This document shows, piece after piece, positions 1 through 64,000 of a stretch of DNA of 64,000 nucleotides. Below the pieces are notes generated by a model. That model saw only the letters and a list, made by a program, of their open reading frames with translations. It was not told the DNA's origin and did not search any database. Positions within the stretch are counted from its first letter, which is position 1. Each line of letters starts with the position of its first letter. Origin of the DNA: Solobacterium sp. (GTDB lineage Bacteria > Bacillota_I > Bacilli_A > Erysipelotrichales > Erysipelotrichaceae). The DNA is taken from NCBI GenBank assembly GCA_017512725.1, contig JAFWEW010000032.1:1-64000 (forward strand), given 5' to 3'. The translations under genes were made by a program, and so were the position numbers.

Positions 1-155
1 GAAATGGCGGAGCTCCTGATACGTTCCATCAAAAAATACCACTGTAGAATCACACGTGCGTCGTTAAGGAAGAGTCATTTGTTCGCAGTTTGAAAGGATT
101 TAGCCAGCTAAATCTACTATCTGGTTTAAAATAGCGAAAATTTTTAAATATAAAA
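1..155. other. Left-edge stretch without a recognisable gene
   Basis: One plus-strand frame is open from base 1 to a TGA at 91-93 and could be the last 30 codons of a gene cut by the window edge, but I do not recognise the peptide. The rest is AT-rich spacer leading into the rnj terminator. Confidence 0.3.
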
Positions 156-175
156 ACCGGCCCCGAAGGACCGGC
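156..175 (-). terminator. Rho-independent terminator of rnj
   Basis: On the minus strand an 8-bp stem (GCCGGTCC paired with GGGCCGGT) with a TTC-type loop is followed by TTTTTATATTT. It lies 13 bases after the rnj stop codon. Confidence 0.85.
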
Positions 176-188
176 ATGTGAAACTGAT

Positions 189-1988
189 TCAGGATCTTGC
201 GTGTGCTGCTTTGCTCTGGATCTCGGCGATCGCTGCTTTCTGGTTAAGGATGACCGGGATGACGATCGGATTGCGGTTGGTCTTCTGGAACAGGAACGGT
301 TCCAGGGCAGACCGGATGCAGTTCTTCAGTTCTCCGAAGGTCGTCCGCTGCTGCATCTTTTTCTTCAGCGCATTGTATACGACCAGTTCCGCTTCCTTTA
401 ACAGTGTCTGGGATTCCTTGATGTAGACAAATCCGCGGGAGACGATATTCGGACGGCAGAGGATCTTGTTGTAGCGGCTGTCGATCGTAACGATGACTGC
501 GACAAGACCGGAATCCGCAAGGATCTGACGGTCTTTGATGACGCTGGTCGAAAGACCGGTCGCATCATTTCCGTCGACGTAGATCGCATCGGTCTGGATC
601 CGCTCATTTGCGATGAAGCAGGTTTCATCCCGCATGACGACAATATCTCCGTTGGAACAGATAATGCAGTTCTCTTCCGGCACACCGGTTTCCTGAGCTG
701 TGGCAGAATGCTGGACCAGCATCTTGTATTCGCCGTGATTGGGCATGAAGTACTTTGGCTTGATCAGATTCAGCATCAGCTTCTGCTCTTCTTTCGGTGC
801 GTGTCCGGTGGTATGGAAGCTGGTAAGCGGGGAGTCGGTAATGACATTTGCGCCGACCCTGGTCAGTTGGTTGATGACGGCACTGACACTGACGCCGTTT
901 CCCGGAATCGGGTTGGAGGAGAACAGAACCGTATCGCCCGGAATGATATGCAGGTAACGGTGGGTGCCGTTGGCAATCCGGGAAAGGGCAGCCATCGGTT
1001 CTCCCTGGGATCCGGTACAGACGATGCAGATGCGGTTGGCCGGCAGGGTATTCAGATCGTTTCCGGTGATGAAGCTGCTGTCATCGATTTTGATGACGCC
1101 GATCTTCCGACCGATCTCCAGCACGTTTTCCATCGAACGCCCGAATACCGCGACTTTCCGGTCACAGGCAACCGCAGCCATCAGGATCTGATTGAGACGG
1201 TTGACGTTGGATGCGAAGGTGGATACCAGCAGTCTTCCCGGCGTGCGGCGGATCGCTTCGATAATCGAGTTTGCGACCTGCTTTTCCGATACGGAGAAGC
1301 CGGGAACGCTGGAGTTGGTGGAATCCGACAGCAGCAGGGTAACCCCTACCTGTCCGATATAAGCCATCTTCTGATAATCGCTGTTGGTGCCGACCGGGGT
1401 CAGATCAAACTTGAAGTCTCCGGTTTCCACGATCCTTCCGTTCGGTGTATTGATGAGCACGCCAAGGGAATCCGGAATGGAGTGCACGGTATCGAAGAAG
1501 CCGATGCTGAAGTGTTCGGTCTTGATCCGGCTGTCACCGTTGATCTCAACGATCATGCAGGCTTTGGAAAGGTGATGTTCTTCCAGTTTCTTTTCGATCA
1601 GGGCCTTTGCGAACCGCGGGGCGTAGATCTGTTTCAGGTGCACGGAACGCAGAAAAAACGGAATGCCTCCGATATGGTCTTCATGTCCGTGGGTGATGAT
1701 CAGTGCCTTGATCTTGGACTGGTTGCGGGCAAGATAGGTGTAGTCGGGAATGACATAGTCGATGCCCAGGAGTTCATCTTCCGGAAACAGTACACCGCAG
1801 TCGATGATGATGATCTCATCTTCATGCTCGATGCAGTACATATTCTTTCCGATCTCGCCTAAACCGCCCATCGCATAGATCAGCGTATCGGTTTTATGAT
1901 TGATTTCATTCTGGCTGTAATCCGGTGCCTGAACGCGCGAATGACGTACAGGCCGCGCGGTCTCACTGCCGGCAGCTTTTTTATTCAT
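189..1988 (-). CDS. rnj: Ribonuclease J
   Basis: Metallo-beta-lactamase/beta-CASP exo- and endoribonuclease that matures and degrades RNA in the cytoplasm. The zinc-binding HGHEDHIGG motif is at residues 100-108 (H100, H102, D104, H105). The beta-CASP region and the C-terminal domain follow, for 599 residues in all, slightly longer than typical RNase J because of a roughly 35-residue basic N-terminal extension. A start with AGAGGT about 10 bases upstream and a TATAAT (minus strand, 2037-2042) support the annotated beginning. It is a single-gene unit with its own terminator. No second RNase J gene is in the window, so J1 versus J2 cannot be assigned. Confidence 0.95.
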   Translation of the reverse strand: MNKKAAGSETARPVRHSRVQAPDYSQNEINHKTDTLIYAMGGLGEIGKNMYCIEHEDEIIIIDCGVLFPEDELLGIDYVIPDYTYLARNQSKIKALIITHGHEDHIGGIPFFLRSVHLKQIYAPRFAKALIEKKLEEHHLSKACMIVEINGDSRIKTEHFSIGFFDTVHSIPDSLGVLINTPNGRIVETGDFKFDLTPVGTNSDYQKMAYIGQVGVTLLLSDSTNSSVPGFSVSEKQVANSIIEAIRRTPGRLLVSTFASNVNRLNQILMAAVACDRKVAVFGRSMENVLEIGRKIGVIKIDDSSFITGNDLNTLPANRICIVCTGSQGEPMAALSRIANGTHRYLHIIPGDTVLFSSNPIPGNGVSVSAVINQLTRVGANVITDSPLTSFHTTGHAPKEEQKLMLNLIKPKYFMPNHGEYKMLVQHSATAQETGVPEENCIICSNGDIVVMRDETCFIANERIQTDAIYVDGNDATGLSTSVIKDRQILADSGLVAVIVTIDSRYNKILCRPNIVSRGFVYIKESQTLLKEAELVVYNALKKKMQQRTTFGELKNCIRSALEPFLFQKTNRNPIVIPVILNQKAAIAEIQSKAAHARS

Positions 1989-2036
1989 ATATTATTAACC
2001 TCTGTTTCATGGGTGAAGCTTTTGTTTGTCACACGC

Positions 2037-2042
2037 ATTATA
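2037..2042 (-). promoter_or_regulatory. Probable -10 box of rnj
   Basis: The minus strand reads TATAAT about 49 bases upstream of the rnj start. No strong -35 hexamer is visible at 17-18 bases, so the call rests on the -10 alone. Confidence 0.5.
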
Positions 2043-2056
2043 GCATCTTTCTATTA

Positions 2057-2091
2057 AAAGAAAAGAAAAAGCGCCGGAATAATTCCGACGC
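2057..2091 (-). terminator. Terminator of def
   Basis: The minus strand has a stem built from GCGTCGGAAT and ATTCCGGCGC with a short loop, followed by TTTTTCTTTTCTTTT. It separates def from the rnj promoter. Confidence 0.85.
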
Positions 2092-2122
2092 AGTGTGAGT
2101 TCTCTGAAAACCGTCTGTGGAT

Positions 2123-2689
2123 TCAGATCACAAGCGCTCCCGGGACCTCCGGTTTCGGGTTGGACGGGTCGATGTGATCATAGAAAAGAACCCCGTTGAA
2201 ATGGTCCAGTTCATGCTGGAGAACGATCGCAAAATACCCGCGGGCCCGGATCGTAACTTCCTGATCGGTCAGCAGATCATAGCCTTTTACGGTTACTCTT
2301 GCGTTGCGTACGACATAGCCTTCGTGTTCTTCCGGTACGGAGAGACAGCCTTCTCCGTTTTCAAGATAGGCTTTCTGAACCGAGCGGGACGTGATGCGCG
2401 GATTGGCAAGCATATAAGAGTAGGTGACTTCCTGGTCATTCTTGTCAATCTCATGGACAATGACCGCAGTCAGCTGTTTCGGGATGCCGATCTGAATGGC
2501 AGAAATGCCGACGGCAGGGCGAAGGTTCTGCTCCTTTGCCTTTTCCTCATCGGTGCTGTCCAGCACATACTGGTACATTTCCCGCAGGATCGTCTGATCT
2601 TCTTCCGAAAGGGGAAGCGGTACCGGAACGCTTTTCCGGCGCACCGAAGGATCGGTATCTTTTACGATCGTATCGTTGTTAATCATCAT
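2123..2689 (-). CDS. def: Peptide deformylase
   Basis: Removes the N-formyl group from nascent proteins at the ribosome. Motif 1 is VGISAIQIG, motif 2 is EGCLSVPE (metal-binding Cys) and motif 3 is QHELDH (two metal-binding His and the catalytic Glu). The 188-residue length and the insertion between motifs fit the type II enzymes of Gram-positive bacteria. A GTG at 2698 is in frame, but the Shine-Dalgarno AGGTGAG overlaps that codon, so the ATG at 2689 is the better start. The gene is divergent from ftsW, with about 100 bases between them, and has its own terminator. Confidence 0.95.
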   Translation of the reverse strand: MMINNDTIVKDTDPSVRRKSVPVPLPLSEEDQTILREMYQYVLDSTDEEKAKEQNLRPAVGISAIQIGIPKQLTAVIVHEIDKNDQEVTYSYMLANPRITSRSVQKAYLENGEGCLSVPEEHEGYVVRNARVTVKGYDLLTDQEVTIRARGYFAIVLQHELDHFNGVLFYDHIDPSNPKPEVPGALVI

Positions 2690-2770
2690 AGTTCTCACCT
2701 GATTTCCATTGCCTATTGTAACAAAGAACCGCCGCTTTTCCCATTATGCGCTCTTCTTCCAAAACGCCGG

Positions 2771-2792
2771 GCTGTGCTAGAATCATCTTCAG
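2771..2792 (+). promoter_or_regulatory. Extended -10 promoter directly upstream of ftsW
   Basis: TGCTAGAAT is an extended -10 (TGn followed by TAGAAT). The predicted transcription start lies only a few bases before the ATG at 2793, and no Shine-Dalgarno is visible, which suggests a very short leader or a leaderless mRNA. Confidence 0.45.
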
Positions 2793-4031
2793 ATGACTGC
2801 GATGAACCTTACTGAAGAACAGTCTGTCAGGGAAACGAAACCGGTCAAACGGCGGTTTTTCCTGCGGATGCCGAAATATGCGGACCGTGCGGTATTTTTC
2901 AGTGTGATCGTTCTGGCGTTCTATGGCCTTCTGATGATCGCAAGTTCTTCCATGGGCCTGACGGTTGGAAAACCGCTGCGTCTGGCCCTGATCCTGATCA
3001 AGCAGGTCGTTTTCATTGCGGGCGGCTATTACGTCATGGTGCGCCTTGCCAACCGGTTCACGCTCGACTTTCTGAAAAGCTCGCATTTCCCGACCTGGGC
3101 GATTGCCGTTATCTTTCTGCTTCTGGCGTGTCTTGCCTTTCCGGCAGCCGGCGGTGCCCGGGCATGGATCCGTCTGCCGATCTCCGGAATGGATATCTCC
3201 ATTCAGCCTTCCGAATTTGCCAAGGTCATGGTCATCCTGATCGTTGCGGCATACTGCGGCGATGTCAGGCGCATCTTCCGTACGAATACCGACATGATCA
3301 AGCGGCCGCTGATCTTTATCGGCATCTATATCGGCGTCGTTCTGATCCTGCAGTCGGACATGGGCAGTGCGGTCGTAATCTTTCTGATCTTTGCGGCCTG
3401 TTCCCTGATTCCCCAGCACCCGCAGATGCAGCTGTTCCAGCATGGAATGCGTCTGTTCCTGACAGCAGGGGCGGCGTTTGCGATCTTTCTGATCTCCCCG
3501 TATGGAGAATCGCTGATCCGGAACCTTCCGCTCAAGCAATATCAGATCAACCGCTTCCTGTCTTCCATCAACCCGTTCTATGACATGTACGATACCGGCT
3601 TCCAGCTGGTAAATGGTCTGGTCAGTTTTGCGACCGGCGGCTGGTTCGGGCTGGGCTATGGCAACAGCGTACGGAAATATACGCAGTTCCCGGCCGCCAA
3701 TACCGACTTTATTCTTGCGATCGTCGTCGAGGAGATGGGAATCATGGGGTTCCTGATTATCTTTATTCCTTATATGATTATCATCGTCCAGCTGTTCCGC
3801 TATGCCCTGAAGATCCAGAGCGAACAGGCACGTATCATTCTCGTCGGTACTGCCATCTATCTGATGATTCACTGTTTCTTCAACATCGGCGGGGTAACCG
3901 GAATGATCCCGCTGACCGGCGTCCCGCTGCTGATGATCTCGTCCGGCGGTTCGTCCACGCTGGCGTTCATGGCGGCAGTCGGTCTTGCCCAGGCAGTCAT
4001 TGATCAGTACCGGAAGGGGCTGATCCAATGA
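2793..4031 (+). CDS. ftsW: SEDS-family peptidoglycan glycosyltransferase FtsW (or RodA)
   Basis: Polytopic membrane glycosyltransferase (412 residues, about 10 membrane segments) that polymerises lipid II. Family signatures are QPSEFAK in the middle and PLTGVPLLMISSGGSS near the C-terminus, plus a large extracellular loop with AANTDFILAIVVEE. FtsW and RodA are hard to separate by eye. The position next to rsmD matches the Bacillus ftsW-rsmD neighbourhood, which favours FtsW. The stop overlaps rsmD by four bases (ATGA), so the two are translationally coupled. No ribosome binding site is visible before the ATG. Confidence 0.88.
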   Translation: MTAMNLTEEQSVRETKPVKRRFFLRMPKYADRAVFFSVIVLAFYGLLMIASSSMGLTVGKPLRLALILIKQVVFIAGGYYVMVRLANRFTLDFLKSSHFPTWAIAVIFLLLACLAFPAAGGARAWIRLPISGMDISIQPSEFAKVMVILIVAAYCGDVRRIFRTNTDMIKRPLIFIGIYIGVVLILQSDMGSAVVIFLIFAACSLIPQHPQMQLFQHGMRLFLTAGAAFAIFLISPYGESLIRNLPLKQYQINRFLSSINPFYDMYDTGFQLVNGLVSFATGGWFGLGYGNSVRKYTQFPAANTDFILAIVVEEMGIMGFLIIFIPYMIIIVQLFRYALKIQSEQARIILVGTAIYLMIHCFFNIGGVTGMIPLTGVPLLMISSGGSSTLAFMAAVGLAQAVIDQYRKGLIQ

Positions 4032-4585
4032 GGATCATTGCCGGAACCTGCCGCAGCCGCAGGATTGAATCCCCCAGCGGCCGCAATACGAGACCGACCC
4101 TCGACAAAGTCAGGGAGGCAGTCTTTTCCTCCCTTGGCGGATTCTTTGACGGCGGGGTGGTACTGGATCTCTATGCCGGAAGCGGAGCGATCGGCTTTGA
4201 GGCACTCAGCCGCGGAATGGACCATGCCATCTTTGCGGACAGTGACCGCAATGCCGTAAGTGTGATCCGGAAAAATGCAGAAACACTGAACCTTACCGAT
4301 CAGTGTACGATCTATCCGATGAAGGCAGAGAAGGTACTGTCGCTGCTGGCCAAAGAGGGCACCGCGTTTGATCTGGTCTATCTGGACCCGCCGTACCGGC
4401 GGCAGGAGAATGAGCGGATCGCGCAGCGGCTTTCGGATGAAGGGCTCCTAAAACCGGATGCGGTTGTCGTCATGGAATCGCTGAAGGAAGAGCAGTTCTC
4501 GGAAACGATCGGCCGTCTGGTGCGGTATAAAGAGGCTGTTTATGGCATCAGCCGGATCAGTTACTATAAAATGCGTGAAGAGTGA
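4028..4585 (+). CDS. rsmD: 16S rRNA (guanine966-N2)-methyltransferase RsmD
   Basis: Class I SAM-dependent methyltransferase of 185 residues that modifies G966 of 16S rRNA during 30S assembly. It opens with the family start MRIIAGTCRSR, has the SAM-binding LDLYAGSGAIGFEALSRG and the catalytic DPPY motif (LVYLDPPY). The start ATG overlaps the ftsW stop, so it is co-translated with ftsW. A strong terminator follows. Confidence 0.95.
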   Translation: MRIIAGTCRSRRIESPSGRNTRPTLDKVREAVFSSLGGFFDGGVVLDLYAGSGAIGFEALSRGMDHAIFADSDRNAVSVIRKNAETLNLTDQCTIYPMKAEKVLSLLAKEGTAFDLVYLDPPYRRQENERIAQRLSDEGLLKPDAVVVMESLKEEQFSETIGRLVRYKEAVYGISRISYYKMREE

Positions 4586-4630
4586 TAAAAAATCGCCTGT
4601 CACTTTCTTCGAATGAATGATTGACAAATA

Positions 4631-4676
4631 GCTGAAAACCGCATAACCAAGCGGTTTCCGGCTGTTTTTATTTTTT
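4631..4676 (+). terminator. Terminator of ftsW-rsmD
   Basis: The hairpin AGCTGAAAACCGC/GCGGTTTCCGGCT with a short loop is followed by GTTTTTATTTTTT. The final Ts run into the first CIRCE element. Confidence 0.8.
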
Positions 4677-4701
4677 AGCACACTCCTATTGACAGTGCTA
4701 A
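4675..4701 (+). promoter_or_regulatory. CIRCE operator 1
   Basis: TTAGCACAC-N9-CAGTGCTAA has the exact 27-bp geometry of the HrcA operator, with 8 of 9 consensus bases in each arm. It overlaps the -35 box of the hrcA promoter. Confidence 0.93.
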
Positions 4702-4717
4702 AATGACGGGCTATACT
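4689..4717 (+). promoter_or_regulatory. SigA-type promoter of the hrcA operon
   Basis: TTGACA at 4689-4694 and TATACT at 4712-4717 are separated by 17 bases. The -35 sits inside CIRCE 1, and CIRCE 2 begins just past the -10, so HrcA could block both polymerase binding and escape. Confidence 0.92.
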
Positions 4718-4718
4718 G

Positions 4719-4745
4719 TTAGCAGTCACAGAGCGTGATTGCTAA
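4719..4745 (+). promoter_or_regulatory. CIRCE operator 2
   Basis: TTAGCAGTC-N9-GATTGCTAA is a second 27-bp HrcA operator with one mismatch per arm. It lies downstream of the -10 and just before the hrcA ribosome binding site. Confidence 0.87.
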
Positions 4746-4762
4746 AAGGAGGTGAGCGGGGA

Positions 4763-5784
4763 ATGCTGACGCCAAGACGAATCGAGATATTCAAAGCGAT
4801 CGTTGACGAGTATATCAAGACAGCTGATCCGGTTGGGTCCAAAACACTGCAGACAAAATACAAACTTCCGTATTCATCCGCTACGATCCGAAATGACATG
4901 CAGGTCCTTGAGGAGATGGGGTATCTGGAAAAGACACATACGTCATCCGGACGGATCCCGTCCACGCAGGGCTATAAATTCTACTGTGAGAACCTGCTGA
5001 AGAACGCTTCTGTGGATAAAAAGATGGAAGTTGCGATCCGGAACGCCTTCGAGGTTTCGAACCTGAATATCTCTGAGGCGGTGGAACACAGCTGCCGCAT
5101 CCTGTCGGAAATGACGAACATGACGACCGGTGCGATCGGCCCGGACAGTTCATCCCAGCGTCTGGAACACCTGAAGCTGTTCCCGATCGATGAGCGGAAT
5201 GCGGTGGTGGTTATGATTACCAACACCGGCCATACTGAAACGAAGAACTTCCGGTTCGAGGAAGCGGTGCCGCTTAAGGATCTGGAAACCTGTACGGATA
5301 TTCTGAACAAGCATCTGCACAATGTGCCGATCACAGAGCTTCCGGACAAGATGGAAGAGATCCGGCCGGAACTTGCATCGGTAGTACAGCGCCATGATCT
5401 GCTGTTCACCGCATTTGTACAGGCATTCGTACGGTTCGCTTCGGAAAATGTGTACTTCAGCGGCAAGGACCGGATGCTGTACCAGCCGGAGTTCGAAGAT
5501 ATCAACAAGCTCAAGGAGCTGATGATGATGCTCGATGACTCAACGGTCTGGAGGCGGCTCGGATCCAATGAACATGCAGTTGTAACAACGACCAAAGGCG
5601 CAGAGCTTACCTGGGTAAACGATGTTGCGATCGTACGCAGTACCTTCCGGGTCAATGACAGCGAAAGCGGCCAGCTGATGGTCGTCGGACCAAGCAGAAT
5701 GAATTATGAACAGATCGTCGGAATGCTGGATTATGTAGCACAGATGATCGAGAAGATGTATCGGAAAACAGGCGGAGGGCGAAC

Positions 5785-5788
<4 letters not shown>
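4763..5788 (+). CDS. hrcA: Heat-inducible transcription repressor HrcA
   Basis: Winged-helix repressor (341 residues) that binds CIRCE and is kept active by GroEL. The N-terminal HTH region (TPRRIEIFKAIVDEYIKTAD, then SSATIRNDM) and the GAF-like core are complete. A TTG at 4739 is in frame, but AGGAGGTGA at 4748-4756 lies 7 bases before the ATG at 4763, which is the true start. It is the first gene of the chaperone operon and represses itself through two CIRCE sites. It overlaps grpE by four bases. Confidence 0.96.
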
Positions 5789-9548
<3,760 letters not shown>

Positions 9549-9561
9549 GAGGATATAGAAC

Positions 9562-10695
9562 ATGGCAGAAAAACGGGATTACTACGAGGTGCTTGGCATT
9601 GCCAAAGGTGCCTCGGAGGATGAAATCAAAAAGGCATACCGGAAACTGGCGAAGAAGTACCATCCGGATGTCAATAAAGCTCCGGATGCGGAGGACAAAT
9701 TCAAGGAGATCAACGAAGCGTATGAAGTTCTGAGTGATCCGCAGAAGCGTGCAACCTACGATCAGTTCGGCTTTGCCGGAATGGACGGCGCAGGCTTTGG
9801 CCAGGGATTCTCAGGGTTCACCGGCGGATTTGATGATCTCGGGGATATCTTCTCCTCGTTTTTCGGCGGTGATATGGGCGGCTTCAGCAGCTCCCGCGGA
9901 CGGGCAAATACCGGCCCGATGCGCGGGGATGACATTCTGAAGCGGCTTGAGATCGGCTTTATGGAAGCGTGCTTCGGCACGACCAAGACGATCCGCATCA
10001 ATGTGGATGAGACCTGTACTGCCTGCAATGGCAGCGGCGCAGCTTCTCCTTCGGATGTAGAAACCTGTCCGACCTGCAAAGGCCGCGGTACGGTGATCAC
10101 GCAGCAGCGCTCGATTCTTGGCGTTGTGCAGAGTCAGAGACCGTGTCCGGACTGCGGCGGCAGCGGCAAGAAGATCCGCAAGGTATGTCCGCAGTGCGCC
10201 GGCAGAGGCTATCAGACCAAGACGCAGAACGTAGAAGTAAAGATTCCGGTCGGAATCAATTCCGGTCAGCGTTTGAGAGTTGCCGGCAAGGGCGGAAGAG
10301 GCGCAAACGGCGGCCCGAACGGCGATCTCTATCTGGAGATCCTGGTACGCCCGCATGACAAGTTCATCCGGGACGGCAAGAACATTCTGCTGGAGATTCC
10401 GGTCACTGCCGTTGATGCGACGCTCGGTACAACCGTAGATGTACCGACGATTAACGGAGAAGTAACGATGAAGATTCCTGCCGGTACGCAGGAAGGCACC
10501 CAGCTCCGTCTGCGCGGAGAAGGGGTTCCGGACAGCCGCGGCGGAAAAGCCGGCGATCAACTGTGTACGGTAAGGATCAAGATCGACAAGAAACTGACCG
10601 CAAAAGAAAAGAAGCTGTATGAAGAGCTTCGTGAACTCGAGGGGAAACCGGGGAAAGAAAATATCTGGGATCGATTTGTAAATTCGTTCAAGTGA
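9562..10695 (+). CDS. dnaJ: Chaperone protein DnaJ (Hsp40, type I)
   Basis: Co-chaperone that stimulates the DnaK ATPase. The J domain carries the HPD motif (KKYHPDVN), followed by a Gly/Phe-rich linker and four zinc motifs: [24 protein letters not shown] and CPQCAGRG. The C-terminal substrate domain completes 377 residues. AGGAGG lies before the ATG. It is separated from dnaK by the deacetylase gene, whereas in most Firmicutes the two are adjacent. Confidence 0.97.
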
Positions 10696-10746
10696 TAAAA
10701 GGGGTATTCATTTCTGCCTACAGAGCGGAAAGAGGAGGACTTCTTA

Positions 10747-13326
10747 ATGGATATTGAAAAAATGACAGAAGCGCTGCAGGCGATTATTCTTGCGGCGATG
10801 ACAAAAGCACAGGAATGCAACCATGTGGAGATCGCTCCGGAACATGTGTTGCTTGCGATGCTGGATGACAACGGACTGGACGGTATCTGGAGCCGGCTGA
10901 ACTGCGACAAGCAGAAAATGATTGCCTTTGTGGAAGGCTATCTGAACCGGCTTGCGGTCGTGCCGGATTCGGACGGCCAGCCGATCATCAACCGGTATGT
11001 GATTGAGGCCTATTCCAAAGGACTCAAGCGCATGAAGGAAACCGGCGATACTTACATGAGCACGGCAGTTCTGTTAATGGGACTGCTGGAGACCAACAGT
11101 GAGGTATGCCGGCAGCTGAAAAAGGAATTTCGATTCAGTGAAAAAGATGTCGAAAAGGCGGAAGCAGACCGCCGGGGTGGTATCAAAATGGATGGAAAGA
11201 CCAATGAAAGCCAGCTTGATGCCCTGCAGAAGTACGGACATGATCTGGTACAGGATGTAAAAGACGGAAGGATCGATCCGGTCATCGGAAGAGATGAAGA
11301 GATCCGCCGGGTGATCGAGATCCTTTCCAGAAAGACAAAGAACAATCCGGTTCTGATCGGTGAACCGGGCGTTGGTAAAACCGCAATCGTAGAGGGTCTC
11401 GCATGGCGGATCATGGAAAATGATGTACCGCTGGGACTTTCCAACAAGCGTCTGATTGAACTGGATATGGGCGCAATGATTGCCGGTGCAAAATACCGCG
11501 GTGAATTTGAAGAACGTCTCAAAGGCGTACTGGATCAGGTAAAGAAGGCAGACGGAGAGATCATTCTCTTCATCGATGAACTTCATAACCTGGTCGGAGC
11601 CGGAAAGACCGAAGGTTCCATGGATGCGGCAAATCTGCTCAAGCCGATGCTGGCAAGAGGGGAACTCAAGTGCATCGGTGCGACCACATTTGATGAGTAC
11701 CGTAAGTATATTGAAAAAGACCGTGCCCTGGAACGCCGTTTCCAGAAGGTCATGGTTACCGAACCGACGGTTGAAGATACGATTGCGATTCTTCGCGGAC
11801 TGAAGTCCCGGTTTGAAAGCCATCATGGCGTTCAGATCAAGGATGATGCCATCATCGCAGCAGCGACACTCTCCAATCGTTATATTACCGACCGTTATCT
11901 GCCGGATAAGGCAATCGACCTGGTCGATGAGGCCTGTGCCGGACTGCGTGTCGAGATCGATTCCAAGCCGGAAGAACTCGAAGAGATCTACCGGAAGATC
12001 ATGACCCTGGAAATCGAGTTGAAGTCTCTTGATAAAGAGAAAGATGAACGTACGAAAGAACGCCGTGATGAGATCGAACGGGATCTTGCCAACCTGAAAG
12101 AACAGGAGACCAAGCTGAACGATCAGTGGCAGAGTGAAAAGAAATCGCTCGATCAGCTTAAGAAAGACCGTGAGGATCTCGAGAAGGCAAAGCTCCAGCT
12201 GACGCAGGCACAGAATGATACGAATTATGAGCTTGCGGCAAAGCTACAGTATGATACGATTCCGAGTCTGGAAAAACGGATTCAGGAAGCGGAAAAAATG
12301 AAGAGCAGCGATCTGATGATCCAGCAGGCGGTCGATGAAGAACTGATTGCGAAGGTCGTCAGCCGCTGGACCCATATCGAGGTATCCAGACTGATGTCGA
12401 CCGAACGGCAGAAGATCCTGCACCTTGAAGATTATCTGAAAGCCCGTGTTATGGGTCAGGATGAAGCACTCAAACTCGTCAGTGAATCCATCATGCGTTC
12501 CAAGGCACAGATCCAGGATGAGAACCGTCCGCTTGGAAGCTTCCTGTTCCTCGGCCCGACCGGCGTCGGTAAGACTGAAGTCGCCAAGGCATTGGCACAG
12601 CAGCTGTTCGACGATGAATCCAAGATCGTACGGATCGATATGTCGGAATACATGGAGAAATTCAGCGTATCCCGTCTCATCGGAGCGCCTCCGGGATATG
12701 TCGGTTATGATGAGGGCGGTCAGCTGACGGAAGCGATCCGCCGCAACCCGTATTCCATTATTCTTCTGGATGAGGTGGAGAAGGCACACCCGGATGTATT
12801 CAACGTTCTGCTTCAGATTCTGGATGACGGCCGTGTGACTGACTCCAAGGGTGTGGTCGTAGACTTCAAGAATACGATCATCATCATGACGAGCAACCTC
12901 GGCAGTGATTATGCGTTTGAACCGGATCCGGATGTACGGGAGGAGAAATACCGCAATGAGGTATCGCATTTCTTCAAACCGGAATTCGTCAACCGTATCG
13001 ATGAAGTGATTGTATTCAATTCACTGTCCAACGATACGATGAAGCTGATTGCGGACAAGTTCCTGAACCAGCTTGCGAAGCGTCTGGAAGAGAAGGATGT
13101 TCATCTGGAGGTTACCGACGCCGCCAAGAACAGCATCATCCTCTACGGTACCGATCCGACCTTCGGCGCCCGTCCGATGAAGCGTCATATCCAGCGCAAT
13201 ATTGAAACGCTGATTGCCCGTAAGATCCTGGAGAACCCGGATATCATGGGCAGGACATTGATTGTCGATGCGGAAGAAAACGGTGATTACACCGTCTCCA
13301 TCAAGCAGGCATCTGCGATGGCTTAA
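10747..13326 (+). CDS. clpB: ATP-dependent chaperone ClpB
   Basis: Hexameric AAA+ disaggregase (859 residues) that works with DnaK/J/GrpE. It has an N domain, a first AAA+ module with GEPGVGKT and the Walker B FIDELHNL, a long coiled-coil middle domain (about residues 400-530, [17 protein letters not shown]) and a second module with GPTGVGKT and [10 protein letters not shown]. The middle domain distinguishes it from ClpC/ClpA. AGAGGAGG lies before the ATG. No CIRCE separates it from dnaJ, so it probably belongs to the same operon, which ends at the terminator after it. Confidence 0.96.
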
Positions 13327-13328
13327 TA

Positions 13329-13370
13329 AATAAGGGGTACACCAAAATGAGGTGTATCTCTTATTTTTTT
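13329..13370 (+). terminator. Terminator of the chaperone operon
   Basis: A long imperfect hairpin (AATAAGGGGTACACC / GGTGTATCTCTTATT) is followed by TTTTTTT. Confidence 0.88.
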
Positions 13371-13434
13371 GTTTTCTGCATGCATGAGCAGTTTTATAAT
13401 ATTTGTCGGAAGAAACAGAAAGGAATTCTTACAA

Positions 13435-14100
13435 ATGTATAAAATCACTGAACTGTATGATCTCGAACATACACTGGCAAAACCGTATCTGGAACAGTTC
13501 GAGTATCCATGGGAAGCTCTGAAGGGATTGAAAGATTATATCGTCGAACTCGGAAGCACCCTTGGAGAAGAATATGAGCAGCGCGAGGAAAACGTCTGGG
13601 TTCACAAAACGGCAACCGTATTCCCGACAGCCTATCTTGGAAGTCCGTGCATCATCGGACCGAACACCGAAGTCCGTCACTGTGCGTTCATCCGCGGCAG
13701 TGCATTAGTCGGAGCGGATTGTGTCGTCGGCAACTCCGTAGAGCTGAAGAACGTAATTCTCTTTGACCATGTTCAGGTACCGCATTACAACTATGTCGGG
13801 GATTCGATTCTTGGTTATTACAGTCATATGGGTGCCGGATCGATTACCAGCAATGTCAAGAGTGATAAGACACTGGTTAAGGTTCATTCCCAGGAAGCAG
13901 ATGATATTGAGACCGGCCTGAAGAAATTCGGTGCCATGCTGGGAGATCATGTCGAAGTCGGCTGCAACTCCGTTCTGAACCCGGGAACCGTGATCGGCCG
14001 CAACTCCAACATCTATCCGACCAGCTGCGTCCGCGGCTATGTGCCGGAAGGTTCGATCTGGAAGACGCATACCGGAGAGATCGTCACAAAAGAACCGTAA
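13435..14100 (+). CDS. Left-handed beta-helix (hexapeptide) acyl/sugar-nucleotide transferase
   Basis: 221 residues built from hexapeptide repeats (for example CIIGPNTEV, ALVGADCVVGNSVELKNVI, GAGSITSN). They resemble the C-terminal acetyltransferase half of GlmU and are often annotated as UDP-N-acetylglucosamine pyrophosphorylase-like. There is no nucleotidyltransferase domain, so only the beta-helix activity is expected; the substrate is unknown. A TTG inside the preceding terminator is in frame, but GAAAGGA before the ATG at 13435 marks the start. It is a single gene with a TATAAT about 45 bases upstream and its own terminator. Confidence 0.8.
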   Translation: MYKITELYDLEHTLAKPYLEQFEYPWEALKGLKDYIVELGSTLGEEYEQREENVWVHKTATVFPTAYLGSPCIIGPNTEVRHCAFIRGSALVGADCVVGNSVELKNVILFDHVQVPHYNYVGDSILGYYSHMGAGSITSNVKSDKTLVKVHSQEADDIETGLKKFGAMLGDHVEVGCNSVLNPGTVIGRNSNIYPTSCVRGYVPEGSIWKTHTGEIVTKEP

Positions 14101-14107
14101 GGAACAG

Positions 14108-14135
14108 ACGCTTTCGTGAAAACGGAAGCGTTTTT
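14108..14135 (+). terminator. Terminator of the hexapeptide transferase gene
   Basis: Stem ACGCTTtCG/CGgAAGCGT with loop TGAAAA, followed by TTTTTCT. Confidence 0.85.
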
Positions 14136-14184
14136 CTATGGCGATTATCATATAATTAAAAAAAGAAGAGGAGACAAGCAGTCT

Positions 14185-14817
14185 ATGAAAGAAGCTGTCA
14201 AGGAGATCAACCGGCAGCGTATTGCCCGTCTTGCAAAAAAACTGGAAGAACATAATTTTGGTGTTACGGTAACGGAAACCGCACAGGAGGCTTTTGAGTT
14301 TCTGAAACGGGAGATCCCGAAACACAGTACGATCGGTACCGGCGGCAGCGTGACGCTGGATGAACTCGGCGTGATCGAATGGCTTACCGGCAATCCGGAC
14401 TATCAGTTTCTGGACCGGTTCCATACCGATGACCGGAAAAAGATCTTTCGGGAGAGTCTGCTTGCGGATGTATATCTGACCAGCACCAACGCCATTACGA
14501 TGGATGGAATGCTGTATAACGTTGATGGAACCGGGAACCGCCTTGCGGCACTGATTTACGGACCGGACAAGGTATATGTAATTGCCGGTGTAAACAAGAT
14601 CGTTCCCGATCTTGAAGCGGCGAAGAAGCGGGTGGAAAACCATACGGCACCGGCGAACTGCGTGCGTCTGAAAAAGGACAACCCGTGTGTCAAAATCGGC
14701 GAGTGCGCCCACTGCAATCACGCCACAACCATCTGCAATCAATATGTAACCACCCGCAGAAGCGGGGAAAAGGGCAGGATCCATGTGATCCTGGTCAATG
14801 AGGAACTTGGATATTAA
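14185..14817 (+). CDS. LUD-domain protein (LutC/YkgG-like, DUF162)
   Basis: 210 residues with the LUD fold seen in lactate utilisation proteins: STIGTGGSVTLDELG, then LTSTNAITMDGMLYNVDGTGNRLAALIYGP, and a C-terminal cysteine cluster (CVKIGECAHCNHATTIC) that may bind metal. Stand-alone LUD proteins of this kind are common in anaerobes and have no firm function. The ATG at 14185 follows AGAAGAGGAG; the upstream in-frame ATG at 14116 lies in the terminator and is rejected. A small membrane protein follows closely. Confidence 0.75.
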   Translation: MKEAVKEINRQRIARLAKKLEEHNFGVTVTETAQEAFEFLKREIPKHSTIGTGGSVTLDELGVIEWLTGNPDYQFLDRFHTDDRKKIFRESLLADVYLTSTNAITMDGMLYNVDGTGNRLAALIYGPDKVYVIAGVNKIVPDLEAAKKRVENHTAPANCVRLKKDNPCVKIGECAHCNHATTICNQYVTTRRSGEKGRIHVILVNEELGY

Positions 14818-14831
14818 GGGGGATCGAAGCT

Positions 14832-15308
14832 ATGGACCAGTTAAGTAATATCATTCTGACAATTATGTTTTCAGCCATCGCAGTATGGCTGTTCTACGGT
14901 TACTCGAAGACAAGGAACCTGATTTACAAGGACAAGCTCTGGAGTATGACCCGGATCTTCTTTCTGATCGCCGGAGTATTCTGTATTCTTTCCGCGCTGG
15001 TTTATACCAGTGCGCTGGACTGGATAAGGCTTACGGCGATGCTGCTGTGCGTGATCGCGTTCTTCCTTGTCCGGGATGGAATCGGTGAAGACGGGTTCGG
15101 CGTCATGGGCCGGTTCTATCCGTTTGAGAAAGTCCGTGCATATGATTACGGCGATTACAAAAAGGATCAGTTCAAGGTCTTCTTTATTCCGGAAGGGGAT
15201 GATACTCCGGTATCGGTTGCACTGCTGAATTCCCAGAAGGATGAGATTCTTGCGTTTCTGAAATCAAAGATCGGGAAAAAGTATACCCGCATGAAGAAGA
15301 AAGGATAA
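14832..15308 (+). CDS. Small membrane protein of unknown function
   Basis: 158 residues. There is one N-terminal membrane segment (about 5-25), a pair at about 42-85, and a soluble C-terminal part with a PEGDDTPVSVALLNSQKDEILAFL stretch that resembles PH-like or DUF5673-type tails. I cannot name the family. AAGGGGGAT precedes the ATG, 14 bases after the LUD gene, and pncB begins 7 bases downstream, so it may be co-transcribed with the NAD genes. Confidence 0.6.
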   Translation: MDQLSNIILTIMFSAIAVWLFYGYSKTRNLIYKDKLWSMTRIFFLIAGVFCILSALVYTSALDWIRLTAMLLCVIAFFLVRDGIGEDGFGVMGRFYPFEKVRAYDYGDYKKDQFKVFFIPEGDDTPVSVALLNSQKDEILAFLKSKIGKKYTRMKKKG

Positions 15309-15315
15309 TGAAGTT

Positions 15316-16833
15316 ATGAGTGAGATCAAAGTTCAGGCGTATGTACCGGATGAGGATTATGACAATCCTGCAATGGTGACGGATTTCTATGAATTTACCA
15401 TGGCGAACTGTCTGTTTCTCCATGGGTACAAGGATACCGTCATGGTATTCGACATGTTTTTCCGGGAGAACCCCGATGATCAGGGTTATGCGATCTCCTG
15501 CGGACAGCACAAGCTGGTCAAGTTCCTGCTGAATTATCATTTCAACGAACAGGATCTGATCTGGCTGCGCTCCAAGGGAATGAGCCAGGAATTCTGCGAT
15601 TATCTGCGTACCTACAAGTGGAAGGGCGATGTATACATGTTGAGAGAAGGCACGGTATGTTACCCGCAGGTACCGATGGTCCGGATCGAGTGCGATATGG
15701 TCGGTGCGATCCTGATTGAGACGTATCTCCTGCAGACAATGAATTTCCATTCCCTGATTGCCACAAAGGCAACCAAGATTTCCGGTCTGTCGATCCATCA
15801 GCCGAGAAACGTCATGGAATTCGGCACAAGACGTGCCCAGGGTGCCAGTGCCGGCAATGACGGTGCCTATGCCGCAGTGCTGGGCGGCTGTATCGGAACC
15901 GCAAACTGTCTTGCGGAAATGAAGTATGGACCGGACGTCAAGGCAGTGGGAACGATTGCCCACAGCTTCATTGAATTCTATCCGACGGAACTGGATGCGT
16001 TCCGTGCCTATGCGGAAACCTATCCGGACAGTGTTTCACTGCTGCTGGATACCTACAACATCTTTGAATCCGGTCTTCCGAACATGATCCAGCTGGATAA
16101 TGAGCTGATTGCCAAGTATCCGGATGATCCGAACAAACGCGTCAAGAGCGCCCGGATCGATTCCGGTGACCTTGCCCGCGGATACAAGCGTCTGAGAAAG
16201 GCACTGGACAAAGCCGGCAAGCCATACATCAAGCTCGTTGCCTCCAACAGCCTGGATGAAAAGAAGATGGCAAACATGGAATTGTATGAAGATGCGCACT
16301 TTGATTCCTATGGGGTCGGCGAGAAGCTGATCACCAGCGCTACCGATCCGGTATTCGGCGGTGTATACAAACTGGTCGCAGTCAAGGAAGCAGATGGCAC
16401 CTACACCCCGAAGATGAAATGTTCCGATACCGTATCCAAGGCAATCATCCCGGGCAAACTGATGGCATGGCGTGTCTTTGATGAAGACGGGAAGGGACAG
16501 TGCGATATTATCGCCATGGATGATGAAGTCATTGAAAATGGTGTCCCGATCACGGTAGTCAATCTTGATCCGGATGCGTTTGATCCTCTGCAGACGATTA
16601 TTCCGGTTCATGTGGAACGGATCCTGGTCCCGCATATCCTCAATGGCGAACTGGTAATCGATCTTCCGACCATCGCCCAGAAAAAGGATTATATCCGGGA
16701 ACAGCTGGAAAACCGTGTATGGGAATCCGAACTCCGTCCGGAATTCCCGCATAAGCATTACGTTGACCTGACGCAGAAGGTGGCCAAGTGCAGGGAAGAC
16801 ATGTACAAGAAGCTGCACGGAGGAAAGATTTGA
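15316..16833 (+). CDS. pncB: Nicotinate phosphoribosyltransferase
   Basis: Makes nicotinate mononucleotide from nicotinate, PRPP and ATP, the entry step of NAD salvage. The N-terminal TDFYEFTMANC, the central EFGTRRAQGA and the substrate-binding ARIDSGDLA are family hallmarks; 505 residues is the long bacterial form. AAAGGA lies upstream of the ATG. Its TGA stop overlaps the TTG start of nadD, giving direct translational coupling. Confidence 0.95.
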   Translation: MSEIKVQAYVPDEDYDNPAMVTDFYEFTMANCLFLHGYKDTVMVFDMFFRENPDDQGYAISCGQHKLVKFLLNYHFNEQDLIWLRSKGMSQEFCDYLRTYKWKGDVYMLREGTVCYPQVPMVRIECDMVGAILIETYLLQTMNFHSLIATKATKISGLSIHQPRNVMEFGTRRAQGASAGNDGAYAAVLGGCIGTANCLAEMKYGPDVKAVGTIAHSFIEFYPTELDAFRAYAETYPDSVSLLLDTYNIFESGLPNMIQLDNELIAKYPDDPNKRVKSARIDSGDLARGYKRLRKALDKAGKPYIKLVASNSLDEKKMANMELYEDAHFDSYGVGEKLITSATDPVFGGVYKLVAVKEADGTYTPKMKCSDTVSKAIIPGKLMAWRVFDEDGKGQCDIIAMDDEVIENGVPITVVNLDPDAFDPLQTIIPVHVERILVPHILNGELVIDLPTIAQKKDYIREQLENRVWESELRPEFPHKHYVDLTQKVAKCREDMYKKLHGGKI

Positions 16834-17465
16834 GCAGGGCACTTGTATTCGGCGGTGCGTTCAATCCGCCGACCCGCGCACATATTGAACTTGCGGAATT
16901 TGCGATGAAGGAAACCGGCTTTGACAAGGTAATCTTTGTGCCGACAAAGCAGACCTATATTGCGGATGAGCAGGGAAAAGAATATGTGTTTTCCGACGAA
17001 GAACGGCTGAAGATGCTGGATGCGGTAGCGGCAGATCATCCCTGGATGGAAGTTTCGCGGTTTGAAATAGAATCGGAGACCCAGCCGCGCACTTACAAAA
17101 CCCTGTGCCATTTCCGGGAGGGCGGCGATACGTGTTCGCTGCTGTTTGGCTCCGACAAGCTGCCGGAGCTGGAAACGGTATGGCGCTATGTGGAAGAAAT
17201 CGCAAACGAATTCGGCATTGTCTGCATGAAGCGCAGCGATGATGACCCGGAAGCACTGATCGACAGCGATCCGTATCTGAGAACACTGAAACCGTATATC
17301 CGGCTGATTGAGACACCGGCATCGACCCGGTTCGTGTCCAGTACGAAGATCCGTGTACGTCTGGCAGAAATGAACCGGGAATTTCAGCAGCTGAGCAATG
17401 ATACGCCAACAGAACTTCATGACATACTGCTTGAAGTAATCGGCGGGAAAGGATTAACGGCATGA
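16830..17465 (+). CDS. nadD: Nicotinate-nucleotide adenylyltransferase
   Basis: Converts nicotinate mononucleotide to deamido-NAD, the second step after PncB. The nucleotidyltransferase motif GGAFNPPTRAH is near the N-terminus and STKIRVRL near the C-terminus is the ISSTxIR-type motif. An in-frame ATG at 16788 lies inside pncB. The TTG at 16830, 6 bases after GGAGG, starts the conserved LSRALVFGGAFNPP and is preferred (211 residues). It overlaps pncB by four bases (TTGA) and nadE by four bases (ATGA). Confidence 0.9.
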   Translation: MSRALVFGGAFNPPTRAHIELAEFAMKETGFDKVIFVPTKQTYIADEQGKEYVFSDEERLKMLDAVAADHPWMEVSRFEIESETQPRTYKTLCHFREGGDTCSLLFGSDKLPELETVWRYVEEIANEFGIVCMKRSDDDPEALIDSDPYLRTLKPYIRLIETPASTRFVSSTKIRVRLAEMNREFQQLSNDTPTELHDILLEVIGGKGLTA

Positions 17466-19417
17466 AGAATCGGATGATCAAGGCAGGTACTGCAGCAGTA
17501 CCAATGAAGGTTGGAAATGTTTCCTTCAATACCGATGCGATCATTGAAATGATGAATACCGCAAAGGACTGCGGTATTCTCGTATTTCCGGAGATGTGTA
17601 TTTCCGGCTATACCTGCGGCGATCTCTTCAACCAGGAAGCGTTATTAAGCGCCTGTGAAGAAGGCCTGCGGAAAATTGCAGAGGCAAGCGCAAAGCGAAA
17701 AGGCCTGACGCTAGTTGTTGGTCTCCCGGTAAAATTTCAGAACTGCCTGTACAATACCGCTGCGATCGTATCCGAAGGCGTGATTGCCGGTATTGTTCCG
17801 AAGGTCAATGTTCCTTCCTACAGTGAATTCTATGAGACCCGCTGGTTCACTTCCGGAAAAGATGTCATCGGAAGAGAACTGCAGATCGCAGGGCAGCGGG
17901 TTCCGTTTGGAATTGATATCCTCGCCGAGGATGAAACGGTATCGGCTGTACTTGGCATTGATATCTGTGAAGACCTCTGGGTACCGGACCGTCCGAGCAC
18001 GCATGCCTGTCTTGCGGGCGCAAATCTGATTGCCAATCTTTCGGCCAGTGATGAGATCATTGGCAAGGCGGATTACCGCAGGAACCTGGTGCTGCACCAG
18101 AGTGCAGACTGTTACTGCGGCTATATCTACTGCAGTTCCACCGTCGATGAATCATCCACGGATCTTGTCTTCTCCGGACATTCGATGATCGCCTCCAACG
18201 GAAAGATGCTCGCGGAGATGATCTATCCTTCCAGGCCGACCCTGAAGACCGGCGTCATTGATCTTGACGCTCTGGAATATAACCGGATCCACCAGAATAC
18301 GTTTGTGACGGAATCGGATGACTGGTACCGTCGGGTAAAGGTTCATGTAAAGCCGCTTGGCGGCAAGCCGGAAACCTCTGTTGATCTTCTGGTCAAAAAC
18401 CTGAAGAAAGAGTCCTATACCGTTGCCCGCATGCCGTTTGTGCCGAAGGATGATACGGAGCTGGCAAAGCGCTGTGCACGGATCCTTGAGATTCAGGCAA
18501 ACGGACTGGCAACCCGGATCCGGGCAACGAATATTAAAACTCTGGTGATCGGTGTGTCGGGAGGGCTCGACAGTACACTGGCACTGCTGGTATGCAATGA
18601 AGCCAGAAAGCTGGTCGATGGAGTCCGTATCATTGCCTACACCATGCCAAGCAAAGGCAATACCAGTGATCGTACATACAAGAATGCGGTCGATCTGATG
18701 AAGAGCCTGAAGGCAGAGATCCGGGAAGTGGAAATCGGAGCTCCGGTAAAGGATCATCTGATCACGCTTGGTCATGGTGGAGAATACAAGGGCGATGGGG
18801 ATACGACTTATGAAAACGCTCAGGCAAGAATGCGTACGTATATCCTGATGGATGCGGCAAATATGGAAAATGGTCTGGTTGTCGGTACCGGAGATCTTTC
18901 GGAACTGGCACTTGGCTGGTGTACCTATAACGGAGACCATATGTCCATGTATGGAGTCAACGGTTCCGTTCCCAAGACACTGGTCCAGTATATCTGCCGC
19001 GCGTATGCGTTGACCTGCGGGGATAAGAAGCTGAAGAACGTCCTGTTGGATATTGTTGGTACACCGATCTCACCGGAACTGACACCGAACAAAAAGGGAG
19101 TCATTGCCCAGAAGACAGAAGAAAAGATCGGCAAATACGATCTGAACGATTTCTTCCTCTACTATGTGATGCGCTGGGGATTTGGTCCGGAAAAGATCAT
19201 GACATTGGCAATGCTTGCCTATGATGATCTGGATAAAGAGGCGATTCGCACTGCATTATCCCGCTTCTATAACCGGTTCTTCTACCAGCAGTTCAAACGG
19301 AGCTGTCTGCCGGATGGACCGAAGGTCGGTACGGTTACCCTCAGCCCGAGAGGCGACTGGCGCATGCCGAGTGATGCCTCCGTCAGTCTCTGGCAGGAAA
19401 TTCTGAAAAAGGCGTAA
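17462..19417 (+). CDS. nadE: Glutamine-dependent NAD+ synthetase
   Basis: Amidates deamido-NAD to NAD. The N-terminal half is a CN-hydrolase/glutaminase domain (FPEMCISGYTCGDL; nucleophile in GIDICEDLW). The C-terminal half is the synthetase with the P-loop GVSGGLDSTLAL, together 651 residues. It ends the pncB-nadD-nadE operon, which carries the complete nicotinate-to-NAD route. The ATG overlaps the nadD stop. Confidence 0.95.
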   Translation: MKNRMIKAGTAAVPMKVGNVSFNTDAIIEMMNTAKDCGILVFPEMCISGYTCGDLFNQEALLSACEEGLRKIAEASAKRKGLTLVVGLPVKFQNCLYNTAAIVSEGVIAGIVPKVNVPSYSEFYETRWFTSGKDVIGRELQIAGQRVPFGIDILAEDETVSAVLGIDICEDLWVPDRPSTHACLAGANLIANLSASDEIIGKADYRRNLVLHQSADCYCGYIYCSSTVDESSTDLVFSGHSMIASNGKMLAEMIYPSRPTLKTGVIDLDALEYNRIHQNTFVTESDDWYRRVKVHVKPLGGKPETSVDLLVKNLKKESYTVARMPFVPKDDTELAKRCARILEIQANGLATRIRATNIKTLVIGVSGGLDSTLALLVCNEARKLVDGVRIIAYTMPSKGNTSDRTYKNAVDLMKSLKAEIREVEIGAPVKDHLITLGHGGEYKGDGDTTYENAQARMRTYILMDAANMENGLVVGTGDLSELALGWCTYNGDHMSMYGVNGSVPKTLVQYICRAYALTCGDKKLKNVLLDIVGTPISPELTPNKKGVIAQKTEEKIGKYDLNDFFLYYVMRWGFGPEKIMTLAMLAYDDLDKEAIRTALSRFYNRFFYQQFKRSCLPDGPKVGTVTLSPRGDWRMPSDASVSLWQEILKKA

Positions 19418-19422
19418 GAGAT

Positions 19423-19460
19423 AGAAGCTTTCCGTAGAAGGAGAGCTTCTTTTCTTTTAT
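19423..19460 (+). terminator. Terminator of the NAD operon
   Basis: Stem AGAAGCTtTCC/GGAgAGCTTCT followed by TTTCTTTT. The T-run merges into the -10 box of the next gene. Confidence 0.85.
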
Positions 19461-19463
19461 AAT
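19458..19463 (+). promoter_or_regulatory. -10 box directly upstream of the HAD gene
   Basis: TATAAT ends 10 bases before the ATG at 19474, and there is no Shine-Dalgarno in the gap. The transcript would start at or next to the start codon. No good -35 is visible. Confidence 0.5.
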
Positions 19464-19473
19464 AAGCATCGCT

Positions 19474-20103
19474 ATGAAAACGATTATCTGGGACTACAAC
19501 GGAACGATTATTGATGATGTAAAGCTTTGTCTGGATGTGGAAAAATTTATGCTCAAGGAGCGGGAAATGTTTTCCGAATACACGCTTGAAGATTATAAGG
19601 ATCTGTTCTGTTTCCCGGTGATCGATTACTACAAGAAGCTCGGATATACATTTGAACGGGAATCCTATGAAGAGGTTTCCGTGGAATTCAATTACTTATA
19701 TGATCTCGGTTTCAATACCTGCACGCTGATTGACGGGGTAATGGAGAAGATACAGGAATCTTCGTCGCTTGGATATCGGAATGTGATCCTTTCTGCCTGC
19801 CGCCACGATAAACTCGAAAAACAGACGGAACAGCTCAAGATAGCCAAGTATTTTGAAGAGATCATGGGAATCGACAATGATCTGGCGCATTCCAAGATCG
19901 ATCTGGCAAAAGGGTGGATGGATTCCAGCAGTGTCAGACCGGAGGACTGTATGTTCATCGGTGACAGTATTCATGATATGGAAACCGCTCAGGCAATCGG
20001 AGTTGAAAACTATCTTCTTGTAGCCTGCGGTCATCAAAGCTATAAAGTACTGAAGGGTGCAACTGACAAAGTCGTAAAGACCATGTATGAGGTGATTCTT
20101 TGA
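19474..20103 (+). CDS. HAD-superfamily hydrolase, phosphoglycolate-phosphatase-like
   Basis: 209 residues. Motif I is WDYNGTI, in which the second Asp of the usual DxD is Asn; this variant (D-x-N-G-T) recurs in a subgroup of Firmicute HAD proteins. Motif II lies near VILSACRHDKLE, and motif IV is MFIGDSIHDMETA with both acids kept. It is probably a small phosphatase; the substrate is unknown. It starts without a visible ribosome binding site, and its TGA overlaps the TTG start of rlmD. Confidence 0.75.
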   Translation: MKTIIWDYNGTIIDDVKLCLDVEKFMLKEREMFSEYTLEDYKDLFCFPVIDYYKKLGYTFERESYEEVSVEFNYLYDLGFNTCTLIDGVMEKIQESSSLGYRNVILSACRHDKLEKQTEQLKIAKYFEEIMGIDNDLAHSKIDLAKGWMDSSSVRPEDCMFIGDSIHDMETAQAIGVENYLLVACGHQSYKVLKGATDKVVKTMYEVIL

Positions 20104-21230
20104 AGTGTCCGGTACAGAAACAGTGCGGCGCCTGCACAATGATTACCACTTCCTATCCGGAAACACTGCATAAAAAACGAAAAAAGATTATGCGTCTCTA
20201 TCCGGACAAGAAGGTGGAAATGGTTCTCGGAATGGAGGATCCTTTTCATTATCGTCATAAGGTTTATGCCTCATTCCGCAGAACGAAAGACGGTCATTTG
20301 ATCGCTGGACTGTATGAAGAGGGGACACACCGCATCGTACCGACCTCAGACTGCCTGATCCAGAATGAAACCGCCAATGCCATTATCCGAGACTTTACGG
20401 AAATTGCAGACGGCATGAAACTTACTGCTTATCATGAAGATACCGGTTTCGGTATCCTGAGACATTTGTATGTACGGGTATCCAGAAGTGACGGTTCCGT
20501 TCTGCTGGTGATCGTTATTGGAAGCAGAGAACTGCCGGGATCGAAGAAGCTTGTTTCAAAACTGCTTCAGATCCATCCGGAGATCAAAACCATTATCGTA
20601 AATCAGAATCACCGAAAGACATCTATGGTTTTGGGAGACCGGGAAAAAGTGATCTATGGACCGGGCTATATCTTTGATGAGATTTCTGGGATTCGCTTCC
20701 GGATTTCTTGCCATTCGTTTTTTCAGGTAAATCCGGTTCAGACCGAGGTGCTGTATCGGACTGCACTTGATCTCGCTCAGCTTAAGAGCAGTGATGAAGT
20801 GGTGGATCTTTGTTGTGGAATCGGTACGATCACACTGCTTGCGGCAGAAACGGTGAAACATGTGACCGGCGTAGAAGTCGTGCCCCAGGCAATCAAAGAC
20901 GCTAAAGAAAATGCGAAACAGAACGGAATCAAAAATGCTTCATTTATCTGTGATGATATAGCGCATTATCTGTACAAGAATGAAATAAATCCAGATGTTG
21001 TAATTGCGGATCCGCCTAGAAGTGGTTTGGGCAAGACCGTTTCCGAAGCACTTGGCCGTAGCGAGGTAAAGAAAATCGTATATGTTTCCTGCAATCCGGA
21101 AACACAGAAGACAGACTGTGAAATTTTAAGCAGGTATGGGTATGAAATAAAAAGAATTATACCCGTTGATATGTTCTGTTTTACGGATCACGTCGAGTGC
21201 GTAGTATTGATGTCAAGACAAAATACATAA
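20100..21230 (+). CDS. rlmD: 23S rRNA (uracil-C5)-methyltransferase, RlmD/RumA family
   Basis: SAM-dependent RNA m5U methyltransferase of 376 residues. It starts with the 4Fe-4S cysteine pattern CPVQKQCGACTM, lacks an N-terminal TRAM domain, and has the SAM motif VDLCCGIGTITL, DPPRSGLG and the catalytic-cysteine motif VSCNPETQ. Because of the short form the exact target uridine is uncertain (RlmD, RlmCD or TrmA-like). The TTG start overlaps the HAD stop. Its last codons (HVECVVLM) form the left copy of a repeated att-like sequence, showing that the gene is an integration target. Confidence 0.88.
   Translation: MKCPVQKQCGACTMITTSYPETLHKKRKKIMRLYPDKKVEMVLGMEDPFHYRHKVYASFRRTKDGHLIAGLYEEGTHRIVPTSDCLIQNETANAIIRDFTEIADGMKLTAYHEDTGFGILRHLYVRVSRSDGSVLLVIVIGSRELPGSKKLVSKLLQIHPEIKTIIVNQNHRKTSMVLGDREKVIYGPGYIFDEISGIRFRISCHSFFQVNPVQTEVLYRTALDLAQLKSSDEVVDLCCGIGTITLLAAETVKHVTGVEVVPQAIKDAKENAKQNGIKNASFICDDIAHYLYKNEINPDVVIADPPRSGLGKTVSEALGRSEVKKIVYVSCNPETQKTDCEILSRYGYEIKRIIPVDMFCFTDHVECVVLMSRQNT
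21189..21214 (+). repeat. att-like sequence, left copy (3' end of rlmD)
   Basis: Bases in the last codons of rlmD match 21 of 26 positions at 23400-23425, with an uninterrupted 11-base core GTCGAGTGCGT. The 3' end of the rum/rlmD gene is an established integration site for streptococcal ICEs and phages, so this is read as attL or a restored target. Confidence 0.7.
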
Positions 21231-21252
21231 GGTAGCTGAAAAGCCCAGTATA

Positions 21253-21317
21253 CAAGGCGTTTCCGCGAGCAGGGAGAGGAATTGAAAAGGTCTGCTTACG
21301 GAAATGCCTTGTTTTTT
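21253..21317 (+). terminator. Terminator of HAD-rlmD
   Basis: A 13-base arm CAAGGCGTTTCCG pairs with CGGAAATGCCTTG (one mismatch) across a 33-base loop and is followed by TTTTTT. Confidence 0.85.
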
Positions 21318-21358
21318 ATTGCTCAAAACGACTCTGCGGAAACTGCTCCAGGAGGGCA

Positions 21359-21448
21359 GGTCGAGTTGACAACATTGTTAAAGGACAGGGTTGAGTTGAT
21401 AAGATGGTTATACGGGTGGGTTGAGTTGACAGAATTCTTAATACTCTC
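21359..21448 (+). repeat. Three direct repeats with 30-base periodicity
   Basis: The 13-base motif GGTYGAGTTGAYA begins at 21359, 21389 and 21419, exactly 30 bases apart; the remaining 17 bases of each unit differ. They lie just inside the left att-like site. Possible readings are integrase arm-binding sites or a decayed short-repeat coding sequence. Confidence 0.75.
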
Positions 21449-21507
21449 ATCTATAAAAAAAACAGCCGGAATTAAACCGACTGCTCCTTCGTCAGCGCTG
21501 ATATAGA

Positions 21508-22110
21508 TCAACGGTAATTCTTATCCCAGATCTCTTTTGCGATGACCTGAACCTTTTTGATAAACGCGTAGCTCTGGGTCTTCTCGGTCCCGAGGTCTAC
21601 CTCCGTCAGGATCTCGCCTTTCTTGGCTCCGTCACGCAGCATCTGGATGATGTGAGCGTAGGTCGGGTCCAACTTAGCCAGGTCTTCCAGCAGCGAATTG
21701 AAGCACATCTCCAGCATGAAGTTATCCTCGTGCTCGGTTGTGCCGGTGGGATCGAAGCCTTTGCGGTCATCGTCTTCTGCCGCTTCCAGCATCTCCTCGA
21801 TGGAGGCGAATTCGCTCCACTCATCCTTCTGAAAACGCTTGAGGTAGCGGCTGACCTGATCGTTGAAGTATTTCATGGACTGGTCCAGCTCGTATTTCTT
21901 GACCTGGATGAAGGCGACCGGAACACCTTCTCCGCATCTCGGGAAGTGCCAGGTTTCTGCATTATCCCAGATCAGCCCCAGCTCCTTCAGATAGTCATGG
22001 AAGTCGTCATCAATGACGACCGGTGCCAAGGTCTCGTCAGGGCGGCAAGGAACATTGTTGAAAGGTTTACGGTTACTAAAGTCTCTGTAATGATTGTCTT
22101 TGTTTTGCAC
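21508..22110 (-). CDS. Mobile-element protein with sigma-70-region-4-like C-terminus
   Basis: 200 residues from a GTG that follows AAGGAGGG by 9 bases. The first half (NKDNHYRDFSNRKPFN, later VVIDDDFHDYLKELGLIW) and the acidic middle are not a domain I can name. The end, LDPTYAHIIQMLRDG followed by KTQSYAFIKKVQ, looks like the helix-turn-helix of sigma-70 region 4 as carried by integrative elements of gut Firmicutes. It lies between the rlmD att-like copies and is the best-preserved gene of the scar. A regulator of a lost element is inferred. Confidence 0.6.
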   Translation of the reverse strand: MQNKDNHYRDFSNRKPFNNVPCRPDETLAPVVIDDDFHDYLKELGLIWDNAETWHFPRCGEGVPVAFIQVKKYELDQSMKYFNDQVSRYLKRFQKDEWSEFASIEEMLEAAEDDDRKGFDPTGTTEHEDNFMLEMCFNSLLEDLAKLDPTYAHIIQMLRDGAKKGEILTEVDLGTEKTQSYAFIKKVQVIAKEIWDKNYR

Positions 22111-22138
22111 GAAAAAGCCCTCCTTCGGCTTTGCCGAA
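22111..22138 (-). promoter_or_regulatory. Overlapping hairpins at the ribosome binding site of the sigma-like gene
   Basis: On the minus strand TTCGGC-AAA-GCCGAA directly abuts GGAGGG. An alternative stem AAAGCC/GGCTTT would enclose the Shine-Dalgarno and is followed by Ts. The two structures exclude each other, as in an attenuator or a translational switch. Confidence 0.4.
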
Positions 22139-22408
22139 ACAGAGAGCTCTTTACATGCAGAACCAGACCACACGGGGTGAGGGCAGCTTGATGGATATCT
22201 CCATTTCGGCTGCACCTCACTTCCGGTGATCGGCACAGAATCTATTTTTCAGTTATAGTCACGCGGAAGCGGAAACACCCTGCGCAGATGGTTCCCGCGT
22301 GCTAAGGCCATACTACCTGAAGCATTCGGAATCCCAAAAACTCGGTAAGTTCAGGTCTGTACTATCGGAAAATGGCTTAAAATGGCACTTTCTGAGGAAT
22401 TGAGAAAT

Positions 22409-22434
22409 AAAAAAGGCAGGCCCTTAAGCCTGCC
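22409..22434 (-). terminator. Distal minus-strand terminator
   Basis: GGCAGGC-CCTTAA-GCCTGCC is a perfect 7-bp stem and is followed on the minus strand by TTTTTTATTTC. It backs up the hairpin at 22484-22511. Confidence 0.7.
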
Positions 22435-22471
22435 GGAGTGGGTATTCTGAACTTACCAAGTTCAAAATGTT

Positions 22472-22511
22472 TTCAAAAAAAGAGCCGCACATCTCAAATG
22501 AGGTGTGCGGC
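22472..22511 (-). terminator. Terminator downstream of the double-glycine peptide gene
   Basis: GCCGCACATCTCA/TGAGGTGTGCGGC (13-bp stem, one G-T) is followed on the minus strand by TCTTTTTTTG. It lies about 100 bases after the peptide stop codon. Confidence 0.8.
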
Positions 22512-22612
22512 GTAGAAAAAAATTGGCCCAGTCATCTGACTAAGCCATGCATGTATGGGTTCGTATCGTTTATCTCTTGCAGTTCAGCAATTCTGATTCC
22601 CGCTGATATGAG

Positions 22613-22846
22613 TCAGTAATTATACTTTTTTTGCATCTCGACAACGTAGTTCCACAACTCATCTTTTGCAGCATCATATTCAGCTTTGCTTGCGTCTCCA
22701 TTGAGATAATCGACTCCAACATCTACGAAGCGTTTATGCAGCTTATTATAATGTTCCTTCTCTTCGGCGTTCATTCTGTCCTGAAGAATATCGCCGCCCG
22801 CTATGGATTCAAGTTCCTCGAGACTCAACGTTATCTTATCTTCCAT
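22613..22846 (-). CDS. Orphan double-glycine leader peptide (bacteriocin/RiPP-precursor-like)
   Basis: 77 residues. The first 18, MEDKITLSLEELESIAGG, have the form of a double-glycine leader cut by PCAT-type peptidase transporters (conserved L and E positions, then GG). The predicted core of 59 residues is hydrophilic, helical and rich in Lys, Asp, Glu and Tyr. It has no Cys and few Ser/Thr, which argues against a lanthipeptide or thioether product. AGAAAGGAGA precedes the ATG, and a 26-base palindrome and AT-rich promoter region lie upstream. No transporter, immunity or modification gene is nearby, so it is either a remnant or is exported by a system elsewhere. Confidence 0.7.
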   Translation of the reverse strand: MEDKITLSLEELESIAGGDILQDRMNAEEKEHYNKLHKRFVDVGVDYLNGDASKAEYDAAKDELWNYVVEMQKKYNY

Positions 22847-22885
22847 GACGATTCTCCTTTCTCATCTTCTTTGTCTTTTGTTTTC

Positions 22886-22911
22886 CATACTATATATGGT
22901 TATATACTATG
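22886..22911 (-). promoter_or_regulatory. Palindromic promoter/operator of the double-glycine peptide gene
   Basis: A 26-base near-palindrome with arms CATAGTATATAA and ATATATAGTATG (10 of 12 positions paired) contains TATAGT/TATATA-like -10 boxes about 50 bases before the start. It could be an operator for a quorum- or element-encoded regulator. Confidence 0.5.
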
Positions 22912-22966
22912 AAGGGAGACCTGTCCAGATTTTAAGTAGGTTTAAGCATCAGCGTGTATCTTATAG

Positions 22967-23248
22967 TTGTCAGAGCAAAGACAACAAAACTTCTTCATAA
23001 GACAGTTTATTGGCGGTGTTCATCTCTGGGGTAAGCGCAAAGCTGCAACAGGAAGGTTGATGGCTCACATGGGTGATCTTAATACCTACTTCGGGAACGA
23101 GGATCTGAAGGTTAGGTTCCTGGATCACTTCTGCTCGTGTTTTGATGACGGTATGCCAAGAAAAATGGTACTCGAGGTCAATAGCAATAATGATGACATG
23201 ATCTCGATTATTAGAGATTTGCAGTCGGCAGGCATTCAGTTTGTATGA
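22967..23248 (+). pseudogene. 3' fragment of an unidentified gene
   Basis: About 93 open codons with the coherent, protein-like end HMGDLNTYFGNEDLKVRF...GIQFV. There is no acceptable start: the frame is closed immediately upstream by TAG and no ribosome binding site is present. It looks like the C-terminal part of a larger soluble, possibly TIM-barrel, protein whose 5' end was lost during decay of the element. I cannot name the family. Confidence 0.5.
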
Positions 23249-23261
23249 TCGGCTAAGCGTC

Positions 23262-23362
23262 GAACAGTTACCGTGAACGGAAGAAACGCGATTTTTGCCA
23301 TTGAGCAGTTCTCGCGAACGAGAGTAGGAGTAAAAAATGCTATTGAGCAGTTACCATGAACG
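23262..23362 (+). repeat. Three 18-base direct repeats spaced 41-42 bases apart
   Basis: GARCAGTTNYCRYGAACG occurs at 23262-23279, 23303-23320 and 23345-23362. The spacing is close to four helical turns, and the array ends 38 bases before the att-like copy at 23400. Such helically phased direct repeats beside an att core suggest arm-type integrase or excisionase sites. Confidence 0.7.
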
Positions 23363-23399
23363 ACCGGTAGCATTAGACGTACTTCATATCAACTCAAGC

Positions 23400-23425
23400 C
23401 ATGTCGAGTGCGTGACATTGATGAC
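23400..23425 (+). repeat. att-like sequence, second copy of the rlmD tail
   Basis: It matches the rlmD 3' end at 21 of 26 positions. In frame it reads SSHVECVTLMTKK and a stop, an RlmD-type C-terminus without a gene in front of it. It marks the probable right junction of the element inserted at rlmD. Confidence 0.7.
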
Positions 23426-23466
23426 GAAGAAATGAACAAATCGAGATTTGTGAGAGCAAAACAGAT

Positions 23467-23964
23467 ATGATACATCTTGAAAAAATCGATTCAACTAACA
23501 TATGGGAGATTGTTGATCTGAAGGTATTCAAATCTCAGAAAAAATTCGTTGCGGTAAACTGGGTAAGTATCGTCCAAGCTTACGGTGTGCGGGATTCGGC
23601 CACAGCTGCGTTTCCATTTGCCATTTATAACGACAAAAGACCGGTTGGGTTCCTGATGATCGGTTTTAACGAGGCCGCGATGTATGAGAATTGGGATGAC
23701 GTTGAAGCCCCAAAGTCACTGGTCAACAATTACTCCCTCTGGCGTTTGATGATTGACAAGCGATATCAAAAACGCGGTTACGGCAGAGAGGCGATAAAAC
23801 TGGCTCTTGACTTTATCAGAACGTGGCCCTGCGGAAAAGCTGAGTATTGCTCCCTTTCTTACGAGCCTGAGAACGAGGTGGCAAGAGCGTTATACCGCTC
23901 CTTCGGCTTTATGGAAAATGGCGAAATGGATGGCGACGAAATCGTCGCAGTATTGAAGCTGTAA
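23467..23964 (+). CDS. GNAT-family N-acetyltransferase (spermidine/spermine type)
   Basis: 165 residues with the acetyl-CoA motif A in LMIDKRYQKRGYGREAI and a C-terminal NEVARALYRSFGF (motif B), resembling BltD/PaiA-type polyamine acetyltransferases. No strong Shine-Dalgarno precedes the ATG. It sits between the second and third copies of the rlmD-tail sequence, so it may be cargo of an older insertion. The substrate is not predictable from sequence alone. Confidence 0.8.
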   Translation: MIHLEKIDSTNIWEIVDLKVFKSQKKFVAVNWVSIVQAYGVRDSATAAFPFAIYNDKRPVGFLMIGFNEAAMYENWDDVEAPKSLVNNYSLWRLMIDKRYQKRGYGREAIKLALDFIRTWPCGKAEYCSLSYEPENEVARALYRSFGFMENGEMDGDEIVAVLKL

Positions 23965-24110
23965 TACAGAGCGCGTTAAATTCCGGTTTATCGAGGCCAT
24001 AATATCGATTCGAATACCCTGACTTAACCGGTCAACGGCATATTCCTGACGTCGAGGGTCGTGTGGGCAGCGTAGATAGCGGCGTTTTTATTCACGCTAT
24101 TGTCCCAAGG

Positions 24111-24143
24111 CATGTCGAAACCTGCATTCTACTGTCACTCTGA
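24111..24143 (+). repeat. Third, more diverged copy of an rlmD-type tail
   Basis: The frame CATGTCGAAACC... reads HVETCILLSL and a stop, again the C-terminus of an RNA uracil methyltransferase without its gene. DNA identity to the other two copies is limited to the first bases (CATGTCGA), so it would represent an older or different element. Confidence 0.45.
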
Positions 24144-24192
24144 TCGTTCAACCGAGTTTGTTCGAAAACTATCATGGAGAATTCGTATAACA

Positions 24193-24807
24193 ATGTATAA
24201 ATATGGAAATTCTGCAGCAGAAACAGTACTTATCCAGCCTGTGGATAAGCAGGATTTGTCTGTTATTGAAAATGAAATAAATGAAATAAAGCGGCTTTCA
24301 AAGACGGATTTTCATCTTATTGCAATCAAAATTGACATGTGGAATGACCAGCTTTCTCCATGGACTGCTCCCGCAGTATTCGGGAAGGACAATTTCGGAG
24401 GCGGTGCAAAGGATACCCTTGAAGAAATACTGAATATTTGTACTGATAAGAGAAAAAAATATATTATCGGCGGGTATTCTTTGGCCGCATTGTTCTCGTT
24501 GTGGGCGGCATATCAGACAGATACATTCGATTCGGTGGCAGCGGCATCACCATCCATCTGGTTTCCGGGTTTTGTTGATTACATGAAGAGCCATGAAATA
24601 TTGACGGAAAAGGTGTATTTAAGCCTTGGAGACAAAGAGGAAAAGACACGAAATCCCATCATGGCATCTGTCGGAGACTGCATTCGCAGCGCAAACCTGT
24701 TACTCAAGGAAAAAGGAATTATTACGGAACTGGAATGGAATCAGGGCAATCATTTTCAGGACTCTGATCTCAGAACAGCAAAGGCATTTGCGTGGGCTTT
24801 AAATTAA
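24193..24807 (+). CDS. Alpha/beta-hydrolase esterase
   Basis: About 204 residues from the ATG at 24193; an in-frame TTG at 24100 would add 31 residues but overlaps the rlmD-tail remnant. The nucleophile elbow is GGYSLAALFSLW, typical of siderophore-esterase-like and acyl-CoA thioesterase-like folds. VYLSLGDKEEKTRN carries the likely acidic residue and WNQGNHF the catalytic His. The substrate is unknown. It is a single gene in an AT-rich context between the insertion scar and the c-di-GMP island. Confidence 0.75.
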   Translation: MYKYGNSAAETVLIQPVDKQDLSVIENEINEIKRLSKTDFHLIAIKIDMWNDQLSPWTAPAVFGKDNFGGGAKDTLEEILNICTDKRKKYIIGGYSLAALFSLWAAYQTDTFDSVAAASPSIWFPGFVDYMKSHEILTEKVYLSLGDKEEKTRNPIMASVGDCIRSANLLLKEKGIITELEWNQGNHFQDSDLRTAKAFAWALN

Positions 24808-24946
24808 ATGTATAAGTTAAAAATTATAATTTTATAGAATATAAGGCATGTTTTAATCCGGATTTGTTATGATTAACTATATTAAGTTTACTCTAACAGT
24901 CTCATGACAGATTTACGACGGCACTATGCTGTAACGGAGGATTATT

Positions 24947-27900
24947 ATGAGCGAAACACCTAACACCAATAAAACAACCGAATTAAAGCCCTATCTCTCG
25001 CCACTTGCGGTTTGGGCTCTGTCGGTAGGCTCGGCCATAGGCTGGGGTTCGCTGGTTGTTACCAGCAGTACCTATCTTTCCCAGGCAGGACCGATGGGTT
25101 CTATTATTGGTCTGCTGATTGGTTTTGCCATGATGGTAATGGTATCAAGTCATTATCATTTCTTGGCGAATCGCTACCCGGGTGTAGGCGGACTGTACAA
25201 CTATGTCAAGGAAATCTTCGGTTATGACTTTGCCTTTCTGATTGCGTGGTTCATGTTCCTGATCTATATCTCAATCTTCTGGGCGAATGCCACGAGTATT
25301 CCACTGTTTGCACGTTACTTCCTGCATGGAGTCTTCAAAGTTGGATATCTCTTTACGGTTTTCGGTTATGAAGTCTATCTTGGTGAAGCGCTCGTGACAC
25401 TGATTGGAATGTGGCTTGTCGGCTTCTTGTGCATGAAGAGCAAAAAGATGACCGCATACGCAATGGAAGTGATGGTACTGCTGTTTACCATCGGTATAAC
25501 GGTTTGCTTTGCAGTTGCGATGATCGGTCACAAGAGTTCCGGGATGTCGATGAGTCCGGCCTTTATTCCGGACACAAGTGTCTTACGGCAGGTGATTCGA
25601 ATTGCCTTTATCTCACCGTGGGCGTTTATCGGTTTTGAAAGTGTATCGCATTCTTCGGAAGAATATCATTTTAATCACAATAAATTGTTTCGTATTCTGG
25701 TTATTTCGGTAGCAGTCACGACCGCTTTGTATATTTTCATCGTTCTAATGAGTGTTTCCGCTTATCCGGAAGGATGCACCAGCTGGCTTGATTACATCAG
25801 CCGACTGAATGAGTTTGAAGGGATCCAGGGTCTTCCTGCGTTCTATGCCGCTTACTATTATCTTGGAGATACTGGCGTTTATATCCTGATGGCATCTCTG
25901 ATGTCACTGGTACTGACAAGTCTGATCGGTATGCTTCGTACTGTCAGCCGTCTTTGTTATGCCGTTGCACGGGATGGCATCCTGCCCAAACGCTATGCGG
26001 AGCTTAATGAAAAACAAATTCCCGCCAAAGCAATTCTTCTGGTACTTCTGGTCTCTTTGCCCATACCGTTCCTTGGCAGAACGGCGATTGGCTGGATCGT
26101 AGACACCACGACAATTGGAGCGACCATCATCTATGGTTTTGTATCCGTTGCGGTATTCAAGGTATCTGGAAAGGAGGGTGTGAAAAAGAATCACTTCATC
26201 AGTGGTATCTGTCTTTTCATACTGGTTGCTTTCCTGGTCTTCTTACTTTTCCCAAGTGCGTTCTCTGACTACACCATTGAGACCGAAACCTATGTTCTCA
26301 TGGCTGTCTGGTCAATTCTTGGTCTGATTTATTTCAACTTCGTTATTCGAAAAGATCATGAACGGAAATTTGGTAAATCGGTCTTCGTCTGGATCGTTCT
26401 GCTTGCCTTTGTCGTCCTGAATGGAATGACCTGGGCAGAACGTCTGAATGAAGAACGGGAAAATGTCGTTATGGCAGAGATCTCGGAATATATAGAAAAT
26501 GTGGCTAGTGGCGAGATTTCTGGTGAAGATAAACAAGAGTTTCTGAATGAGCGGCTTCTTCGGCTCCATGCTGCAGATAATACAAGTGCGCTTGTAATTG
26601 CGGTTTTGTTTGGTATGTCAATCGGTGTAATGCTCATTAATTACTCCACAAGCAATAAGTGGGAAAAGAAGGCTACGCTGGAACGAGATGAAGCACGTAC
26701 TGCCGCGCTTACGGATCCTATGACCGGTGTCAAGAGTAAGCATGCCTTCCTCTTAAATCAGAATCAGATCGACGCCACCATTCAGGAAAAAACAGCAGAG
26801 AAATTTGCGGTCGTTGTATGCGATGTAAATGGCCTGAAAGTTATCAATGATACGCTTGGCCATAAAGCGGGTGATGAGTACATTATTAAAGCAAGCAGGA
26901 TGATCTGCGACATTTTCCAGCACAGTCCGGTTTACCGGACAGGCGGAGATGAGTTTGTCGTTGTATTAACTGGCCGTGATTTTATTATCCGTAAGGAGTT
27001 AGTTCTGACACTGCATGATCGCTCTGTAGAGCATATTAGTAAAAAGGATGTTGTCATTTCCGGTGGTATGTCTGATTATGAACCAGAAACAGACAACTGC
27101 TTCCATGACGTGTTTGAACGTGCTGACTCCCTGATGTATGAAGAAAAGAAATTGCTGAAGGGCATGGGTGCGATCTCGCGTGAAGATGCAGAGACAGAAG
27201 GGAAACCGATGTTCCCGATGGATGAAGATGCGGAAATTCTGCATCTCAAACGTCACATCCTCATCGTAGAAGATGAACATATCAATCAGGTCATTCTTGG
27301 CAATATGCTCAATGAAGGCTATGATCTCCTGTACGCTTCGGACGGTATTGAAGCTCTGGAACAGGTCAAAACACATAAAGATGACATTGCCCTTGTAATG
27401 CTGGATCTTCAGATGCCTCAGATGAGCGGCATGGAAGTACTGAAAGTAATGAAAGAAGAAGATGAGCTCAAAGGTATACCGGTCATCGTCATGACGGCAG
27501 ACCAGACGGCAGAAGTCGACTGTCTCAAGATCGGTGCAATTGACTTCATTCCGAAACCTTATCCTTCTGCTGAAATCATTCAGGCCCGTGTCACCCGGTG
27601 TATTGAACTTACTGAAAAGCGCAGTATCATCGAATCCACAGAACGTGACAGTCTTACAAACCTTCTTAACCTGGATTACTTCCTGCGTTATGTTCGGATG
27701 TATGACCAGCACTATCATGATATGGCGATGGATGCGATTGTTCTGGACGTTAACAATTTCCATATGCTTAACGAACGTTATGGTAAGCAGTATGGTGACA
27801 GCGTACTTGCCCGTATCGGACGACAGGTTCGTCAGATCTCCCGTGAAGTCGGCGGTGTGGCATGCCGGCGTGGGGCAGATACCTTCATGATCTACTGCCC

Positions 27901-29314
27901 GCACAGGGATGATTATGAAAGTATTCTGGACAAGGCATCAGAAGGCCTGGTGGATGATGATGTATCTTCAAACCGTGTCCGTCTGCGTATGGGCGTCTAT
28001 TCCCAGGTAGACAAGTCACTGCCGATCGAACGCCGTTTCGATTATGCAAAGATTGCCGCAAACATGGTCAGAAGCGGATATCGGAAAGCCATTGGTATTT
28101 ACGATACCGAAATGCATGAGGCGGAACTTTACCGGGAACGCCTGCTGGAAGACTTCAAGCCTTCCCTGGAAAACAACAACTTTGTGGTTTACTTCCAGCC
28201 CAAGTATGACATTCGTCCTGACAAGCCGATCTTGTCCAGTGCGGAAGCGCTAGTGCGTTGGAATCATCCTGAGCTTGGCATGATCAGCCCGGGTGTGTTT
28301 ATCCCGTTGCTTGAGGACAATGGTCTGATTCTCGATCTCGACCAGTTCGTATGGCGTGAAGCTGCCGCAAGAATTCGGGATTGGAAAGACCGGTTCGGCT
28401 ACTCTGTTCCGGTATCCGTGAATGTATCCCGTATTGATATGCTGACACCAAACCTGAAGAGCATCTTTAAAGAGATTCTGGAGGAATACAGACTCAATCC
28501 GGAGGATCTGGTTCTGGAAATCACGGAGTCGGCTTATACCGGCGATTCGGATCAGGTTATTTCTACCGCCAAGGATCTGCGCGGTATGGGTATGGGCTTC
28601 CGTATCGAAATGGACGACTTTGGTACCGGCTACTCGTCATTGGGTATGCTGTCACATCTGCCAATCGATGCTCTGAAGCTGGATATGAGCTTTATCCGTA
28701 GTGCATTCGGTGAAAACCGGGATGTCCGCATGATCGAATTGATCATCGACATTGCAGACTACCTGCATGTACCGGTTGTTGCTGAGGGTGTTGAAACCGA
28801 AGAACAGTATCTCGTCCTGAAGGCAATGGGCTGTGATCTCGTACAAGGTTACTACTTCTCGAAGCCGGTACCGCCGGAAGAATTCGATCGGTTCCTGATC
28901 GAGCGTGCCGAAGCAAAAGATGTAGTTACACCAGCGACCAAGAAAACCTATATGAGTATTTCCAAGGCGCTGACGAGTGACTTTGAGAGCATCTTCTATG
29001 TAGATGTAGTCACCGACTTCTATCTTGAGTTCTACACCGGCAAGGAAGGAGAACTTGAAATCCGTCCAGGCGGATCGAACTTCTTTACCGAAGCCCGTGA
29101 GAAACTGGTGGAAGGTGTAATCGAAGAAGATGTTTCGAAGGTCAGAGAAGCAACCAGCAAATCGAACCTGATCAAGCTGGCTGGACAGGAAGAGGCAGTT
29201 ACCGTATCGTTCCGCAAACTGAAGAACGGAGAGGCGACGCCTTATTCCCTGCAAACCATCAAGACACGTGAAAGTGACAACAACCACATTGTCATTGGTG
29301 TAAGACAGGATTAA
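24947..29314 (+). CDS. APC-type permease fused to GGDEF-REC-GGDEF-EAL c-di-GMP signalling domains
   Basis: 1455 residues. Residues 15-495 form an amino acid-polyamine-organocation (APC) permease of about 12 membrane segments (AVWALSVGSAIGWGSLV; later VGGLYNYVKEIFGYDFAF). A further membrane segment at 546-566 leads into a cyclase domain (590-735) with intact GGDEF at 666-670 and no RxxD inhibitory site. Next come a response-regulator receiver (768-890, phospho-acceptor D820), a second, degenerate GGDEF (RRGADTF at 974-980) and an EAL phosphodiesterase (1065-1320, E1100-A-L, DDFGTGYSS, EGVETEEQ). A PAS-like module at 1335-1455 ends the protein. Synthesis and breakdown of c-di-GMP may respond to transport of an amino acid. 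Membrane-bound; AGGAGG-type site and terminator present. Confidence 0.9.
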   Translation: MSETPNTNKTTELKPYLSPLAVWALSVGSAIGWGSLVVTSSTYLSQAGPMGSIIGLLIGFAMMVMVSSHYHFLANRYPGVGGLYNYVKEIFGYDFAFLIAWFMFLIYISIFWANATSIPLFARYFLHGVFKVGYLFTVFGYEVYLGEALVTLIGMWLVGFLCMKSKKMTAYAMEVMVLLFTIGITVCFAVAMIGHKSSGMSMSPAFIPDTSVLRQVIRIAFISPWAFIGFESVSHSSEEYHFNHNKLFRILVISVAVTTALYIFIVLMSVSAYPEGCTSWLDYISRLNEFEGIQGLPAFYAAYYYLGDTGVYILMASLMSLVLTSLIGMLRTVSRLCYAVARDGILPKRYAELNEKQIPAKAILLVLLVSLPIPFLGRTAIGWIVDTTTIGATIIYGFVSVAVFKVSGKEGVKKNHFISGICLFILVAFLVFLLFPSAFSDYTIETETYVLMAVWSILGLIYFNFVIRKDHERKFGKSVFVWIVLLAFVVLNGMTWAERLNEERENVVMAEISEYIENVASGEISGEDKQEFLNERLLRLHAADNTSALVIAVLFGMSIGVMLINYSTSNKWEKKATLERDEARTAALTDPMTGVKSKHAFLLNQNQIDATIQEKTAEKFAVVVCDVNGLKVINDTLGHKAGDEYIIKASRMICDIFQHSPVYRTGGDEFVVVLTGRDFIIRKELVLTLHDRSVEHISKKDVVISGGMSDYEPETDNCFHDVFERADSLMYEEKKLLKGMGAISREDAETEGKPMFPMDEDAEILHLKRHILIVEDEHINQVILGNMLNEGYDLLYASDGIEALEQVKTHKDDIALVMLDLQMPQMSGMEVLKVMKEEDELKGIPVIVMTADQTAEVDCLKIGAIDFIPKPYPSAEIIQARVTRCIELTEKRSIIESTERDSLTNLLNLDYFLRYVRMYDQHYHDMAMDAIVLDVNNFHMLNERYGKQYGDSVLARIGRQVRQISREVGGVACRRGADTFMIYCPHRDDYESILDKASEGLVDDDVSSNRVRLRMGVYSQVDKSLPIERRFDYAKIAANMVRSGYRKAIGIYDTEMHEAELYRERLLEDFKPSLENNNFVVYFQPKYDIRPDKPILSSAEALVRWNHPELGMISPGVFIPLLEDNGLILDLDQFVWREAAARIRDWKDRFGYSVPVSVNVSRIDMLTPNLKSIFKEILEEYRLNPEDLVLEITESAYTGDSDQVISTAKDLRGMGMGFRIEMDDFGTGYSSLGMLSHLPIDALKLDMSFIRSAFGENRDVRMIELIIDIADYLHVPVVAEGVETEEQYLVLKAMGCDLVQGYYFSKPVPPEEFDRFLIERAEAKDVVTPATKKTYMSISKALTSDFESIFYVDVVTDFYLEFYTGKEGELEIRPGGSNFFTEAREKLVEGVIEEDVSKVREATSKSNLIKLAGQEEAVTVSFRKLKNGEATPYSLQTIKTRESDNNHIVIGVRQD

Positions 29315-29351
29315 TCCGACAGCCGTTCCAGAAAGAACAAAACAGAAAAGG

Positions 29352-29384
29352 GGAACTGATCCAGTGGATCGGTTCCTTTCTTTT
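29352..29384 (+). terminator. Terminator of the APC-GGDEF-EAL gene
   Basis: Stem GGAACTGATCC/GGATCGGTTCC with loop AGT, followed by TTTCTTTT. Confidence 0.88.
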
Positions 29385-29390
29385 CGCCTT

Positions 29391-29418
29391 GAATGATAAA
29401 AGCCCGGACATTCCGGGC
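29391..29418 (-). terminator. Terminator of the phosphodiester glycosidase gene
   Basis: The minus strand has GCCCGGAA/TTCCGGGC-type pairing with a tiny loop, followed by TTTTATCATT. It faces the previous terminator between two convergent genes. Confidence 0.8.
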
Positions 29419-29469
29419 ATAGACAGGTGGGGTTACAAGATAAAGATCTGTATAGATAGATTATCGCAT

Positions 29470-30348
29470 TCAATCGGTAACTTCATCGAGCAGAAGATCG
29501 GATTCATAGCACATGGAAGTGCTGGTTCCTCCATCAAAGCGAAGGGCATTATACACATCCATACTCAGCAGAAAATCCTGTACGGATTCATCCCGCATGC
29601 CGTTCCAGAAAGTGATCAGAAAATAGGTGCCGTCTTCTTTCTGGGCAAGACAGCAGAAGGCATAGTCGTTGCTGTGATAGGCGTACCATCCGTAACCGCC
29701 GGTGAGATCCTTCCGCTCCCCATCTACGATATAAGTATAGGAGCCGGAAACCGCGCATTCTGATTCTACTTTTTCACCGATCCATCCCGTGTCGTTGACC
29801 GCATCTTCTCCGCTGTATACCAGCCGCATCAGTCCGGCCCGATCCCAGTAAGCTGTAACATAGCCGCTGCCATAATCCGGCAGATTCGGCTCTCCTTGGA
29901 AGCTGGTCCATTTCCCGGCCATCCGTAGACCACCTACGGGCTGACCATAATTGGGATTCGTGATCCAGGAATAGTAATTCGCGTTGATTCCGCCGGCACG
30001 TACATATCCTTCACTGATCATTCCCCAGTCATAAATGTCATTGAGCCATTCCGCATGCCCCATATAATCCATTTTGATGAATGTCGTTTCTGAGGGTTTG
30101 ACTTCCAGCATATCGTAGTTGATGCCATTGTAATTACCGGTATGGTGAATGATCGACGGTTCGGATCCCTGCAGTGTATAGACATTGATTGCTGAGCCGA
30201 CGGCATTATTCAGACCAAGGATATACGTATTGGAACTGCCCTGACCCCAGGCTTTCGTTATCATTTCTGCATCGGCATTCAGGGTGTAAGGAATTGCCGT
30301 AAGCACTGCAATGCCCAAAACTGCAATGTTTTTGACTGATTTCTTCAT
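29470..30348 (-). CDS. Secreted phosphodiester glycosidase-family protein (NAGPA/DUF2233 domain)
   Basis: 292 residues with a classical signal peptide (basic MKKSVKN, hydrophobic core, cleavage probably near NADA-E). Signature regions are RAGGINANYYS and the C-terminal LRFDGGTSTSM, matching the GG-x-S-x-x-M end of phosphodiester N-acetylglucosaminidases. The family hydrolyses GlcNAc-1-phosphodiester bonds, in bacteria probably in cell-wall or exopolysaccharide material. It is convergent with the permease-cyclase gene and divergent from the MORN lipoprotein gene. No strong Shine-Dalgarno is visible before the ATG. Confidence 0.8.
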   Translation of the reverse strand: MKKSVKNIAVLGIAVLTAIPYTLNADAEMITKAWGQGSSNTYILGLNNAVGSAINVYTLQGSEPSIIHHTGNYNGINYDMLEVKPSETTFIKMDYMGHAEWLNDIYDWGMISEGYVRAGGINANYYSWITNPNYGQPVGGLRMAGKWTSFQGEPNLPDYGSGYVTAYWDRAGLMRLVYSGEDAVNDTGWIGEKVESECAVSGSYTYIVDGERKDLTGGYGWYAYHSNDYAFCCLAQKEDGTYFLITFWNGMRDESVQDFLLSMDVYNALRFDGGTSTSMCYESDLLLDEVTD

Positions 30349-30411
30349 ATGTCATTAATGCTAACTAAATTTCCGGGAAAAAGACAGTCTGACATGTATG
30401 CTCGTGCTGAT

Positions 30412-30419
30412 ATAAAATA
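30412..30419 (+). promoter_or_regulatory. -10 box directly before the MORN lipoprotein gene
   Basis: TATAAAAT lies 6-13 bases before the ATG at 30426 and there is no Shine-Dalgarno in between. The transcript would begin at or near the start codon. Confidence 0.4.
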
Positions 30420-30425
30420 GACAAC

Positions 30426-31496
30426 ATGAAAAAACACATTCCCCTGATTCTCTCAATAGTGCTGCTTGCCGGCTGTACTGCCAAAAACATGGAAACCGAG
30501 ATCACCGTTTTTCAAAGTACCGTTCCTGCGGTCTATACCGGCAAAGTAAAGCGGAAACTGCCGGACGGAGAGGGCACGGCATTGTTGGATCAGAATGCCA
30601 GTGTAAAAGGTCTGTTTGAAAAAGGCGTCTGGATTTCCGGAGAAGCAGAGAATGTGCCTTACCGTGTTACCTATCAGGATCAGACGTACAGCGGCAGCTA
30701 TACCGGGGAAGCTGCGGATCAGCTCCCATCCGGCAATGGTGTTTTTGAATCGGAGTCCTTTTCTTACAACGGCACCTGGAACAATGGCCTGCCGGAAGGA
30801 ACCGGCACGATCACAGCCGATTCGTTTCGTATAAATACTACTTCGGAAATGCTGGAAGGCAGCTACACCGGCGAAGTCCGTCAGGGACTGGCAGAAGGCA
30901 GCGGAACCTTTGTTTATGAGGAAAGCGGTCACGAAGTTCAGATGACCGGAGTGTTTGCCGGCAATCAGTTCGACGGTAGGATGATCAGAACGATCCGCTA
31001 TTCGGATACCGTCCGTTCTTATCCTGTGTTTTATCAGAAGGGCTCTTTGGTACCTTCTGCGGCGGCAATGATCAGTTATATGGAAGGGATGCGGAACGAG
31101 TCCTACTGCCTCAGTGAGGCAGAGACTTCCTTTATCCTGGATCATTCAGATCTCTTTGAAGGAAACGAAACGGATGGCAAAACGGAATATAACCAGAATT
31201 TTGACTATGATGGGTTTCAGGAAGGGAAGGAACCGTCGCTGTTCCTGATCCGCCAGGCAGAGATCCGGTCCATCCAGCGCTATAAACCCTATGCGGGTTC
31301 GGATACCGTCACATCGATGATTGTTCAGAATGCGGACGGATGGTACCACCTTGTATTTGCTTATTCGGTGGACGAGGCAGACCGGGGGGATACGGTTGAT
31401 ATTGGAATCCTGCCATTCTGCCGCAGTACGCTGACTTCTCCGGAACAGGATTATCCGGCAATCGATGCGGCAGGCACAGCGGTCTGGATCAGGTAA
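30426..31496 (+). CDS. MORN-repeat lipoprotein
   Basis: 356 residues with a lipoprotein signal (lipobox LLAGC, Cys17). Four MORN-type units follow between about residues 38 and 185: YTGKVKRKLPDGEGT, YTGEAADQLPSGNGV, YNGTWNNGLPEGTGT and YTGEVRQGLAEGSGT. The remaining 170 residues form no domain I know. MORN repeats are structural, so a function cannot be given; it is outward-facing and lies within the c-di-GMP island. Start region lacks a ribosome binding site, see the -10 box just upstream. Confidence 0.75.
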   Translation: MKKHIPLILSIVLLAGCTAKNMETEITVFQSTVPAVYTGKVKRKLPDGEGTALLDQNASVKGLFEKGVWISGEAENVPYRVTYQDQTYSGSYTGEAADQLPSGNGVFESESFSYNGTWNNGLPEGTGTITADSFRINTTSEMLEGSYTGEVRQGLAEGSGTFVYEESGHEVQMTGVFAGNQFDGRMIRTIRYSDTVRSYPVFYQKGSLVPSAAAMISYMEGMRNESYCLSEAETSFILDHSDLFEGNETDGKTEYNQNFDYDGFQEGKEPSLFLIRQAEIRSIQRYKPYAGSDTVTSMIVQNADGWYHLVFAYSVDEADRGDTVDIGILPFCRSTLTSPEQDYPAIDAAGTAVWIR

Positions 31497-31514
31497 CGAT
31501 AAGGAATCACAGAT

Positions 31515-31733
31515 ATGGGAAAATACGAAGCATTGTGGAAGTGGATTAGCGAGAACGGAACCGAGCGGTTTTCCCTTCGGTTTTCAGAGATTGAAAAAAT
31601 CGCAGGCGTTCCCCTGGACCATTCCTTTCTGAAGTATAAGAAAGAACTTCCCGAATATGGATTCAAAGTTGGGAAGATATCGATGAAAGAACAGACCGTT
31701 TTGTTTGAGAAGATCCCGGAAAAGGACTGCTGA
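31515..31733 (+). CDS. Small DUF7662-like protein
   Basis: 72 residues. The pattern KYEALWKWISENG, then LRFSEIEKIAGVPLDHSFLKYKKEL, resembles the DUF7662 family (YxPLxxYL then FxEIExILGxxLPxSA). No function is known for it. It lies between the MORN lipoprotein and the DUF4037 gene, 20 bases before the latter, so it is probably in one transcript with it. Confidence 0.6.
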   Translation: MGKYEALWKWISENGTERFSLRFSEIEKIAGVPLDHSFLKYKKELPEYGFKVGKISMKEQTVLFEKIPEKDC

Positions 31734-31753
31734 ACCAGGATAACGAGGATTGT

Positions 31754-32692
31754 ATGACTGACGTTACGGAAAAAAACCGTCGCTTTTATGAAACCGCGGT
31801 TGCGGATCTCATCCATACCAGGTTTTCGGAATATGAAGACCGGATCGCAGTCGGAATTGCCGGAGAAGGCTCCGACTGTTTCGGATATGATGATGAGATT
31901 TCCCGGGACCATGATTTTGGTACGGGCGTCTGTCTCTGGGTGACCGATGAAGATCTCAAACGGTTCGGATACCAGCTTTCGATTGCCTATAACGAGCTGG
32001 TGGACCGTGAAGAACGATCGTATTATACGGAACGCCTGCGAGAGCGGAGAGGGGTCATGACGATCCATAATTTCTATTCCGATATTCTTCAGGTGGACTG
32101 TGATATTGAACACTGCAGGCTGAGCGAAGAAGACTGGCAGAGGCTGGATCATTCCTGCCTGAAAACCGCAACAAACGGAGTCGTTTTCCGAGATGATTTG
32201 GGAGTCTTTACGGCATTTCGAAATATGCTGCTGGAGTATTACCCAGAACGGGTATGGAGAATTCGGATCTCTCAGCAGCTTCATGAATATGCCTCTGCGT
32301 TACAGGTGAATTACGCAAGATGTATGACCCGTAGGGATACGGTGGCTGCCGAGCTTTGCCGCTCACAGGGGATCCGCTCAGCGATGGAACTGTATTTCCT
32401 GTTAAAGAGAACCTACCCACCATATTACAAATGGACGTTCCGTGCCCTGAAAGAACTGGATGAAGAAGGACTCTTTACTGCAAAAATTCAGGAACTTGCC
32501 GAAACGGTGATCCGCCCGGATGCCTGGAACGGGACCAAATATCATCCGAACCGGCCTAATTTTAAAGACAGCATCATCTGTCTTGCGGAAGAGATTGCCT
32601 CCTTGCTTGAAGAACTGCTGATCGAACAACAGCTGACGAGTGTAAGAAGCCGCTATATGGAAATTCATGTCAATGAGGTTTTGAACGGCTAG
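31754..32692 (+). CDS. DUF4037 nucleotidyltransferase-like protein
   Basis: 312 residues. The N-terminal GIAGEGSDCFGYDDEISRDHDFG has the G-S plus D-x-D pattern of the nucleotidyltransferase fold, and VCLWVTDEDLKRFG follows; the rest is helical. DUF4037 proteins are often linked to antibiotic-nucleotidyltransferase-like domains, but their substrates are not established. ACGAGGATTGT precedes the ATG. The gene is followed by an intergenic stretch with the promoter of the next cyclase. Confidence 0.75.
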   Translation: MTDVTEKNRRFYETAVADLIHTRFSEYEDRIAVGIAGEGSDCFGYDDEISRDHDFGTGVCLWVTDEDLKRFGYQLSIAYNELVDREERSYYTERLRERRGVMTIHNFYSDILQVDCDIEHCRLSEEDWQRLDHSCLKTATNGVVFRDDLGVFTAFRNMLLEYYPERVWRIRISQQLHEYASALQVNYARCMTRRDTVAAELCRSQGIRSAMELYFLLKRTYPPYYKWTFRALKELDEEGLFTAKIQELAETVIRPDAWNGTKYHPNRPNFKDSIICLAEEIASLLEELLIEQQLTSVRSRYMEIHVNEVLNG

Positions 32693-32832
32693 AAAACAGA
32701 ACCGTTTATGGATTCTGGACAGAGAACAAAAACTGATGGGTTTCATTCATTTTCAAATATTTTTTATAATAAGAAAAGCTTGAATGGTATTCTGCTGCGG
32801 CAGAATCAAGAATAGAACCACGGGGATAACTT

Positions 32833-35091
32833 ATGAAGGAACGAATCAAGTCAAAGCAAACTCCGAAATATCTGGTGTTGATGATTGCTTTTCTGCTGAT
32901 CGTAATGATCACACTTGGATATCTGTTAGTACGTCAGGCAAAAAAATCGTTGATCACGCTGATGCAGACACGTATGCTCGACATTTCCAATACTGCGGCA
33001 GCGATGATCGACGGAGATGTACTGAAAACCGTTTCGCCTGCAGATAAGGGGACGGAAGGATACGAGTCTATCATGCGGACTCTGACCTATTTCCAGGATA
33101 ATATCGATCTCAAGTATATTTACTGTATTCGCGATGAGGGAAACGGTAACTTCACATTTGGCCTGGATCCTACCGTAGATGATCCGGGTGAATTCGGATC
33201 CCCGATTGTTTATACAGAGGCTTTGGATAAAGCAAGCAAGGGAACTCCTTCCGCGGATAACACCTACTACGAAGATTCCTGGGGAAAATTCTACAGCGCA
33301 TACAGCCCGGTTTATGATTCAGATGGAAACGTCGCGGGAATTATTGCTGTAGACTTCAGTGCGGAATGGTATGATGAACAACTTGCAAATTTGACCAGAA
33401 CAACGTTAATTATCGCATTCCTGTCTCTGTTAATTGGTGCAGCGATCGTTGTTACCATTGTTTCCAGAACAGAGCAGAAGATCGGAACGATTCATAATCA
33501 GCTGAATGAGCTTTCCAGTACGCTGATGCATGAAATGGGAAATGATCTTGAAGATTCGAAAGCGGATCAAAACGAATCGGATCCGAATGAAGAACCTGTT
33601 TCAATTGAATCGCTGGGGGCTCATATCCAGTCCATGCAGACGGAACTCAAAACACAGATTGCCCAGGTACACGGTCATGCCTACCAGGATGGTCTTACTG
33701 GTGTTAAGAGTAAACAATCTTATCTGGAAATGGAAAAAGCTCTGAATGACAAAATGGCCAAAGGGACACTTCCGGATTTTGGTATTGTCGTCTGTGATGT
33801 GAATGATCTTAAGACAATAAATGATACACTCGGTCATCATGCGGGAGATGAGCATATCCGCAAATCGTGCAAGATGATCTGTGATATTTTCGGGCACAGC
33901 CCGGTATACCGTATCGGTGGGGATGAGTTTGTGGTAATTCTGACCGGCAGGGACTATGAAAATCGGAAAATGCTCATGCATGAACTTCACAGACGTTCTG
34001 CTGCAAATATCGAAACGGACGATGCGGTTGTTTCAGGCGGTCTGGGTGATTATGTTCCTAAGCAGGATCAGAATGTTCATGAAGTATTTGAACGCGCGGA
34101 TTCTGCGATGTATGAAGAAAAGAACCTGCTTAAGACCCTTGGCGCGGTAAGCAGAGGGGAAGAACCGGATCTTTCCGACAGTGAAGATATAACCGATGAT
34201 CTTCCGATGATCAATATACGGAAACATGTCCTGATTGCCGATGATGTCACATCCAACCGGGAGATTCTCGGAGACCTTCTCTCGGATGACTATGATATCT
34301 TCTATGCGGCTGACGGTCAGGAGGCTATGGAAATTCTTCGGGAACATAAAGATGAGATCGCACTCGTTCTGCTCGATCTCTACATGCCGAAGATGACCGG
34401 CCGTGAAGTCATGACCGCAATGCAGGTAGATAAGGATCTGGTATCCATTCCGGTAATTGTTCTGACGATCGATCAGAATGCAGAACTCGACAGTCTGAAG
34501 GTCGGCGCGATGGATTTTATTCCGAAACCCTATCCCGATGTTGATATCATAAAAGCCCGTATCGCCAAATGCATTGAGTTATCGGAAACACGTGATCTGA
34601 TCCGTCATACGGAGAAAGATACTCTGACCGGACTGTTCAATATCAATTATTTCATTCGTTATGTAAACCGCTTTGATCAGCAGTTCAAGGATACCATTTA
34701 CGATGCGGTTGTATGTGAAGTGAAACGATCGGATGATACCGATGAGGAATTTGGGAAGTCGTTTGGCGATCTTCTGGCCCGCCGCGTCGGTATGAGTATA
34801 AAGATGCTTGCCCGTAAGACCAGTGGAATCGGCTGCCGACAGAGAGAAAATACATTCCTGCTCTATTGCCAGCATCAGGATGACTATGGTCCGCTGTTCC
34901 AAAAGGTTATTGATGAAGTGAACGCGGAACCGGAAACTCGGGACAATGTCCGCCTGCGGTTTGGCGTATTTGTCAACGCACGACAGGAAGAGAATATTGA
35001 AGAACGCTTTGCCTGCGCGAAGGCTGCAGCTGAAAGTATTTCCAATGAAGGAAAGACAATCTGCGGCTACTATGAATACATTGGCGGCTGA
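32833..35091 (+). CDS. Cache-sensor diguanylate cyclase with receiver and degenerate GGDEF domain
   Basis: 752 residues. A membrane segment (15-33), an extracytoplasmic Cache-like sensor (40-185, ending FYSAYSPVYDSDGNVAGIIAVDFS) and a second membrane segment (190-211) lead to a cyclase domain (287-435) with GGDEF at 362-366. A receiver (464-585, D515) and a GGDEF relative without the motif (RQRENTF at 669-675) follow, and the protein ends there with no EAL domain. The last three domains correspond in order and in wording (MICDIFxHSPVYRxGGDEFVVxLTGRD) to the 1455-residue permease fusion, so the two are paralogues with exchanged sensors. Expected to make c-di-GMP. Confidence 0.9.
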   Translation: MKERIKSKQTPKYLVLMIAFLLIVMITLGYLLVRQAKKSLITLMQTRMLDISNTAAAMIDGDVLKTVSPADKGTEGYESIMRTLTYFQDNIDLKYIYCIRDEGNGNFTFGLDPTVDDPGEFGSPIVYTEALDKASKGTPSADNTYYEDSWGKFYSAYSPVYDSDGNVAGIIAVDFSAEWYDEQLANLTRTTLIIAFLSLLIGAAIVVTIVSRTEQKIGTIHNQLNELSSTLMHEMGNDLEDSKADQNESDPNEEPVSIESLGAHIQSMQTELKTQIAQVHGHAYQDGLTGVKSKQSYLEMEKALNDKMAKGTLPDFGIVVCDVNDLKTINDTLGHHAGDEHIRKSCKMICDIFGHSPVYRIGGDEFVVILTGRDYENRKMLMHELHRRSAANIETDDAVVSGGLGDYVPKQDQNVHEVFERADSAMYEEKNLLKTLGAVSRGEEPDLSDSEDITDDLPMINIRKHVLIADDVTSNREILGDLLSDDYDIFYAADGQEAMEILREHKDEIALVLLDLYMPKMTGREVMTAMQVDKDLVSIPVIVLTIDQNAELDSLKVGAMDFIPKPYPDVDIIKARIAKCIELSETRDLIRHTEKDTLTGLFNINYFIRYVNRFDQQFKDTIYDAVVCEVKRSDDTDEEFGKSFGDLLARRVGMSIKMLARKTSGIGCRQRENTFLLYCQHQDDYGPLFQKVIDEVNAEPETRDNVRLRFGVFVNARQEENIEERFACAKAAAESISNEGKTICGYYEYIGG

Positions 35092-35103
35092 ATGAATTGA
35101 ACA

Positions 35104-35159
35104 AAAGGAATTGAGGAATCTTTGCCCGGAAAATGGTGAAAGGTCTCAATTCCTTTTTT
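35104..35159 (+). terminator. Terminator of the Cache-GGDEF-REC gene
   Basis: AAAGGAATTGAG pairs with CTCAATTCCTTTT across about 29 bases and is followed by TTTTTT. Confidence 0.85.
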
Positions 35160-35175
35160 GTATTCTCTTGAAAAT

Positions 35176-35280
35176 GGGACCCTATATCATAGAGAATTAT
35201 GAACGGCTGTATTTCAGCAGTATAGGGCACCCTGGTACGGATTGCTCAGAAATGCTTCTTAACGAGAAGTCGTTTTTTTC
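35176..35280 (+). ncRNA. Candidate structured RNA, three-way junction with a terminator-like end
   Basis: GGGaCCCTATA at 35176-35186 pairs with TATAGGGcaCCC at 35221-35232. Inside are two small hairpins, CATA-N6-TATG (35188-35201) and GCTG-N5-CAGC (35206-35218). A weak stem CTTCT/AGAAG (35245-35259) and eight Ts follow. It fits no riboswitch family I can recall, including c-di-GMP-I. Confidence 0.35.
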
Positions 35281-35396
35281 ATCATTCACTGGAGTAGATA
35301 ACTGATAATATTTAGATATCTACAGAATTACTAATTAAAATGGTAAAGCTGAATTAGATATGAAAGAACTACAATAATCTTACGGAGGCAGAACAA

Positions 35397-38315
35397 ATGC
35401 GCGTTTCGGAAAGAGTAAAGCGGATGACCCTGTTGTCCCTGTTTTTTACGTTACTTGTACAGATGATTTTTCCGATTTCTGTACATGGAGAAGAAGAGGA
35501 TCATAAGGTTGTCCGAGTTGGATGGTACGATTCGACTTATAACCACCTGGATGGATACGGAAGACGCTCCGGTTATGCCTATGAGTATCAGCTAAAGCTG
35601 GCTGCTTATAACGGCTGGACCTATGAATACGTAGAAGGCAGCTGGCCGGATCTTTTGGACATGCTGAAAAACGGGGAGATCGACCTGATGAGCGATATCT
35701 CCTATCTGCCGGAACGGGAAGAATTTATGCTGTATTCCACGCTGCCGATGGGTACAGAGGAATACTACATTTTCAAGGCACCCGGCAACGAAGAAATCTC
35801 GCTTACCGATTATTCCACCCTGAACGGAAAGCAGGTCGGTGTGAGTTACGGCAGTTTGCAGGCAGAACTGTACAAAGAATGGGAAGCAGAAAACAACGTT
35901 CATTCTGAAATCACGGAACTCTCCTGTACCGAAGAAGAAGCACTGGAGAAGATGCAGAACGGGGAACTGGATGCCTATGTCACGGTGGATTCTTTTCTGG
36001 ATCCGACCTGTGCGGTCCCGGTTCATAAAATCGGAGCTTCTGATTACTATTTCGCAGTGAACATAAACCGGCCGGATCTTCTTGAAGACCTGAACTTTGC
36101 GATGAACCAGATCCAGGACGAAAACCGGTTCTATAATTCACAGATGTTTGAAAAGTATCTTCGCGGATCCGGCGCAAATGGTTTTCTTTCTGCGAAGGAG
36201 ACCGGTTGGCTTGCGGATCACGGAGCGATTCGTGTCGGATATCAGGATGACTATCTTGCATTCTGCAAGGAAGACAAGACGACCGGAGAACTGACCGGTG
36301 TATTAAAAGACTATCTGGATCTTGCGTCGGACTGTATTCCAAATGCCCATATTGATTTTGAGGCAGTTTCCTATCCGACAGCGGAAGAGGCAATGAATGC
36401 GCTGCAGAGAGGGGAAGTGGACTGTGTGTTCCCGGCCAATCTCAGCGGGTATGAGGCGGAACAGCAGAATGTGTTCATGACGCCGCCCTTAATGGATACC
36501 GAGATGTATGCGGTCGTACGCACGGCAGATCCCAACATCCTTGTGGAAGGCAGAAGTGTAACTGCTGCCGTCAATAAAGGGAACCCGAACTACGATGCAT
36601 TCCTTTCGAAACATTTTCCTGCCTGGGAACGGAAATACTTTGAAAATACAGATGAATGTCTGAAGGCGGTAGCGAATGGTTCTGCCGACTGCATAATCAT
36701 CAGCAACTACCGGTACAACAACATCGCCAGAAAATGTGAAAAATACCATCTGACCACATTCTCCATCGGTGTGGAAATGGATTACTGTTTTGCGGTTAAA
36801 AAGGGAATGACGGATCTGTATTCCATACTGGCAAAAATCACCAGCATCATTCCCGATTCTTCCGTGGATGCGTCACTGTCGTACTATATTACGGCGGATG
36901 CCAAACTGACGCTGAAAGACTTTCTGATTGATAATCTGGCAATCGTGCTGACGGTTGCAGGTGTCATATTTCTGGTGATCCTCTATCTGCTGATCCAGAA
37001 TATCAAGGCAGTCCGCACGGCGAACCGGCTGATTTCCGCTACGGAAACCGATGATCTAACCGGACTTTATAACCGCAAGTACTTCTTCCAGTATGCCGAA
37101 CGCATGTACCGGGAACATCCGGACCAGCCGATGGATGCGATTGTTCTCAATATCGAGCAGTTCCATTCCATCAATGCACTGCACGGAAGGGACCTTGGAG
37201 ATCAGGTTCTCAGAACGCTTGGAGATGAGATTCACCTGATCGCAAAGGAAAACCAGGGAATCGCAGGAAGATTTGAAGCGGACCGCTTTGATATCTACTG
37301 CCGTCACATGACGGACTATAAAGCGGCATTTGACCGGATCCAGGCAAGACTGGATAAGATTCTGCCGAATGCGATTATTCAGCTGCGAATGGGTGTCATG
37401 CCATGGCGGGAGAAGATGGAACCGGAACAGATGTTTGACCGGGCCCGTACCGCCTGCAAGATGGCCCGCGGTCACTATAAAGAACATCTGATTATTTACG
37501 ACGAAACGGTCAGTGAGCGGGAAAGCTATGAACAGCGGCTGATTCACGATCTTCGCCATGCCCTGGATGCTGAGGAATTCGAAGTGTTCTATCAGCCCAA
37601 ATATGATATTCAGGCAGAACCGCCGAAACTTGTCAGTGCTGAAGCCCTGATCCGCTGGAAACATCCGGAGCTGGGCATGATTCCGCCGGGGGACTTTATT
37701 CCGCTGTTTGAAAAGAACGGACAGATCGGTCTGCTGGATAAATATGTCTGGTCGCATGTTGCAGAACAGATCGCATTATGGAGAGATCGGTACGGCATAA
37801 CACTTCCGGTTTCCGTCAATCTCTCACGGATCGATGTCTTTGACCCGCAGCTGGAAGAGACCCTGGAAAGCATACTGGAACGGAACCATTTAGATCATGA
37901 TGCCTTCAAGCTCGAAGTGACAGAATCTGCCTATACGGAAAATGCCGATCAGGTCATCCAGGTTGTCGGGAACCTGCGCAATAAGGGATATGAAGTGGAA
38001 ATGGATGACTTCGGTACCGGGTATTCTTCTCTGAACATGCTGTCGGCGATGCCGATCGATGTTCTGAAGATGGACCGGACGTTTATCCGCAACATCGAAT
38101 TCGATGAAAAGGACAAGCAATTGGTCGCCCTTATTCTCGGTATCGCAAAAAATCTCAAACTGCTGGTCATTGCCGAAGGCGTTGAAACCGAAGCGCAGCT
38201 GGAAGAACTGAAAAAGCAGGGGTGTGAACTGGTTCAGGGATATTATTTCTCACGTCCGCTCCCGTCCGAGGAATTTGAACGGATCTATCTGTCCGGTTCC
38301 AAGTCCGGCAGCTGA
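35397..38315 (+). CDS. Tandem periplasmic-binding-domain sensor with degenerate GGDEF and active-type EAL
   Basis: 972 residues. A signal/anchor (1-31) precedes two SBP_bac_3-type solute-binding domains (38-257 and 276-500), the same fold as in BvgS-type sensors and amino-acid ABC transporters. A membrane segment (513-535), a GGDEF domain without the motif (FEADRF at 626-631) and an EAL domain (712-965) with E749-A-L, EVTESAY, DDFGTGYSS and EGVETEAQ follow. It should degrade c-di-GMP in response to an extracellular ligand, perhaps an amino acid. ACGGAGG precedes the ATG. The EAL sequence is close to that of the permease fusion. Confidence 0.9.
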   Translation: MRVSERVKRMTLLSLFFTLLVQMIFPISVHGEEEDHKVVRVGWYDSTYNHLDGYGRRSGYAYEYQLKLAAYNGWTYEYVEGSWPDLLDMLKNGEIDLMSDISYLPEREEFMLYSTLPMGTEEYYIFKAPGNEEISLTDYSTLNGKQVGVSYGSLQAELYKEWEAENNVHSEITELSCTEEEALEKMQNGELDAYVTVDSFLDPTCAVPVHKIGASDYYFAVNINRPDLLEDLNFAMNQIQDENRFYNSQMFEKYLRGSGANGFLSAKETGWLADHGAIRVGYQDDYLAFCKEDKTTGELTGVLKDYLDLASDCIPNAHIDFEAVSYPTAEEAMNALQRGEVDCVFPANLSGYEAEQQNVFMTPPLMDTEMYAVVRTADPNILVEGRSVTAAVNKGNPNYDAFLSKHFPAWERKYFENTDECLKAVANGSADCIIISNYRYNNIARKCEKYHLTTFSIGVEMDYCFAVKKGMTDLYSILAKITSIIPDSSVDASLSYYITADAKLTLKDFLIDNLAIVLTVAGVIFLVILYLLIQNIKAVRTANRLISATETDDLTGLYNRKYFFQYAERMYREHPDQPMDAIVLNIEQFHSINALHGRDLGDQVLRTLGDEIHLIAKENQGIAGRFEADRFDIYCRHMTDYKAAFDRIQARLDKILPNAIIQLRMGVMPWREKMEPEQMFDRARTACKMARGHYKEHLIIYDETVSERESYEQRLIHDLRHALDAEEFEVFYQPKYDIQAEPPKLVSAEALIRWKHPELGMIPPGDFIPLFEKNGQIGLLDKYVWSHVAEQIALWRDRYGITLPVSVNLSRIDVFDPQLEETLESILERNHLDHDAFKLEVTESAYTENADQVIQVVGNLRNKGYEVEMDDFGTGYSSLNMLSAMPIDVLKMDRTFIRNIEFDEKDKQLVALILGIAKNLKLLVIAEGVETEAQLEELKKQGCELVQGYYFSRPLPSEEFERIYLSGSKSGS

Positions 38316-38352
38316 AAGCAGCAGGGACTTCTAATCATTTACTAAGCTTAAT

Positions 38353-38375
38353 GCCGGCCTGAAATGCCGGCTTTT
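38353..38375 (+). terminator. Terminator of the SBP-EAL gene
   Basis: GCCGGC-N7-GCCGGC perfect stem followed by TTTT. Confidence 0.8.
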
Positions 38376-38380
38376 CAAAT

Positions 38381-38406
38381 GAAAAAAACGAACACCGTGT
38401 GTCCGT
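38381..38406 (-). terminator. Terminator of the frameshifted GGDEF gene
   Basis: Minus strand: ACGGACAC-ACG-GTGTTCGT stem followed by TTTTTTT. Confidence 0.8.
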
Positions 38407-38434
38407 TCCGTAAATGTATTCTGCTGTTTCCGGA

Positions 38435-39575
38435 TTACGCCGCGGGCACCTGTTCTTTGTGGTGCTCTGCTTTCATCTCGTACATGCGGGAATCCATTTC
38501 TTTCATGAAGGAATCGATTTCACCGTTCTGGAAGAAGCCAGTGCCATACGAGAACGAAAGCGGACAGAGGGGAGCAGACTGGTTGTAGGCATCGGTGTTC
38601 TGCTTCAGATTCGCAAGATACTCCTGCAGTCCTTCCTTGTCGTTCGTCAGCCGCAAAACGATAAATTCATCGCCGGCAAAGCGGAACACCAGTTCATTTC
38701 CGGTACGCGATGCCTTCAGAAGATCGGTTGCGGTTTTCAGGGCACGGTCGCCTTCGGTATGGCCGTAGGTATCGTTGATCTGCTTGAAGCGGTCAATATC
38801 GAGCATCACTCCGGCAAACGAATACCCCCGGGCCGACCAGGCAGAGAGGATATTGTTCAGATACTGCCGGTTGTAGGTACCGACCAGCGGGTCAATATAA
38901 GCTATCTCGTTCTGCTGCATCATAAACAGTCCGACCAGTCCGATGGCAGCAGAAAGCCAGGCAAGGGAGAGACCATAAAAGACAAACTGCAGCGTCGTTC
39001 CCGTGATGATCGGGAACAGGAACATCCGGATGCTGAAAAAGGATCGGGTTCCGTTGGCTTTTTTCATACCGTTTTGTCACAATCACCGCAGTTGTGCAGT
39101 AATAGATGATCAGTATGTAGAACACATAGCTTAACGGCATCCGGGAATACGTATTCTGTTCTGAAATCCGATAGATAAGCGGAACAAAGAGATTCACAAT
39201 GTTCAGGACAAACATGATTCCTGCACTGATTTTCTGCGGCAGATAAAGCTTCCTGAGCCGTTTGGGATCTTCATAGAGGCCAAGATCCACGTAAAACAGC
39301 AGGGCCAGCGGAAGCAGCAGATTGATTGTGAACAGATAGGTATTTGCGATGTAATTCAGAACAATGGAACCGGGAAACAGCTTTCCGTCGATCGCATAGG
39401 AAAACGCTTCAAAGAAACAGCCGATCATGACACCGAACACCATGAACGCAAAGATCTTATCTTCCGGACCGGCACGCTGGATCCGGATCCTGGATACGTA
39501 ACGAAGGATCAGCAGTATAAAAATCCCAACCCCGTTTGCCAGAAAGATCGATTGAAGATTCATGATATTTACCAT
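38435..39575 (-). pseudogene. Membrane diguanylate cyclase broken by a one-base frameshift
   Basis: The first frame starts at ATG 39575 (AGAAGGAGT 7 bases upstream, TATAAT at 39655-39660). It encodes five or six membrane segments up to VIVTKRYEK. The second frame (38435-39067) continues with SFFSIRMFLFP, two more membrane segments and a cyclase domain with LDIDRFKQINDTYGH and AGDEF. The break is at a run of six As near 39060-39065 (GAAAAAAGCC). With five As the product would read RYEKANGTRSFF without interruption, giving about 380 residues. Either a recent mutation or a sequencing error; the needed +1 shift does not fit a classical programmed slip site. Both parts look otherwise intact. Confidence 0.8.
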
Positions 39576-39824
39576 ACTCAGACTCCTTCTGAACCACCCG
39601 TATTCCTGAATGCAGTGCCGTTTCAATTCAAGACGGCAGAACAATAGCTGTTTCCTATTATACCCTTTGGAAACTTTCGCTGAACAGTCCATAAACACCC
39701 GGACATTCATGCAGATAACCGGGTCATGCAGGAAGGCTGATGCGGGCTACTTGGCGAAATGCTTTTCTTATTGTACAGTTTTTATGTAATATAGAATCAA
39801 CAATAACGCAGAAAGGAGAGAAAA

Positions 39825-40004
39825 ATGGCTGAGGAAAAACACGGATACTGGAAACATACAAAGATAAAATCAGATCAGTATGTTGTCGGTTATTATTATG
39901 CGCGGGAATGCAAGTGCAGCAACTGCGGCAGCATCAGCATGTATGAAAATCAGAAATGCTCTTTCTGCGGAGCAGTCATGGATCTGAAAGAGCCGAAGGA
40001 ATAA
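39825..40004 (+). CDS. 59-residue zinc-ribbon protein
   Basis: MAEEKHGYWK start with GAAAGGAGAG 5 bases upstream and a TAATATAGAAT promoter-like region before it. Two knuckles, CSNCG and CSFCG, form a rubredoxin-like or zinc-ribbon fold; a third Cys precedes the first knuckle. The ribosome binding site and the motif make it a convincing small gene. Function unknown. Similar mini zinc-ribbon proteins are common in Firmicutes. Confidence 0.75.
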   Translation: MAEEKHGYWKHTKIKSDQYVVGYYYARECKCSNCGSISMYENQKCSFCGAVMDLKEPKE

Positions 40005-40095
40005 ATCGAACTTACAGAAAGGGAACGGCTGTGCGCTGTTCTTTTTGTTTTGCCGGACTATGCATATAATTACAGTAAGGAAACCGATTTCTCAT

Positions 40096-40227
40096 ATGTG
40101 TACTTTGCCATTGATTGACTGGGACGGTAACGGAAGGATCGATCCCTCTGATGTTGCGGTCGGACTTGCGATTGCCGAAGAGGAAAAACGGAACCGGGAA
40201 GCGGATGATGACGGTGAGGAAGAGTAA
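40096..40227 (+). CDS. 43-residue EF-hand/dockerin-like mini-protein
   Basis: From ATG 40096 the peptide contains DWDGNGRIDPSDVAVGLAI, a canonical calcium loop (D1, D3, N5, I8, D12). Its Asp at position 12 and following helix resemble one half of a dockerin module. The tail is acidic (ADDDGEEE). TAAGGA lies 13 bases upstream, with a TATAAT before it, and an in-frame start at 40045 is upstream of that promoter. No signal peptide is visible, so if made it is cytoplasmic. It directly precedes the GGDEF-EAL gene. Confidence 0.5.
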   Translation: MCTLPLIDWDGNGRIDPSDVAVGLAIAEEEKRNREADDDGEEE

Positions 40228-40290
40228 ACTGCCGCATCAGCCGAAAACGGACCGGTTCAGCTTTTTGCGTATTAGGATTGGAAACAGATT

Positions 40291-43254
40291 ATGAAGAACT
40301 ATGTGATCACAGACGAACAGCGGGCGGCGATGGAAGCACTCCCACAGCCGATTGCCATCTATCAGTATGTGGACGGACAGATTGTTCCGCTCCTGCTTTC
40401 GGATGGCTTCTGTGATCTGTTTGATTATGCGAACCGGGAAGATGCGTATCGTGACCTCACCGAGAATCTCTACCGGGATCTTCATCCGGATGATGCTGCA
40501 CGAATAAAAGAGGCAGCCAGGCGCCTGATCAACGGCGAACCCTATGAAGTGATCTATCGCTCGGGAAGGGCTTCTCAGTCCGGGTACCGGATCATCCACG
40601 CCATCGGCAAGCGCATCAAGACCGAAGACAATACCATAATTGCGCATGTCTGGTACATGGACGAAGGTACCTATACCGAAAAGTACAGTTCGGAAGGAAT
40701 TGAGCTGAATGCGGCGATGCGGAATGCGCTGTATGGAGAGAGTGTTCTGAAAGCCAATAACTATGATTATCTGACCGGTCTTCCGAACATGAACTACTTC
40801 TTTGAACTGGCCTCTGCTGCGAGAGCCGACTTCCGGAAAAACGGCCGCGATGCGGTTCTGCTGTATATGGATCTGGTTGGTCTCAAATACTACAACCAGA
40901 AATACGGGTTCGCGGAAGGCGACCGGCTTCTGATCGTGTTTGCAGAGCTTCTTGAAGGGATTTTCCATAAGGACTGCTGCAGTCATTTCGGGCAGGGCCA
41001 TTTTGCGGCATTCATGGAAGATCAGGGTGTTGAAGACGTTCTGCGCCATCTGTTTGATGAATGGCAGAAACGAAACGGTCTGGATTCTCTGCCGGTCCAT
41101 GTCGGCATCTATCAGAGCAGCTATGAAAATGCACCGGTCAGTACCGCCTTTGACCGTGCAGTGCTTGCCCGGGATAAACTGAAGGGATCGTATATCTCTT
41201 CCTATGAATACTATGCGGAAGAGATGGGCGAAGGCATCGCCAAGAGCCACTATATTCTGGAACATTTCGACGAAGCCATCCAGCACGGATGGATTCAGGT
41301 CTGGTACCAGCCGATCATCCGGGCAGTCAGCGGATTTGTCTGTGATGAAGAAGCACTGTCCCGCTGGATCGATCCGGAGCGGGGAATTCTTTCTCCGGCG
41401 GATTTCATTCCGGTGCTGGAAGATGCCGGACTGATCTATAAGCTGGATCTCTATGTACTGGAACAGGTACTGATCAAGATTCAGGAACAGATTGATGGCG
41501 GTCTTGTCGTTGTTCCGCAGTCCGTGAACCTGTCCCGGTCCGACTTCCATTCCTGTGACATTGTGGAAGAAATCCGCAAACGGGTCGATGATTCTGGAAT
41601 CCGCCGGGAGATGATCACGATTGAACTTACCGAAAGTATTGTCGGTTCGGACTTTGACTTCATGTCGAAACAGATCAAACGCTTCCAGGATCTTGGCTTT
41701 CCGGTATGGATGGACGACTTTGGCAGCGGGTATTCTTCCCTCGATGTTCTTCAGAGCATCAAGTTTGATCTGATCAAATTCGATATGAGTTTCATGCGCA
41801 AGCTGGAAGAGGGAGATGATGGCAAGATCATTCTCACTGAGCTGATCAAGATGACCAAGGCACTTGGAGTCGACACCGTCTGTGAAGGCGTAGAAACCCT
41901 TGCGCAGGTACAGTTCCTGCAGGAAATCGGATGTTCCAAACTGCAGGGTTATTACTACTGCAAGCCCATCCCGAAAGAAGAAATCTGGAACCGGTACCAG
42001 AAAGGGATCCAGATCGGGTTTGAGAATCCGGAGGAATCCAGATACTTTGATGAAGTCGGACGGCTGAATCTGTATGACCTTGAGATGATCGCAGCGGATG
42101 AAAACGACAGTGCCTTCCAGAATTTCTTTGATACGCTCCCGATGGGCGTGATCGAAGTAAAGGATGACAAGACCCGGTTCGTCCGTTCCAACAAGTCCTA
42201 TCGGGATTTCATCAGCCGGTATTTCCATATGAATCTTTCCCATGAAGGATCCTCGTTTGAGAAATACTCCGACACGTTCATGAATAACATTGTCCGGACC
42301 TGCTGCGAGCAGGGGATCCGTTCGTTCTATGATGAAACGATGCCGGATGGCTCCGTCGTTCATTCCTTTGCCAGAAGGATCGCAATCAATCCGGTGACCG
42401 GTACGATTGCGGTCGCCGTTACCGTTCTTTCAATCTCCGAACAGGGAGAAGGAACAACCTATGCCAGCATCGCAAGAGCACTGGCGGCAGACTATTACAA
42501 TATCTACTACATCGATCTCGATACCGAAAAGTTCATCGAATACTCTTCCCCGATCGGCGGAGAAGAAATCGCCATGGAACGGCATGGGGAGGATTTCTTT
42601 GAATCGGTCAAAAAGGATGCCTTATCACGGATCTATGAGGAAGATCTGCCTCGTTTCCTGGCCCAGTTCACAAAAGAAAACATTATCCGGGAACTGGATG
42701 AGCAGGGCGTATTCACCATTACATACCGTCTCGTTCAAACCGATGGTCCGATTTATGCGAATATGAAGATCACCCGGATGCCGGGAGGCAATCACATTAT
42801 CCTCGGTGTCAGTATCATCGATCTGCAGATGAAACAGCAGGCGATGTACGAAGGAATCCGCAAGGAACGGGATGCGCTGGCCAGGGTCATCGCGCTTTCG
42901 GAAGACTATCTGATGCTGTATTCCGTGGAAATCAATACCGGATCGTATATTGAATACAGTTCTTCGGAGGTGGTGGAACAGTTCGGAATTGGCAAGGAAG
43001 GGGAAGACTTCTTCCTGGATTCTAGAATCAATGCGGAAAAGATGATCTGCGTCGAAGATCAGCCGGAATTCCTCCGCCAGTTCACAAAGAAAAACATTCT
43101 GGCGCAGGTACGGGAGAATGGCCTGTTCAAGATTCATTACCATCTGATGGTCAATGGCGAGCGGAAGCCGGTCAGCCTGCGGATCGCAATGGTAAAAAGC
43201 GGTGATGAAGAACGGCTTGTGGCAGGTGTCCGCGCCTGGAAAGAACGGAAATAA
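40291..43254 (+). CDS. PAS-GGDEF-EAL phosphodiesterase with three C-terminal PAS-like modules
   Basis: 987 residues, soluble. A PAS-like domain (1-120), a GGDEF domain lacking the motif (FGQGHF at 233-238) and an EAL domain (315-575; E354-A-L, ELTES, DDFGSGYSS, EGVETLAQ) are followed by a PAS domain (605-715) and two copies of a module (about 725-845 and 865-985). That module starts YNIYYIDLDTEKFIEYSS or YLMLYSVEINTGSYIEYSS and contains FTKENI/FTKKNI; a diverged copy ends the permease fusion protein. It should be a c-di-GMP phosphodiesterase with several sensory inputs. No membrane segment is seen. Confidence 0.88.
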   Translation: MKNYVITDEQRAAMEALPQPIAIYQYVDGQIVPLLLSDGFCDLFDYANREDAYRDLTENLYRDLHPDDAARIKEAARRLINGEPYEVIYRSGRASQSGYRIIHAIGKRIKTEDNTIIAHVWYMDEGTYTEKYSSEGIELNAAMRNALYGESVLKANNYDYLTGLPNMNYFFELASAARADFRKNGRDAVLLYMDLVGLKYYNQKYGFAEGDRLLIVFAELLEGIFHKDCCSHFGQGHFAAFMEDQGVEDVLRHLFDEWQKRNGLDSLPVHVGIYQSSYENAPVSTAFDRAVLARDKLKGSYISSYEYYAEEMGEGIAKSHYILEHFDEAIQHGWIQVWYQPIIRAVSGFVCDEEALSRWIDPERGILSPADFIPVLEDAGLIYKLDLYVLEQVLIKIQEQIDGGLVVVPQSVNLSRSDFHSCDIVEEIRKRVDDSGIRREMITIELTESIVGSDFDFMSKQIKRFQDLGFPVWMDDFGSGYSSLDVLQSIKFDLIKFDMSFMRKLEEGDDGKIILTELIKMTKALGVDTVCEGVETLAQVQFLQEIGCSKLQGYYYCKPIPKEEIWNRYQKGIQIGFENPEESRYFDEVGRLNLYDLEMIAADENDSAFQNFFDTLPMGVIEVKDDKTRFVRSNKSYRDFISRYFHMNLSHEGSSFEKYSDTFMNNIVRTCCEQGIRSFYDETMPDGSVVHSFARRIAINPVTGTIAVAVTVLSISEQGEGTTYASIARALAADYYNIYYIDLDTEKFIEYSSPIGGEEIAMERHGEDFFESVKKDALSRIYEEDLPRFLAQFTKENIIRELDEQGVFTITYRLVQTDGPIYANMKITRMPGGNHIILGVSIIDLQMKQQAMYEGIRKERDALARVIALSEDYLMLYSVEINTGSYIEYSSSEVVEQFGIGKEGEDFFLDSRINAEKMICVEDQPEFLRQFTKKNILAQVRENGLFKIHYHLMVNGERKPVSLRIAMVKSGDEERLVAGVRAWKERK

Positions 43255-43339
43255 GGTTCGCACTTAAGACATTCGGGAAACTTTGTACCGGATGTTTTAT
43301 CATCCGCTACACTTAAGGTGCTGAAAGGAAGAACAAAAC

Positions 43340-43816
43340 ATGGAACCAGTTGTACTGAATGAGGAACTGACTTTAAACCTGCCGGAAGGATTCCGGATCC
43401 TGAGTGAGGAAGAACGAAAGGCGATGCCATCCACAGATGAGCCGCCCGCCTGGTGTGCCCGGGACGATCAGCGGCACCTTGTGATTGTGGCTTACTGGAA
43501 AAAAATCGGCGGATTATCGGCGATGCTGATCAATGAGAAAGATGTTATCCGGCATGTGGAACAGACGGTCTCAAAACCGATGGCGCAGTATGGGTACCAT
43601 CTGGAAAACTGGGAAAGCATTCTGATCGGGGACCGCAAGGCCCAGGGGATCTGTTACAGCTATCAGGCGGAAGGGATCGGAATGATGGCAGACTCCTTTG
43701 TCGTCAAGAGCCGCAGAACACTTTATTATTTTCATGCCTACAGCCGCTCGGTTCTCCATGAAGAAAACCGGATCCTGTGGAGCGACCTGTTCCTGAGAGC
43801 TGTATGGAATGACTGA
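43340..43816 (+). CDS. Protein of unknown function
   Basis: 158 residues, no signal peptide or membrane segment. LNLPEGFRILSEEER near the start and a mixed alpha/beta pattern (HLVIVAYWKKIGG, DSFVVKSRRTLYYFHAYS) resemble a PsbP/DcrB-like fold, but I cannot confirm a family. GAAAGGAAG precedes the ATG. It lies between two signalling genes and could be co-expressed with the preceding GGDEF-EAL gene, 85 bases upstream. Confidence 0.6.
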   Translation: MEPVVLNEELTLNLPEGFRILSEEERKAMPSTDEPPAWCARDDQRHLVIVAYWKKIGGLSAMLINEKDVIRHVEQTVSKPMAQYGYHLENWESILIGDRKAQGICYSYQAEGIGMMADSFVVKSRRTLYYFHAYSRSVLHEENRILWSDLFLRAVWND

Positions 43817-43852
43817 TGAAGGAACGATTGTCATAGAATCAGACGTATTATT

Positions 43853-43878
43853 GAGGGAGGAGAAATCTTCCTTTTTTC
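43853..43878 (+). terminator. Probable terminator after the 158-residue protein gene
   Basis: GGGAGGAGAAATCTTCCTTTTTTC contains an imperfect GGAG-AAAT-CTTCC stem followed by six Ts. Confidence 0.55.
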
Positions 43879-43959
43879 GGATTACCGAAAAATGCCGTTC
43901 TTTTCGGAATTGTTTGTGGCTATGATAAAGAAGAACAAGTTATAAATAACGGAGGCTAT

Positions 43960-45465
43960 ATGAACAGAAAACAGACCCCGGCAGTTTTCGCTGCATTTTG
44001 TGCGCTGCTGTTTGGCGCATGCGTTTCGGCGCTGAAGTGTTCGGATACGAAAGACGGCATTACGGTTGAGCTGAACAATGCGGTCTTTACGAATAACGGA
44101 ATCGAAACGGTAACACCGGATATCACGATTACCAACTCCTCCCAGGAGGATATCACCGGCGTTACCTATGAAGTGACATTTTTCGGCGATCAGGAAACGG
44201 AACTGGAAACCATCCGGATGTTCTGGCGGTGCGATGAAGAACCGCTGAAAGCAGGCAGCTCCATTCGCGACAAGGATTCCCGATACAACAGTCACGACGC
44301 AAAACAGGCAAAATCGGTAAAACTGGTGATTACCGAAATCAAAACCGCAAAAGAGTTCCCGCCGGACCGGGTCCCGAAGAAGGGAGAGTATCTCTATCAG
44401 GCAATGGGAGATGAGAAACTTGCGGCTATTCAGGAACACAAACCGGAAAAGATCGTAGCGGGCATCGATCAGAGCGGATACGTACGCACGGCAACCTTTG
44501 AAGGGGACCTGCTGGATGAGGCAGTTGATGCGTTTGTGAAGATCAGGCTCGGGGATGATGATGCACCGATGGTGACGGATAATTACAATTATGTTGTGTT
44601 CTACTGGGATGACGGTACGACCAGCGGTATTAATCTGAATCTGCAGAACCTGGAAGTTATGGCAAACGGCAGATATCACAGCTACTATCTTGAAGATCTC
44701 GGCCCGTTCTGGGGACTGGTGAATGACCATCTGGTCGATCCGGAACCTTCGGAAGAAGATCTGCAGGTATCCTGTGAACTGAATCATGTCAAAGCTGTGC
44801 TGGCAGATGTTGTGTACCGCGAATCCGATGGAACGATTCTGCCGGAACCGTATGTGAAATTCGCAAATGAATCCAAGACAGAATATCTGGGCGTGATTTA
44901 TGAAATTGAATATTACGATGCCAACAACAGCCTGCTTGGCCGGCAGCTGGCCTTTACCGACGAAAGCGCTCCCTATTCCGCAGGCGAAACGTGGGAAGAG
45001 CGCCCAAAGGAAAAACGGCCGCAGATGAAGGAAATGCCGGCTTCCACATCGATCCGGATCCTGGATACGATCGGCGGTTCAACAACGCCTTCCCTGAAAC
45101 AGACAGACGCGGAATATCTGTATCAGAAGATTGACAATGAACAGATCCAGTCCCTTCCGAAAACCGTCCCGGTCCTGACAGATATTACGGTGGATTCCGA
45201 TTCCAACTCGTTCAACGCAGTCTTCTTTGACGTGAACGGAAAAGACATCGCAGAGGCGTTTACCGGAATCAAGATCCGGAGTGATGCAGAAGAAGCGGAA
45301 GAGACAAGTTACAAGTCCATCATGATGACGTTTGAAGACGGGGAAGAGATCCATCTGAATATTGTGAACGGCTGTCTGATTGCACTGCAGGATGGGGAAG
45401 TTGTCAAAATCGGCATCGGGGATGAAAACGGATTTTTCGAGCTGGCAGAAGAGACCGGCAGCTGA
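43960..45465 (+). CDS. Lipoprotein with internal tandem duplication
   Basis: 501 residues with a lipoprotein signal (LLFGAC, Cys21). The mature protein is two copies of a roughly 230-residue unit. Each has a beta-sandwich-like part with VTYEVTFFGD / VIYEIEYYDA, a junction GEYLYQAMGDEKLAAIQ / AEYLYQKIDNEQIQSL, and a second part with YNYVVFYWDDGTTSGINL / YKSIMMTFEDGEEIHLNI. The duplication is clear at protein level, but I cannot name the fold. It is surface-anchored and precedes the HD-GYP gene by 80 bases, so a sensory or adhesive role is possible. Confidence 0.75.
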   Translation: MNRKQTPAVFAAFCALLFGACVSALKCSDTKDGITVELNNAVFTNNGIETVTPDITITNSSQEDITGVTYEVTFFGDQETELETIRMFWRCDEEPLKAGSSIRDKDSRYNSHDAKQAKSVKLVITEIKTAKEFPPDRVPKKGEYLYQAMGDEKLAAIQEHKPEKIVAGIDQSGYVRTATFEGDLLDEAVDAFVKIRLGDDDAPMVTDNYNYVVFYWDDGTTSGINLNLQNLEVMANGRYHSYYLEDLGPFWGLVNDHLVDPEPSEEDLQVSCELNHVKAVLADVVYRESDGTILPEPYVKFANESKTEYLGVIYEIEYYDANNSLLGRQLAFTDESAPYSAGETWEERPKEKRPQMKEMPASTSIRILDTIGGSTTPSLKQTDAEYLYQKIDNEQIQSLPKTVPVLTDITVDSDSNSFNAVFFDVNGKDIAEAFTGIKIRSDAEEAEETSYKSIMMTFEDGEEIHLNIVNGCLIALQDGEVVKIGIGDENGFFELAEETGS

Positions 45466-45545
45466 TTCCAATCAGAGTTTAAGTTTCTTCTGGAAAACCG
45501 TCTTATTTTGAGTATGATGAACTGGTATTACGGAAAGACAGAACT

Positions 45546-47744
45546 ATGACAGATCGCAAGGAAATCAATCGGAAAGAATCAGGACATTTAGCGTTTTTAA
45601 GTGTCCTTTTCATTGCCGGCGGCATTCTCCTCAATATCGGAGGGGCACAGCTGGCATCTTTCCTGAAGCTTCCGATCTATTTTGATTCGCTTGGAACGAT
45701 CCTGATTTCAGCGATCGGCGGATTTCTGCCGGGTGTAATCGTCGGATTCTTTTCCAATCTTATAAACGGTCTTTCCAATCCGACCAATGCCTACTATGCC
45801 GTTTTGAATGAACTGATCGCGTTAATCGTTGCCTATTATGCATCGCGGGGTTATTTCCATTCCTTTCCGAAGGCGATGCTGCTGGTATTCCCGCTTTCTC
45901 TGGTCGGCGGTGCGCTGGGATCGATTCTGACTTATTTCATCAATGGATTTGGTATCGGAGACGGCATCTCTTCTTCGCTTGCGATGACGATCATGAGCGA
46001 GGGAAGGTTCGGCGTGTTCCTTTCCCAGCTTTCTTCCGACATGCTCTATGACATTGCGGATAAAGCCATTATCATCTTCATTGCGTATTTCATTCTGAAG
46101 CTGCTGCCGGAGAATACAAAGAAGAAAATGCAGGTTCAGGGCTGGAGGCAGACGCCGCTTGGGGAAGAAGAACAGAAACTTGCGCAGAAAAGCACAAACT
46201 CCCCGGTATCTCTGCGTTCCAAGATCCTGATGATGATCGGAATTGCGACGCTGTTCATTGCGACGGTTACGACCGGAATCTGTTTTACGCTGTACCGCCG
46301 CGCTACGGTTCAGGAACATACACAGATGGGACAGGGCGCTGCCCGGCTGGTTGAAACGGTCATTGACGGCGACCGGGTTAATGAATATATGGAACTCGGG
46401 GAAGCGGCCGAAGGATACCAGGATGTAGAACGGCAGCTGGAACAGATCCGTTCGAGCTCCGATGAGATTTTATATGTCTATGTATACAAGATCCTGGAAG
46501 ACGGCTGTCATGTCGTATTTGATCTGGATACGGAAGATTTGCAGGGCAATCCCCCGGGGGATGTCATTGAATTTGATGAAGGCTTTGAACCATACCTGGA
46601 TGATCTGCTGGCCGGTAAACCAATTGAACCGGTTGTAACGGATGAGAAGTTTGGCTGGCTTTTGACCATGTATGAGCCGATCAAAGACCGTGCCGGCGTC
46701 ACGCAGGCCTATGCGTGTGTTGATATCTCCATGGTTCAGGTAACCCTTAATGAAATCAGCTTCCTGACAAAGGTTGCTGCGCTGTTCTTCGGATTCTTTA
46801 TCATGATCGTATCGATCGGTCTCTGGATGGCGGAATACAACCTGATTCTGCCGATCAATACAATGGCAATCGCAGCCAATCAGTTCGCCTGTCAGACGGA
46901 AGCCAGCCGGGAAGAAAGTGTGGAGCACTTCCGGGATCTTGGGATCCATACCGGAGATGAGATTGAAAACCTGTACGAATCCTTTGAGATGACGATTGAA
47001 GAAACCGTACGGTATATCGCAGATATTCAGGAACAGTCGCTTGTCATTAACAAGATGCAGAACGGCCTGATCCTCGTTCTGGCAGATATGGTTGAAAGCC
47101 GGGACAAGTGCACCGGGGACCATGTCCGCAAGACGGCTGCTTACTGCCGCATCATTCTGGAAGAACTCCGGAAAGAAGGGCTCTTTACAGATCAGCTGAC
47201 CGATGCGTATATCAATGACGTTGTGAATTCCGCGCCACTCCATGATATCGGCAAGATTAAGGTATCCGATGCAATCCTGAACAAGCCGGGCAAGCTGACG
47301 GACGAAGAGTTTGAAGAGATGAAAAAACATACGCTTGCCGGCAATGAGATCATCCAGCAGGCAATGGAGCTTGTCTCTTCGGATACCGGATATCTGAAAG
47401 AGGCGAAAAATCTTGCGACCTATCACCATGAAAAGTGGAACGGAACCGGCTATCCGATGGGCCTCAAGGGTGACGAGATCCCGCTTTCGGCAAGGGTCAT
47501 GGCCGTTGCGGATGTATTCGATGCCCTGGTGTCCCAGCGCAGCTACAAGAAGCCGTTTACGTTTGAAAAGGCGATTGAGATCATCGAGGAAGGCTCGGGA
47601 AGTCATTTTGATCCACAGGTTGCCGGAGCATTCCTGAAGGTCAAGGAACAGGCAAGAGTAATTGCCGAAACCTTTATGGGAGATGCCGGCGGACTGGGGC
47701 AGACTGCCCTGATGCCGAAGATCCGGGAAGCGGAACCTGCATAA
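45546..47744 (+). CDS. ECF-S-like membrane sensor with Cache, HAMP-like and HD-GYP phosphodiesterase domains
   Basis: 732 residues. The first 190 residues hold five or six membrane segments that look like an ECF-transporter substrate-binding (S) component (LPIYFDSLGTILISAIGGFLPG). A membrane segment (227-250), an extracytoplasmic sensor (255-400), another membrane segment (407-430) and a HAMP-like linker follow. The HD-GYP domain spans 505-705: H566-D567, YHHEKWNGTGYP at 626-637 and VADVFDAL are intact. HD-GYP proteins hydrolyse c-di-GMP to pGpG or GMP. The S-component-like part suggests sensing of a vitamin or other small molecule. Confidence 0.87.
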   Translation: MTDRKEINRKESGHLAFLSVLFIAGGILLNIGGAQLASFLKLPIYFDSLGTILISAIGGFLPGVIVGFFSNLINGLSNPTNAYYAVLNELIALIVAYYASRGYFHSFPKAMLLVFPLSLVGGALGSILTYFINGFGIGDGISSSLAMTIMSEGRFGVFLSQLSSDMLYDIADKAIIIFIAYFILKLLPENTKKKMQVQGWRQTPLGEEEQKLAQKSTNSPVSLRSKILMMIGIATLFIATVTTGICFTLYRRATVQEHTQMGQGAARLVETVIDGDRVNEYMELGEAAEGYQDVERQLEQIRSSSDEILYVYVYKILEDGCHVVFDLDTEDLQGNPPGDVIEFDEGFEPYLDDLLAGKPIEPVVTDEKFGWLLTMYEPIKDRAGVTQAYACVDISMVQVTLNEISFLTKVAALFFGFFIMIVSIGLWMAEYNLILPINTMAIAANQFACQTEASREESVEHFRDLGIHTGDEIENLYESFEMTIEETVRYIADIQEQSLVINKMQNGLILVLADMVESRDKCTGDHVRKTAAYCRIILEELRKEGLFTDQLTDAYINDVVNSAPLHDIGKIKVSDAILNKPGKLTDEEFEEMKKHTLAGNEIIQQAMELVSSDTGYLKEAKNLATYHHEKWNGTGYPMGLKGDEIPLSARVMAVADVFDALVSQRSYKKPFTFEKAIEIIEEGSGSHFDPQVAGAFLKVKEQARVIAETFMGDAGGLGQTALMPKIREAEPA

Positions 47745-47750
47745 ATTTCA

Positions 47751-47780
47751 GAAAGGGCAGTTTGCTCTTTCTTTTCTTTT
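47751..47780 (+). terminator. Terminator of the HD-GYP gene
   Basis: Stem GAAAGgGCA/TGCtCTTTC followed by TTTTCTTTT. Confidence 0.75.
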
Positions 47781-47844
47781 GCCGTTTTGTTTGTGGTTCG
47801 TGGTACTATTTTTGTAACAACAATCCAACAGGAGAACTAATTTC

Positions 47845-49359
47845 ATGAAATTTGAACGCAGAATCAGACGATCTGATATGATTCGCTGCGTACTTTGCGC
47901 GGATGCGCCATGTACGAATGCGTGTCCATCTATAAAGCCGGATAAACTGCTCAGAAGCATCTGGTTCGACAATGAAGATCACGCGGCACTTGCACTTCCA
48001 GACACCAATCCATGCGTGAACTGCAGTGCGCCATGCGAAAAAGCGTGCTTACGCCCGCAGGAAGTTCCGGTTCAGAGACTTGTGAAACGTCTGTATGAAG
48101 AAGTGAGGCCGATGGTCATTGAGGACGGCAGTCCTAAGGATGAAGAACGGCTGAAGTGTGACCTGTGCGGGGTTAAGATGGAAAACCCGTTCCTGCTTTC
48201 CTCGTCGGTCGTTTCCAGCACGTATGACATGTGCGCAAGGGCTCTTGAAGCGGGGTGGGCCGGCGTTGCGTTCAAGACGATCTGCACGCTGCCGATTCAT
48301 GAATCTTCACCGCGCTTTTCCGCCATTACCGGAGACAACGGATCGATCATCGGCTTTAAGAATATCGAACAGCTGTCCGACCATTCTCTGAAGGAGAATA
48401 TGGAAGTGTTCCAAAGGCTGAAGAAAAACTATCCGTCCAAAATCATTCTGGCTTCCATAATGGGACAGAACGAAGAAGAATGGACAGAGCTCTCGGCGAT
48501 GTGTGATGAAAACGGCGCCGATGTGATCGAGCTGAATTTTTCCTGCCCCAATATGACGGAAGAAGGCCTGGGCTCCGATATCGGCCAGGTCCCGGAACTG
48601 GTGGAACGCTATACGGCAGCTGCCCGGCGCGGTACCAGAAAGCCGATTCTTGCCAAACTGACGCCGAATGTAGCATCGCTCGTCGATGCGGCAGGAGCTG
48701 CGAAAGCAGGCGGTGCGGATGGAATCGCCGCAATCAATACGATCAAGAGCGTTATGAATATCAACCCGTATACGTATGTTTCCGCTCCGGAAGTACATGG
48801 TATGTCGGCCGTTGGCGGATACAGCGGAAATGCGGTCAAACCGATTGCACTCCGGCTGATTTCCGAAATCAGCAAATATCCGGACTTCTACGGAATGCAT
48901 ATCAGCGGGATGGGCGGCATTGAAACCTGGAAAGATGCGCTGGAATTCATCATGGCCGGCTCCGGAACGGTTCAGGTTACGACTGCCGTTATGCAGTATG
49001 GCTACCGGATCATTGATGATCTCAAAGCCGGACTGAACCATTACCTCTATCTGCGCGGCAGTGAATCCGTCTCAGAGGTAGTCGGAATTGCGATGGATTC
49101 GATCAGTCTTACCACAGATGTACTGGAACGGGATACCATTCTGTATCCGAAGTTCAATCATAAAACCTGCATCGGCTGCGGCCGCTGCAGGATCTCCTGC
49201 ATGGACGGGGGACATCAGGCAATTCAGCTGAATGATGCGAGAAGACCGGTAATGGACCCGAAGAAGTGTGTCGGCTGTCATCTCTGTGTACTGATCTGTC
49301 CGACCCATTCCATCGTCTCTTCCGGCCACCGGACCAAAAAGAAGACGGATGCGGAATGA
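47845..49359 (+). CDS. preA: PreA-type dihydropyrimidine dehydrogenase with extra N-terminal Fe-S region
   Basis: 504 residues. The centre (about 105-410) is an FMN-binding dihydroorotate-dehydrogenase-like barrel (LSSSVVSSTYDM, ELNFSCPNM, MHISGMGGIETW). The C-terminus has two 4Fe-4S motifs, CIGCGRCRISC and CVGCHLCVLICP, as in PreA. The first 85 residues carry eight cysteines (CVLCADAPCTNACP; CVNCSAPCEKACL), which normally belong to the partner PreT or to the N-terminus of full-length DPD. No PreT flavoprotein is nearby, so electrons must come from elsewhere. The substrate may be uracil, thymine or a related ring. AGGAG precedes the ATG. Confidence 0.8.
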   Translation: MKFERRIRRSDMIRCVLCADAPCTNACPSIKPDKLLRSIWFDNEDHAALALPDTNPCVNCSAPCEKACLRPQEVPVQRLVKRLYEEVRPMVIEDGSPKDEERLKCDLCGVKMENPFLLSSSVVSSTYDMCARALEAGWAGVAFKTICTLPIHESSPRFSAITGDNGSIIGFKNIEQLSDHSLKENMEVFQRLKKNYPSKIILASIMGQNEEEWTELSAMCDENGADVIELNFSCPNMTEEGLGSDIGQVPELVERYTAAARRGTRKPILAKLTPNVASLVDAAGAAKAGGADGIAAINTIKSVMNINPYTYVSAPEVHGMSAVGGYSGNAVKPIALRLISEISKYPDFYGMHISGMGGIETWKDALEFIMAGSGTVQVTTAVMQYGYRIIDDLKAGLNHYLYLRGSESVSEVVGIAMDSISLTTDVLERDTILYPKFNHKTCIGCGRCRISCMDGGHQAIQLNDARRPVMDPKKCVGCHLCVLICPTHSIVSSGHRTKKKTDAE

Positions 49360-49461
49360 ACGGAAGAATCGATTTGTTACTTGATGAAATGACTTTTAAT
49401 GGTTTTTAATTAAAGATAGGTTTTAATCCCGCAGGGGAACTGTCAAGGAGGACAGAATATC

Positions 49462-50538
49462 ATGTTAAGAATAGGTATGTTGACGAGCGGCGGTGACTGT
49501 CAGGCTCTGAACGCGGCGATGCGCGGCGTCTTTAAGTCGGTCACAAAGAATTCAAAGGAACCGGTTGAATTTTATGGTTTTGAAGATGGTTATAAGGGAC
49601 TGATCTACGGGAAGTTCCGGATCCTGACGGAATCGGATTTCTCCAATATCCTGACGGTCGGCGGAACCATGCTCGGAACCTCACGGTGCCCGTTTAAGAC
49701 GATCCGGGAACCGGATGAAAAGGGACTCGACAAGGTAGAGGCGATGAAGCAGACCTACTACAAGCTTCAGCTGAACTGTCTGGTCATGCTGGGCGGCAAC
49801 GGCTCTCATAAGACCGCTAACCTGCTGAGTGAAGAAGGACTCAATGTCGTAACGCTTCCGAAGACCATCGACAACGATCTCTGGGGAACTGATATGACCT
49901 TCGGCTTCCAGTCGGCAGTGGATATTGCGACCCGAGCAATCGATGAGATCCATACCACCGCTTCTTCCCATGGCCGCGTATTTATCGTAGAGATCATGGG
50001 CCACAAGGTAGGCTGGCTGCCGCTGAACGCTGGTCTTGCGGGCGGTGCCGACATCATTCTTCTGCCGGAGATCCCGTATGATCTGAAGAAGATCGTCGAT
50101 GTGATCGAACAGCGTGATAAGGAAGGCCACCGGTTCACGATCATTGCGGTTGCGGAAGGTGCCATCTCGAAGGAAGACGCCAAGCTCTCCAAGAAGGAAT
50201 ACAAGAAGAAGCTGGCCAACTATACCTATCCGTCCGTTTCCTATGAACTCGCTGATCAGATTACGAAAAAGACCGGCCGTGAAGTCCGTGTCACCGTTCC
50301 GGGACATGTACAGCGCGGCGGCGCACCGGTACCGTATGACCGTGTATTTGCCAGCCGTCTTGGCGTAGAGGCAGGCAACCTGATCCTCAAGGGTGAATAC
50401 GGCTATATGGTCGGTTACCGGAACCGCGAGATGGTCAAAGTACCGCTGGAAGAAGTAGCCGGCAAACTCAAGACCGTCGATCCGAAAGCCCGTATCATTA
50501 AGGAAGCCAAGATGATGGGTGTCTGCTTCGGAGACTGA
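49462..50538 (+). CDS. 6-phosphofructokinase, phosphoryl donor uncertain
   Basis: 358 residues of the PfkA superfamily. SGGDCQALNAAMRG replaces the usual SGGDAPGMNA. LGGNGS (112-115) aligns with GGDGS of ATP enzymes; Gly114 fits ATP use, but Asn113 replaces the Mg-contacting Asp. PKTIDND (133-139) carries Lys134, typical of pyrophosphate-dependent enzymes, and the catalytic Asp137. TFGFQSA and EIMGHKVGWL are conserved. The donor, ATP or pyrophosphate, cannot be decided. CAAGGAGGA lies before the ATG. It is a single gene ending in a strong terminator. Confidence 0.85.
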   Translation: MLRIGMLTSGGDCQALNAAMRGVFKSVTKNSKEPVEFYGFEDGYKGLIYGKFRILTESDFSNILTVGGTMLGTSRCPFKTIREPDEKGLDKVEAMKQTYYKLQLNCLVMLGGNGSHKTANLLSEEGLNVVTLPKTIDNDLWGTDMTFGFQSAVDIATRAIDEIHTTASSHGRVFIVEIMGHKVGWLPLNAGLAGGADIILLPEIPYDLKKIVDVIEQRDKEGHRFTIIAVAEGAISKEDAKLSKKEYKKKLANYTYPSVSYELADQITKKTGREVRVTVPGHVQRGGAPVPYDRVFASRLGVEAGNLILKGEYGYMVGYRNREMVKVPLEEVAGKLKTVDPKARIIKEAKMMGVCFGD

Positions 50539-50596
50539 TCGTCATATTAAAATATCCCTTAAGAATATTTTGCAGGGTGTAAAAAAGGCTAAAAAT

Positions 50597-50640
50597 GCAC
50601 AAGGAATCCATGTTCGAATTGAATTCCCTGTGCTTTTTTT
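50597..50640 (+). terminator. Terminator of the phosphofructokinase gene
   Basis: GCACAAGGAAT/AATTCCCTGTGC stem (one bulge) followed by TTTTTTT. Confidence 0.88.
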
Positions 50641-50684
50641 AAGTGAAACAGACTCATGGATATGTCTTTCTTGAGGAAGGCATA

Positions 50685-51302
50685 TTGCTGGATATCTTAA
50701 CACCGATGTGGGAAGATTATTCTCAACAGGATATGAACAAGTTGTCTGATGAAATCACTCTGTACCATACCGGTTATGATGAGATTCGGAAACCGGATGT
50801 GCACTACGGCCGCATGAATGCTGACTTCGGGCAGGGGTTTTATACCACTGCAGATTCGGATTTTTCATTACGCTGGGCACGAGAGAAAAAAGGATCCGAT
50901 ACGATCGTAAATCAGTATGTACTGCATTCGGCCGGCCTTACGATTCAGTATTTCAAGCGCAATCAGCAATGGTTTGATTATATCTACAGCAATCGGAACC
51001 GCATGCCCGATCTGTATCCGGATGCGGATGTCATTGTCGGTCCGATTGCGAATGATACGATCTTTGATACGATGGGCGTTATCACAAGCGGAATGCTGAG
51101 CAGGGAAGATTCCCTGAAACTGCTGCTGGCAGGACCGGAGTATTCTCAGGCTGTGTTAAAGAGTGAGAAAGCAGTATCGCAGCTGGACTGGATCTGTTCA
51201 CGTGTTCTTTCCGGTGCTGAACTTGAGCAGTATAAACCTCTTGTGGCTGCGGAAGAAGAACGGTATCTGAACGAATTTGCGGAAACCATGAAAAATTTGT
51301 AA
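50685..51302 (+). CDS. DUF3990 protein, ADP-ribosyltransferase-like fold
   Basis: About 205 residues. LYHTGYDEIRKPD, then GRMNADFGQGFYTT, DYIYSNRN and VIVGPIANDTIFDT match the DUF3990 pattern, which resembles ADP-ribosyltransferases; family members often sit beside DUF3791 in possible toxin-like loci. The start is uncertain. The open frame begins with a GTG at 50643 in the terminator tail without a ribosome site. A TTG at 50685 follows GAGGAAGG by 4-6 bases, and ATGs at 50709 and 50736 are alternatives. No DUF3791 partner is visible. NAD usage is an inference. Confidence 0.65.
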   Translation: MLDILTPMWEDYSQQDMNKLSDEITLYHTGYDEIRKPDVHYGRMNADFGQGFYTTADSDFSLRWAREKKGSDTIVNQYVLHSAGLTIQYFKRNQQWFDYIYSNRNRMPDLYPDADVIVGPIANDTIFDTMGVITSGMLSREDSLKLLLAGPEYSQAVLKSEKAVSQLDWICSRVLSGAELEQYKPLVAAEEERYLNEFAETMKNL

Positions 51303-51468
51303 TGCATGGATCTGTTTGAACCGGGCTCTGTAAGAAATGAGAACATCTTGTTTTATGACAGGAACAGTCCAGGCAGAATTGAAATACTGGCGATACTGGT
51401 TTCGGGCATAACAATAGGTGCACATCGTATGGGATGGTATTCTGATCACCGAATGATGGAGAAAAGCA

Positions 51469-52674
51469 ATGCAATACAGAACAGATAAAAATAGAAACAG
51501 GCTGTCCATCCTCGGATTTGGATGCATGCGGTTTACCAAAAAGGGAAATGCAATTGATGTCGACAAAGCGGAACGTGAAATCATGGCCGCATACAACAAT
51601 GGCGTGAATTATTTTGATACCGCTTATGTATATCCGGGGAGTGAAGCTGCGATCGGTGAAATCTTTGAACGCAATCATATCCGGGACAAAATCAACATTG
51701 CGACAAAGCTGCCGCAGTATCTGATTTCCAGTGCAGCTGCGATTGACCGGTACTTTAATGAAGAGCTTGCCCGTTTGCGTACGGACCATGTGGATTATTA
51801 TCTGATGCATCACGTAACCGATGTTGCGATGTGGGAAAAACTGAAGGCAGTCGGAATTCTGGACTGGATCAAAGAGAAGAAAGCATCCGGGGCGATCCGG
51901 AATATCGGATTTTCCTATCATGGCAATACCGAAAACTTCCTGAAAGTTCTGAATGACTACGACTGGGATATCTGCCAGATTCAGTATAACTATCTGGATG
52001 AAGTGACACAGGCCGGGAAAGATGGTCTCAAAGCAGCTTATGAAAAAGGAATTCCGGTTGTGATCATGGAGCCGCTGCGAGGCGGAAAGCTCGTGAATAT
52101 GCTGCCGGAAGGAGCGAAGAAAGCCATGGAAGCGAGTGAGCATAACTGGAGTCCGGCAGAATGGGGTCTGCGCTGGCTTTACAATCAGCCGGAAGTGACG
52201 GTTGTTCTTTCCGGCATGAACTCGGAAGAGATGGTTCTGGAAAACTGCCGCACGGCTTCGGAAACACCGGAGGGAAGTCTAACACCGGATGACTTTGCAG
52301 TGCTGGAAGTCGTTAAGGAAAAGATCCGGGAAAAAGAAAAAGTCGGATGCACCGGCTGCCGTTACTGCATGCCGTGTCCGAAAGGGGTTGATATTCCGGG
52401 TATCTTCCGCTGTTACAATGCGATGTATACCGAGTCCAAAAGTCAGGGAAGATTTCAGTTTGCCCAGACAGTCGGTCTTACGAAAGAACCTGCTTTTGCG
52501 ACACAATGCATTCAGTGCGGAAAATGTGAACAGCACTGCCCGCAGAGTCTGCCGATCCGGGAAAAACTGAAGGAAGCAGATAAGGCACTGAGGCCTCTGC
52601 CATATAAAATCGGTATCGATATTGTTCGTGCATTCATGTTCCGGAATCCTTCTGCGAAACCAAAACCCCGCTAA
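51469..52674 (+). CDS. Aldo/keto reductase with C-terminal 4Fe-4S domain
   Basis: 401 residues. The AKR barrel has LGFGCMRF, the catalytic FDTAYVYPGSE (Asp and Tyr) and IATKLP (Lys) followed by DYYLMHH. The C-terminal ferredoxin-like part holds CTGCRYCMPCPKGVDIP and CIQCGKCEQHCPQ. This fusion is widespread in anaerobes and annotated as a putative oxidoreductase; the natural substrate is not known. The ATG follows ATGGAGAAAAGC. Between it and the DUF3990 gene lie 166 bases with a possible CATAACAAT -10. Confidence 0.88.
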   Translation: MQYRTDKNRNRLSILGFGCMRFTKKGNAIDVDKAEREIMAAYNNGVNYFDTAYVYPGSEAAIGEIFERNHIRDKINIATKLPQYLISSAAAIDRYFNEELARLRTDHVDYYLMHHVTDVAMWEKLKAVGILDWIKEKKASGAIRNIGFSYHGNTENFLKVLNDYDWDICQIQYNYLDEVTQAGKDGLKAAYEKGIPVVIMEPLRGGKLVNMLPEGAKKAMEASEHNWSPAEWGLRWLYNQPEVTVVLSGMNSEEMVLENCRTASETPEGSLTPDDFAVLEVVKEKIREKEKVGCTGCRYCMPCPKGVDIPGIFRCYNAMYTESKSQGRFQFAQTVGLTKEPAFATQCIQCGKCEQHCPQSLPIREKLKEADKALRPLPYKIGIDIVRAFMFRNPSAKPKPR

Positions 52675-53052
52675 GGGCTGTCAGCTGAAAATCCATTACA
52701 AACAATCAAATGTTTGAAACGAAAGGGAAATCCGCAAACCATACTAAGAGTAGAGTGAGCGCTCCCTTTTTTCTTACGAACAGGGAAACACAGAAATACC
52801 GAATAGCCCGATGTACGCAGAAGATGCAGAAAACAGGGATTCTTTACATCATTCAGCATAGGTAAAGGGTTCATTTCAAAGGTGAAATACACAAAAAAAC
52901 ATAGGGATTCCGGGCAGGAAAAAACTTTCATGAATTATAACGGGCAGAGTGCTTGCGTTTTGGTTTCGGGCAGGTATAATCATACTGCAGATGAGAATAG
53001 TTGGAAGTCCAACTACTCTGGAATCCGATGAACTGCAGAGAAGGGAAAATGT
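52675..53052. other. Intergenic stretch upstream of nrdD
   Basis: 378 bases without a gene. It has a weak GGGAAA...CTCCC structure with TTTTTTC near 52765-52775 (possible terminator), AT-rich sequence, a promoter-like TTGCGT-N16-TATAAT (-10 at 52975-52980) and a small hairpin GTTGGA-A-GTCCAAC in the 5' leader of nrdD. No convincing NrdR box was found. Confidence 0.5.
52953..52980 (+). promoter_or_regulatory. Promoter of nrdD
   Basis: TTGCGT and a perfect TATAAT with a 16-base spacer, 72 bases before the ATG. The leader contains GTTGGAAGTCCAAC, a short stem-loop. Confidence 0.6.
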
Positions 53053-55254
53053 ATGAATGTAATTAAAAGAAGCGGCGAAGAAGTCATATTCAATGCCGAA
53101 AAGATTGAAAATGCGGTCCGCAAGGCAAATGCGGCAACCGTTGAGAGCGCACAGGTAGATGAAAGCCAGATCAAGGCAATTACCCAGCGTGTCATTGATG
53201 AATGCAATAAGATGAACCGTGCGCTTGCGGTCGAAGAGATCCAGGATATGGTCGAGACGGAGATCATGGCGGAAAAGGCCTTCCAGCTGGCGCATAACTA
53301 TATAACATACCGGTATGAACGTGCCCTTGTCCGTAAGGCCAACACAACCGACAAGCAGATCCTTTCCCTGATCGGCCGTTATAACGAAGAAGCCAAACAG
53401 GAGAATTCCAATAAGAATCCGACGGTGAACAGCACCCAGCGCGACTATATGGCGGGTGAGGTTTCCAAGGATATCACCAGACGTTTTCTGCTTCCGCAGG
53501 ATATCATCGATGCCCATGAGAAGGGCGTGATCCACTTCCATGACGCCGACTACTTTGCCCAGCCGATGTACAACTGCTGCCTCGTCAACCTGGATGACAT
53601 GCTGCAGAACGGCACCGTCATCAGTGAGACAGCAATTGATAAACCGCACAGCTTTGCGACTGCCTGCAACATCGCAACCCAGATCATCGCTCAGGTAGCT
53701 TCCAACCAGTACGGGGGCCAGACCATTACCCTTGCACATCTGGCACCGTTTGTTGAGGTCTCCCGTCAGAAGCTCCGCCGTGCCGTCGCAGAAGAACTTG
53801 CGTCTGCCGGTATTGATGTCGACAGCGACCGCATCAACAAGATTGCGGAAGAACGTGTCCGCAAGGAAATCCAGACCGGCGTACAGACGATTCAGTACCA
53901 GATCATCACACTGATGACCACCAATGGTCAGGCACCGTTTGTCACAGTCTATATGTATCTGGATGAAGTACCGGAAGGCCAGACCCGGGATGACCTTGCA
54001 CTCATCATTGAAGAAATGCTGAGACAGCGCATGAAGGGCGTCAAGAATGAAAAGGGCGTCTATATCACCCCGGCATTCCCGAAACTGATCTACACCCTCG
54101 ATGAAGACAACATTCATGAGGATTCCAAGTATTACTATCTGACGAAGCTGGCTGCGGAATGCACCGCAAAGCGCATGGTTCCGGACTACATCTCCGCCAA
54201 GATCATGAAGGAGCTCAAAGGGGATATCTATCCGTGCATGGGCTGCCGTTCCTTCCTGACACCGGACCGCTTTACGGATGTCGGCGTCGGCAATATTGCC
54301 AATGCCAAGGATTACCAGGAAGGCAAGCACCGTTATTACGGCCGCTTCAACCAGGGTGTCGTAACACTCAACCTGGTTGACATCGCATGTTCTTCCGGAA
54401 AAGATATGGACAGCTTCTGGAAGATCTTCGATGACCGTCTCGAACTCTGCCACAGAGCGCTTCTGATCCGTCACAACCGACTTAAGGGAACACCGAGCGA
54501 TGTCGCTCCGATTCTCTGGCAGAATGGTGCGATCGCCCGTCTGGAAAAGGGTGAAGTCATTGACAAACTGCTTTATGACGGCTATTCCACGATCAGCCTT
54601 GGCTATGCGGGTCTTGCGGAATGTGTTTATTACATGCTGAACAAGTCCCACACGAGTGAGGAAGGCAGAGAATTTGGTCTTGCGGTCATGCAGCATATGA
54701 ATGATGCGTGCAAGAAGTGGAAGGCTGAAAGCAATATCGATTTCTCGGTATACGGAACACCAATCGAGAGCACGACCTACAAGTTTGCCAAGTGCCTGCA
54801 GGAACGCTTCGGCATTATTCCGAATGTCACGGACCGCAACTACATCACCAACAGCTACCACATTCATGTAACCGAAGAGATCAATGCCTTTGACAAGCTT
54901 TCCCAGGAGGCAAAGTTCCAGCACCTGTCCCCGGGCGGAGCGATCTCTTATGTGGAAGTACCGAACATGCAGAACAACATTCCTGCGGTTCTTGCGGTCA
55001 TCAAGCACATCTACAATACGATCATGTATGCAGAGCTCAACACCAAGAGCGATTACTGCCAGAAGTGCGGATATGACGGAGAAATCCAGATCGTTGAAGA
55101 TGAAAACAGGAAACTGATCTGGAAGTGCCCGTGCTGCGGCAATACCGATCAGGACACGATGAATGTCGCAAGAAGAACCTGCGGCTACATCGGAACGCAG
55201 TTCTGGAATCAGGGCAGAACCCAGGAAATCAAGGAGCGTGTCCTGCACCTGTAA
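53053..55254 (+). CDS. nrdD: Anaerobic ribonucleoside-triphosphate reductase
   Basis: Glycyl-radical enzyme that reduces NTPs to dNTPs without oxygen. An N-terminal ATP-cone (VIKRSGEEVIFNAEKIENAV) gives allosteric control. The large barrel with GCRSF follows. The C-terminus has zinc knuckles CQKCG and CPCCG and the glycyl-radical site RRTCGYIGTQFW. Its 733 residues are complete. It needs NrdG, which is encoded 6 kb downstream on the same strand. AGAAGGGAAA precedes the ATG; a terminator follows. Confidence 0.97.
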   Translation: MNVIKRSGEEVIFNAEKIENAVRKANAATVESAQVDESQIKAITQRVIDECNKMNRALAVEEIQDMVETEIMAEKAFQLAHNYITYRYERALVRKANTTDKQILSLIGRYNEEAKQENSNKNPTVNSTQRDYMAGEVSKDITRRFLLPQDIIDAHEKGVIHFHDADYFAQPMYNCCLVNLDDMLQNGTVISETAIDKPHSFATACNIATQIIAQVASNQYGGQTITLAHLAPFVEVSRQKLRRAVAEELASAGIDVDSDRINKIAEERVRKEIQTGVQTIQYQIITLMTTNGQAPFVTVYMYLDEVPEGQTRDDLALIIEEMLRQRMKGVKNEKGVYITPAFPKLIYTLDEDNIHEDSKYYYLTKLAAECTAKRMVPDYISAKIMKELKGDIYPCMGCRSFLTPDRFTDVGVGNIANAKDYQEGKHRYYGRFNQGVVTLNLVDIACSSGKDMDSFWKIFDDRLELCHRALLIRHNRLKGTPSDVAPILWQNGAIARLEKGEVIDKLLYDGYSTISLGYAGLAECVYYMLNKSHTSEEGREFGLAVMQHMNDACKKWKAESNIDFSVYGTPIESTTYKFAKCLQERFGIIPNVTDRNYITNSYHIHVTEEINAFDKLSQEAKFQHLSPGGAISYVEVPNMQNNIPAVLAVIKHIYNTIMYAELNTKSDYCQKCGYDGEIQIVEDENRKLIWKCPCCGNTDQDTMNVARRTCGYIGTQFWNQGRTQEIKERVLHL

Positions 55255-55266
55255 GCATGATTTTAC

Positions 55267-55291
55267 GGCCGGAGAAATCCGGTCTTTTTTC
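55267..55291 (+). terminator. Terminator of nrdD
   Basis: GGCCGGA-GAAA-TCCGGTC stem followed by TTTTTTC. Confidence 0.88.
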
Positions 55292-55314
55292 TTGCGTTTT
55301 CACCAATGTTCGGA

Positions 55315-55343
55315 TTGACTTTGTAAACGTTCACGAGCATAAT
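55315..55343 (+). promoter_or_regulatory. Promoter of the ABC importer operon
   Basis: TTGACT (55315-55320) and CATAAT (55338-55343) with a 17-base spacer, about 90 bases before the substrate-binding-protein start. Confidence 0.75.
55322..55335 (+). promoter_or_regulatory. cre site 1 (CcpA operator) in the promoter spacer
   Basis: TGTAAACGTTCACG matches the CcpA consensus TGWAARCGYTWNCW at 12 of 14 positions and lies between -35 and -10, a typical repression position. Confidence 0.7.
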
Positions 55344-55355
55344 GAAAACAGTAAG

Positions 55356-55369
55356 TGAAAGCGTTAACA
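55356..55369 (+). promoter_or_regulatory. cre site 2 (CcpA operator) downstream of the start
   Basis: TGAAAGCGTTAACA matches the consensus TGWAARCGYTWNCW at all 14 positions and lies just after the predicted transcription start, a roadblock position. Confidence 0.85.
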
Positions 55370-55435
55370 TAATGGTTTTTTAGGAAGGCAGAAAGATAGA
55401 AATATCTGCATATACAAAATAATTGGAGGAAAGTT

Positions 55436-56488
55436 ATGAAAAAGTTTTTGCGTATGATCCTTGCTGGTGTTCTCGCATCCAGCATGATCGCCTGCGGCGG
55501 AACAGGCGGTCAGTCCACCGACGGCGGATCCACCGATGACGGCGGATCTACAACCCTGGTTATCTACTCTCCGAACTCCGACACGGAAGTAGAAATGGTC
55601 AAGCCGGCATTTGAAGAAGCAACCGGCATCAAGATCGAACTTGTTTCTGCAGGCACCGGTGAGTGCGTTGAGCGTATCGATGCGGAAAAGGAAAATCCGC
55701 AGGCTGACGTTCTCTGGGGCGGTATGAACTATGGTGTTTATGTTCAGCATCCGGATCTCTGGGAAGATTACACATCCCCGAATGAGTCTCTGATCGATGA
55801 AGCTTATCGTCAGGGCGATGTAAAGTGCTATACAAACTACACACTGTCCGGTTCCGGCGCTCTGATTCTCAACAATGAGCTCATGAAGGAACTCGGCGTT
55901 GAAGTCAAGGGATACAAAGATCTTCTGAACCCGGCACTCAAGGGCAAGATCGCTTCCGGTGACCCGACAAAATCCTCTTCTGCATGGGCAGAACTGACAA
56001 ACATGCTGCTGGTCATGGGTGATAAAGCATATGATGAGAAGGCATGGGATTATGTCACAGAATTCGTCGCTCAGCTCGATGGCATTCAGCTCGATTCCTC
56101 TTCTGCAATCTACAAAGGCGTTGCAGATGGTGAGTATGCAGTTGGTGTCTCCTATGAAGATCCGTGCATCAAGATGCTCTCGGATGGTGCAGATGTAACT
56201 GTCGTTTATCCGGAAGAAGGCGCTGTATGGCTGCCGGCAGCGGTCGCAATCGTCAAGAATGCTCCGCATAAGGATGCTGCACAGAAGTTCGTTGACTTCC
56301 TGATCTCCGATGAATGCCAGGCTCTGTATGCAGCTACAACGGCTCGTCCGGCCAACACATCGCTCCCGCTGACAAACGAATACATGAAGCCGTTCAGCGA
56401 GATCAATGTTGCTTACGAAGATATTCCGTTCTGCGCAGAGAACAAGTCTGACTGGCAGGCTCGCTATGCCGAGATCCGCGATAAATAA
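55436..56488 (+). CDS. ABC transporter substrate-binding lipoprotein (ferric/hexose-phosphate type)
   Basis: 350 residues with a lipoprotein signal (SSMIAC, Cys20) and a Gly/Ser/Thr/Asp linker. The mature start TLVIYSPNSDTEVEMVKPAFEEATGI and ADVLWGG are typical of the FbpA/AfuA/PhnS-like binding proteins used for Fe3+, hexose phosphates, 2-aminoethylphosphonate or thiamine. The Tyr pair that binds iron in FbpA is not evident to me. Two cre sites at the promoter favour an organic carbon substrate. TGGAGGAAAG precedes the ATG. A hairpin after the gene probably makes it more abundant than the downstream ABC subunits. Confidence 0.82.
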   Translation: MKKFLRMILAGVLASSMIACGGTGGQSTDGGSTDDGGSTTLVIYSPNSDTEVEMVKPAFEEATGIKIELVSAGTGECVERIDAEKENPQADVLWGGMNYGVYVQHPDLWEDYTSPNESLIDEAYRQGDVKCYTNYTLSGSGALILNNELMKELGVEVKGYKDLLNPALKGKIASGDPTKSSSAWAELTNMLLVMGDKAYDEKAWDYVTEFVAQLDGIQLDSSSAIYKGVADGEYAVGVSYEDPCIKMLSDGADVTVVYPEEGAVWLPAAVAIVKNAPHKDAAQKFVDFLISDECQALYAATTARPANTSLPLTNEYMKPFSEINVAYEDIPFCAENKSDWQARYAEIRDK

Positions 56489-56510
56489 TCTGTAATTATC
56501 GCTTCCGAAC

Positions 56511-56542
56511 CATGGGCTGGTCTTGTGATCAGCCCATGTTTT
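56511..56542 (+). terminator. Attenuating hairpin between binding protein and ATPase genes
   Basis: CATGGGCTG-N10-CAGCCCATG perfect 9-bp stem followed by TTTTA. It lies inside the operon, a common way to express the binding protein more strongly. Confidence 0.75.
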
Positions 56543-56574
56543 ACTAAGTAAAGAAAAAAGGGGTAAACCATCAT

Positions 56575-57684
56575 ATGAGTGTAAATATTGGCATTAAAAA
56601 TGTGGTGAAAAAATACGGAGACAACATTGTTATTCCGGATCTGTCTCTGACCATCAATGAAGGGGAGTTCTTTACGCTGTTAGGCCCGTCCGGCTGCGGC
56701 AAAACTACACTTCTCAGAATGATTGCCGGTTTCAACAGTATTGAAGGCGGCGATATCTACTTTAACGATAAGCGGATCAATGATCTGGATCCGGCAAAGC
56801 GCAACATCGGTATGGTGTTCCAGAACTATGCGATCTTCCCGCACCTGACCGTAAGGGACAACGTTGCGTTTGGTCTGAAGCAGAAGAAGATGGACAAGAA
56901 GACGATTGCTGAGCAGACCGACAAGTTCATGAAGCTCATGCATATCGATGAATATGCGGACCGGATGCCGGAACGTCTTTCCGGCGGTCAGCAGCAGCGT
57001 GTTGCGCTTGCCCGTGCGCTGGTCATCCAGCCGGATGTTCTGCTCATGGATGAACCGCTTTCCAACCTCGATGCCAAGCTTCGCGTGGAAATGCGTACTG
57101 TCATCAAGGAAATCCAGCACAGCGTCGGCATTACAACCGTTTATGTCACACACGATCAGGAAGAGGCGATGGCCGTTTCGGATCGGATCGCAGTTATGAA
57201 TCTCGGTGAGATTCAGCACATCGGAACGCCGAAGACCCTGTATCAGCGGCCGGCAAATCTGTTTGTATCCTCATTCATCGGCCGGACCAACATCTTCGAT
57301 GGAAAACTGAAAGTCACTGGCGGAAAGACCATGCTCTGCCTTGAAAACGGCTATGAAGTGGAACTGAAGAATGTCCTGGAACCGTACCGCAAGGATCAGG
57401 ATGTCAAGGTTTCGATCCGTCCGGAAGAATTCGTGATCAATGTAGAAGGAAAGGGAATCCCCGCAAGGATCGATGATTCCGTATTCCTTGGTCTGAATAC
57501 CCATTACTTTGTAACGACTGCCGCAGGCGTCAAGGCAGAGATCGTTCAGGAATCTCAGATTGACAGTATCCTTCCGCAGGGAATGGATATCTTCATGACC
57601 GTCAAGAGCGAAAAGATCAACGTTCTGACTGCGGATGGTTCAAAGAATATCCTGACTGGGGTAATTAACGACAAACCGGAGTAA
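56575..57684 (+). CDS. ABC transporter ATP-binding protein (FbpC/PotA type)
   Basis: 369 residues. Walker A is GPSGCGKTT, the signature is LSGGQQQRVALARAL and Walker B is VLLMDEPLSNLD, with a C-terminal TOBE-type regulatory domain from about residue 240 (SIRPEEFVIN). It powers the importer with the adjacent lipoprotein and permease. AAAAAGGGG lies upstream of the ATG. The permease starts 6 bases after its stop. Confidence 0.93.
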   Translation: MSVNIGIKNVVKKYGDNIVIPDLSLTINEGEFFTLLGPSGCGKTTLLRMIAGFNSIEGGDIYFNDKRINDLDPAKRNIGMVFQNYAIFPHLTVRDNVAFGLKQKKMDKKTIAEQTDKFMKLMHIDEYADRMPERLSGGQQQRVALARALVIQPDVLLMDEPLSNLDAKLRVEMRTVIKEIQHSVGITTVYVTHDQEEAMAVSDRIAVMNLGEIQHIGTPKTLYQRPANLFVSSFIGRTNIFDGKLKVTGGKTMLCLENGYEVELKNVLEPYRKDQDVKVSIRPEEFVINVEGKGIPARIDDSVFLGLNTHYFVTTAAGVKAEIVQESQIDSILPQGMDIFMTVKSEKINVLTADGSKNILTGVINDKPE

Positions 57685-57690
57685 TCAGAA

Positions 57691-59340
57691 ATGAAAAAGA
57701 CCGGTAAACGAATGGATATCTGGACCGTCATATCGCTTTCGATCCTTGCGCTGTATGGCCTGTTCCTGCTGTATCCGCTGTTTAAACTGCTGATGGAATC
57801 GGTTTACAAAAACGGAGCCTTTACCTGGCAGTACTTTGCAAAATTCTTCTCCAATCCATATTACGGAATAACACTTTCCCATTCCTTCCAGCTTTCGATT
57901 GTATCGACGATATTCGCTCTGGTTCTTGGTGTTCCGCTGGCGTATTTCTACAACATGTATGAGATCAAAGGCAGAACGCTGATTCAGATCATCATCGTTC
58001 TCTGCTGCATGTCCGCACCGTTCATCGGTGCCTATGCCTGGGTCCAGCTGCGCGGCAACAATGGAATTATTACCCGGTTTATTGCGGATATCATCGGTCA
58101 CAAACCGCCGAGCATTTACGGGTTCCGCGGTATCGTTGTAGTTCTGACACTGCAGCTGTTCCCGCTCGTACACATGCTCGTATCGGGTGCTCTGAAGAAT
58201 GTCGACAACTCACTGCTGGAGGCGTCGGAAAACATGGGTGTCACCGGAGTGAAGCGGTTCTTCAAGGTCGTCATTCCGCTGTGTATGCCGACGATCCTTG
58301 CGGCAGCGCTGCTCGTATTCATGCGTGCATTCGCAGATTACGGTACACCGCTGTTGATCGGACAGGGTTATCAGACCTTCCCGGTCATCATCTATAACGA
58401 GTATTTCGGTGAAACCGGAACGGACCATAACTTTGCGGCAGCCGTCGCAGTCATTGCGATCATCATCACCGCAATTATCTTCCTGTTCCAGAAGTGGCTC
58501 AGCAACCGTTTTGAGTTCCATATGAACGCACTTCACCCGATTGAGATGAAGAAGGCGAAGGGAATTAAAAACGTTCTGATCCATCTGTATACCTATATCA
58601 TCGTCGGGCTTGCCTTCATGCCGCAGGTATACGTCATGTACTGCAGCTTCCGTGCGACCAGCGGCAAGATCTTTGTCCCTGGCTTTGCATTAACAAGCTA
58701 TAAGAAAATTGCCGAAGATGTTCCGCTGGCCATCAAGAATACCTTTGTCATCGGTCTGATAGCACTTGCCGCGGTTATCCTGCTGGCAATTCTGATCGCT
58801 TATCTTGTTGTACGCAGACGTTCGAAGCTCAATGATGCGATCGACACCGCATCCATGATCCCGTATATTATTCCGGGTTCGGTTGTCGGTATCGCACTGG
58901 TCATCGCGTTCAACCGCAAGCCGCTGATCCTGACTGGAACGGCATTTATCATGATCGTTGCGCTGTGTATCCGGCGTATTCCGTATACGATCCGTTCTTC
59001 CGTTGCGATCCTGCAGCAGATTCCGATTACGGTAGAAGAAGCGGCGATCTCGCTTGGATGTTCAAAACTGGAAGCGTTCTTCAAGGCTACCGTACCAATG
59101 ATGGCAAACGGTGTGCTCTCCGGCGCGATCCTGAGCTGGGTCACGATTATTACCGAGCTCTCCACCGGTGTCATCCTGTATAACCGGAGCACCATCACCC
59201 TGACGCTTTCCATCTATACGATGGTATCGCGAGGTTCCGATGGTCCGGCCGCCGCATATGCGACGATCCTGAATGTGCTCACGGTCATCTCGATGCTCGT
59301 CTTCCTGCGCTTCTCCAAGAACAAGGACATCTCGTTCTAA
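57691..59340 (+). CDS. ABC transporter permease, fused two-domain (FbpB/AfuB type)
   Basis: 549 residues with about 12 membrane segments in two homologous halves. Each has an EAA loop for the ATPase: EASENMGVTGVKRFFKVVIP in the first half and EAAISLGCSKLEAFFKATVP in the second. The fused form is typical for ferric and hexose-phosphate importers, whereas thiamine-type and polyamine systems often use separate proteins. It is the last gene of the operon; a bidirectional terminator follows. Confidence 0.92.
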   Translation: MKKTGKRMDIWTVISLSILALYGLFLLYPLFKLLMESVYKNGAFTWQYFAKFFSNPYYGITLSHSFQLSIVSTIFALVLGVPLAYFYNMYEIKGRTLIQIIIVLCCMSAPFIGAYAWVQLRGNNGIITRFIADIIGHKPPSIYGFRGIVVVLTLQLFPLVHMLVSGALKNVDNSLLEASENMGVTGVKRFFKVVIPLCMPTILAAALLVFMRAFADYGTPLLIGQGYQTFPVIIYNEYFGETGTDHNFAAAVAVIAIIITAIIFLFQKWLSNRFEFHMNALHPIEMKKAKGIKNVLIHLYTYIIVGLAFMPQVYVMYCSFRATSGKIFVPGFALTSYKKIAEDVPLAIKNTFVIGLIALAAVILLAILIAYLVVRRRSKLNDAIDTASMIPYIIPGSVVGIALVIAFNRKPLILTGTAFIMIVALCIRRIPYTIRSSVAILQQIPITVEEAAISLGCSKLEAFFKATVPMMANGVLSGAILSWVTIITELSTGVILYNRSTITLTLSIYTMVSRGSDGPAAAYATILNVLTVISMLVFLRFSKNKDISF

Positions 59341-59357
59341 ATGGCATAAAACAAAAA

Positions 59358-59402
59358 ACGTATTCTCACAGGAACAGTTCGTTCAATTGGGAATACGTTT
59401 TC
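59358..59402. terminator. Bidirectional terminator
   Basis: ACGTATTC/GAATACGT stem with a 25-base loop, Ts on the plus strand (TTTTCTG) and a long T-run on the minus strand (from ACAAAAAACG). It serves both the permease and the oxidoreductase gene. Confidence 0.75.
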
Positions 59403-59410
59403 TGATTGTC

Positions 59411-60406
59411 TTATTCCGGATCGCCGGGGTAACGGATTCCTGCGTCTTTGCGAAGGGCACACATCGTATGAACCGTGTCGAGGATCAGCGCGTGTCTCGC
59501 ATCGATCTCTTCCTTGCGGTCTTCCAGGAACAGCCGTGTCAGCTCCTGTACTTCATAGTACCAGCGGTCGGTTTCAGGCTGTTCATTGAAGGTTTCATCA
59601 CTTTTCTTTGTCACGACCCTAACATCGAGGATCGCCTGCGGGCCTCCGGAAACATAGATATATCCGTTCTCTCCCTGAATCTGGAAGCTGTTTTCACCCC
59701 AGGTATCCTTGGCACCGCAGAGTTCTGCCTTGAAATCCGGATAGCGGAGCAGGGCGATTCCGGAGGTATCGCATCCGACTGATTCCAGAATATTGGCAGA
59801 ATACGATGCGTGTTCCGGTGCACCGAAGAGGGCACAGCACAGGATCACATTGTAGAAGTTGATATCCATGAGCGAGCCGCCGGCCATCTTTGGATTAAAG
59901 ATATTCGTTACTTCACCCCGAAGCAGGGCATCATAACGGCTGGAATACTGACAGAAGCTTCCCTGAATCAGGCGTATGCGGCCGACTTTCGGAAGCTGTT
60001 CCTTCAGGATCTTATAGTTGGGCAGGAATGTAGTAGGGGCTGTTTCTACCAGATACAGTCCTTTTTCTTCCGCAATTTTCACAAGTTCTTCTGCCTGCGC
60101 TTCGGTTGTGCAGAACGGTTTTTCGCACCAGACATGCTTTCCGGCAAGCAGTGCTTTTTTTGCCTGTTCATAATGGAGCAGATTGGGAGAAGCGACATAC
60201 ACTGTATTGACGTTTTCATCTCTCATCAGCTGATCGAGATCGGTATAAACCGTATAACAGCCATATTCCGATGCCAGCTCTCTGCCTTTTTCCTGTGTGC
60301 GGGAATACACGGCCGCAAGTGAAACACCTTCCGTGCGTTTCACATTGTTGAGAATGTAGTGAACGATAAAACCCGATCCGATCGTTCCAAGCCGTACTTC
60401 GTTCAT
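59411..60406 (-). CDS. Gfo/Idh/MocA-family oxidoreductase, second gene of pair
   Basis: 331 residues. The NAD(P)-binding Rossmann start is LGTIGSGFIVHYIL (GxGxxx), CEKPF is the family catalytic-lysine motif (EKP), and the C-terminal alpha/beta domain is complete. It probably oxidises or reduces a sugar or inositol. The ATG overlaps the stop of the upstream oxidoreductase (TGATG), so the two are coupled. It runs toward the ABC importer operon. Confidence 0.88.
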   Translation of the reverse strand: MNEVRLGTIGSGFIVHYILNNVKRTEGVSLAAVYSRTQEKGRELASEYGCYTVYTDLDQLMRDENVNTVYVASPNLLHYEQAKKALLAGKHVWCEKPFCTTEAQAEELVKIAEEKGLYLVETAPTTFLPNYKILKEQLPKVGRIRLIQGSFCQYSSRYDALLRGEVTNIFNPKMAGGSLMDINFYNVILCCALFGAPEHASYSANILESVGCDTSGIALLRYPDFKAELCGAKDTWGENSFQIQGENGYIYVSGGPQAILDVRVVTKKSDETFNEQPETDRWYYEVQELTRLFLEDRKEEIDARHALILDTVHTMCALRKDAGIRYPGDPE

Positions 60407-61434
60407 CAGCCAAACCTCCTGTGACTTTCTTTTGCCGCGGCTGTCGCTTCTTCCAGAATTTCTAGCACGCGGACCACTTCTTCATCTTTGATGCATTTTT
60501 CGTCGGTTCCTTCCATTGCCGCAAACAGGCTGTCATAGACCCGCTCGTAATGCGCACATCCGACCGGCCAGCGTTCCGTAACGGTATTGCCGTTTTCATC
60601 TTTATAAGCCAGTGTTCCCCAGCGTTCTTCCGGAGCCGGGTCACGGCTGATCACGTGGCGGCCGATGACCTTCTTCTTCCCGGAGTTATGCAGTACCGGC
60701 GGCAGGGAGAAGCTGCCGTTGGTTCCGTGTAGGATGAATCTAGGCTGATCGATCAGCACGCACATTGAAGTGCTGATGGTTACTTTCGAATTGCCATAGA
60801 AGAAATCAATATCGAAGTAGTCATCTCCGCTAGATGGATGCGCGATAGAGCGGACATCATAGCGGACCTGATCCGGCATGCCGAAGTAGCCGATGATCTG
60901 ATCGGTCGTATGAACGCCCAGGTTATACAGGGTGCCGAGCGTATCGTACCAGCCGTTTGGACGGAAGTAGTCATAATGGCCTTCCAGCCGGACCACATTT
61001 CCGATTTTTCCGCTTTCGATCACTTCTTTCAATGCGAGGAAGTCTGCGTCAAATCTGCGGTTCTGGTTCGGCATACAGACAAGACCTTTTTCCTTTGCAA
61101 GGGCAAATACTTCACGTGCTTCTGCGGCGGTCGGCGCAAACGGCTTTTCAATCAGGGCATGTTTCCCGGCATTCAGGATCTCTTTTGCATACGGTACATG
61201 GAACGCATCCGGTGCACTGACGACGACAAGATCCACTTCCGGATCCTTCAGCACGTCATTGAAATCTGTAGTGAATGTGATTTCCGGATAGAACGGTTCA
61301 TAGTCCGCAAACTGGGGAATGTCCTGTTCCCGGCGGAATACATACTTGATGCGGGCATCTTCCCGGTTCTCAACATACGGGATGTGATATTCCCGAACAC
61401 TGACTCCAAAGCCGACATAGGCAATTGTTATCAT
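60406..61434 (-). CDS. Gfo/Idh/MocA-family oxidoreductase, first gene of pair
   Basis: 342 residues. The Rossmann start is AYVGFGVSVREYH, the EKPFAPT motif carries the catalytic Lys, and the second domain includes GVHTTDQIIGYFG with the usual His. It is similar to scyllo-inositol and glucose-fructose oxidoreductase relatives. GAAGGAGAT precedes the ATG by 9 bases. It leads the two-gene unit, which is divergent from nrdG. A sugar-related role would fit the cre-controlled importer next door, but this is an inference. Confidence 0.88.
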   Translation of the reverse strand: MITIAYVGFGVSVREYHIPYVENREDARIKYVFRREQDIPQFADYEPFYPEITFTTDFNDVLKDPEVDLVVVSAPDAFHVPYAKEILNAGKHALIEKPFAPTAAEAREVFALAKEKGLVCMPNQNRRFDADFLALKEVIESGKIGNVVRLEGHYDYFRPNGWYDTLGTLYNLGVHTTDQIIGYFGMPDQVRYDVRSIAHPSSGDDYFDIDFFYGNSKVTISTSMCVLIDQPRFILHGTNGSFSLPPVLHNSGKKKVIGRHVISRDPAPEERWGTLAYKDENGNTVTERWPVGCAHYERVYDSLFAAMEGTDEKCIKDEEVVRVLEILEEATAAAKESHRRFG

Positions 61435-61551
61435 TTCAAATAATCTCCTTCACTGCTGTTGTTTCAATTAAGTATATTCACAGAAACCGAAAAAGCGCAG
61501 AAACATTTGCATATATGTGTTACATTCAAGGTATTCAAAAGAAGAGGAACC

Positions 61552-62073
61552 ATGTATTACGGAAATATCAAAAAATTCGATATCGCTGACGGAGAAGGGG
61601 TCCGGGTATCCCTCTTTGTCAGCGGCTGTACCAATCGCTGTAAAAACTGCTTTCAGCCGGAGACCTGGGATTTTCATTATGGAAACCCCTATACGGAAGA
61701 AACGGAACAGGAGATTATGGATGCCCTGAACAGTCCGAATATTCAGGGACTGTCGCTGCTCGGCGGGGAACCGTTTGAACCGGAAAACCAGAGGGAACTG
61801 GTGAAGCTGCTGCGGCGGGTAAAAACCGAACTGCCGGAAAAGGATATCTGGTGCTATACCGGATTTGTCTACGATAACGATCTTGTGGAAGGCGGCCGGA
61901 AGCACTGTGAAGTTACGGATGAAATGCTGTCGTACCTGGATGTGCTGGTTGACGGACCGTTTATGGAAGAGAAAAAGGATATCCGGCTGATCTTCCGTGG
62001 TTCTTCCAACCAGCGGGTGCTGAACATGAAGGAAACCCTGAAACAGAAGAAGGCTGTAAACTATATTGACTGA
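61552..62073 (+). CDS. nrdG: Anaerobic ribonucleotide-reductase-activating protein
   Basis: Radical-SAM enzyme that generates the glycyl radical on NrdD. The cluster motif is CTNRCKNC (C-x3-C-x2-C), preceded by DGEGVRVSLFVSGC; GGEPF and a C-terminal DVLVDGPF are also typical. From the ATG at 61552, which follows AGAAGAGGAACC, it has 173 residues, normal for NrdG; an in-frame ATG at 61459 is too far upstream. It is split from nrdD by the importer and oxidoreductase genes. Its stop overlaps the next start (TGATG). Confidence 0.93.
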   Translation: MYYGNIKKFDIADGEGVRVSLFVSGCTNRCKNCFQPETWDFHYGNPYTEETEQEIMDALNSPNIQGLSLLGGEPFEPENQRELVKLLRRVKTELPEKDIWCYTGFVYDNDLVEGGRKHCEVTDEMLSYLDVLVDGPFMEEKKDIRLIFRGSSNQRVLNMKETLKQKKAVNYID

Positions 62074-63146
62074 TGGATACGATCCCGGGTGATTTTGAAA
62101 AACTGGTATTTGAAAAAAGCCGTGTGAACGAGGAGAAGCTGCTCGCATACGGTTTTCATCCTGTCAAAAACGGATGGAAGATCTCCATTCCGTTCCATGA
62201 CGGAGCGTTTACCGCAGTGATCCGTGTCCGAACAGACGGAACCGTAACCGGCAGGGTGATCGAGACCGAAATGGAGGAAGAATATCTGCCGCTGCGGGTC
62301 GCTTCACAGACCAGTGCGTTTGTCAGTACGATCCGGCAGGAATACTTTGATCTACTGATTGAGATCCGGGAAAAGGCATTTGATGAACAGCTGTTTGTCT
62401 CCGATCAGGCCAACCGCATTGCAGCACAGATCGAACAGGAGTTCCACGATGTCAGTGACCGGCCGTTTGCCAAAAGCGACCACGCCGTTTTCCGGGTGCC
62501 GGGATCCAATAAATGGTACGCACTTGTCATGCGAGTCGAGCGGGCAAAGGTTCAGTCCGATGAATCGGAAGGCATGGTAGATGTCATCAATCTCAAATCC
62601 GAAGACCATGAGCACGAAAAACTGATCTGTGAGCAGGGGATCTGGCCGGCCTGGCATATGAACAAGAAAAAATGGATCTCGGTTGTTCTCGACGATACCC
62701 TGAAGGATGAGCGGATCATGGCACTGATCCGGGCCAGCCGGAAACAGATTTCCGGCGATGAAGTGGCCAAGACGGCGAATGAATATATCGTTCCGTCCAA
62801 TCCAAACTACTACGATATCAAGCGTCACTTTAGGATCGGTCATATTTCCGAATGGAAACAGACGGTCCGCGCAAAACCGGGAGATATTGTTTATATCTAT
62901 TCCGGAGCACCGGATTCCTGCATTCTCTTCCGGACGGAAGTTGTGGAAACCGATATCCCGTACCATTACCAGGATGCCAATCTGAAAATGACAAAAGTCA
63001 TGCGGCTCAAAGTTCTGAAGCGGTACCCGCCGGAACTGCTTACCATGAAAGTGCTGCGGACCTTTGGTATCCGCTCCATGCATGGGGCCAGGAAAGTTCC
63101 AGTGGAACTGAAAAAGGTAATCGACAGTCTGTCTGAGATCGACTAA
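62073..63146 (+). CDS. YjbR/MmcQ-like protein fused to an EVE/PUA-like domain
   Basis: 357 residues. The middle (about 95-205) matches MmcQ/YjbR: DVSDRPFAKSDHAVFRV, then ISVVLDDTLKDERIMALI. The C-terminal part (about 230-357), YIVPSNPNYYDIKRHF then VRAKPGDIVYIYSGAP, looks like an EVE (PUA/ASCH-like) domain, which binds modified nucleic-acid bases. The first 90 residues are another small alpha/beta part. The start overlaps the nrdG stop, so it is translated with nrdG. Function unknown; a nucleic-acid or nucleotide role is inferred. Confidence 0.65.
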   Translation: MDTIPGDFEKLVFEKSRVNEEKLLAYGFHPVKNGWKISIPFHDGAFTAVIRVRTDGTVTGRVIETEMEEEYLPLRVASQTSAFVSTIRQEYFDLLIEIREKAFDEQLFVSDQANRIAAQIEQEFHDVSDRPFAKSDHAVFRVPGSNKWYALVMRVERAKVQSDESEGMVDVINLKSEDHEHEKLICEQGIWPAWHMNKKKWISVVLDDTLKDERIMALIRASRKQISGDEVAKTANEYIVPSNPNYYDIKRHFRIGHISEWKQTVRAKPGDIVYIYSGAPDSCILFRTEVVETDIPYHYQDANLKMTKVMRLKVLKRYPPELLTMKVLRTFGIRSMHGARKVPVELKKVIDSLSEID

Positions 63147-63149
63147 AAA

Positions 63150-63172
63150 ACTGCCGCAAAGGGCAGTTTTAC
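63150..63172. terminator. Bidirectional terminator between convergent genes
   Basis: ACTGCC-GCAAAG-GGCAGT stem with TTTTA on the plus strand and TTTTTTAG on the minus strand. Confidence 0.85.
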
Positions 63173-64000
63173 TTTCGATGGTACAGTTTCTTGTGCTGGT
63201 AGACCGGATCAAACGTGACATTGATGCCGAGCTTCCGGTACATGTTGGCATCTTCTGCCGGCAAGATCACGGTGCTGTGTGCTTCGGATCCCTTCAGGGA
63301 AGAGAGCTGCTTCATCGCTTCGGCACAGACTTCACTGGATTTGGCGACAATGCTGAGGGCAATCAGAAGTTCATCGGTATGGAGCCGCGGATTATGGTTG
63401 CCGAGATTCTTTACTTTCAGATCCTGGATCGGCTTGACGAATGCCGGTTCGATCAGATGCTTGTTTTTTGAGATGCCGGCCATCGCCTTGATCGCATTGA
63501 TGATTGCGGCAGAACTTGGACCGAAGAGGCTGGACGTCTTGCCGGTAACGATCTTGCCGTTGGGCAGTTCGATCGCCATGGCAGGAGCACCGGTCGCTTC
63601 TGCTTTTTTCCGGGCAACATTCACGCATTTCCGGTCTTCCGGAGTTACATCGGCCTTGTTCATCAGGACCTTGATCTTTTCAACGCTTTCCGGATTGATT
63701 TCCTCATGCCATGCGTCAACCAGTGTCTTGTAATACCGGCGGATGATCTCCTGCTTGGATGCCTCCTTGGCCGCTTCATCATTGACAATGCAGTAGCCGA
63801 CCATATTGACGCCCATATCGGTCGGAGACTTGTAGGGACTCTCGTTCTGAATTGCCTCAAACAGACGGTTCAGTACTGGGAAGATCTCAACATCACGGTT
63901 GTAGTTGATCGCAGTGATGCCATATGCCTCAAGGTGGAACGGGTCGATCATGTTGACGTCGTTGAGATCTGCGGTAGCTGCTTCATAGGCGAGGTTGACC
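63169..64000 (-). CDS. DUF1846 family protein, N-terminal part beyond the window
   Basis: At least 276 residues; the frame stays open through the right edge (codons for [16 protein letters not shown] before the internal ATG at 63951), so the 5' part of this roughly 500-residue protein is missing. [30 protein letters not shown] and [21 protein letters not shown] are typical of DUF1846. Members have a known crystal fold but no settled biochemical role. It converges with the YjbR-EVE gene. Confidence 0.85.

Follow-up and report, generated by a model that had tools for sequence, protein, structure and literature searches.

The 77-residue gene at positions 22613-22846 of the window, i.e., the whole 64,000-nucleotide stretch of Solobacterium sp. 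DNA analyzed here, probably encodes the precursor of a mini-protein that is exported in trans by a C39 exporter encoded elsewhere in the genome (contig C45) and acts extracellularly; the gene stands outside the putative regulon associated with that exporter. The gene is most likely a mobile cargo gene whose product is exported in trans.

The window gene, its leader and its core

The open reading frame, the ribosome-binding site and the GG leader of the gene are confirmed (Table 1). The initial annotation was right in describing a 77-residue frame with a strong ribosome site, an export-type leader ending in IAGG and a charged 59-residue core that is free of Cys (9 K/R and 13 D/E).

Table 1. Features of the window locus and their coordinates.
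Feature	Position	Strand	Comment
rRNA methyltransferase gene, presumably of the rlmCD family	20100..21230	(+)	likely attachment site at its 3' end
rlmCD 3'-end repeat, copy within the intact gene	21189..21212	(+)	encodes HVECVVLM
phrog_2513-type protein	21508..22236	(-)	E 4.6e-11; within the same 2.2-kb segment as the GG-leader gene
Third terminator-like hairpin	22415..22434	(-)	
Second hairpin, then T run	22484..22511	(-)	folded with the first, z -6.4 (0/200 shuffles)
First of three downstream intrinsic-terminator-like hairpins, with T run	22524..22547	(-)	
GG-leader peptide gene	22613..22846	(-)	77 aa; coordinates include the stop codon; ATG start
Core	22616..22792	(-)	59 aa, no Cys; two-helix hairpin, residues 27-48 and 54-75, in AlphaFold2 single-sequence model
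Leader MEDKITLSLEELESIAGG	22793..22846	(-)	18 aa; L-12, E-8, L-7, I-4, A-3, G-2, G-1, read against LahT recognition positions in PMC6363468
Shine-Dalgarno AAAGGAG	22854..22860	(-)	7 nt before the ATG
Sigma-A-like promoter TGGACA-N17-TATAAC	22899..22927	(-)	5/6 per hexamer; 52 nt before the ATG; consensus reading only
Second rlmCD-end copy, att-like remnant	23400..23423	(+)	encodes HVECVTLM, then in-frame stop

According to the LahT study, V-4, L-7 and L-12 of the substrate sit in hydrophobic pockets of this peptidase, and charged substitutions at V-4 and L-7 impair cleavage, as do most at L-12 (PMC6363468). The window leader holds every position that LahT is described there to read, i.e., L-12, L-7, I-4 and GG; with its IAGG end and hydrophobic I-4, L-7 and L-12, it fits the sequence pattern of a C39 substrate. 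A leader pattern built from the GG peptides of the genome finds six matches in the 2.72-Mb genome, and a slightly relaxed form finds 61 in 24 of the 70 genomes of the genus, with no match to the reversed-pattern controls in either search. A leader motif that extends well beyond the GG, the empty reversed-pattern controls across 70 genomes and the presence of a matching exporter in the genome argue against an intracellular small protein with an accidental N-terminal GG; even with helices that are charged and only mildly amphipathic (muH 0.39 and 0.32) and a core for which no activity is known, we consider such a protein quite improbable. Against export, none of the curated leader models reaches its cut-off with the window gene (best, RiPP_CCRG-2, 17 vs 24 bits), and the exporter is unlinked to the gene. 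No NHLP or Nif11 leader domain (TIGR03793/TIGR03798) was found in the 18-aa leader at E<=5 in NCBIfam.

The AlphaFold2 model of the peptide is of moderate confidence (mean pLDDT 78), and a Foldseek search of the PDB with it returned 196 matches, none with E<=0.001. uL29-like hairpins and SCIN were considered as structural relatives of the core and dropped, the best Foldseek match being at E 1.8.

Transcription and genomic context

The window gene is probably monocistronic, because terminator-like hairpins lie downstream on its own strand (Table 1), the terminator scan itself giving 2 sites vs a shuffle mean of 3.0, i.e., no excess over shuffles. That the gene lies within an element scar, as the initial annotation had it, is plausible. 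The 24-nt rlmCD 3' end is identical to the second copy at 20 of 24 positions, which no match in 100 shuffles equaled, and the two copies bound a 2.2-kb segment containing the peptide gene. Such a pair of gene-end repeats, with a stop codon after the second copy, is typical of scars left by site-specific insertion.

Other repeats were also seen in the window. By eye, a third rlmCD-like end is found near 24113. Three 28-nt tandem units with 30-nt spacing (GGTCGAGTTGACAAC...) occupy 21354-21441, just after rlmCD, and two 26-nt copies (TGCCATTGAGCAGTT..CGAACGA), 42 nt apart, occupy 23296-23363, in the stretch from a 93-aa ORF to the second copy of the rlmCD end.

The neighbors of the window gene are the phrog_2513-type protein, a GNAT, an esterase-like ORF and the 93-aa ORF. 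None of these, nor a permease-GGDEF protein, was found around rlmCD in relatives, where several of the stretches are short contig ends, and RlmCD loci contained no small GG-leader ORFs (0 in 29 loci, 107 kb, and 0 in 10 loci, 62 kb). The window contains no C39 transporter, and neither an immunity gene nor a bacteriocin operon was seen beside the gene, directly downstream of which are the terminators; the initial annotation had likewise reported no transporter or immunity gene nearby. GG peptides serve in cell-to-cell communication too, according to PMC7018657, and the window peptide could be a pheromone sensed by its producer. We regard this as highly improbable, as no receptor, kinase or regulator pair was seen alongside the gene and a folded core of 59 aa is large for a pheromone.

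An intact C39 exporter elsewhere in the genome

A transporter elsewhere in the genome had been envisaged by the initial annotation, and the look-up that it advised found just two C39 domains, on contigs C45 and C12, that exceed the Pfam cut-off. The former belongs to an NHLM-type exporter (TIGR03796, 923 bits; cut-off 853) and keeps the Cys (ECGAAC), the His of NHF and the aligned Asp, i.e., its catalytic residues are intact. Its best named relatives, at 78% and 74%, come from an uncultured Solobacterium sp. and an uncultured Erysipelotrichaceae bacterium, respectively, which makes Erysipelotrichaceae the probable family of the source genome. In the C12 paralogue, the motif reads ENGAAA, with N in place of Cys, and Tyr is found at the His position. 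A second species (G010) also has the ENGAAA form, and the C12 paralogue may be a conserved form that binds leaders and does not cleave them. The TIGR03796-like exporter on C12 lies at G000:C12:126022-128190 (L036 9020-11200).

The C45 operon (L035 7833-13545) starts with a gene for an ECF sigma factor (176 aa; TIGR02937, 1.3e-26), followed by those for a 161-aa membrane protein with the N-terminal part of TIGR03794, the TIGR03796 exporter, a TIGR03797-like subunit (694 bits, just under the cut-off of 709) and a STAS anti-sigma-antagonist. No anti-sigma gene was recognized in the operon, and the 161-aa membrane protein could take the anti-sigma role. A LanC-like gene is absent from the genome (profile LANC_like).

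A scattered pool of GG-leader genes

GG-leader genes are usually sought beside their exporter. In the named exporter loci, 57 small GG-leader ORFs were found beside the exporter in 24 of 80 loci (1354 kb), and the reversed-pattern controls gave none. The source genome has about 20 GG-leader genes, which are scattered: seven found with the leader pattern, 11 more found through the promoter described below, C45:150786 and the second gene of a C12 pair. The gene that the initial annotation treated as an orphan is therefore no isolated curiosity, being one of this set.

Among the 70 genomes of the genus, 17 encode a TIGR03796 protein over the cut-off, and the GG pattern occurs in 15 of these 17 vs 9 of the 53 without the exporter (Fisher P 1.8e-7, from uncurated counts; after curation, which dropped exporter-less genomes alone, 15/17 vs 5/53, P 2.4e-9). 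The leader-pattern matches dropped lie within large frames, i.e., those of G037, G013, G026 and G064 and one in G068. A match to the relaxed pattern on C33 of the source genome was also dropped, as it lies within a 706-aa protein.

Several cores behind GG leaders carry recognizable domains. A gene of the source genome that has the regulon promoter upstream (L251; G000:C23:1083) has a GG leader followed by a ferredoxin core of the 2x[4Fe-4S] type (Fer4, E 9.6e-10); in the relative G003, a gene (L100; G003:C63:60080) joins such a leader to a core like translation initiation factor IF-1 (TIGR00008, E 7.5e-19); and in a Ruminococcaceae MAG (L201, around 14492), a GG leader precedes LysM (E 2.9e-10) beside a TIGR03796-type exporter. 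CxxC zinc-ribbon-like cores also occur behind GG leaders. These domains suggest that the cores may be a set of compact folded proteins, serving as effectors or at the cell surface, and not bacteriocins of the classical kind that act on membranes.

A promoter associated with the ECF sigma factor

The element TGGA...CGTATA was noticed upstream of GG genes. The sequence CGTATAWWNWAATGAAR has exactly four matches in the genome, all before the GG genes from which it was derived; with one mismatch allowed, it has seven further matches, two of which lead GG genes missed by the leader pattern. In the form TGGAN{15,16}CGTATAW, the element has 25 matches in the genome vs 4 for controls. Under a fixed rule, a GG-leader ORF lies within 150 nt of 12 of these 25 matches vs 33 of 3000 random positions. 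Inspection by eye raises the count to 14 of 25 by adding those on C21, where the leader fails the spacing of the fixed rule, and C43, the weakest case, where the GG ORF is roughly 300 nt downstream and has a 13-aa core. The leader pattern misses 11 of these 14 genes. No GG-leader gene was seen behind the remaining 11 matches. Three matches to the promoter (L241, L256 and L263, at G000 C8, C35 and C45:140112) precede a lipoprotein (250 aa), a membrane protein (232 aa) and a sensor-like protein (380 aa).

An orthologue of the sigma factor is found in 8 of the 70 genomes of the genus. Its gene adjoins the exporter gene in G000, G001, G028 and G032 and, by coordinates, also in G007 and G049, and lies on a different contig from the exporter in G010 and G060. 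Promoter matches vs controls number 109:9 in the eight genomes with the sigma factor and 258:272 in the other 62; the Mann-Whitney P of this excess is 4.5e-6 (1.6e-5 without the source genome), values that overstate independence, as the eight genomes are probably related. Genomes with the exporter and without the sigma factor (e.g., G017, G011 and G025) have no clear promoter excess. In G001, G007 and G049, the element adjoins the sigma gene but faces the other way, preceding a small gene whose leader ends in GG (NGG), and a more distant sigma factor (44%, Acetatifactor sp.) likewise has the element alongside. The 230 nt upstream of the C45 sigma gene contain no regulon promoter. The ECF sigma factor probably drives most GG genes via TGGA-N16-CGTATAW promoters. 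GG leaders, NHLM exporters and sets of paralogous precursors have been described before (PMC2887384 and PMC6363468). Searches of the open-licence PMC literature showed no account of GG-leader genes under an ECF sigma factor, nor of such a factor linked to the exporter and acting through a sharp promoter on GG genes elsewhere.

The window gene is the exception among the seven leader-found GG genes: five have the element upstream (about 300 nt away on C43), and a sixth is the second gene of an element-bearing pair. Scored with a matrix from 17 own-genome sites, which themselves reach 20-25 bits each as its training sites, the best site at the window gene has -1.2 bits, a score reached by 996 of 2000 shuffles. 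This result overruled a first, noisy promoter model, with which the window gene scored 9.1 bits (84/1000 shuffles). Because the regulon promoter is absent, co-expression of the window gene with the other substrates of the exporter is unsupported.

The missing regulon promoter lends weight to the suggestion of the initial annotation that the gene is stranded. As a stranded remnant, it would have belonged to the GG pool, lost its promoter when it was transferred and ceased to be expressed or used. Its position at the rlmCD 3' end, amid fragments flanked by repeats, and its lack of homologues point the same way. The ORF, the Shine-Dalgarno sequence, the leader and the tandem terminators are nevertheless intact, and a sigma-A-like promoter lies 52 nt upstream; with these, we judge a stranded remnant rather unlikely.

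Kinship of the core

The homologue search that the initial annotation had recommended returned no meaningful match but the peptide itself. Among the genomes of 196 relatives, the next best match (E 0.0076) is a fragment inside a 2376-aa frame; 86 pattern stretches in GTDB contigs and five in IMG/VR yielded no confirmed relative; and one plasmid and two phage records contain only fragments at E>=0.01. The core alone, compared with 223 GG-like ORFs from the loci analyzed, matched nothing but itself below E 0.04. Two weak matches of the peptide within its own genome (E about 0.09) are other GG-leader genes. Selection on the core would have to be gauged against homologues, of which it has none, and the new type of exported peptide suggested by the initial annotation is a conjecture here.

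The largest local GG-leader subfamily, the helical 'SDYF' group, offers one possible origin, with the window gene as a decayed, tail-less member. AlphaFold2 predicts a helix hairpin of about 22+22 residues for both. The subfamily HMM, with which six other members score 24-42 bits in leave-one-out tests, gives the window core 3.8 bits, however, a score reached by 326 of 2000 shuffles, and the core lacks the SDYF tail; this origin appears improbable to us. The window gene is fairly described as a new member whose core is an orphan, and the system around it as a variation on known ones.

Proposed model

Based on these results, we propose that the window gene is transcribed alone from the sigma-A-like promoter, that the C39 domain encoded on C45 may bind its leader and cut after the GG, and that the 59-aa helical core would then be exported in trans by the C45 exporter. 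This exporter would serve the pool of about 20 scattered GG-leader genes, most of which would be switched on by the ECF sigma factor encoded at the head of its operon. The window gene sits in a small, putatively mobile segment at the rlmCD 3' end and may have lost the regulon promoter or never had it. The mature peptide would act outside the cell; competition with or antagonism against neighbors is our best guess for its role, and a weak one.

More tentatively, the window peptide may be an escaped member of a dispersed mini-protein secretome. Such a secretome would consist of about 20 unlinked GG genes with borrowed or domain-like cores (ferredoxin, zinc-ribbon-like folds and helical hairpins; relatives add IF-1 and LysM), a single C39 transporter of the NHLM type and an ECF sigma switch in the exporter operon, with mobile segments adding cargo and the window copy placed on a sigma-A promoter. 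If so, gut Firmicutes would possess a class of secreted mini-proteins derived from housekeeping-type folds, whose function becomes testable. The exporter-linked ECF sigma factor and its sharp promoter provide a handle on unlinked, core-divergent GG genes that the leader pattern misses. Whether a leader alone, without control by the regulon, is enough for export is a question for which the window gene offers a natural test case.

Comparison with known systems

As described in PMC6363468, the LahA/LahT system shares with the window peptide the leader positions -12, -7, -4 and GG, as well as the combination of conserved leaders and diverse cores with one peptidase. LahA leaders are of the Nif11 type and clustered with their exporter, whereas the window leader is not of this type, its exporter is unlinked and its core is Cys-free, predicted to be folded and unmodified-looking. 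The NHLP/Nif11 (N11P) precursors with the TIGR03794/03796/03797 exporter (PMC2887384) share the exporter family and the occurrence of several paralogous precursors per genome. They differ in that neither an NHLP nor a Nif11 domain is found in the window leader, the source genome has no LanC-like gene and its other precursors are probably under an ECF sigma regulon with TGGA-N16-CGTATAW promoters. Class II bacteriocins of Gram-positive bacteria have in common with the window peptide a short GG leader and a core that, in the window peptide, looks unmodified. Unlike them, the window gene lies outside a bacteriocin operon, with no immunity gene seen, and encodes a charged core of 59 aa that is predicted to form two helices.

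Follow-up and report, generated by a model that had tools for sequence, protein, structure and literature searches.

Introduction

In this article, I discuss a single gene that joins a full-length amino-acid permease of the APC family to a cyclase, a receiver and a phosphodiesterase for c-di-GMP, and I argue that its product is probably a bacterial transceptor whose output both makes and degrades c-di-GMP and which takes phosphorylation as a second input. The gene lies in a stretch of 64,000 nucleotides from a Solobacterium sp. genome (hereafter the window) and has dozens of relatives in gut bacteria, in which the same permease and a two-helix membrane adaptor are attached to exchangeable outputs. 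More tentatively, these proteins may form an undescribed, horizontally spread class of APC transceptors, in which a permease-hairpin module is plugged into hybrid kinases, cyclases or a cyclase-receiver-phosphodiesterase and would convert amino-acid transport into c-di-GMP or phosphorelay signals in at least two gut phyla. For most bacterial cyclases and kinases the ligands are unknown; in this protein, by contrast, the sensor can be recognised as a permease and its pocket is intact, which makes both ligand and coupling directly testable. With its dozens of members, its exchangeable outputs and its natural pairs of split and fused genes, the family is also a natural experiment on the conversion of a transport cycle into a signal, and it suggests how rumen bacteria link amino-acid supply to c-di-GMP-dependent behaviour.

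Architecture of the fusion protein

The gene is a single open frame of 1455 codons encoding one 1455-aa protein (Table 1). Pfam AA_permease_2 covers aa 17-453 (E 2.7e-28, 99.5 bits against a cut-off of 27), and GGDEF (587-735), Response_reg (771-880) and EAL (1069-1307, E 1.5e-62) all score above their gathering thresholds, so the domain search recommended in the earlier note, made from the sequence alone, returned every expected family, and the proposed fusion of a complete APC permease to GGDEF-REC-GGDEF-EAL was borne out. The transporter domain belongs to AA_permease_2/AA_permease, with no Pfam match to the SSS family. In a model of aa 1-760 (mean pLDDT 77), the permease superposes on AdiC, LAT1, SLC7A10 and GkApcT (the best matches having a Foldseek target TM of 0.72-0.80), and alignment and model together describe a LeuT-fold of 12 TM segments with unwound glycine motifs in TM1 and TM6. 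The previously reported count of twelve segments is correct for the permease half and too low for the whole protein, which has 14, the further two lying in the linker at aa 470-585. The C-terminal 120 aa have no counterpart in Pfam; nevertheless, PAS domains are the top PDB matches of their model (mean pLDDT 79), in keeping with the PAS-like end that had been suggested.

Table 1. Features of the fusion gene and of its membrane-cyclase neighbour (window positions)
Feature	Position	Strand	Basis
Whole gene: APC permease, 2TM adaptor, GGDEF, REC, degenerate GGDEF, EAL, PAS-like	24947..29314	+	ORF and Pfam
12-TM APC permease, aa 13-468	24983..26350	+	Pfam AA_permease_2; phmmer to GkApcT (5oqt) E 5e-9; AlphaFold model matches AdiC/SLC7
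TM1 unwound substrate motif A-I-G-W-G, aa 30-34	25034..25048	+	Equivalents of GkApcT I40-G44
TM6 substrate motif W-A-F-I-G-F-E, aa 225-231	25619..25639	+	Identical in 43/43
Adaptor, aa 470-585: TM13, ~50-aa extracytoplasmic helical hairpin, TM14, coiled signalling helix	26354..26701	+	Hydropathy and model
GGDEF domain 1, intact GGDEF at aa 666-670, no RxxD I-site	26702..27157	+	Pfam and orthologue alignment
Receiver domain, phospho-acceptor Asp820	27248..27592	+	Pfam and orthologue alignment
GGDEF domain 2, degenerate (GADTF), about aa 893-1053	27623..28105	+	Orthologue alignment
EAL phosphodiesterase, catalytic motifs intact	28145..28876	+	Pfam and orthologue alignment
PAS-like C-terminal domain	28952..29305	+	Predicted model, PDB matches
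Membrane GGDEF-REC-GGDEF neighbour	32833..35091	+	Cassette 47% identical to fusion aa 586-1053

Conservation of the active sites

Scanning 84,980 species genomes for the permease half gave 47 loci that encode it at 69-85% identity and lie for the most part on contigs of ruminant-gut MAGs. With genomes of the same order added, the permease-GGDEF-REC-GGDEF-EAL architecture was found in 42 different copies that are full or nearly full (the complete ones mostly about 1420-1530 aa), and the full-length fusion, 70-85% identical in its permease part, is present in at least 40 genomes besides that of the window, nearly all of them ruminant-gut MAGs. Across 43 sequences, the window protein included, the first GGDEF motif is intact and conforms to GG[DE]EF in 43/43 and the RxxD inhibitory site is absent from all; the receiver keeps Asp820, Thr and Lys in each, together with an acidic pair (ED or DD), while the EAL catalytic residues (EAL, N, E, DDFGTG, K, E, Q) are intact in all copies that reach them. 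An intact cyclase, a phosphorylatable-type receiver, a degenerate second GGDEF and an intact EAL are thus what had been predicted. All domains are under purifying selection (dN/dS mostly 0.02-0.2; for near pairs, the permease has 0.07-0.14 and EAL 0.02-0.10) and, because of the copies, the conserved motifs and these ratios, every enzymatic part can be said to be under selection.

The permease pocket

Pocket residues were aligned to GkApcT, with residue roles taken from PMC5803215. The TM6 heptad is invariant, G32, W33 and G34 of TM1 are kept in every orthologue covering them, Tyr262 (the equivalent of GkApcT Tyr268) is likewise invariant, and Arg335 is kept; moreover, the TM1 and TM6 motifs are largely common to kinase-fused, GGDEF-fused and standalone relatives. 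These invariant motifs rule out a destroyed substrate site, which had been named as one of the outcomes that would overturn the proposal. Two positions distinguish the fused forms: aa 231 is E in all of them versus D in all standalones but one, and aa 329 is mostly M or N versus F in standalones, shifts that suggest an altered ligand.

Intact pocket motifs also fit a sensor that does not transport, and this was counted against the transceptor reading. In such a receptor the permease fold would still bind its ligand while transport had been lost, as in yeast Ssy1, reportedly a permease-fold receptor of this kind. This is the strongest of the alternatives, although still an unlikely one: the conserved motifs together with the shifts at 231 and, in most fused forms, 329 favour it, but the whole 12-TM fold is under strong purifying selection and gate or structural residues such as Tyr262 and Arg335 have been retained.

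Also at the pocket, the proton-coupling Glu115 of GkApcT is replaced by Ile106 and the TM5 Lys191 by Phe180. The loss was weighed against a transceptor, tempered by the fact that standalone relatives lack both equivalents too, which makes it a trait of the subfamily and not decay.

A two-helix adaptor

Standalone relatives stop within about 30 residues after TM12, whereas nearly every intact fused protein continues for about 87-125 residues containing two hydrophobic helices by hydropathy, an extension seen in no standalone relative and covered by no Pfam family. The AlphaFold model has continuous helices at 475-520 and 526-588, where pLDDT is moderate (about 55-80), running in the order TM13 with an extracytoplasmic arm, a turn, a second arm, TM14 and a coil leading into the GGDEF domain. 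As modelled, the topology matches that of a small dimeric receptor set after a permease. Common to the fused relatives and missing from the standalones compared, the adaptor appears to be new, and it is likely to serve as a conformational relay.

Exchangeable outputs and split operons

A search of the same order found the same permease module fused to GGDEF alone (about 730-800 aa) and, by Pfam, to hybrid histidine kinases (930-1416 aa); the genome of the window itself holds a second copy, of the kinase type, at C12:137723. Many carrier genomes also encode a second homologue in a frame of 860-1200 aa, which from its size may be of the kinase type. A PF13520 survey of 149 genomes of the phylum, mostly TGA-recoding, gave no frame above 620 aa among those listed. 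When 87 permease modules are placed in a maximum-likelihood tree, the fused forms without exception group in one clade (100/100) and the true standalones fall outside it; the output labels need 13 changes on this tree, and a kinase pair (L037, L044) is nested with strong support inside the GGDEF part. These label changes and the nested pair indicate that the outputs, whether hybrid histidine kinase, GGDEF alone or GGDEF-REC-GGDEF-EAL, have been repeatedly swapped while permease and adaptor stayed together.

In relatives, the parts of the window protein also occur as neighbours. In six loci (L038, L085, L136, L140, L145, L146) a permease-GGDEF gene abuts a gene for REC-GGDEF-EAL, two of these operons (L038, L140) being preceded by a hybrid kinase gene, and in one permease-kinase subclade a REC-GGDEF-EAL gene adjoins 7/8 members (L039, L040, L135, L138, L144, L148 and L153; the permease gene of L138 is cut off by the end of its contig). 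Seven of the REC-GGDEF-EAL partners were compared with the window protein; they share 46-62% identity with its aa 768-1310, and they have intact EAL motifs and keep the receiver Asp. In the REC-GGDEF-EAL tree, the fused versions and most partners of permease-GGDEF genes form one 100/100 clade and the partners of permease-kinases stand apart from it, L085 being an exception. Taken together, the split loci and the similarity of the partners point to the window protein as the union of a permease-sensor and its response regulator, which relatives encode separately.

Proposed function

The shared adaptor, the exchangeable outputs and the split operons support a coupling between permease and output, and we infer the transport, the ligand, the direction and mechanism of coupling and the identity of the kinase as follows. 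The permease would bind, and probably transport, an amino acid or a comparable amine; TM13/TM14 and the coiled helix would relay the permease's conformational state to the first GGDEF domain and so switch c-di-GMP synthesis; a separate histidine kinase would phosphorylate Asp820 as the second input, gating the adjoining degenerate-GGDEF/EAL phosphodiesterase; and net c-di-GMP would reflect both the nutrient signal and the phosphorelay, integrated within one polypeptide. The earlier note was right about the architecture and the intact active sites, and its transceptor idea, which is partly supported, is the best reading at hand; the protein is, however, a member of a family and not a one-off. 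Since permeases fused to interchangeable signalling modules recur in dozens of related gut genomes, the fusion probably allows a cell to turn nutrient uptake or occupancy directly into a signal for its lifestyle.

Two further explanations are both improbable. Fused second-messenger domains could be regulators, so that the cytoplasmic half would control transport via c-di-GMP or phosphorylation, and KimA with c-di-AMP bound is among the structural matches of the permease; however, the conserved residues are catalytic and go beyond those for mere binding, the same permease and adaptor are also fused to kinases, which are usually output modules, and the modelled adaptor topology resembles that of a receptor. 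To much the same small degree, the fusion might merely co-express the c-di-GMP enzymes or anchor them at the membrane, with no allostery, a view helped by the finding that physical interaction between transporter and kinase is not essential for CbrA signalling (PMC7096432), but the dedicated adaptor with its coil is conserved, and so are the pocket motifs across exchanged outputs. Lastly, an assembly or gene-calling artefact joining two genes near codon 500-590 has a negligible chance of being correct, for although the window comes from a draft genome and relatives L078 and L081 are broken, the identical junction in over 40 independent assemblies of different origin excludes it.

Hosts and horizontal transfer

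Loci L066 and L077 lie in genomes of the window's genus, labelled Erysipelotrichaceae and Solobacterium, and the majority of the remaining carriers bear labels such as Lachnospiraceae, Oscillospiraceae and Coriobacteriaceae. The searches that first hinted at Erysipelotrichaceae only were confined to the window's own phylum in GTDB terms, and such a restriction is refuted by rpoB, which places the other bins with Clostridia- and Coriobacteria-labelled genomes. In the rpoB tree the carrier bins are deeply distant and span two phyla (the Coriobacteria-labelled bins sit on a branch of length 1.38), while the carriers' permeases are 66-81% identical to that of the window, a figure that hardly varies with host distance. 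Because the rpoB trees put the host bins in two phyla, horizontal transfer appears a likelier explanation for this spread than binning error. Contamination of bins is thought unlikely, as bins of the same lineage share flanking genes (15 for L050/L053, 5 for L058/L059 and 5 for L072/L088) whereas the Erysipelotrichaceae loci have almost no flanking genes in common with other loci, and as the fusion gene and rpoB agree in GC3 (r 0.92, a partly circular measure, since binning itself relies on composition).

Relation to known systems

Amt-type ammonium transporters fused to histidine kinases or cyclases also use a transporter fold as a sensor module; theirs is an unrelated, channel-like trimeric fold with ammonium as its ligand, in contrast to the APC fold here. 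GkApcT, AdiC and SLC7 proteins share fold and TM1/TM6 substrate motifs with the window permease but have neither signalling domains nor the TM13-14 adaptor, and carry other residues at the proton-coupling positions. The closest known kind is that of CbrA and CrbS, in which SLC5-STAC is joined to a histidine kinase, with or without PAS, and of SLC5-STAC-diguanylate cyclases, all being LeuT-fold transporters fused to a kinase or cyclase; CbrA transports histidine (PMC7096432, PMC13022988). The window protein differs from CbrA/CrbS in its transporter family (APC/AA_permease_2 versus SLC5), apparently in its adaptor (a two-TM hairpin by hydropathy and model, with no Pfam match, versus the cytoplasmic four-helix STAC), in its GGDEF-REC-GGDEF-EAL output and in its gut Bacillota and Actinomycetota hosts. 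When the transporter domain of CbrA is deleted, signalling persists (PMC7096432); fusion therefore need not imply tight coupling, an observation that counts against a transceptor. In LysP-CadC, a trigger transporter also informs a membrane signalling protein of amino-acid availability (PMC7096432), but as two separate proteins with a transcription factor as output.

Prokaryotic transceptors have been described as rare (PMC13022988), and PMC11109136 deemed membrane-fold transceptors eukaryotic until the S-component/5TMR case that it presents. In the open-access full-text literature I found no APC-family fusion to GGDEF or a kinase, and for this reason the family is set beside the SLC5-STAC fusions as new in its transporter family, its predicted adaptor and its richer, exchangeable outputs. 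The architecture is less unusual than the earlier note expected, given dozens of members and the SLC5-STAC precedent (PMC7096432), while its APC component does remain without a published counterpart in that literature.

c-di-GMP context

The fusion gene lies among other c-di-GMP genes. The transmembrane GGDEF-REC-GGDEF neighbour, starting 3.5 kb downstream, has the same cytoplasmic cassette as the fusion, and no permease homology was found in its N-terminal half; the cluster in the window also encodes SBP-GGDEF-EAL, PAS-GGDEF-EAL and an HD-domain protein of HD-GYP type. A search of the genome gave no PilZ and no flagellin match and one c-di-GMP-I riboswitch, about 80 bp upstream of a gene for a secreted protein of >1500 aa with an InlB-type repeat, from which surface adhesion is a plausible target of the output.

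Genomic context of c-di-GMP signalling

Across the 2.7-Mb genome there are 69 stretches matching GGDEF, REC, EAL or permease domains, and a dense c-di-GMP cluster lies no more than 20 kb from the permease fusion. A single c-di-GMP-I riboswitch was found in this genome, about 80 bp upstream of the sequence for a secreted protein that exceeds 1500 aa and carries an InlB-type repeat.

Coordinates of c-di-GMP-related features
Feature	Location
GGDEF-REC-GGDEF protein	in cluster, window 32833-47744
SBP_bac_3-GGDEF-EAL, in tandem	in cluster, window 32833-47744
PAS-GGDEF-EAL protein ending in two copies of the fusion's PAS-like domain	in cluster, window 32833-47744
HD-domain protein	in cluster, window 32833-47744
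c-di-GMP-I riboswitch	G000:C26:47320-47393 (L162, L163)

Related permease loci and other observations

Downstream of a permease-GGDEF-REC-GGDEF-EAL gene in locus L087, the reading frame of a permease-hybrid kinase runs directly on into an alpha/beta hydrolase domain (L087:12477-16067). Fusion copies interrupted in the adaptor or the permease were seen at L078:7935-12400 and L081:412-3606, and are possibly pseudogenes or sequence errors. Genes for 'sugar-transfer associated ATP-grasp' proteins immediately adjoin standalone relatives of the permease in three loci (L045, L157, L158), which may hint that the ligand is an amino acid that goes into surface polymers. Separately, rpoB contains an antisense open frame of 1151 codons (L165, on G000:C21), the translation of which matches the rpoB antisense of other genomes, and which presumably reflects composition only.
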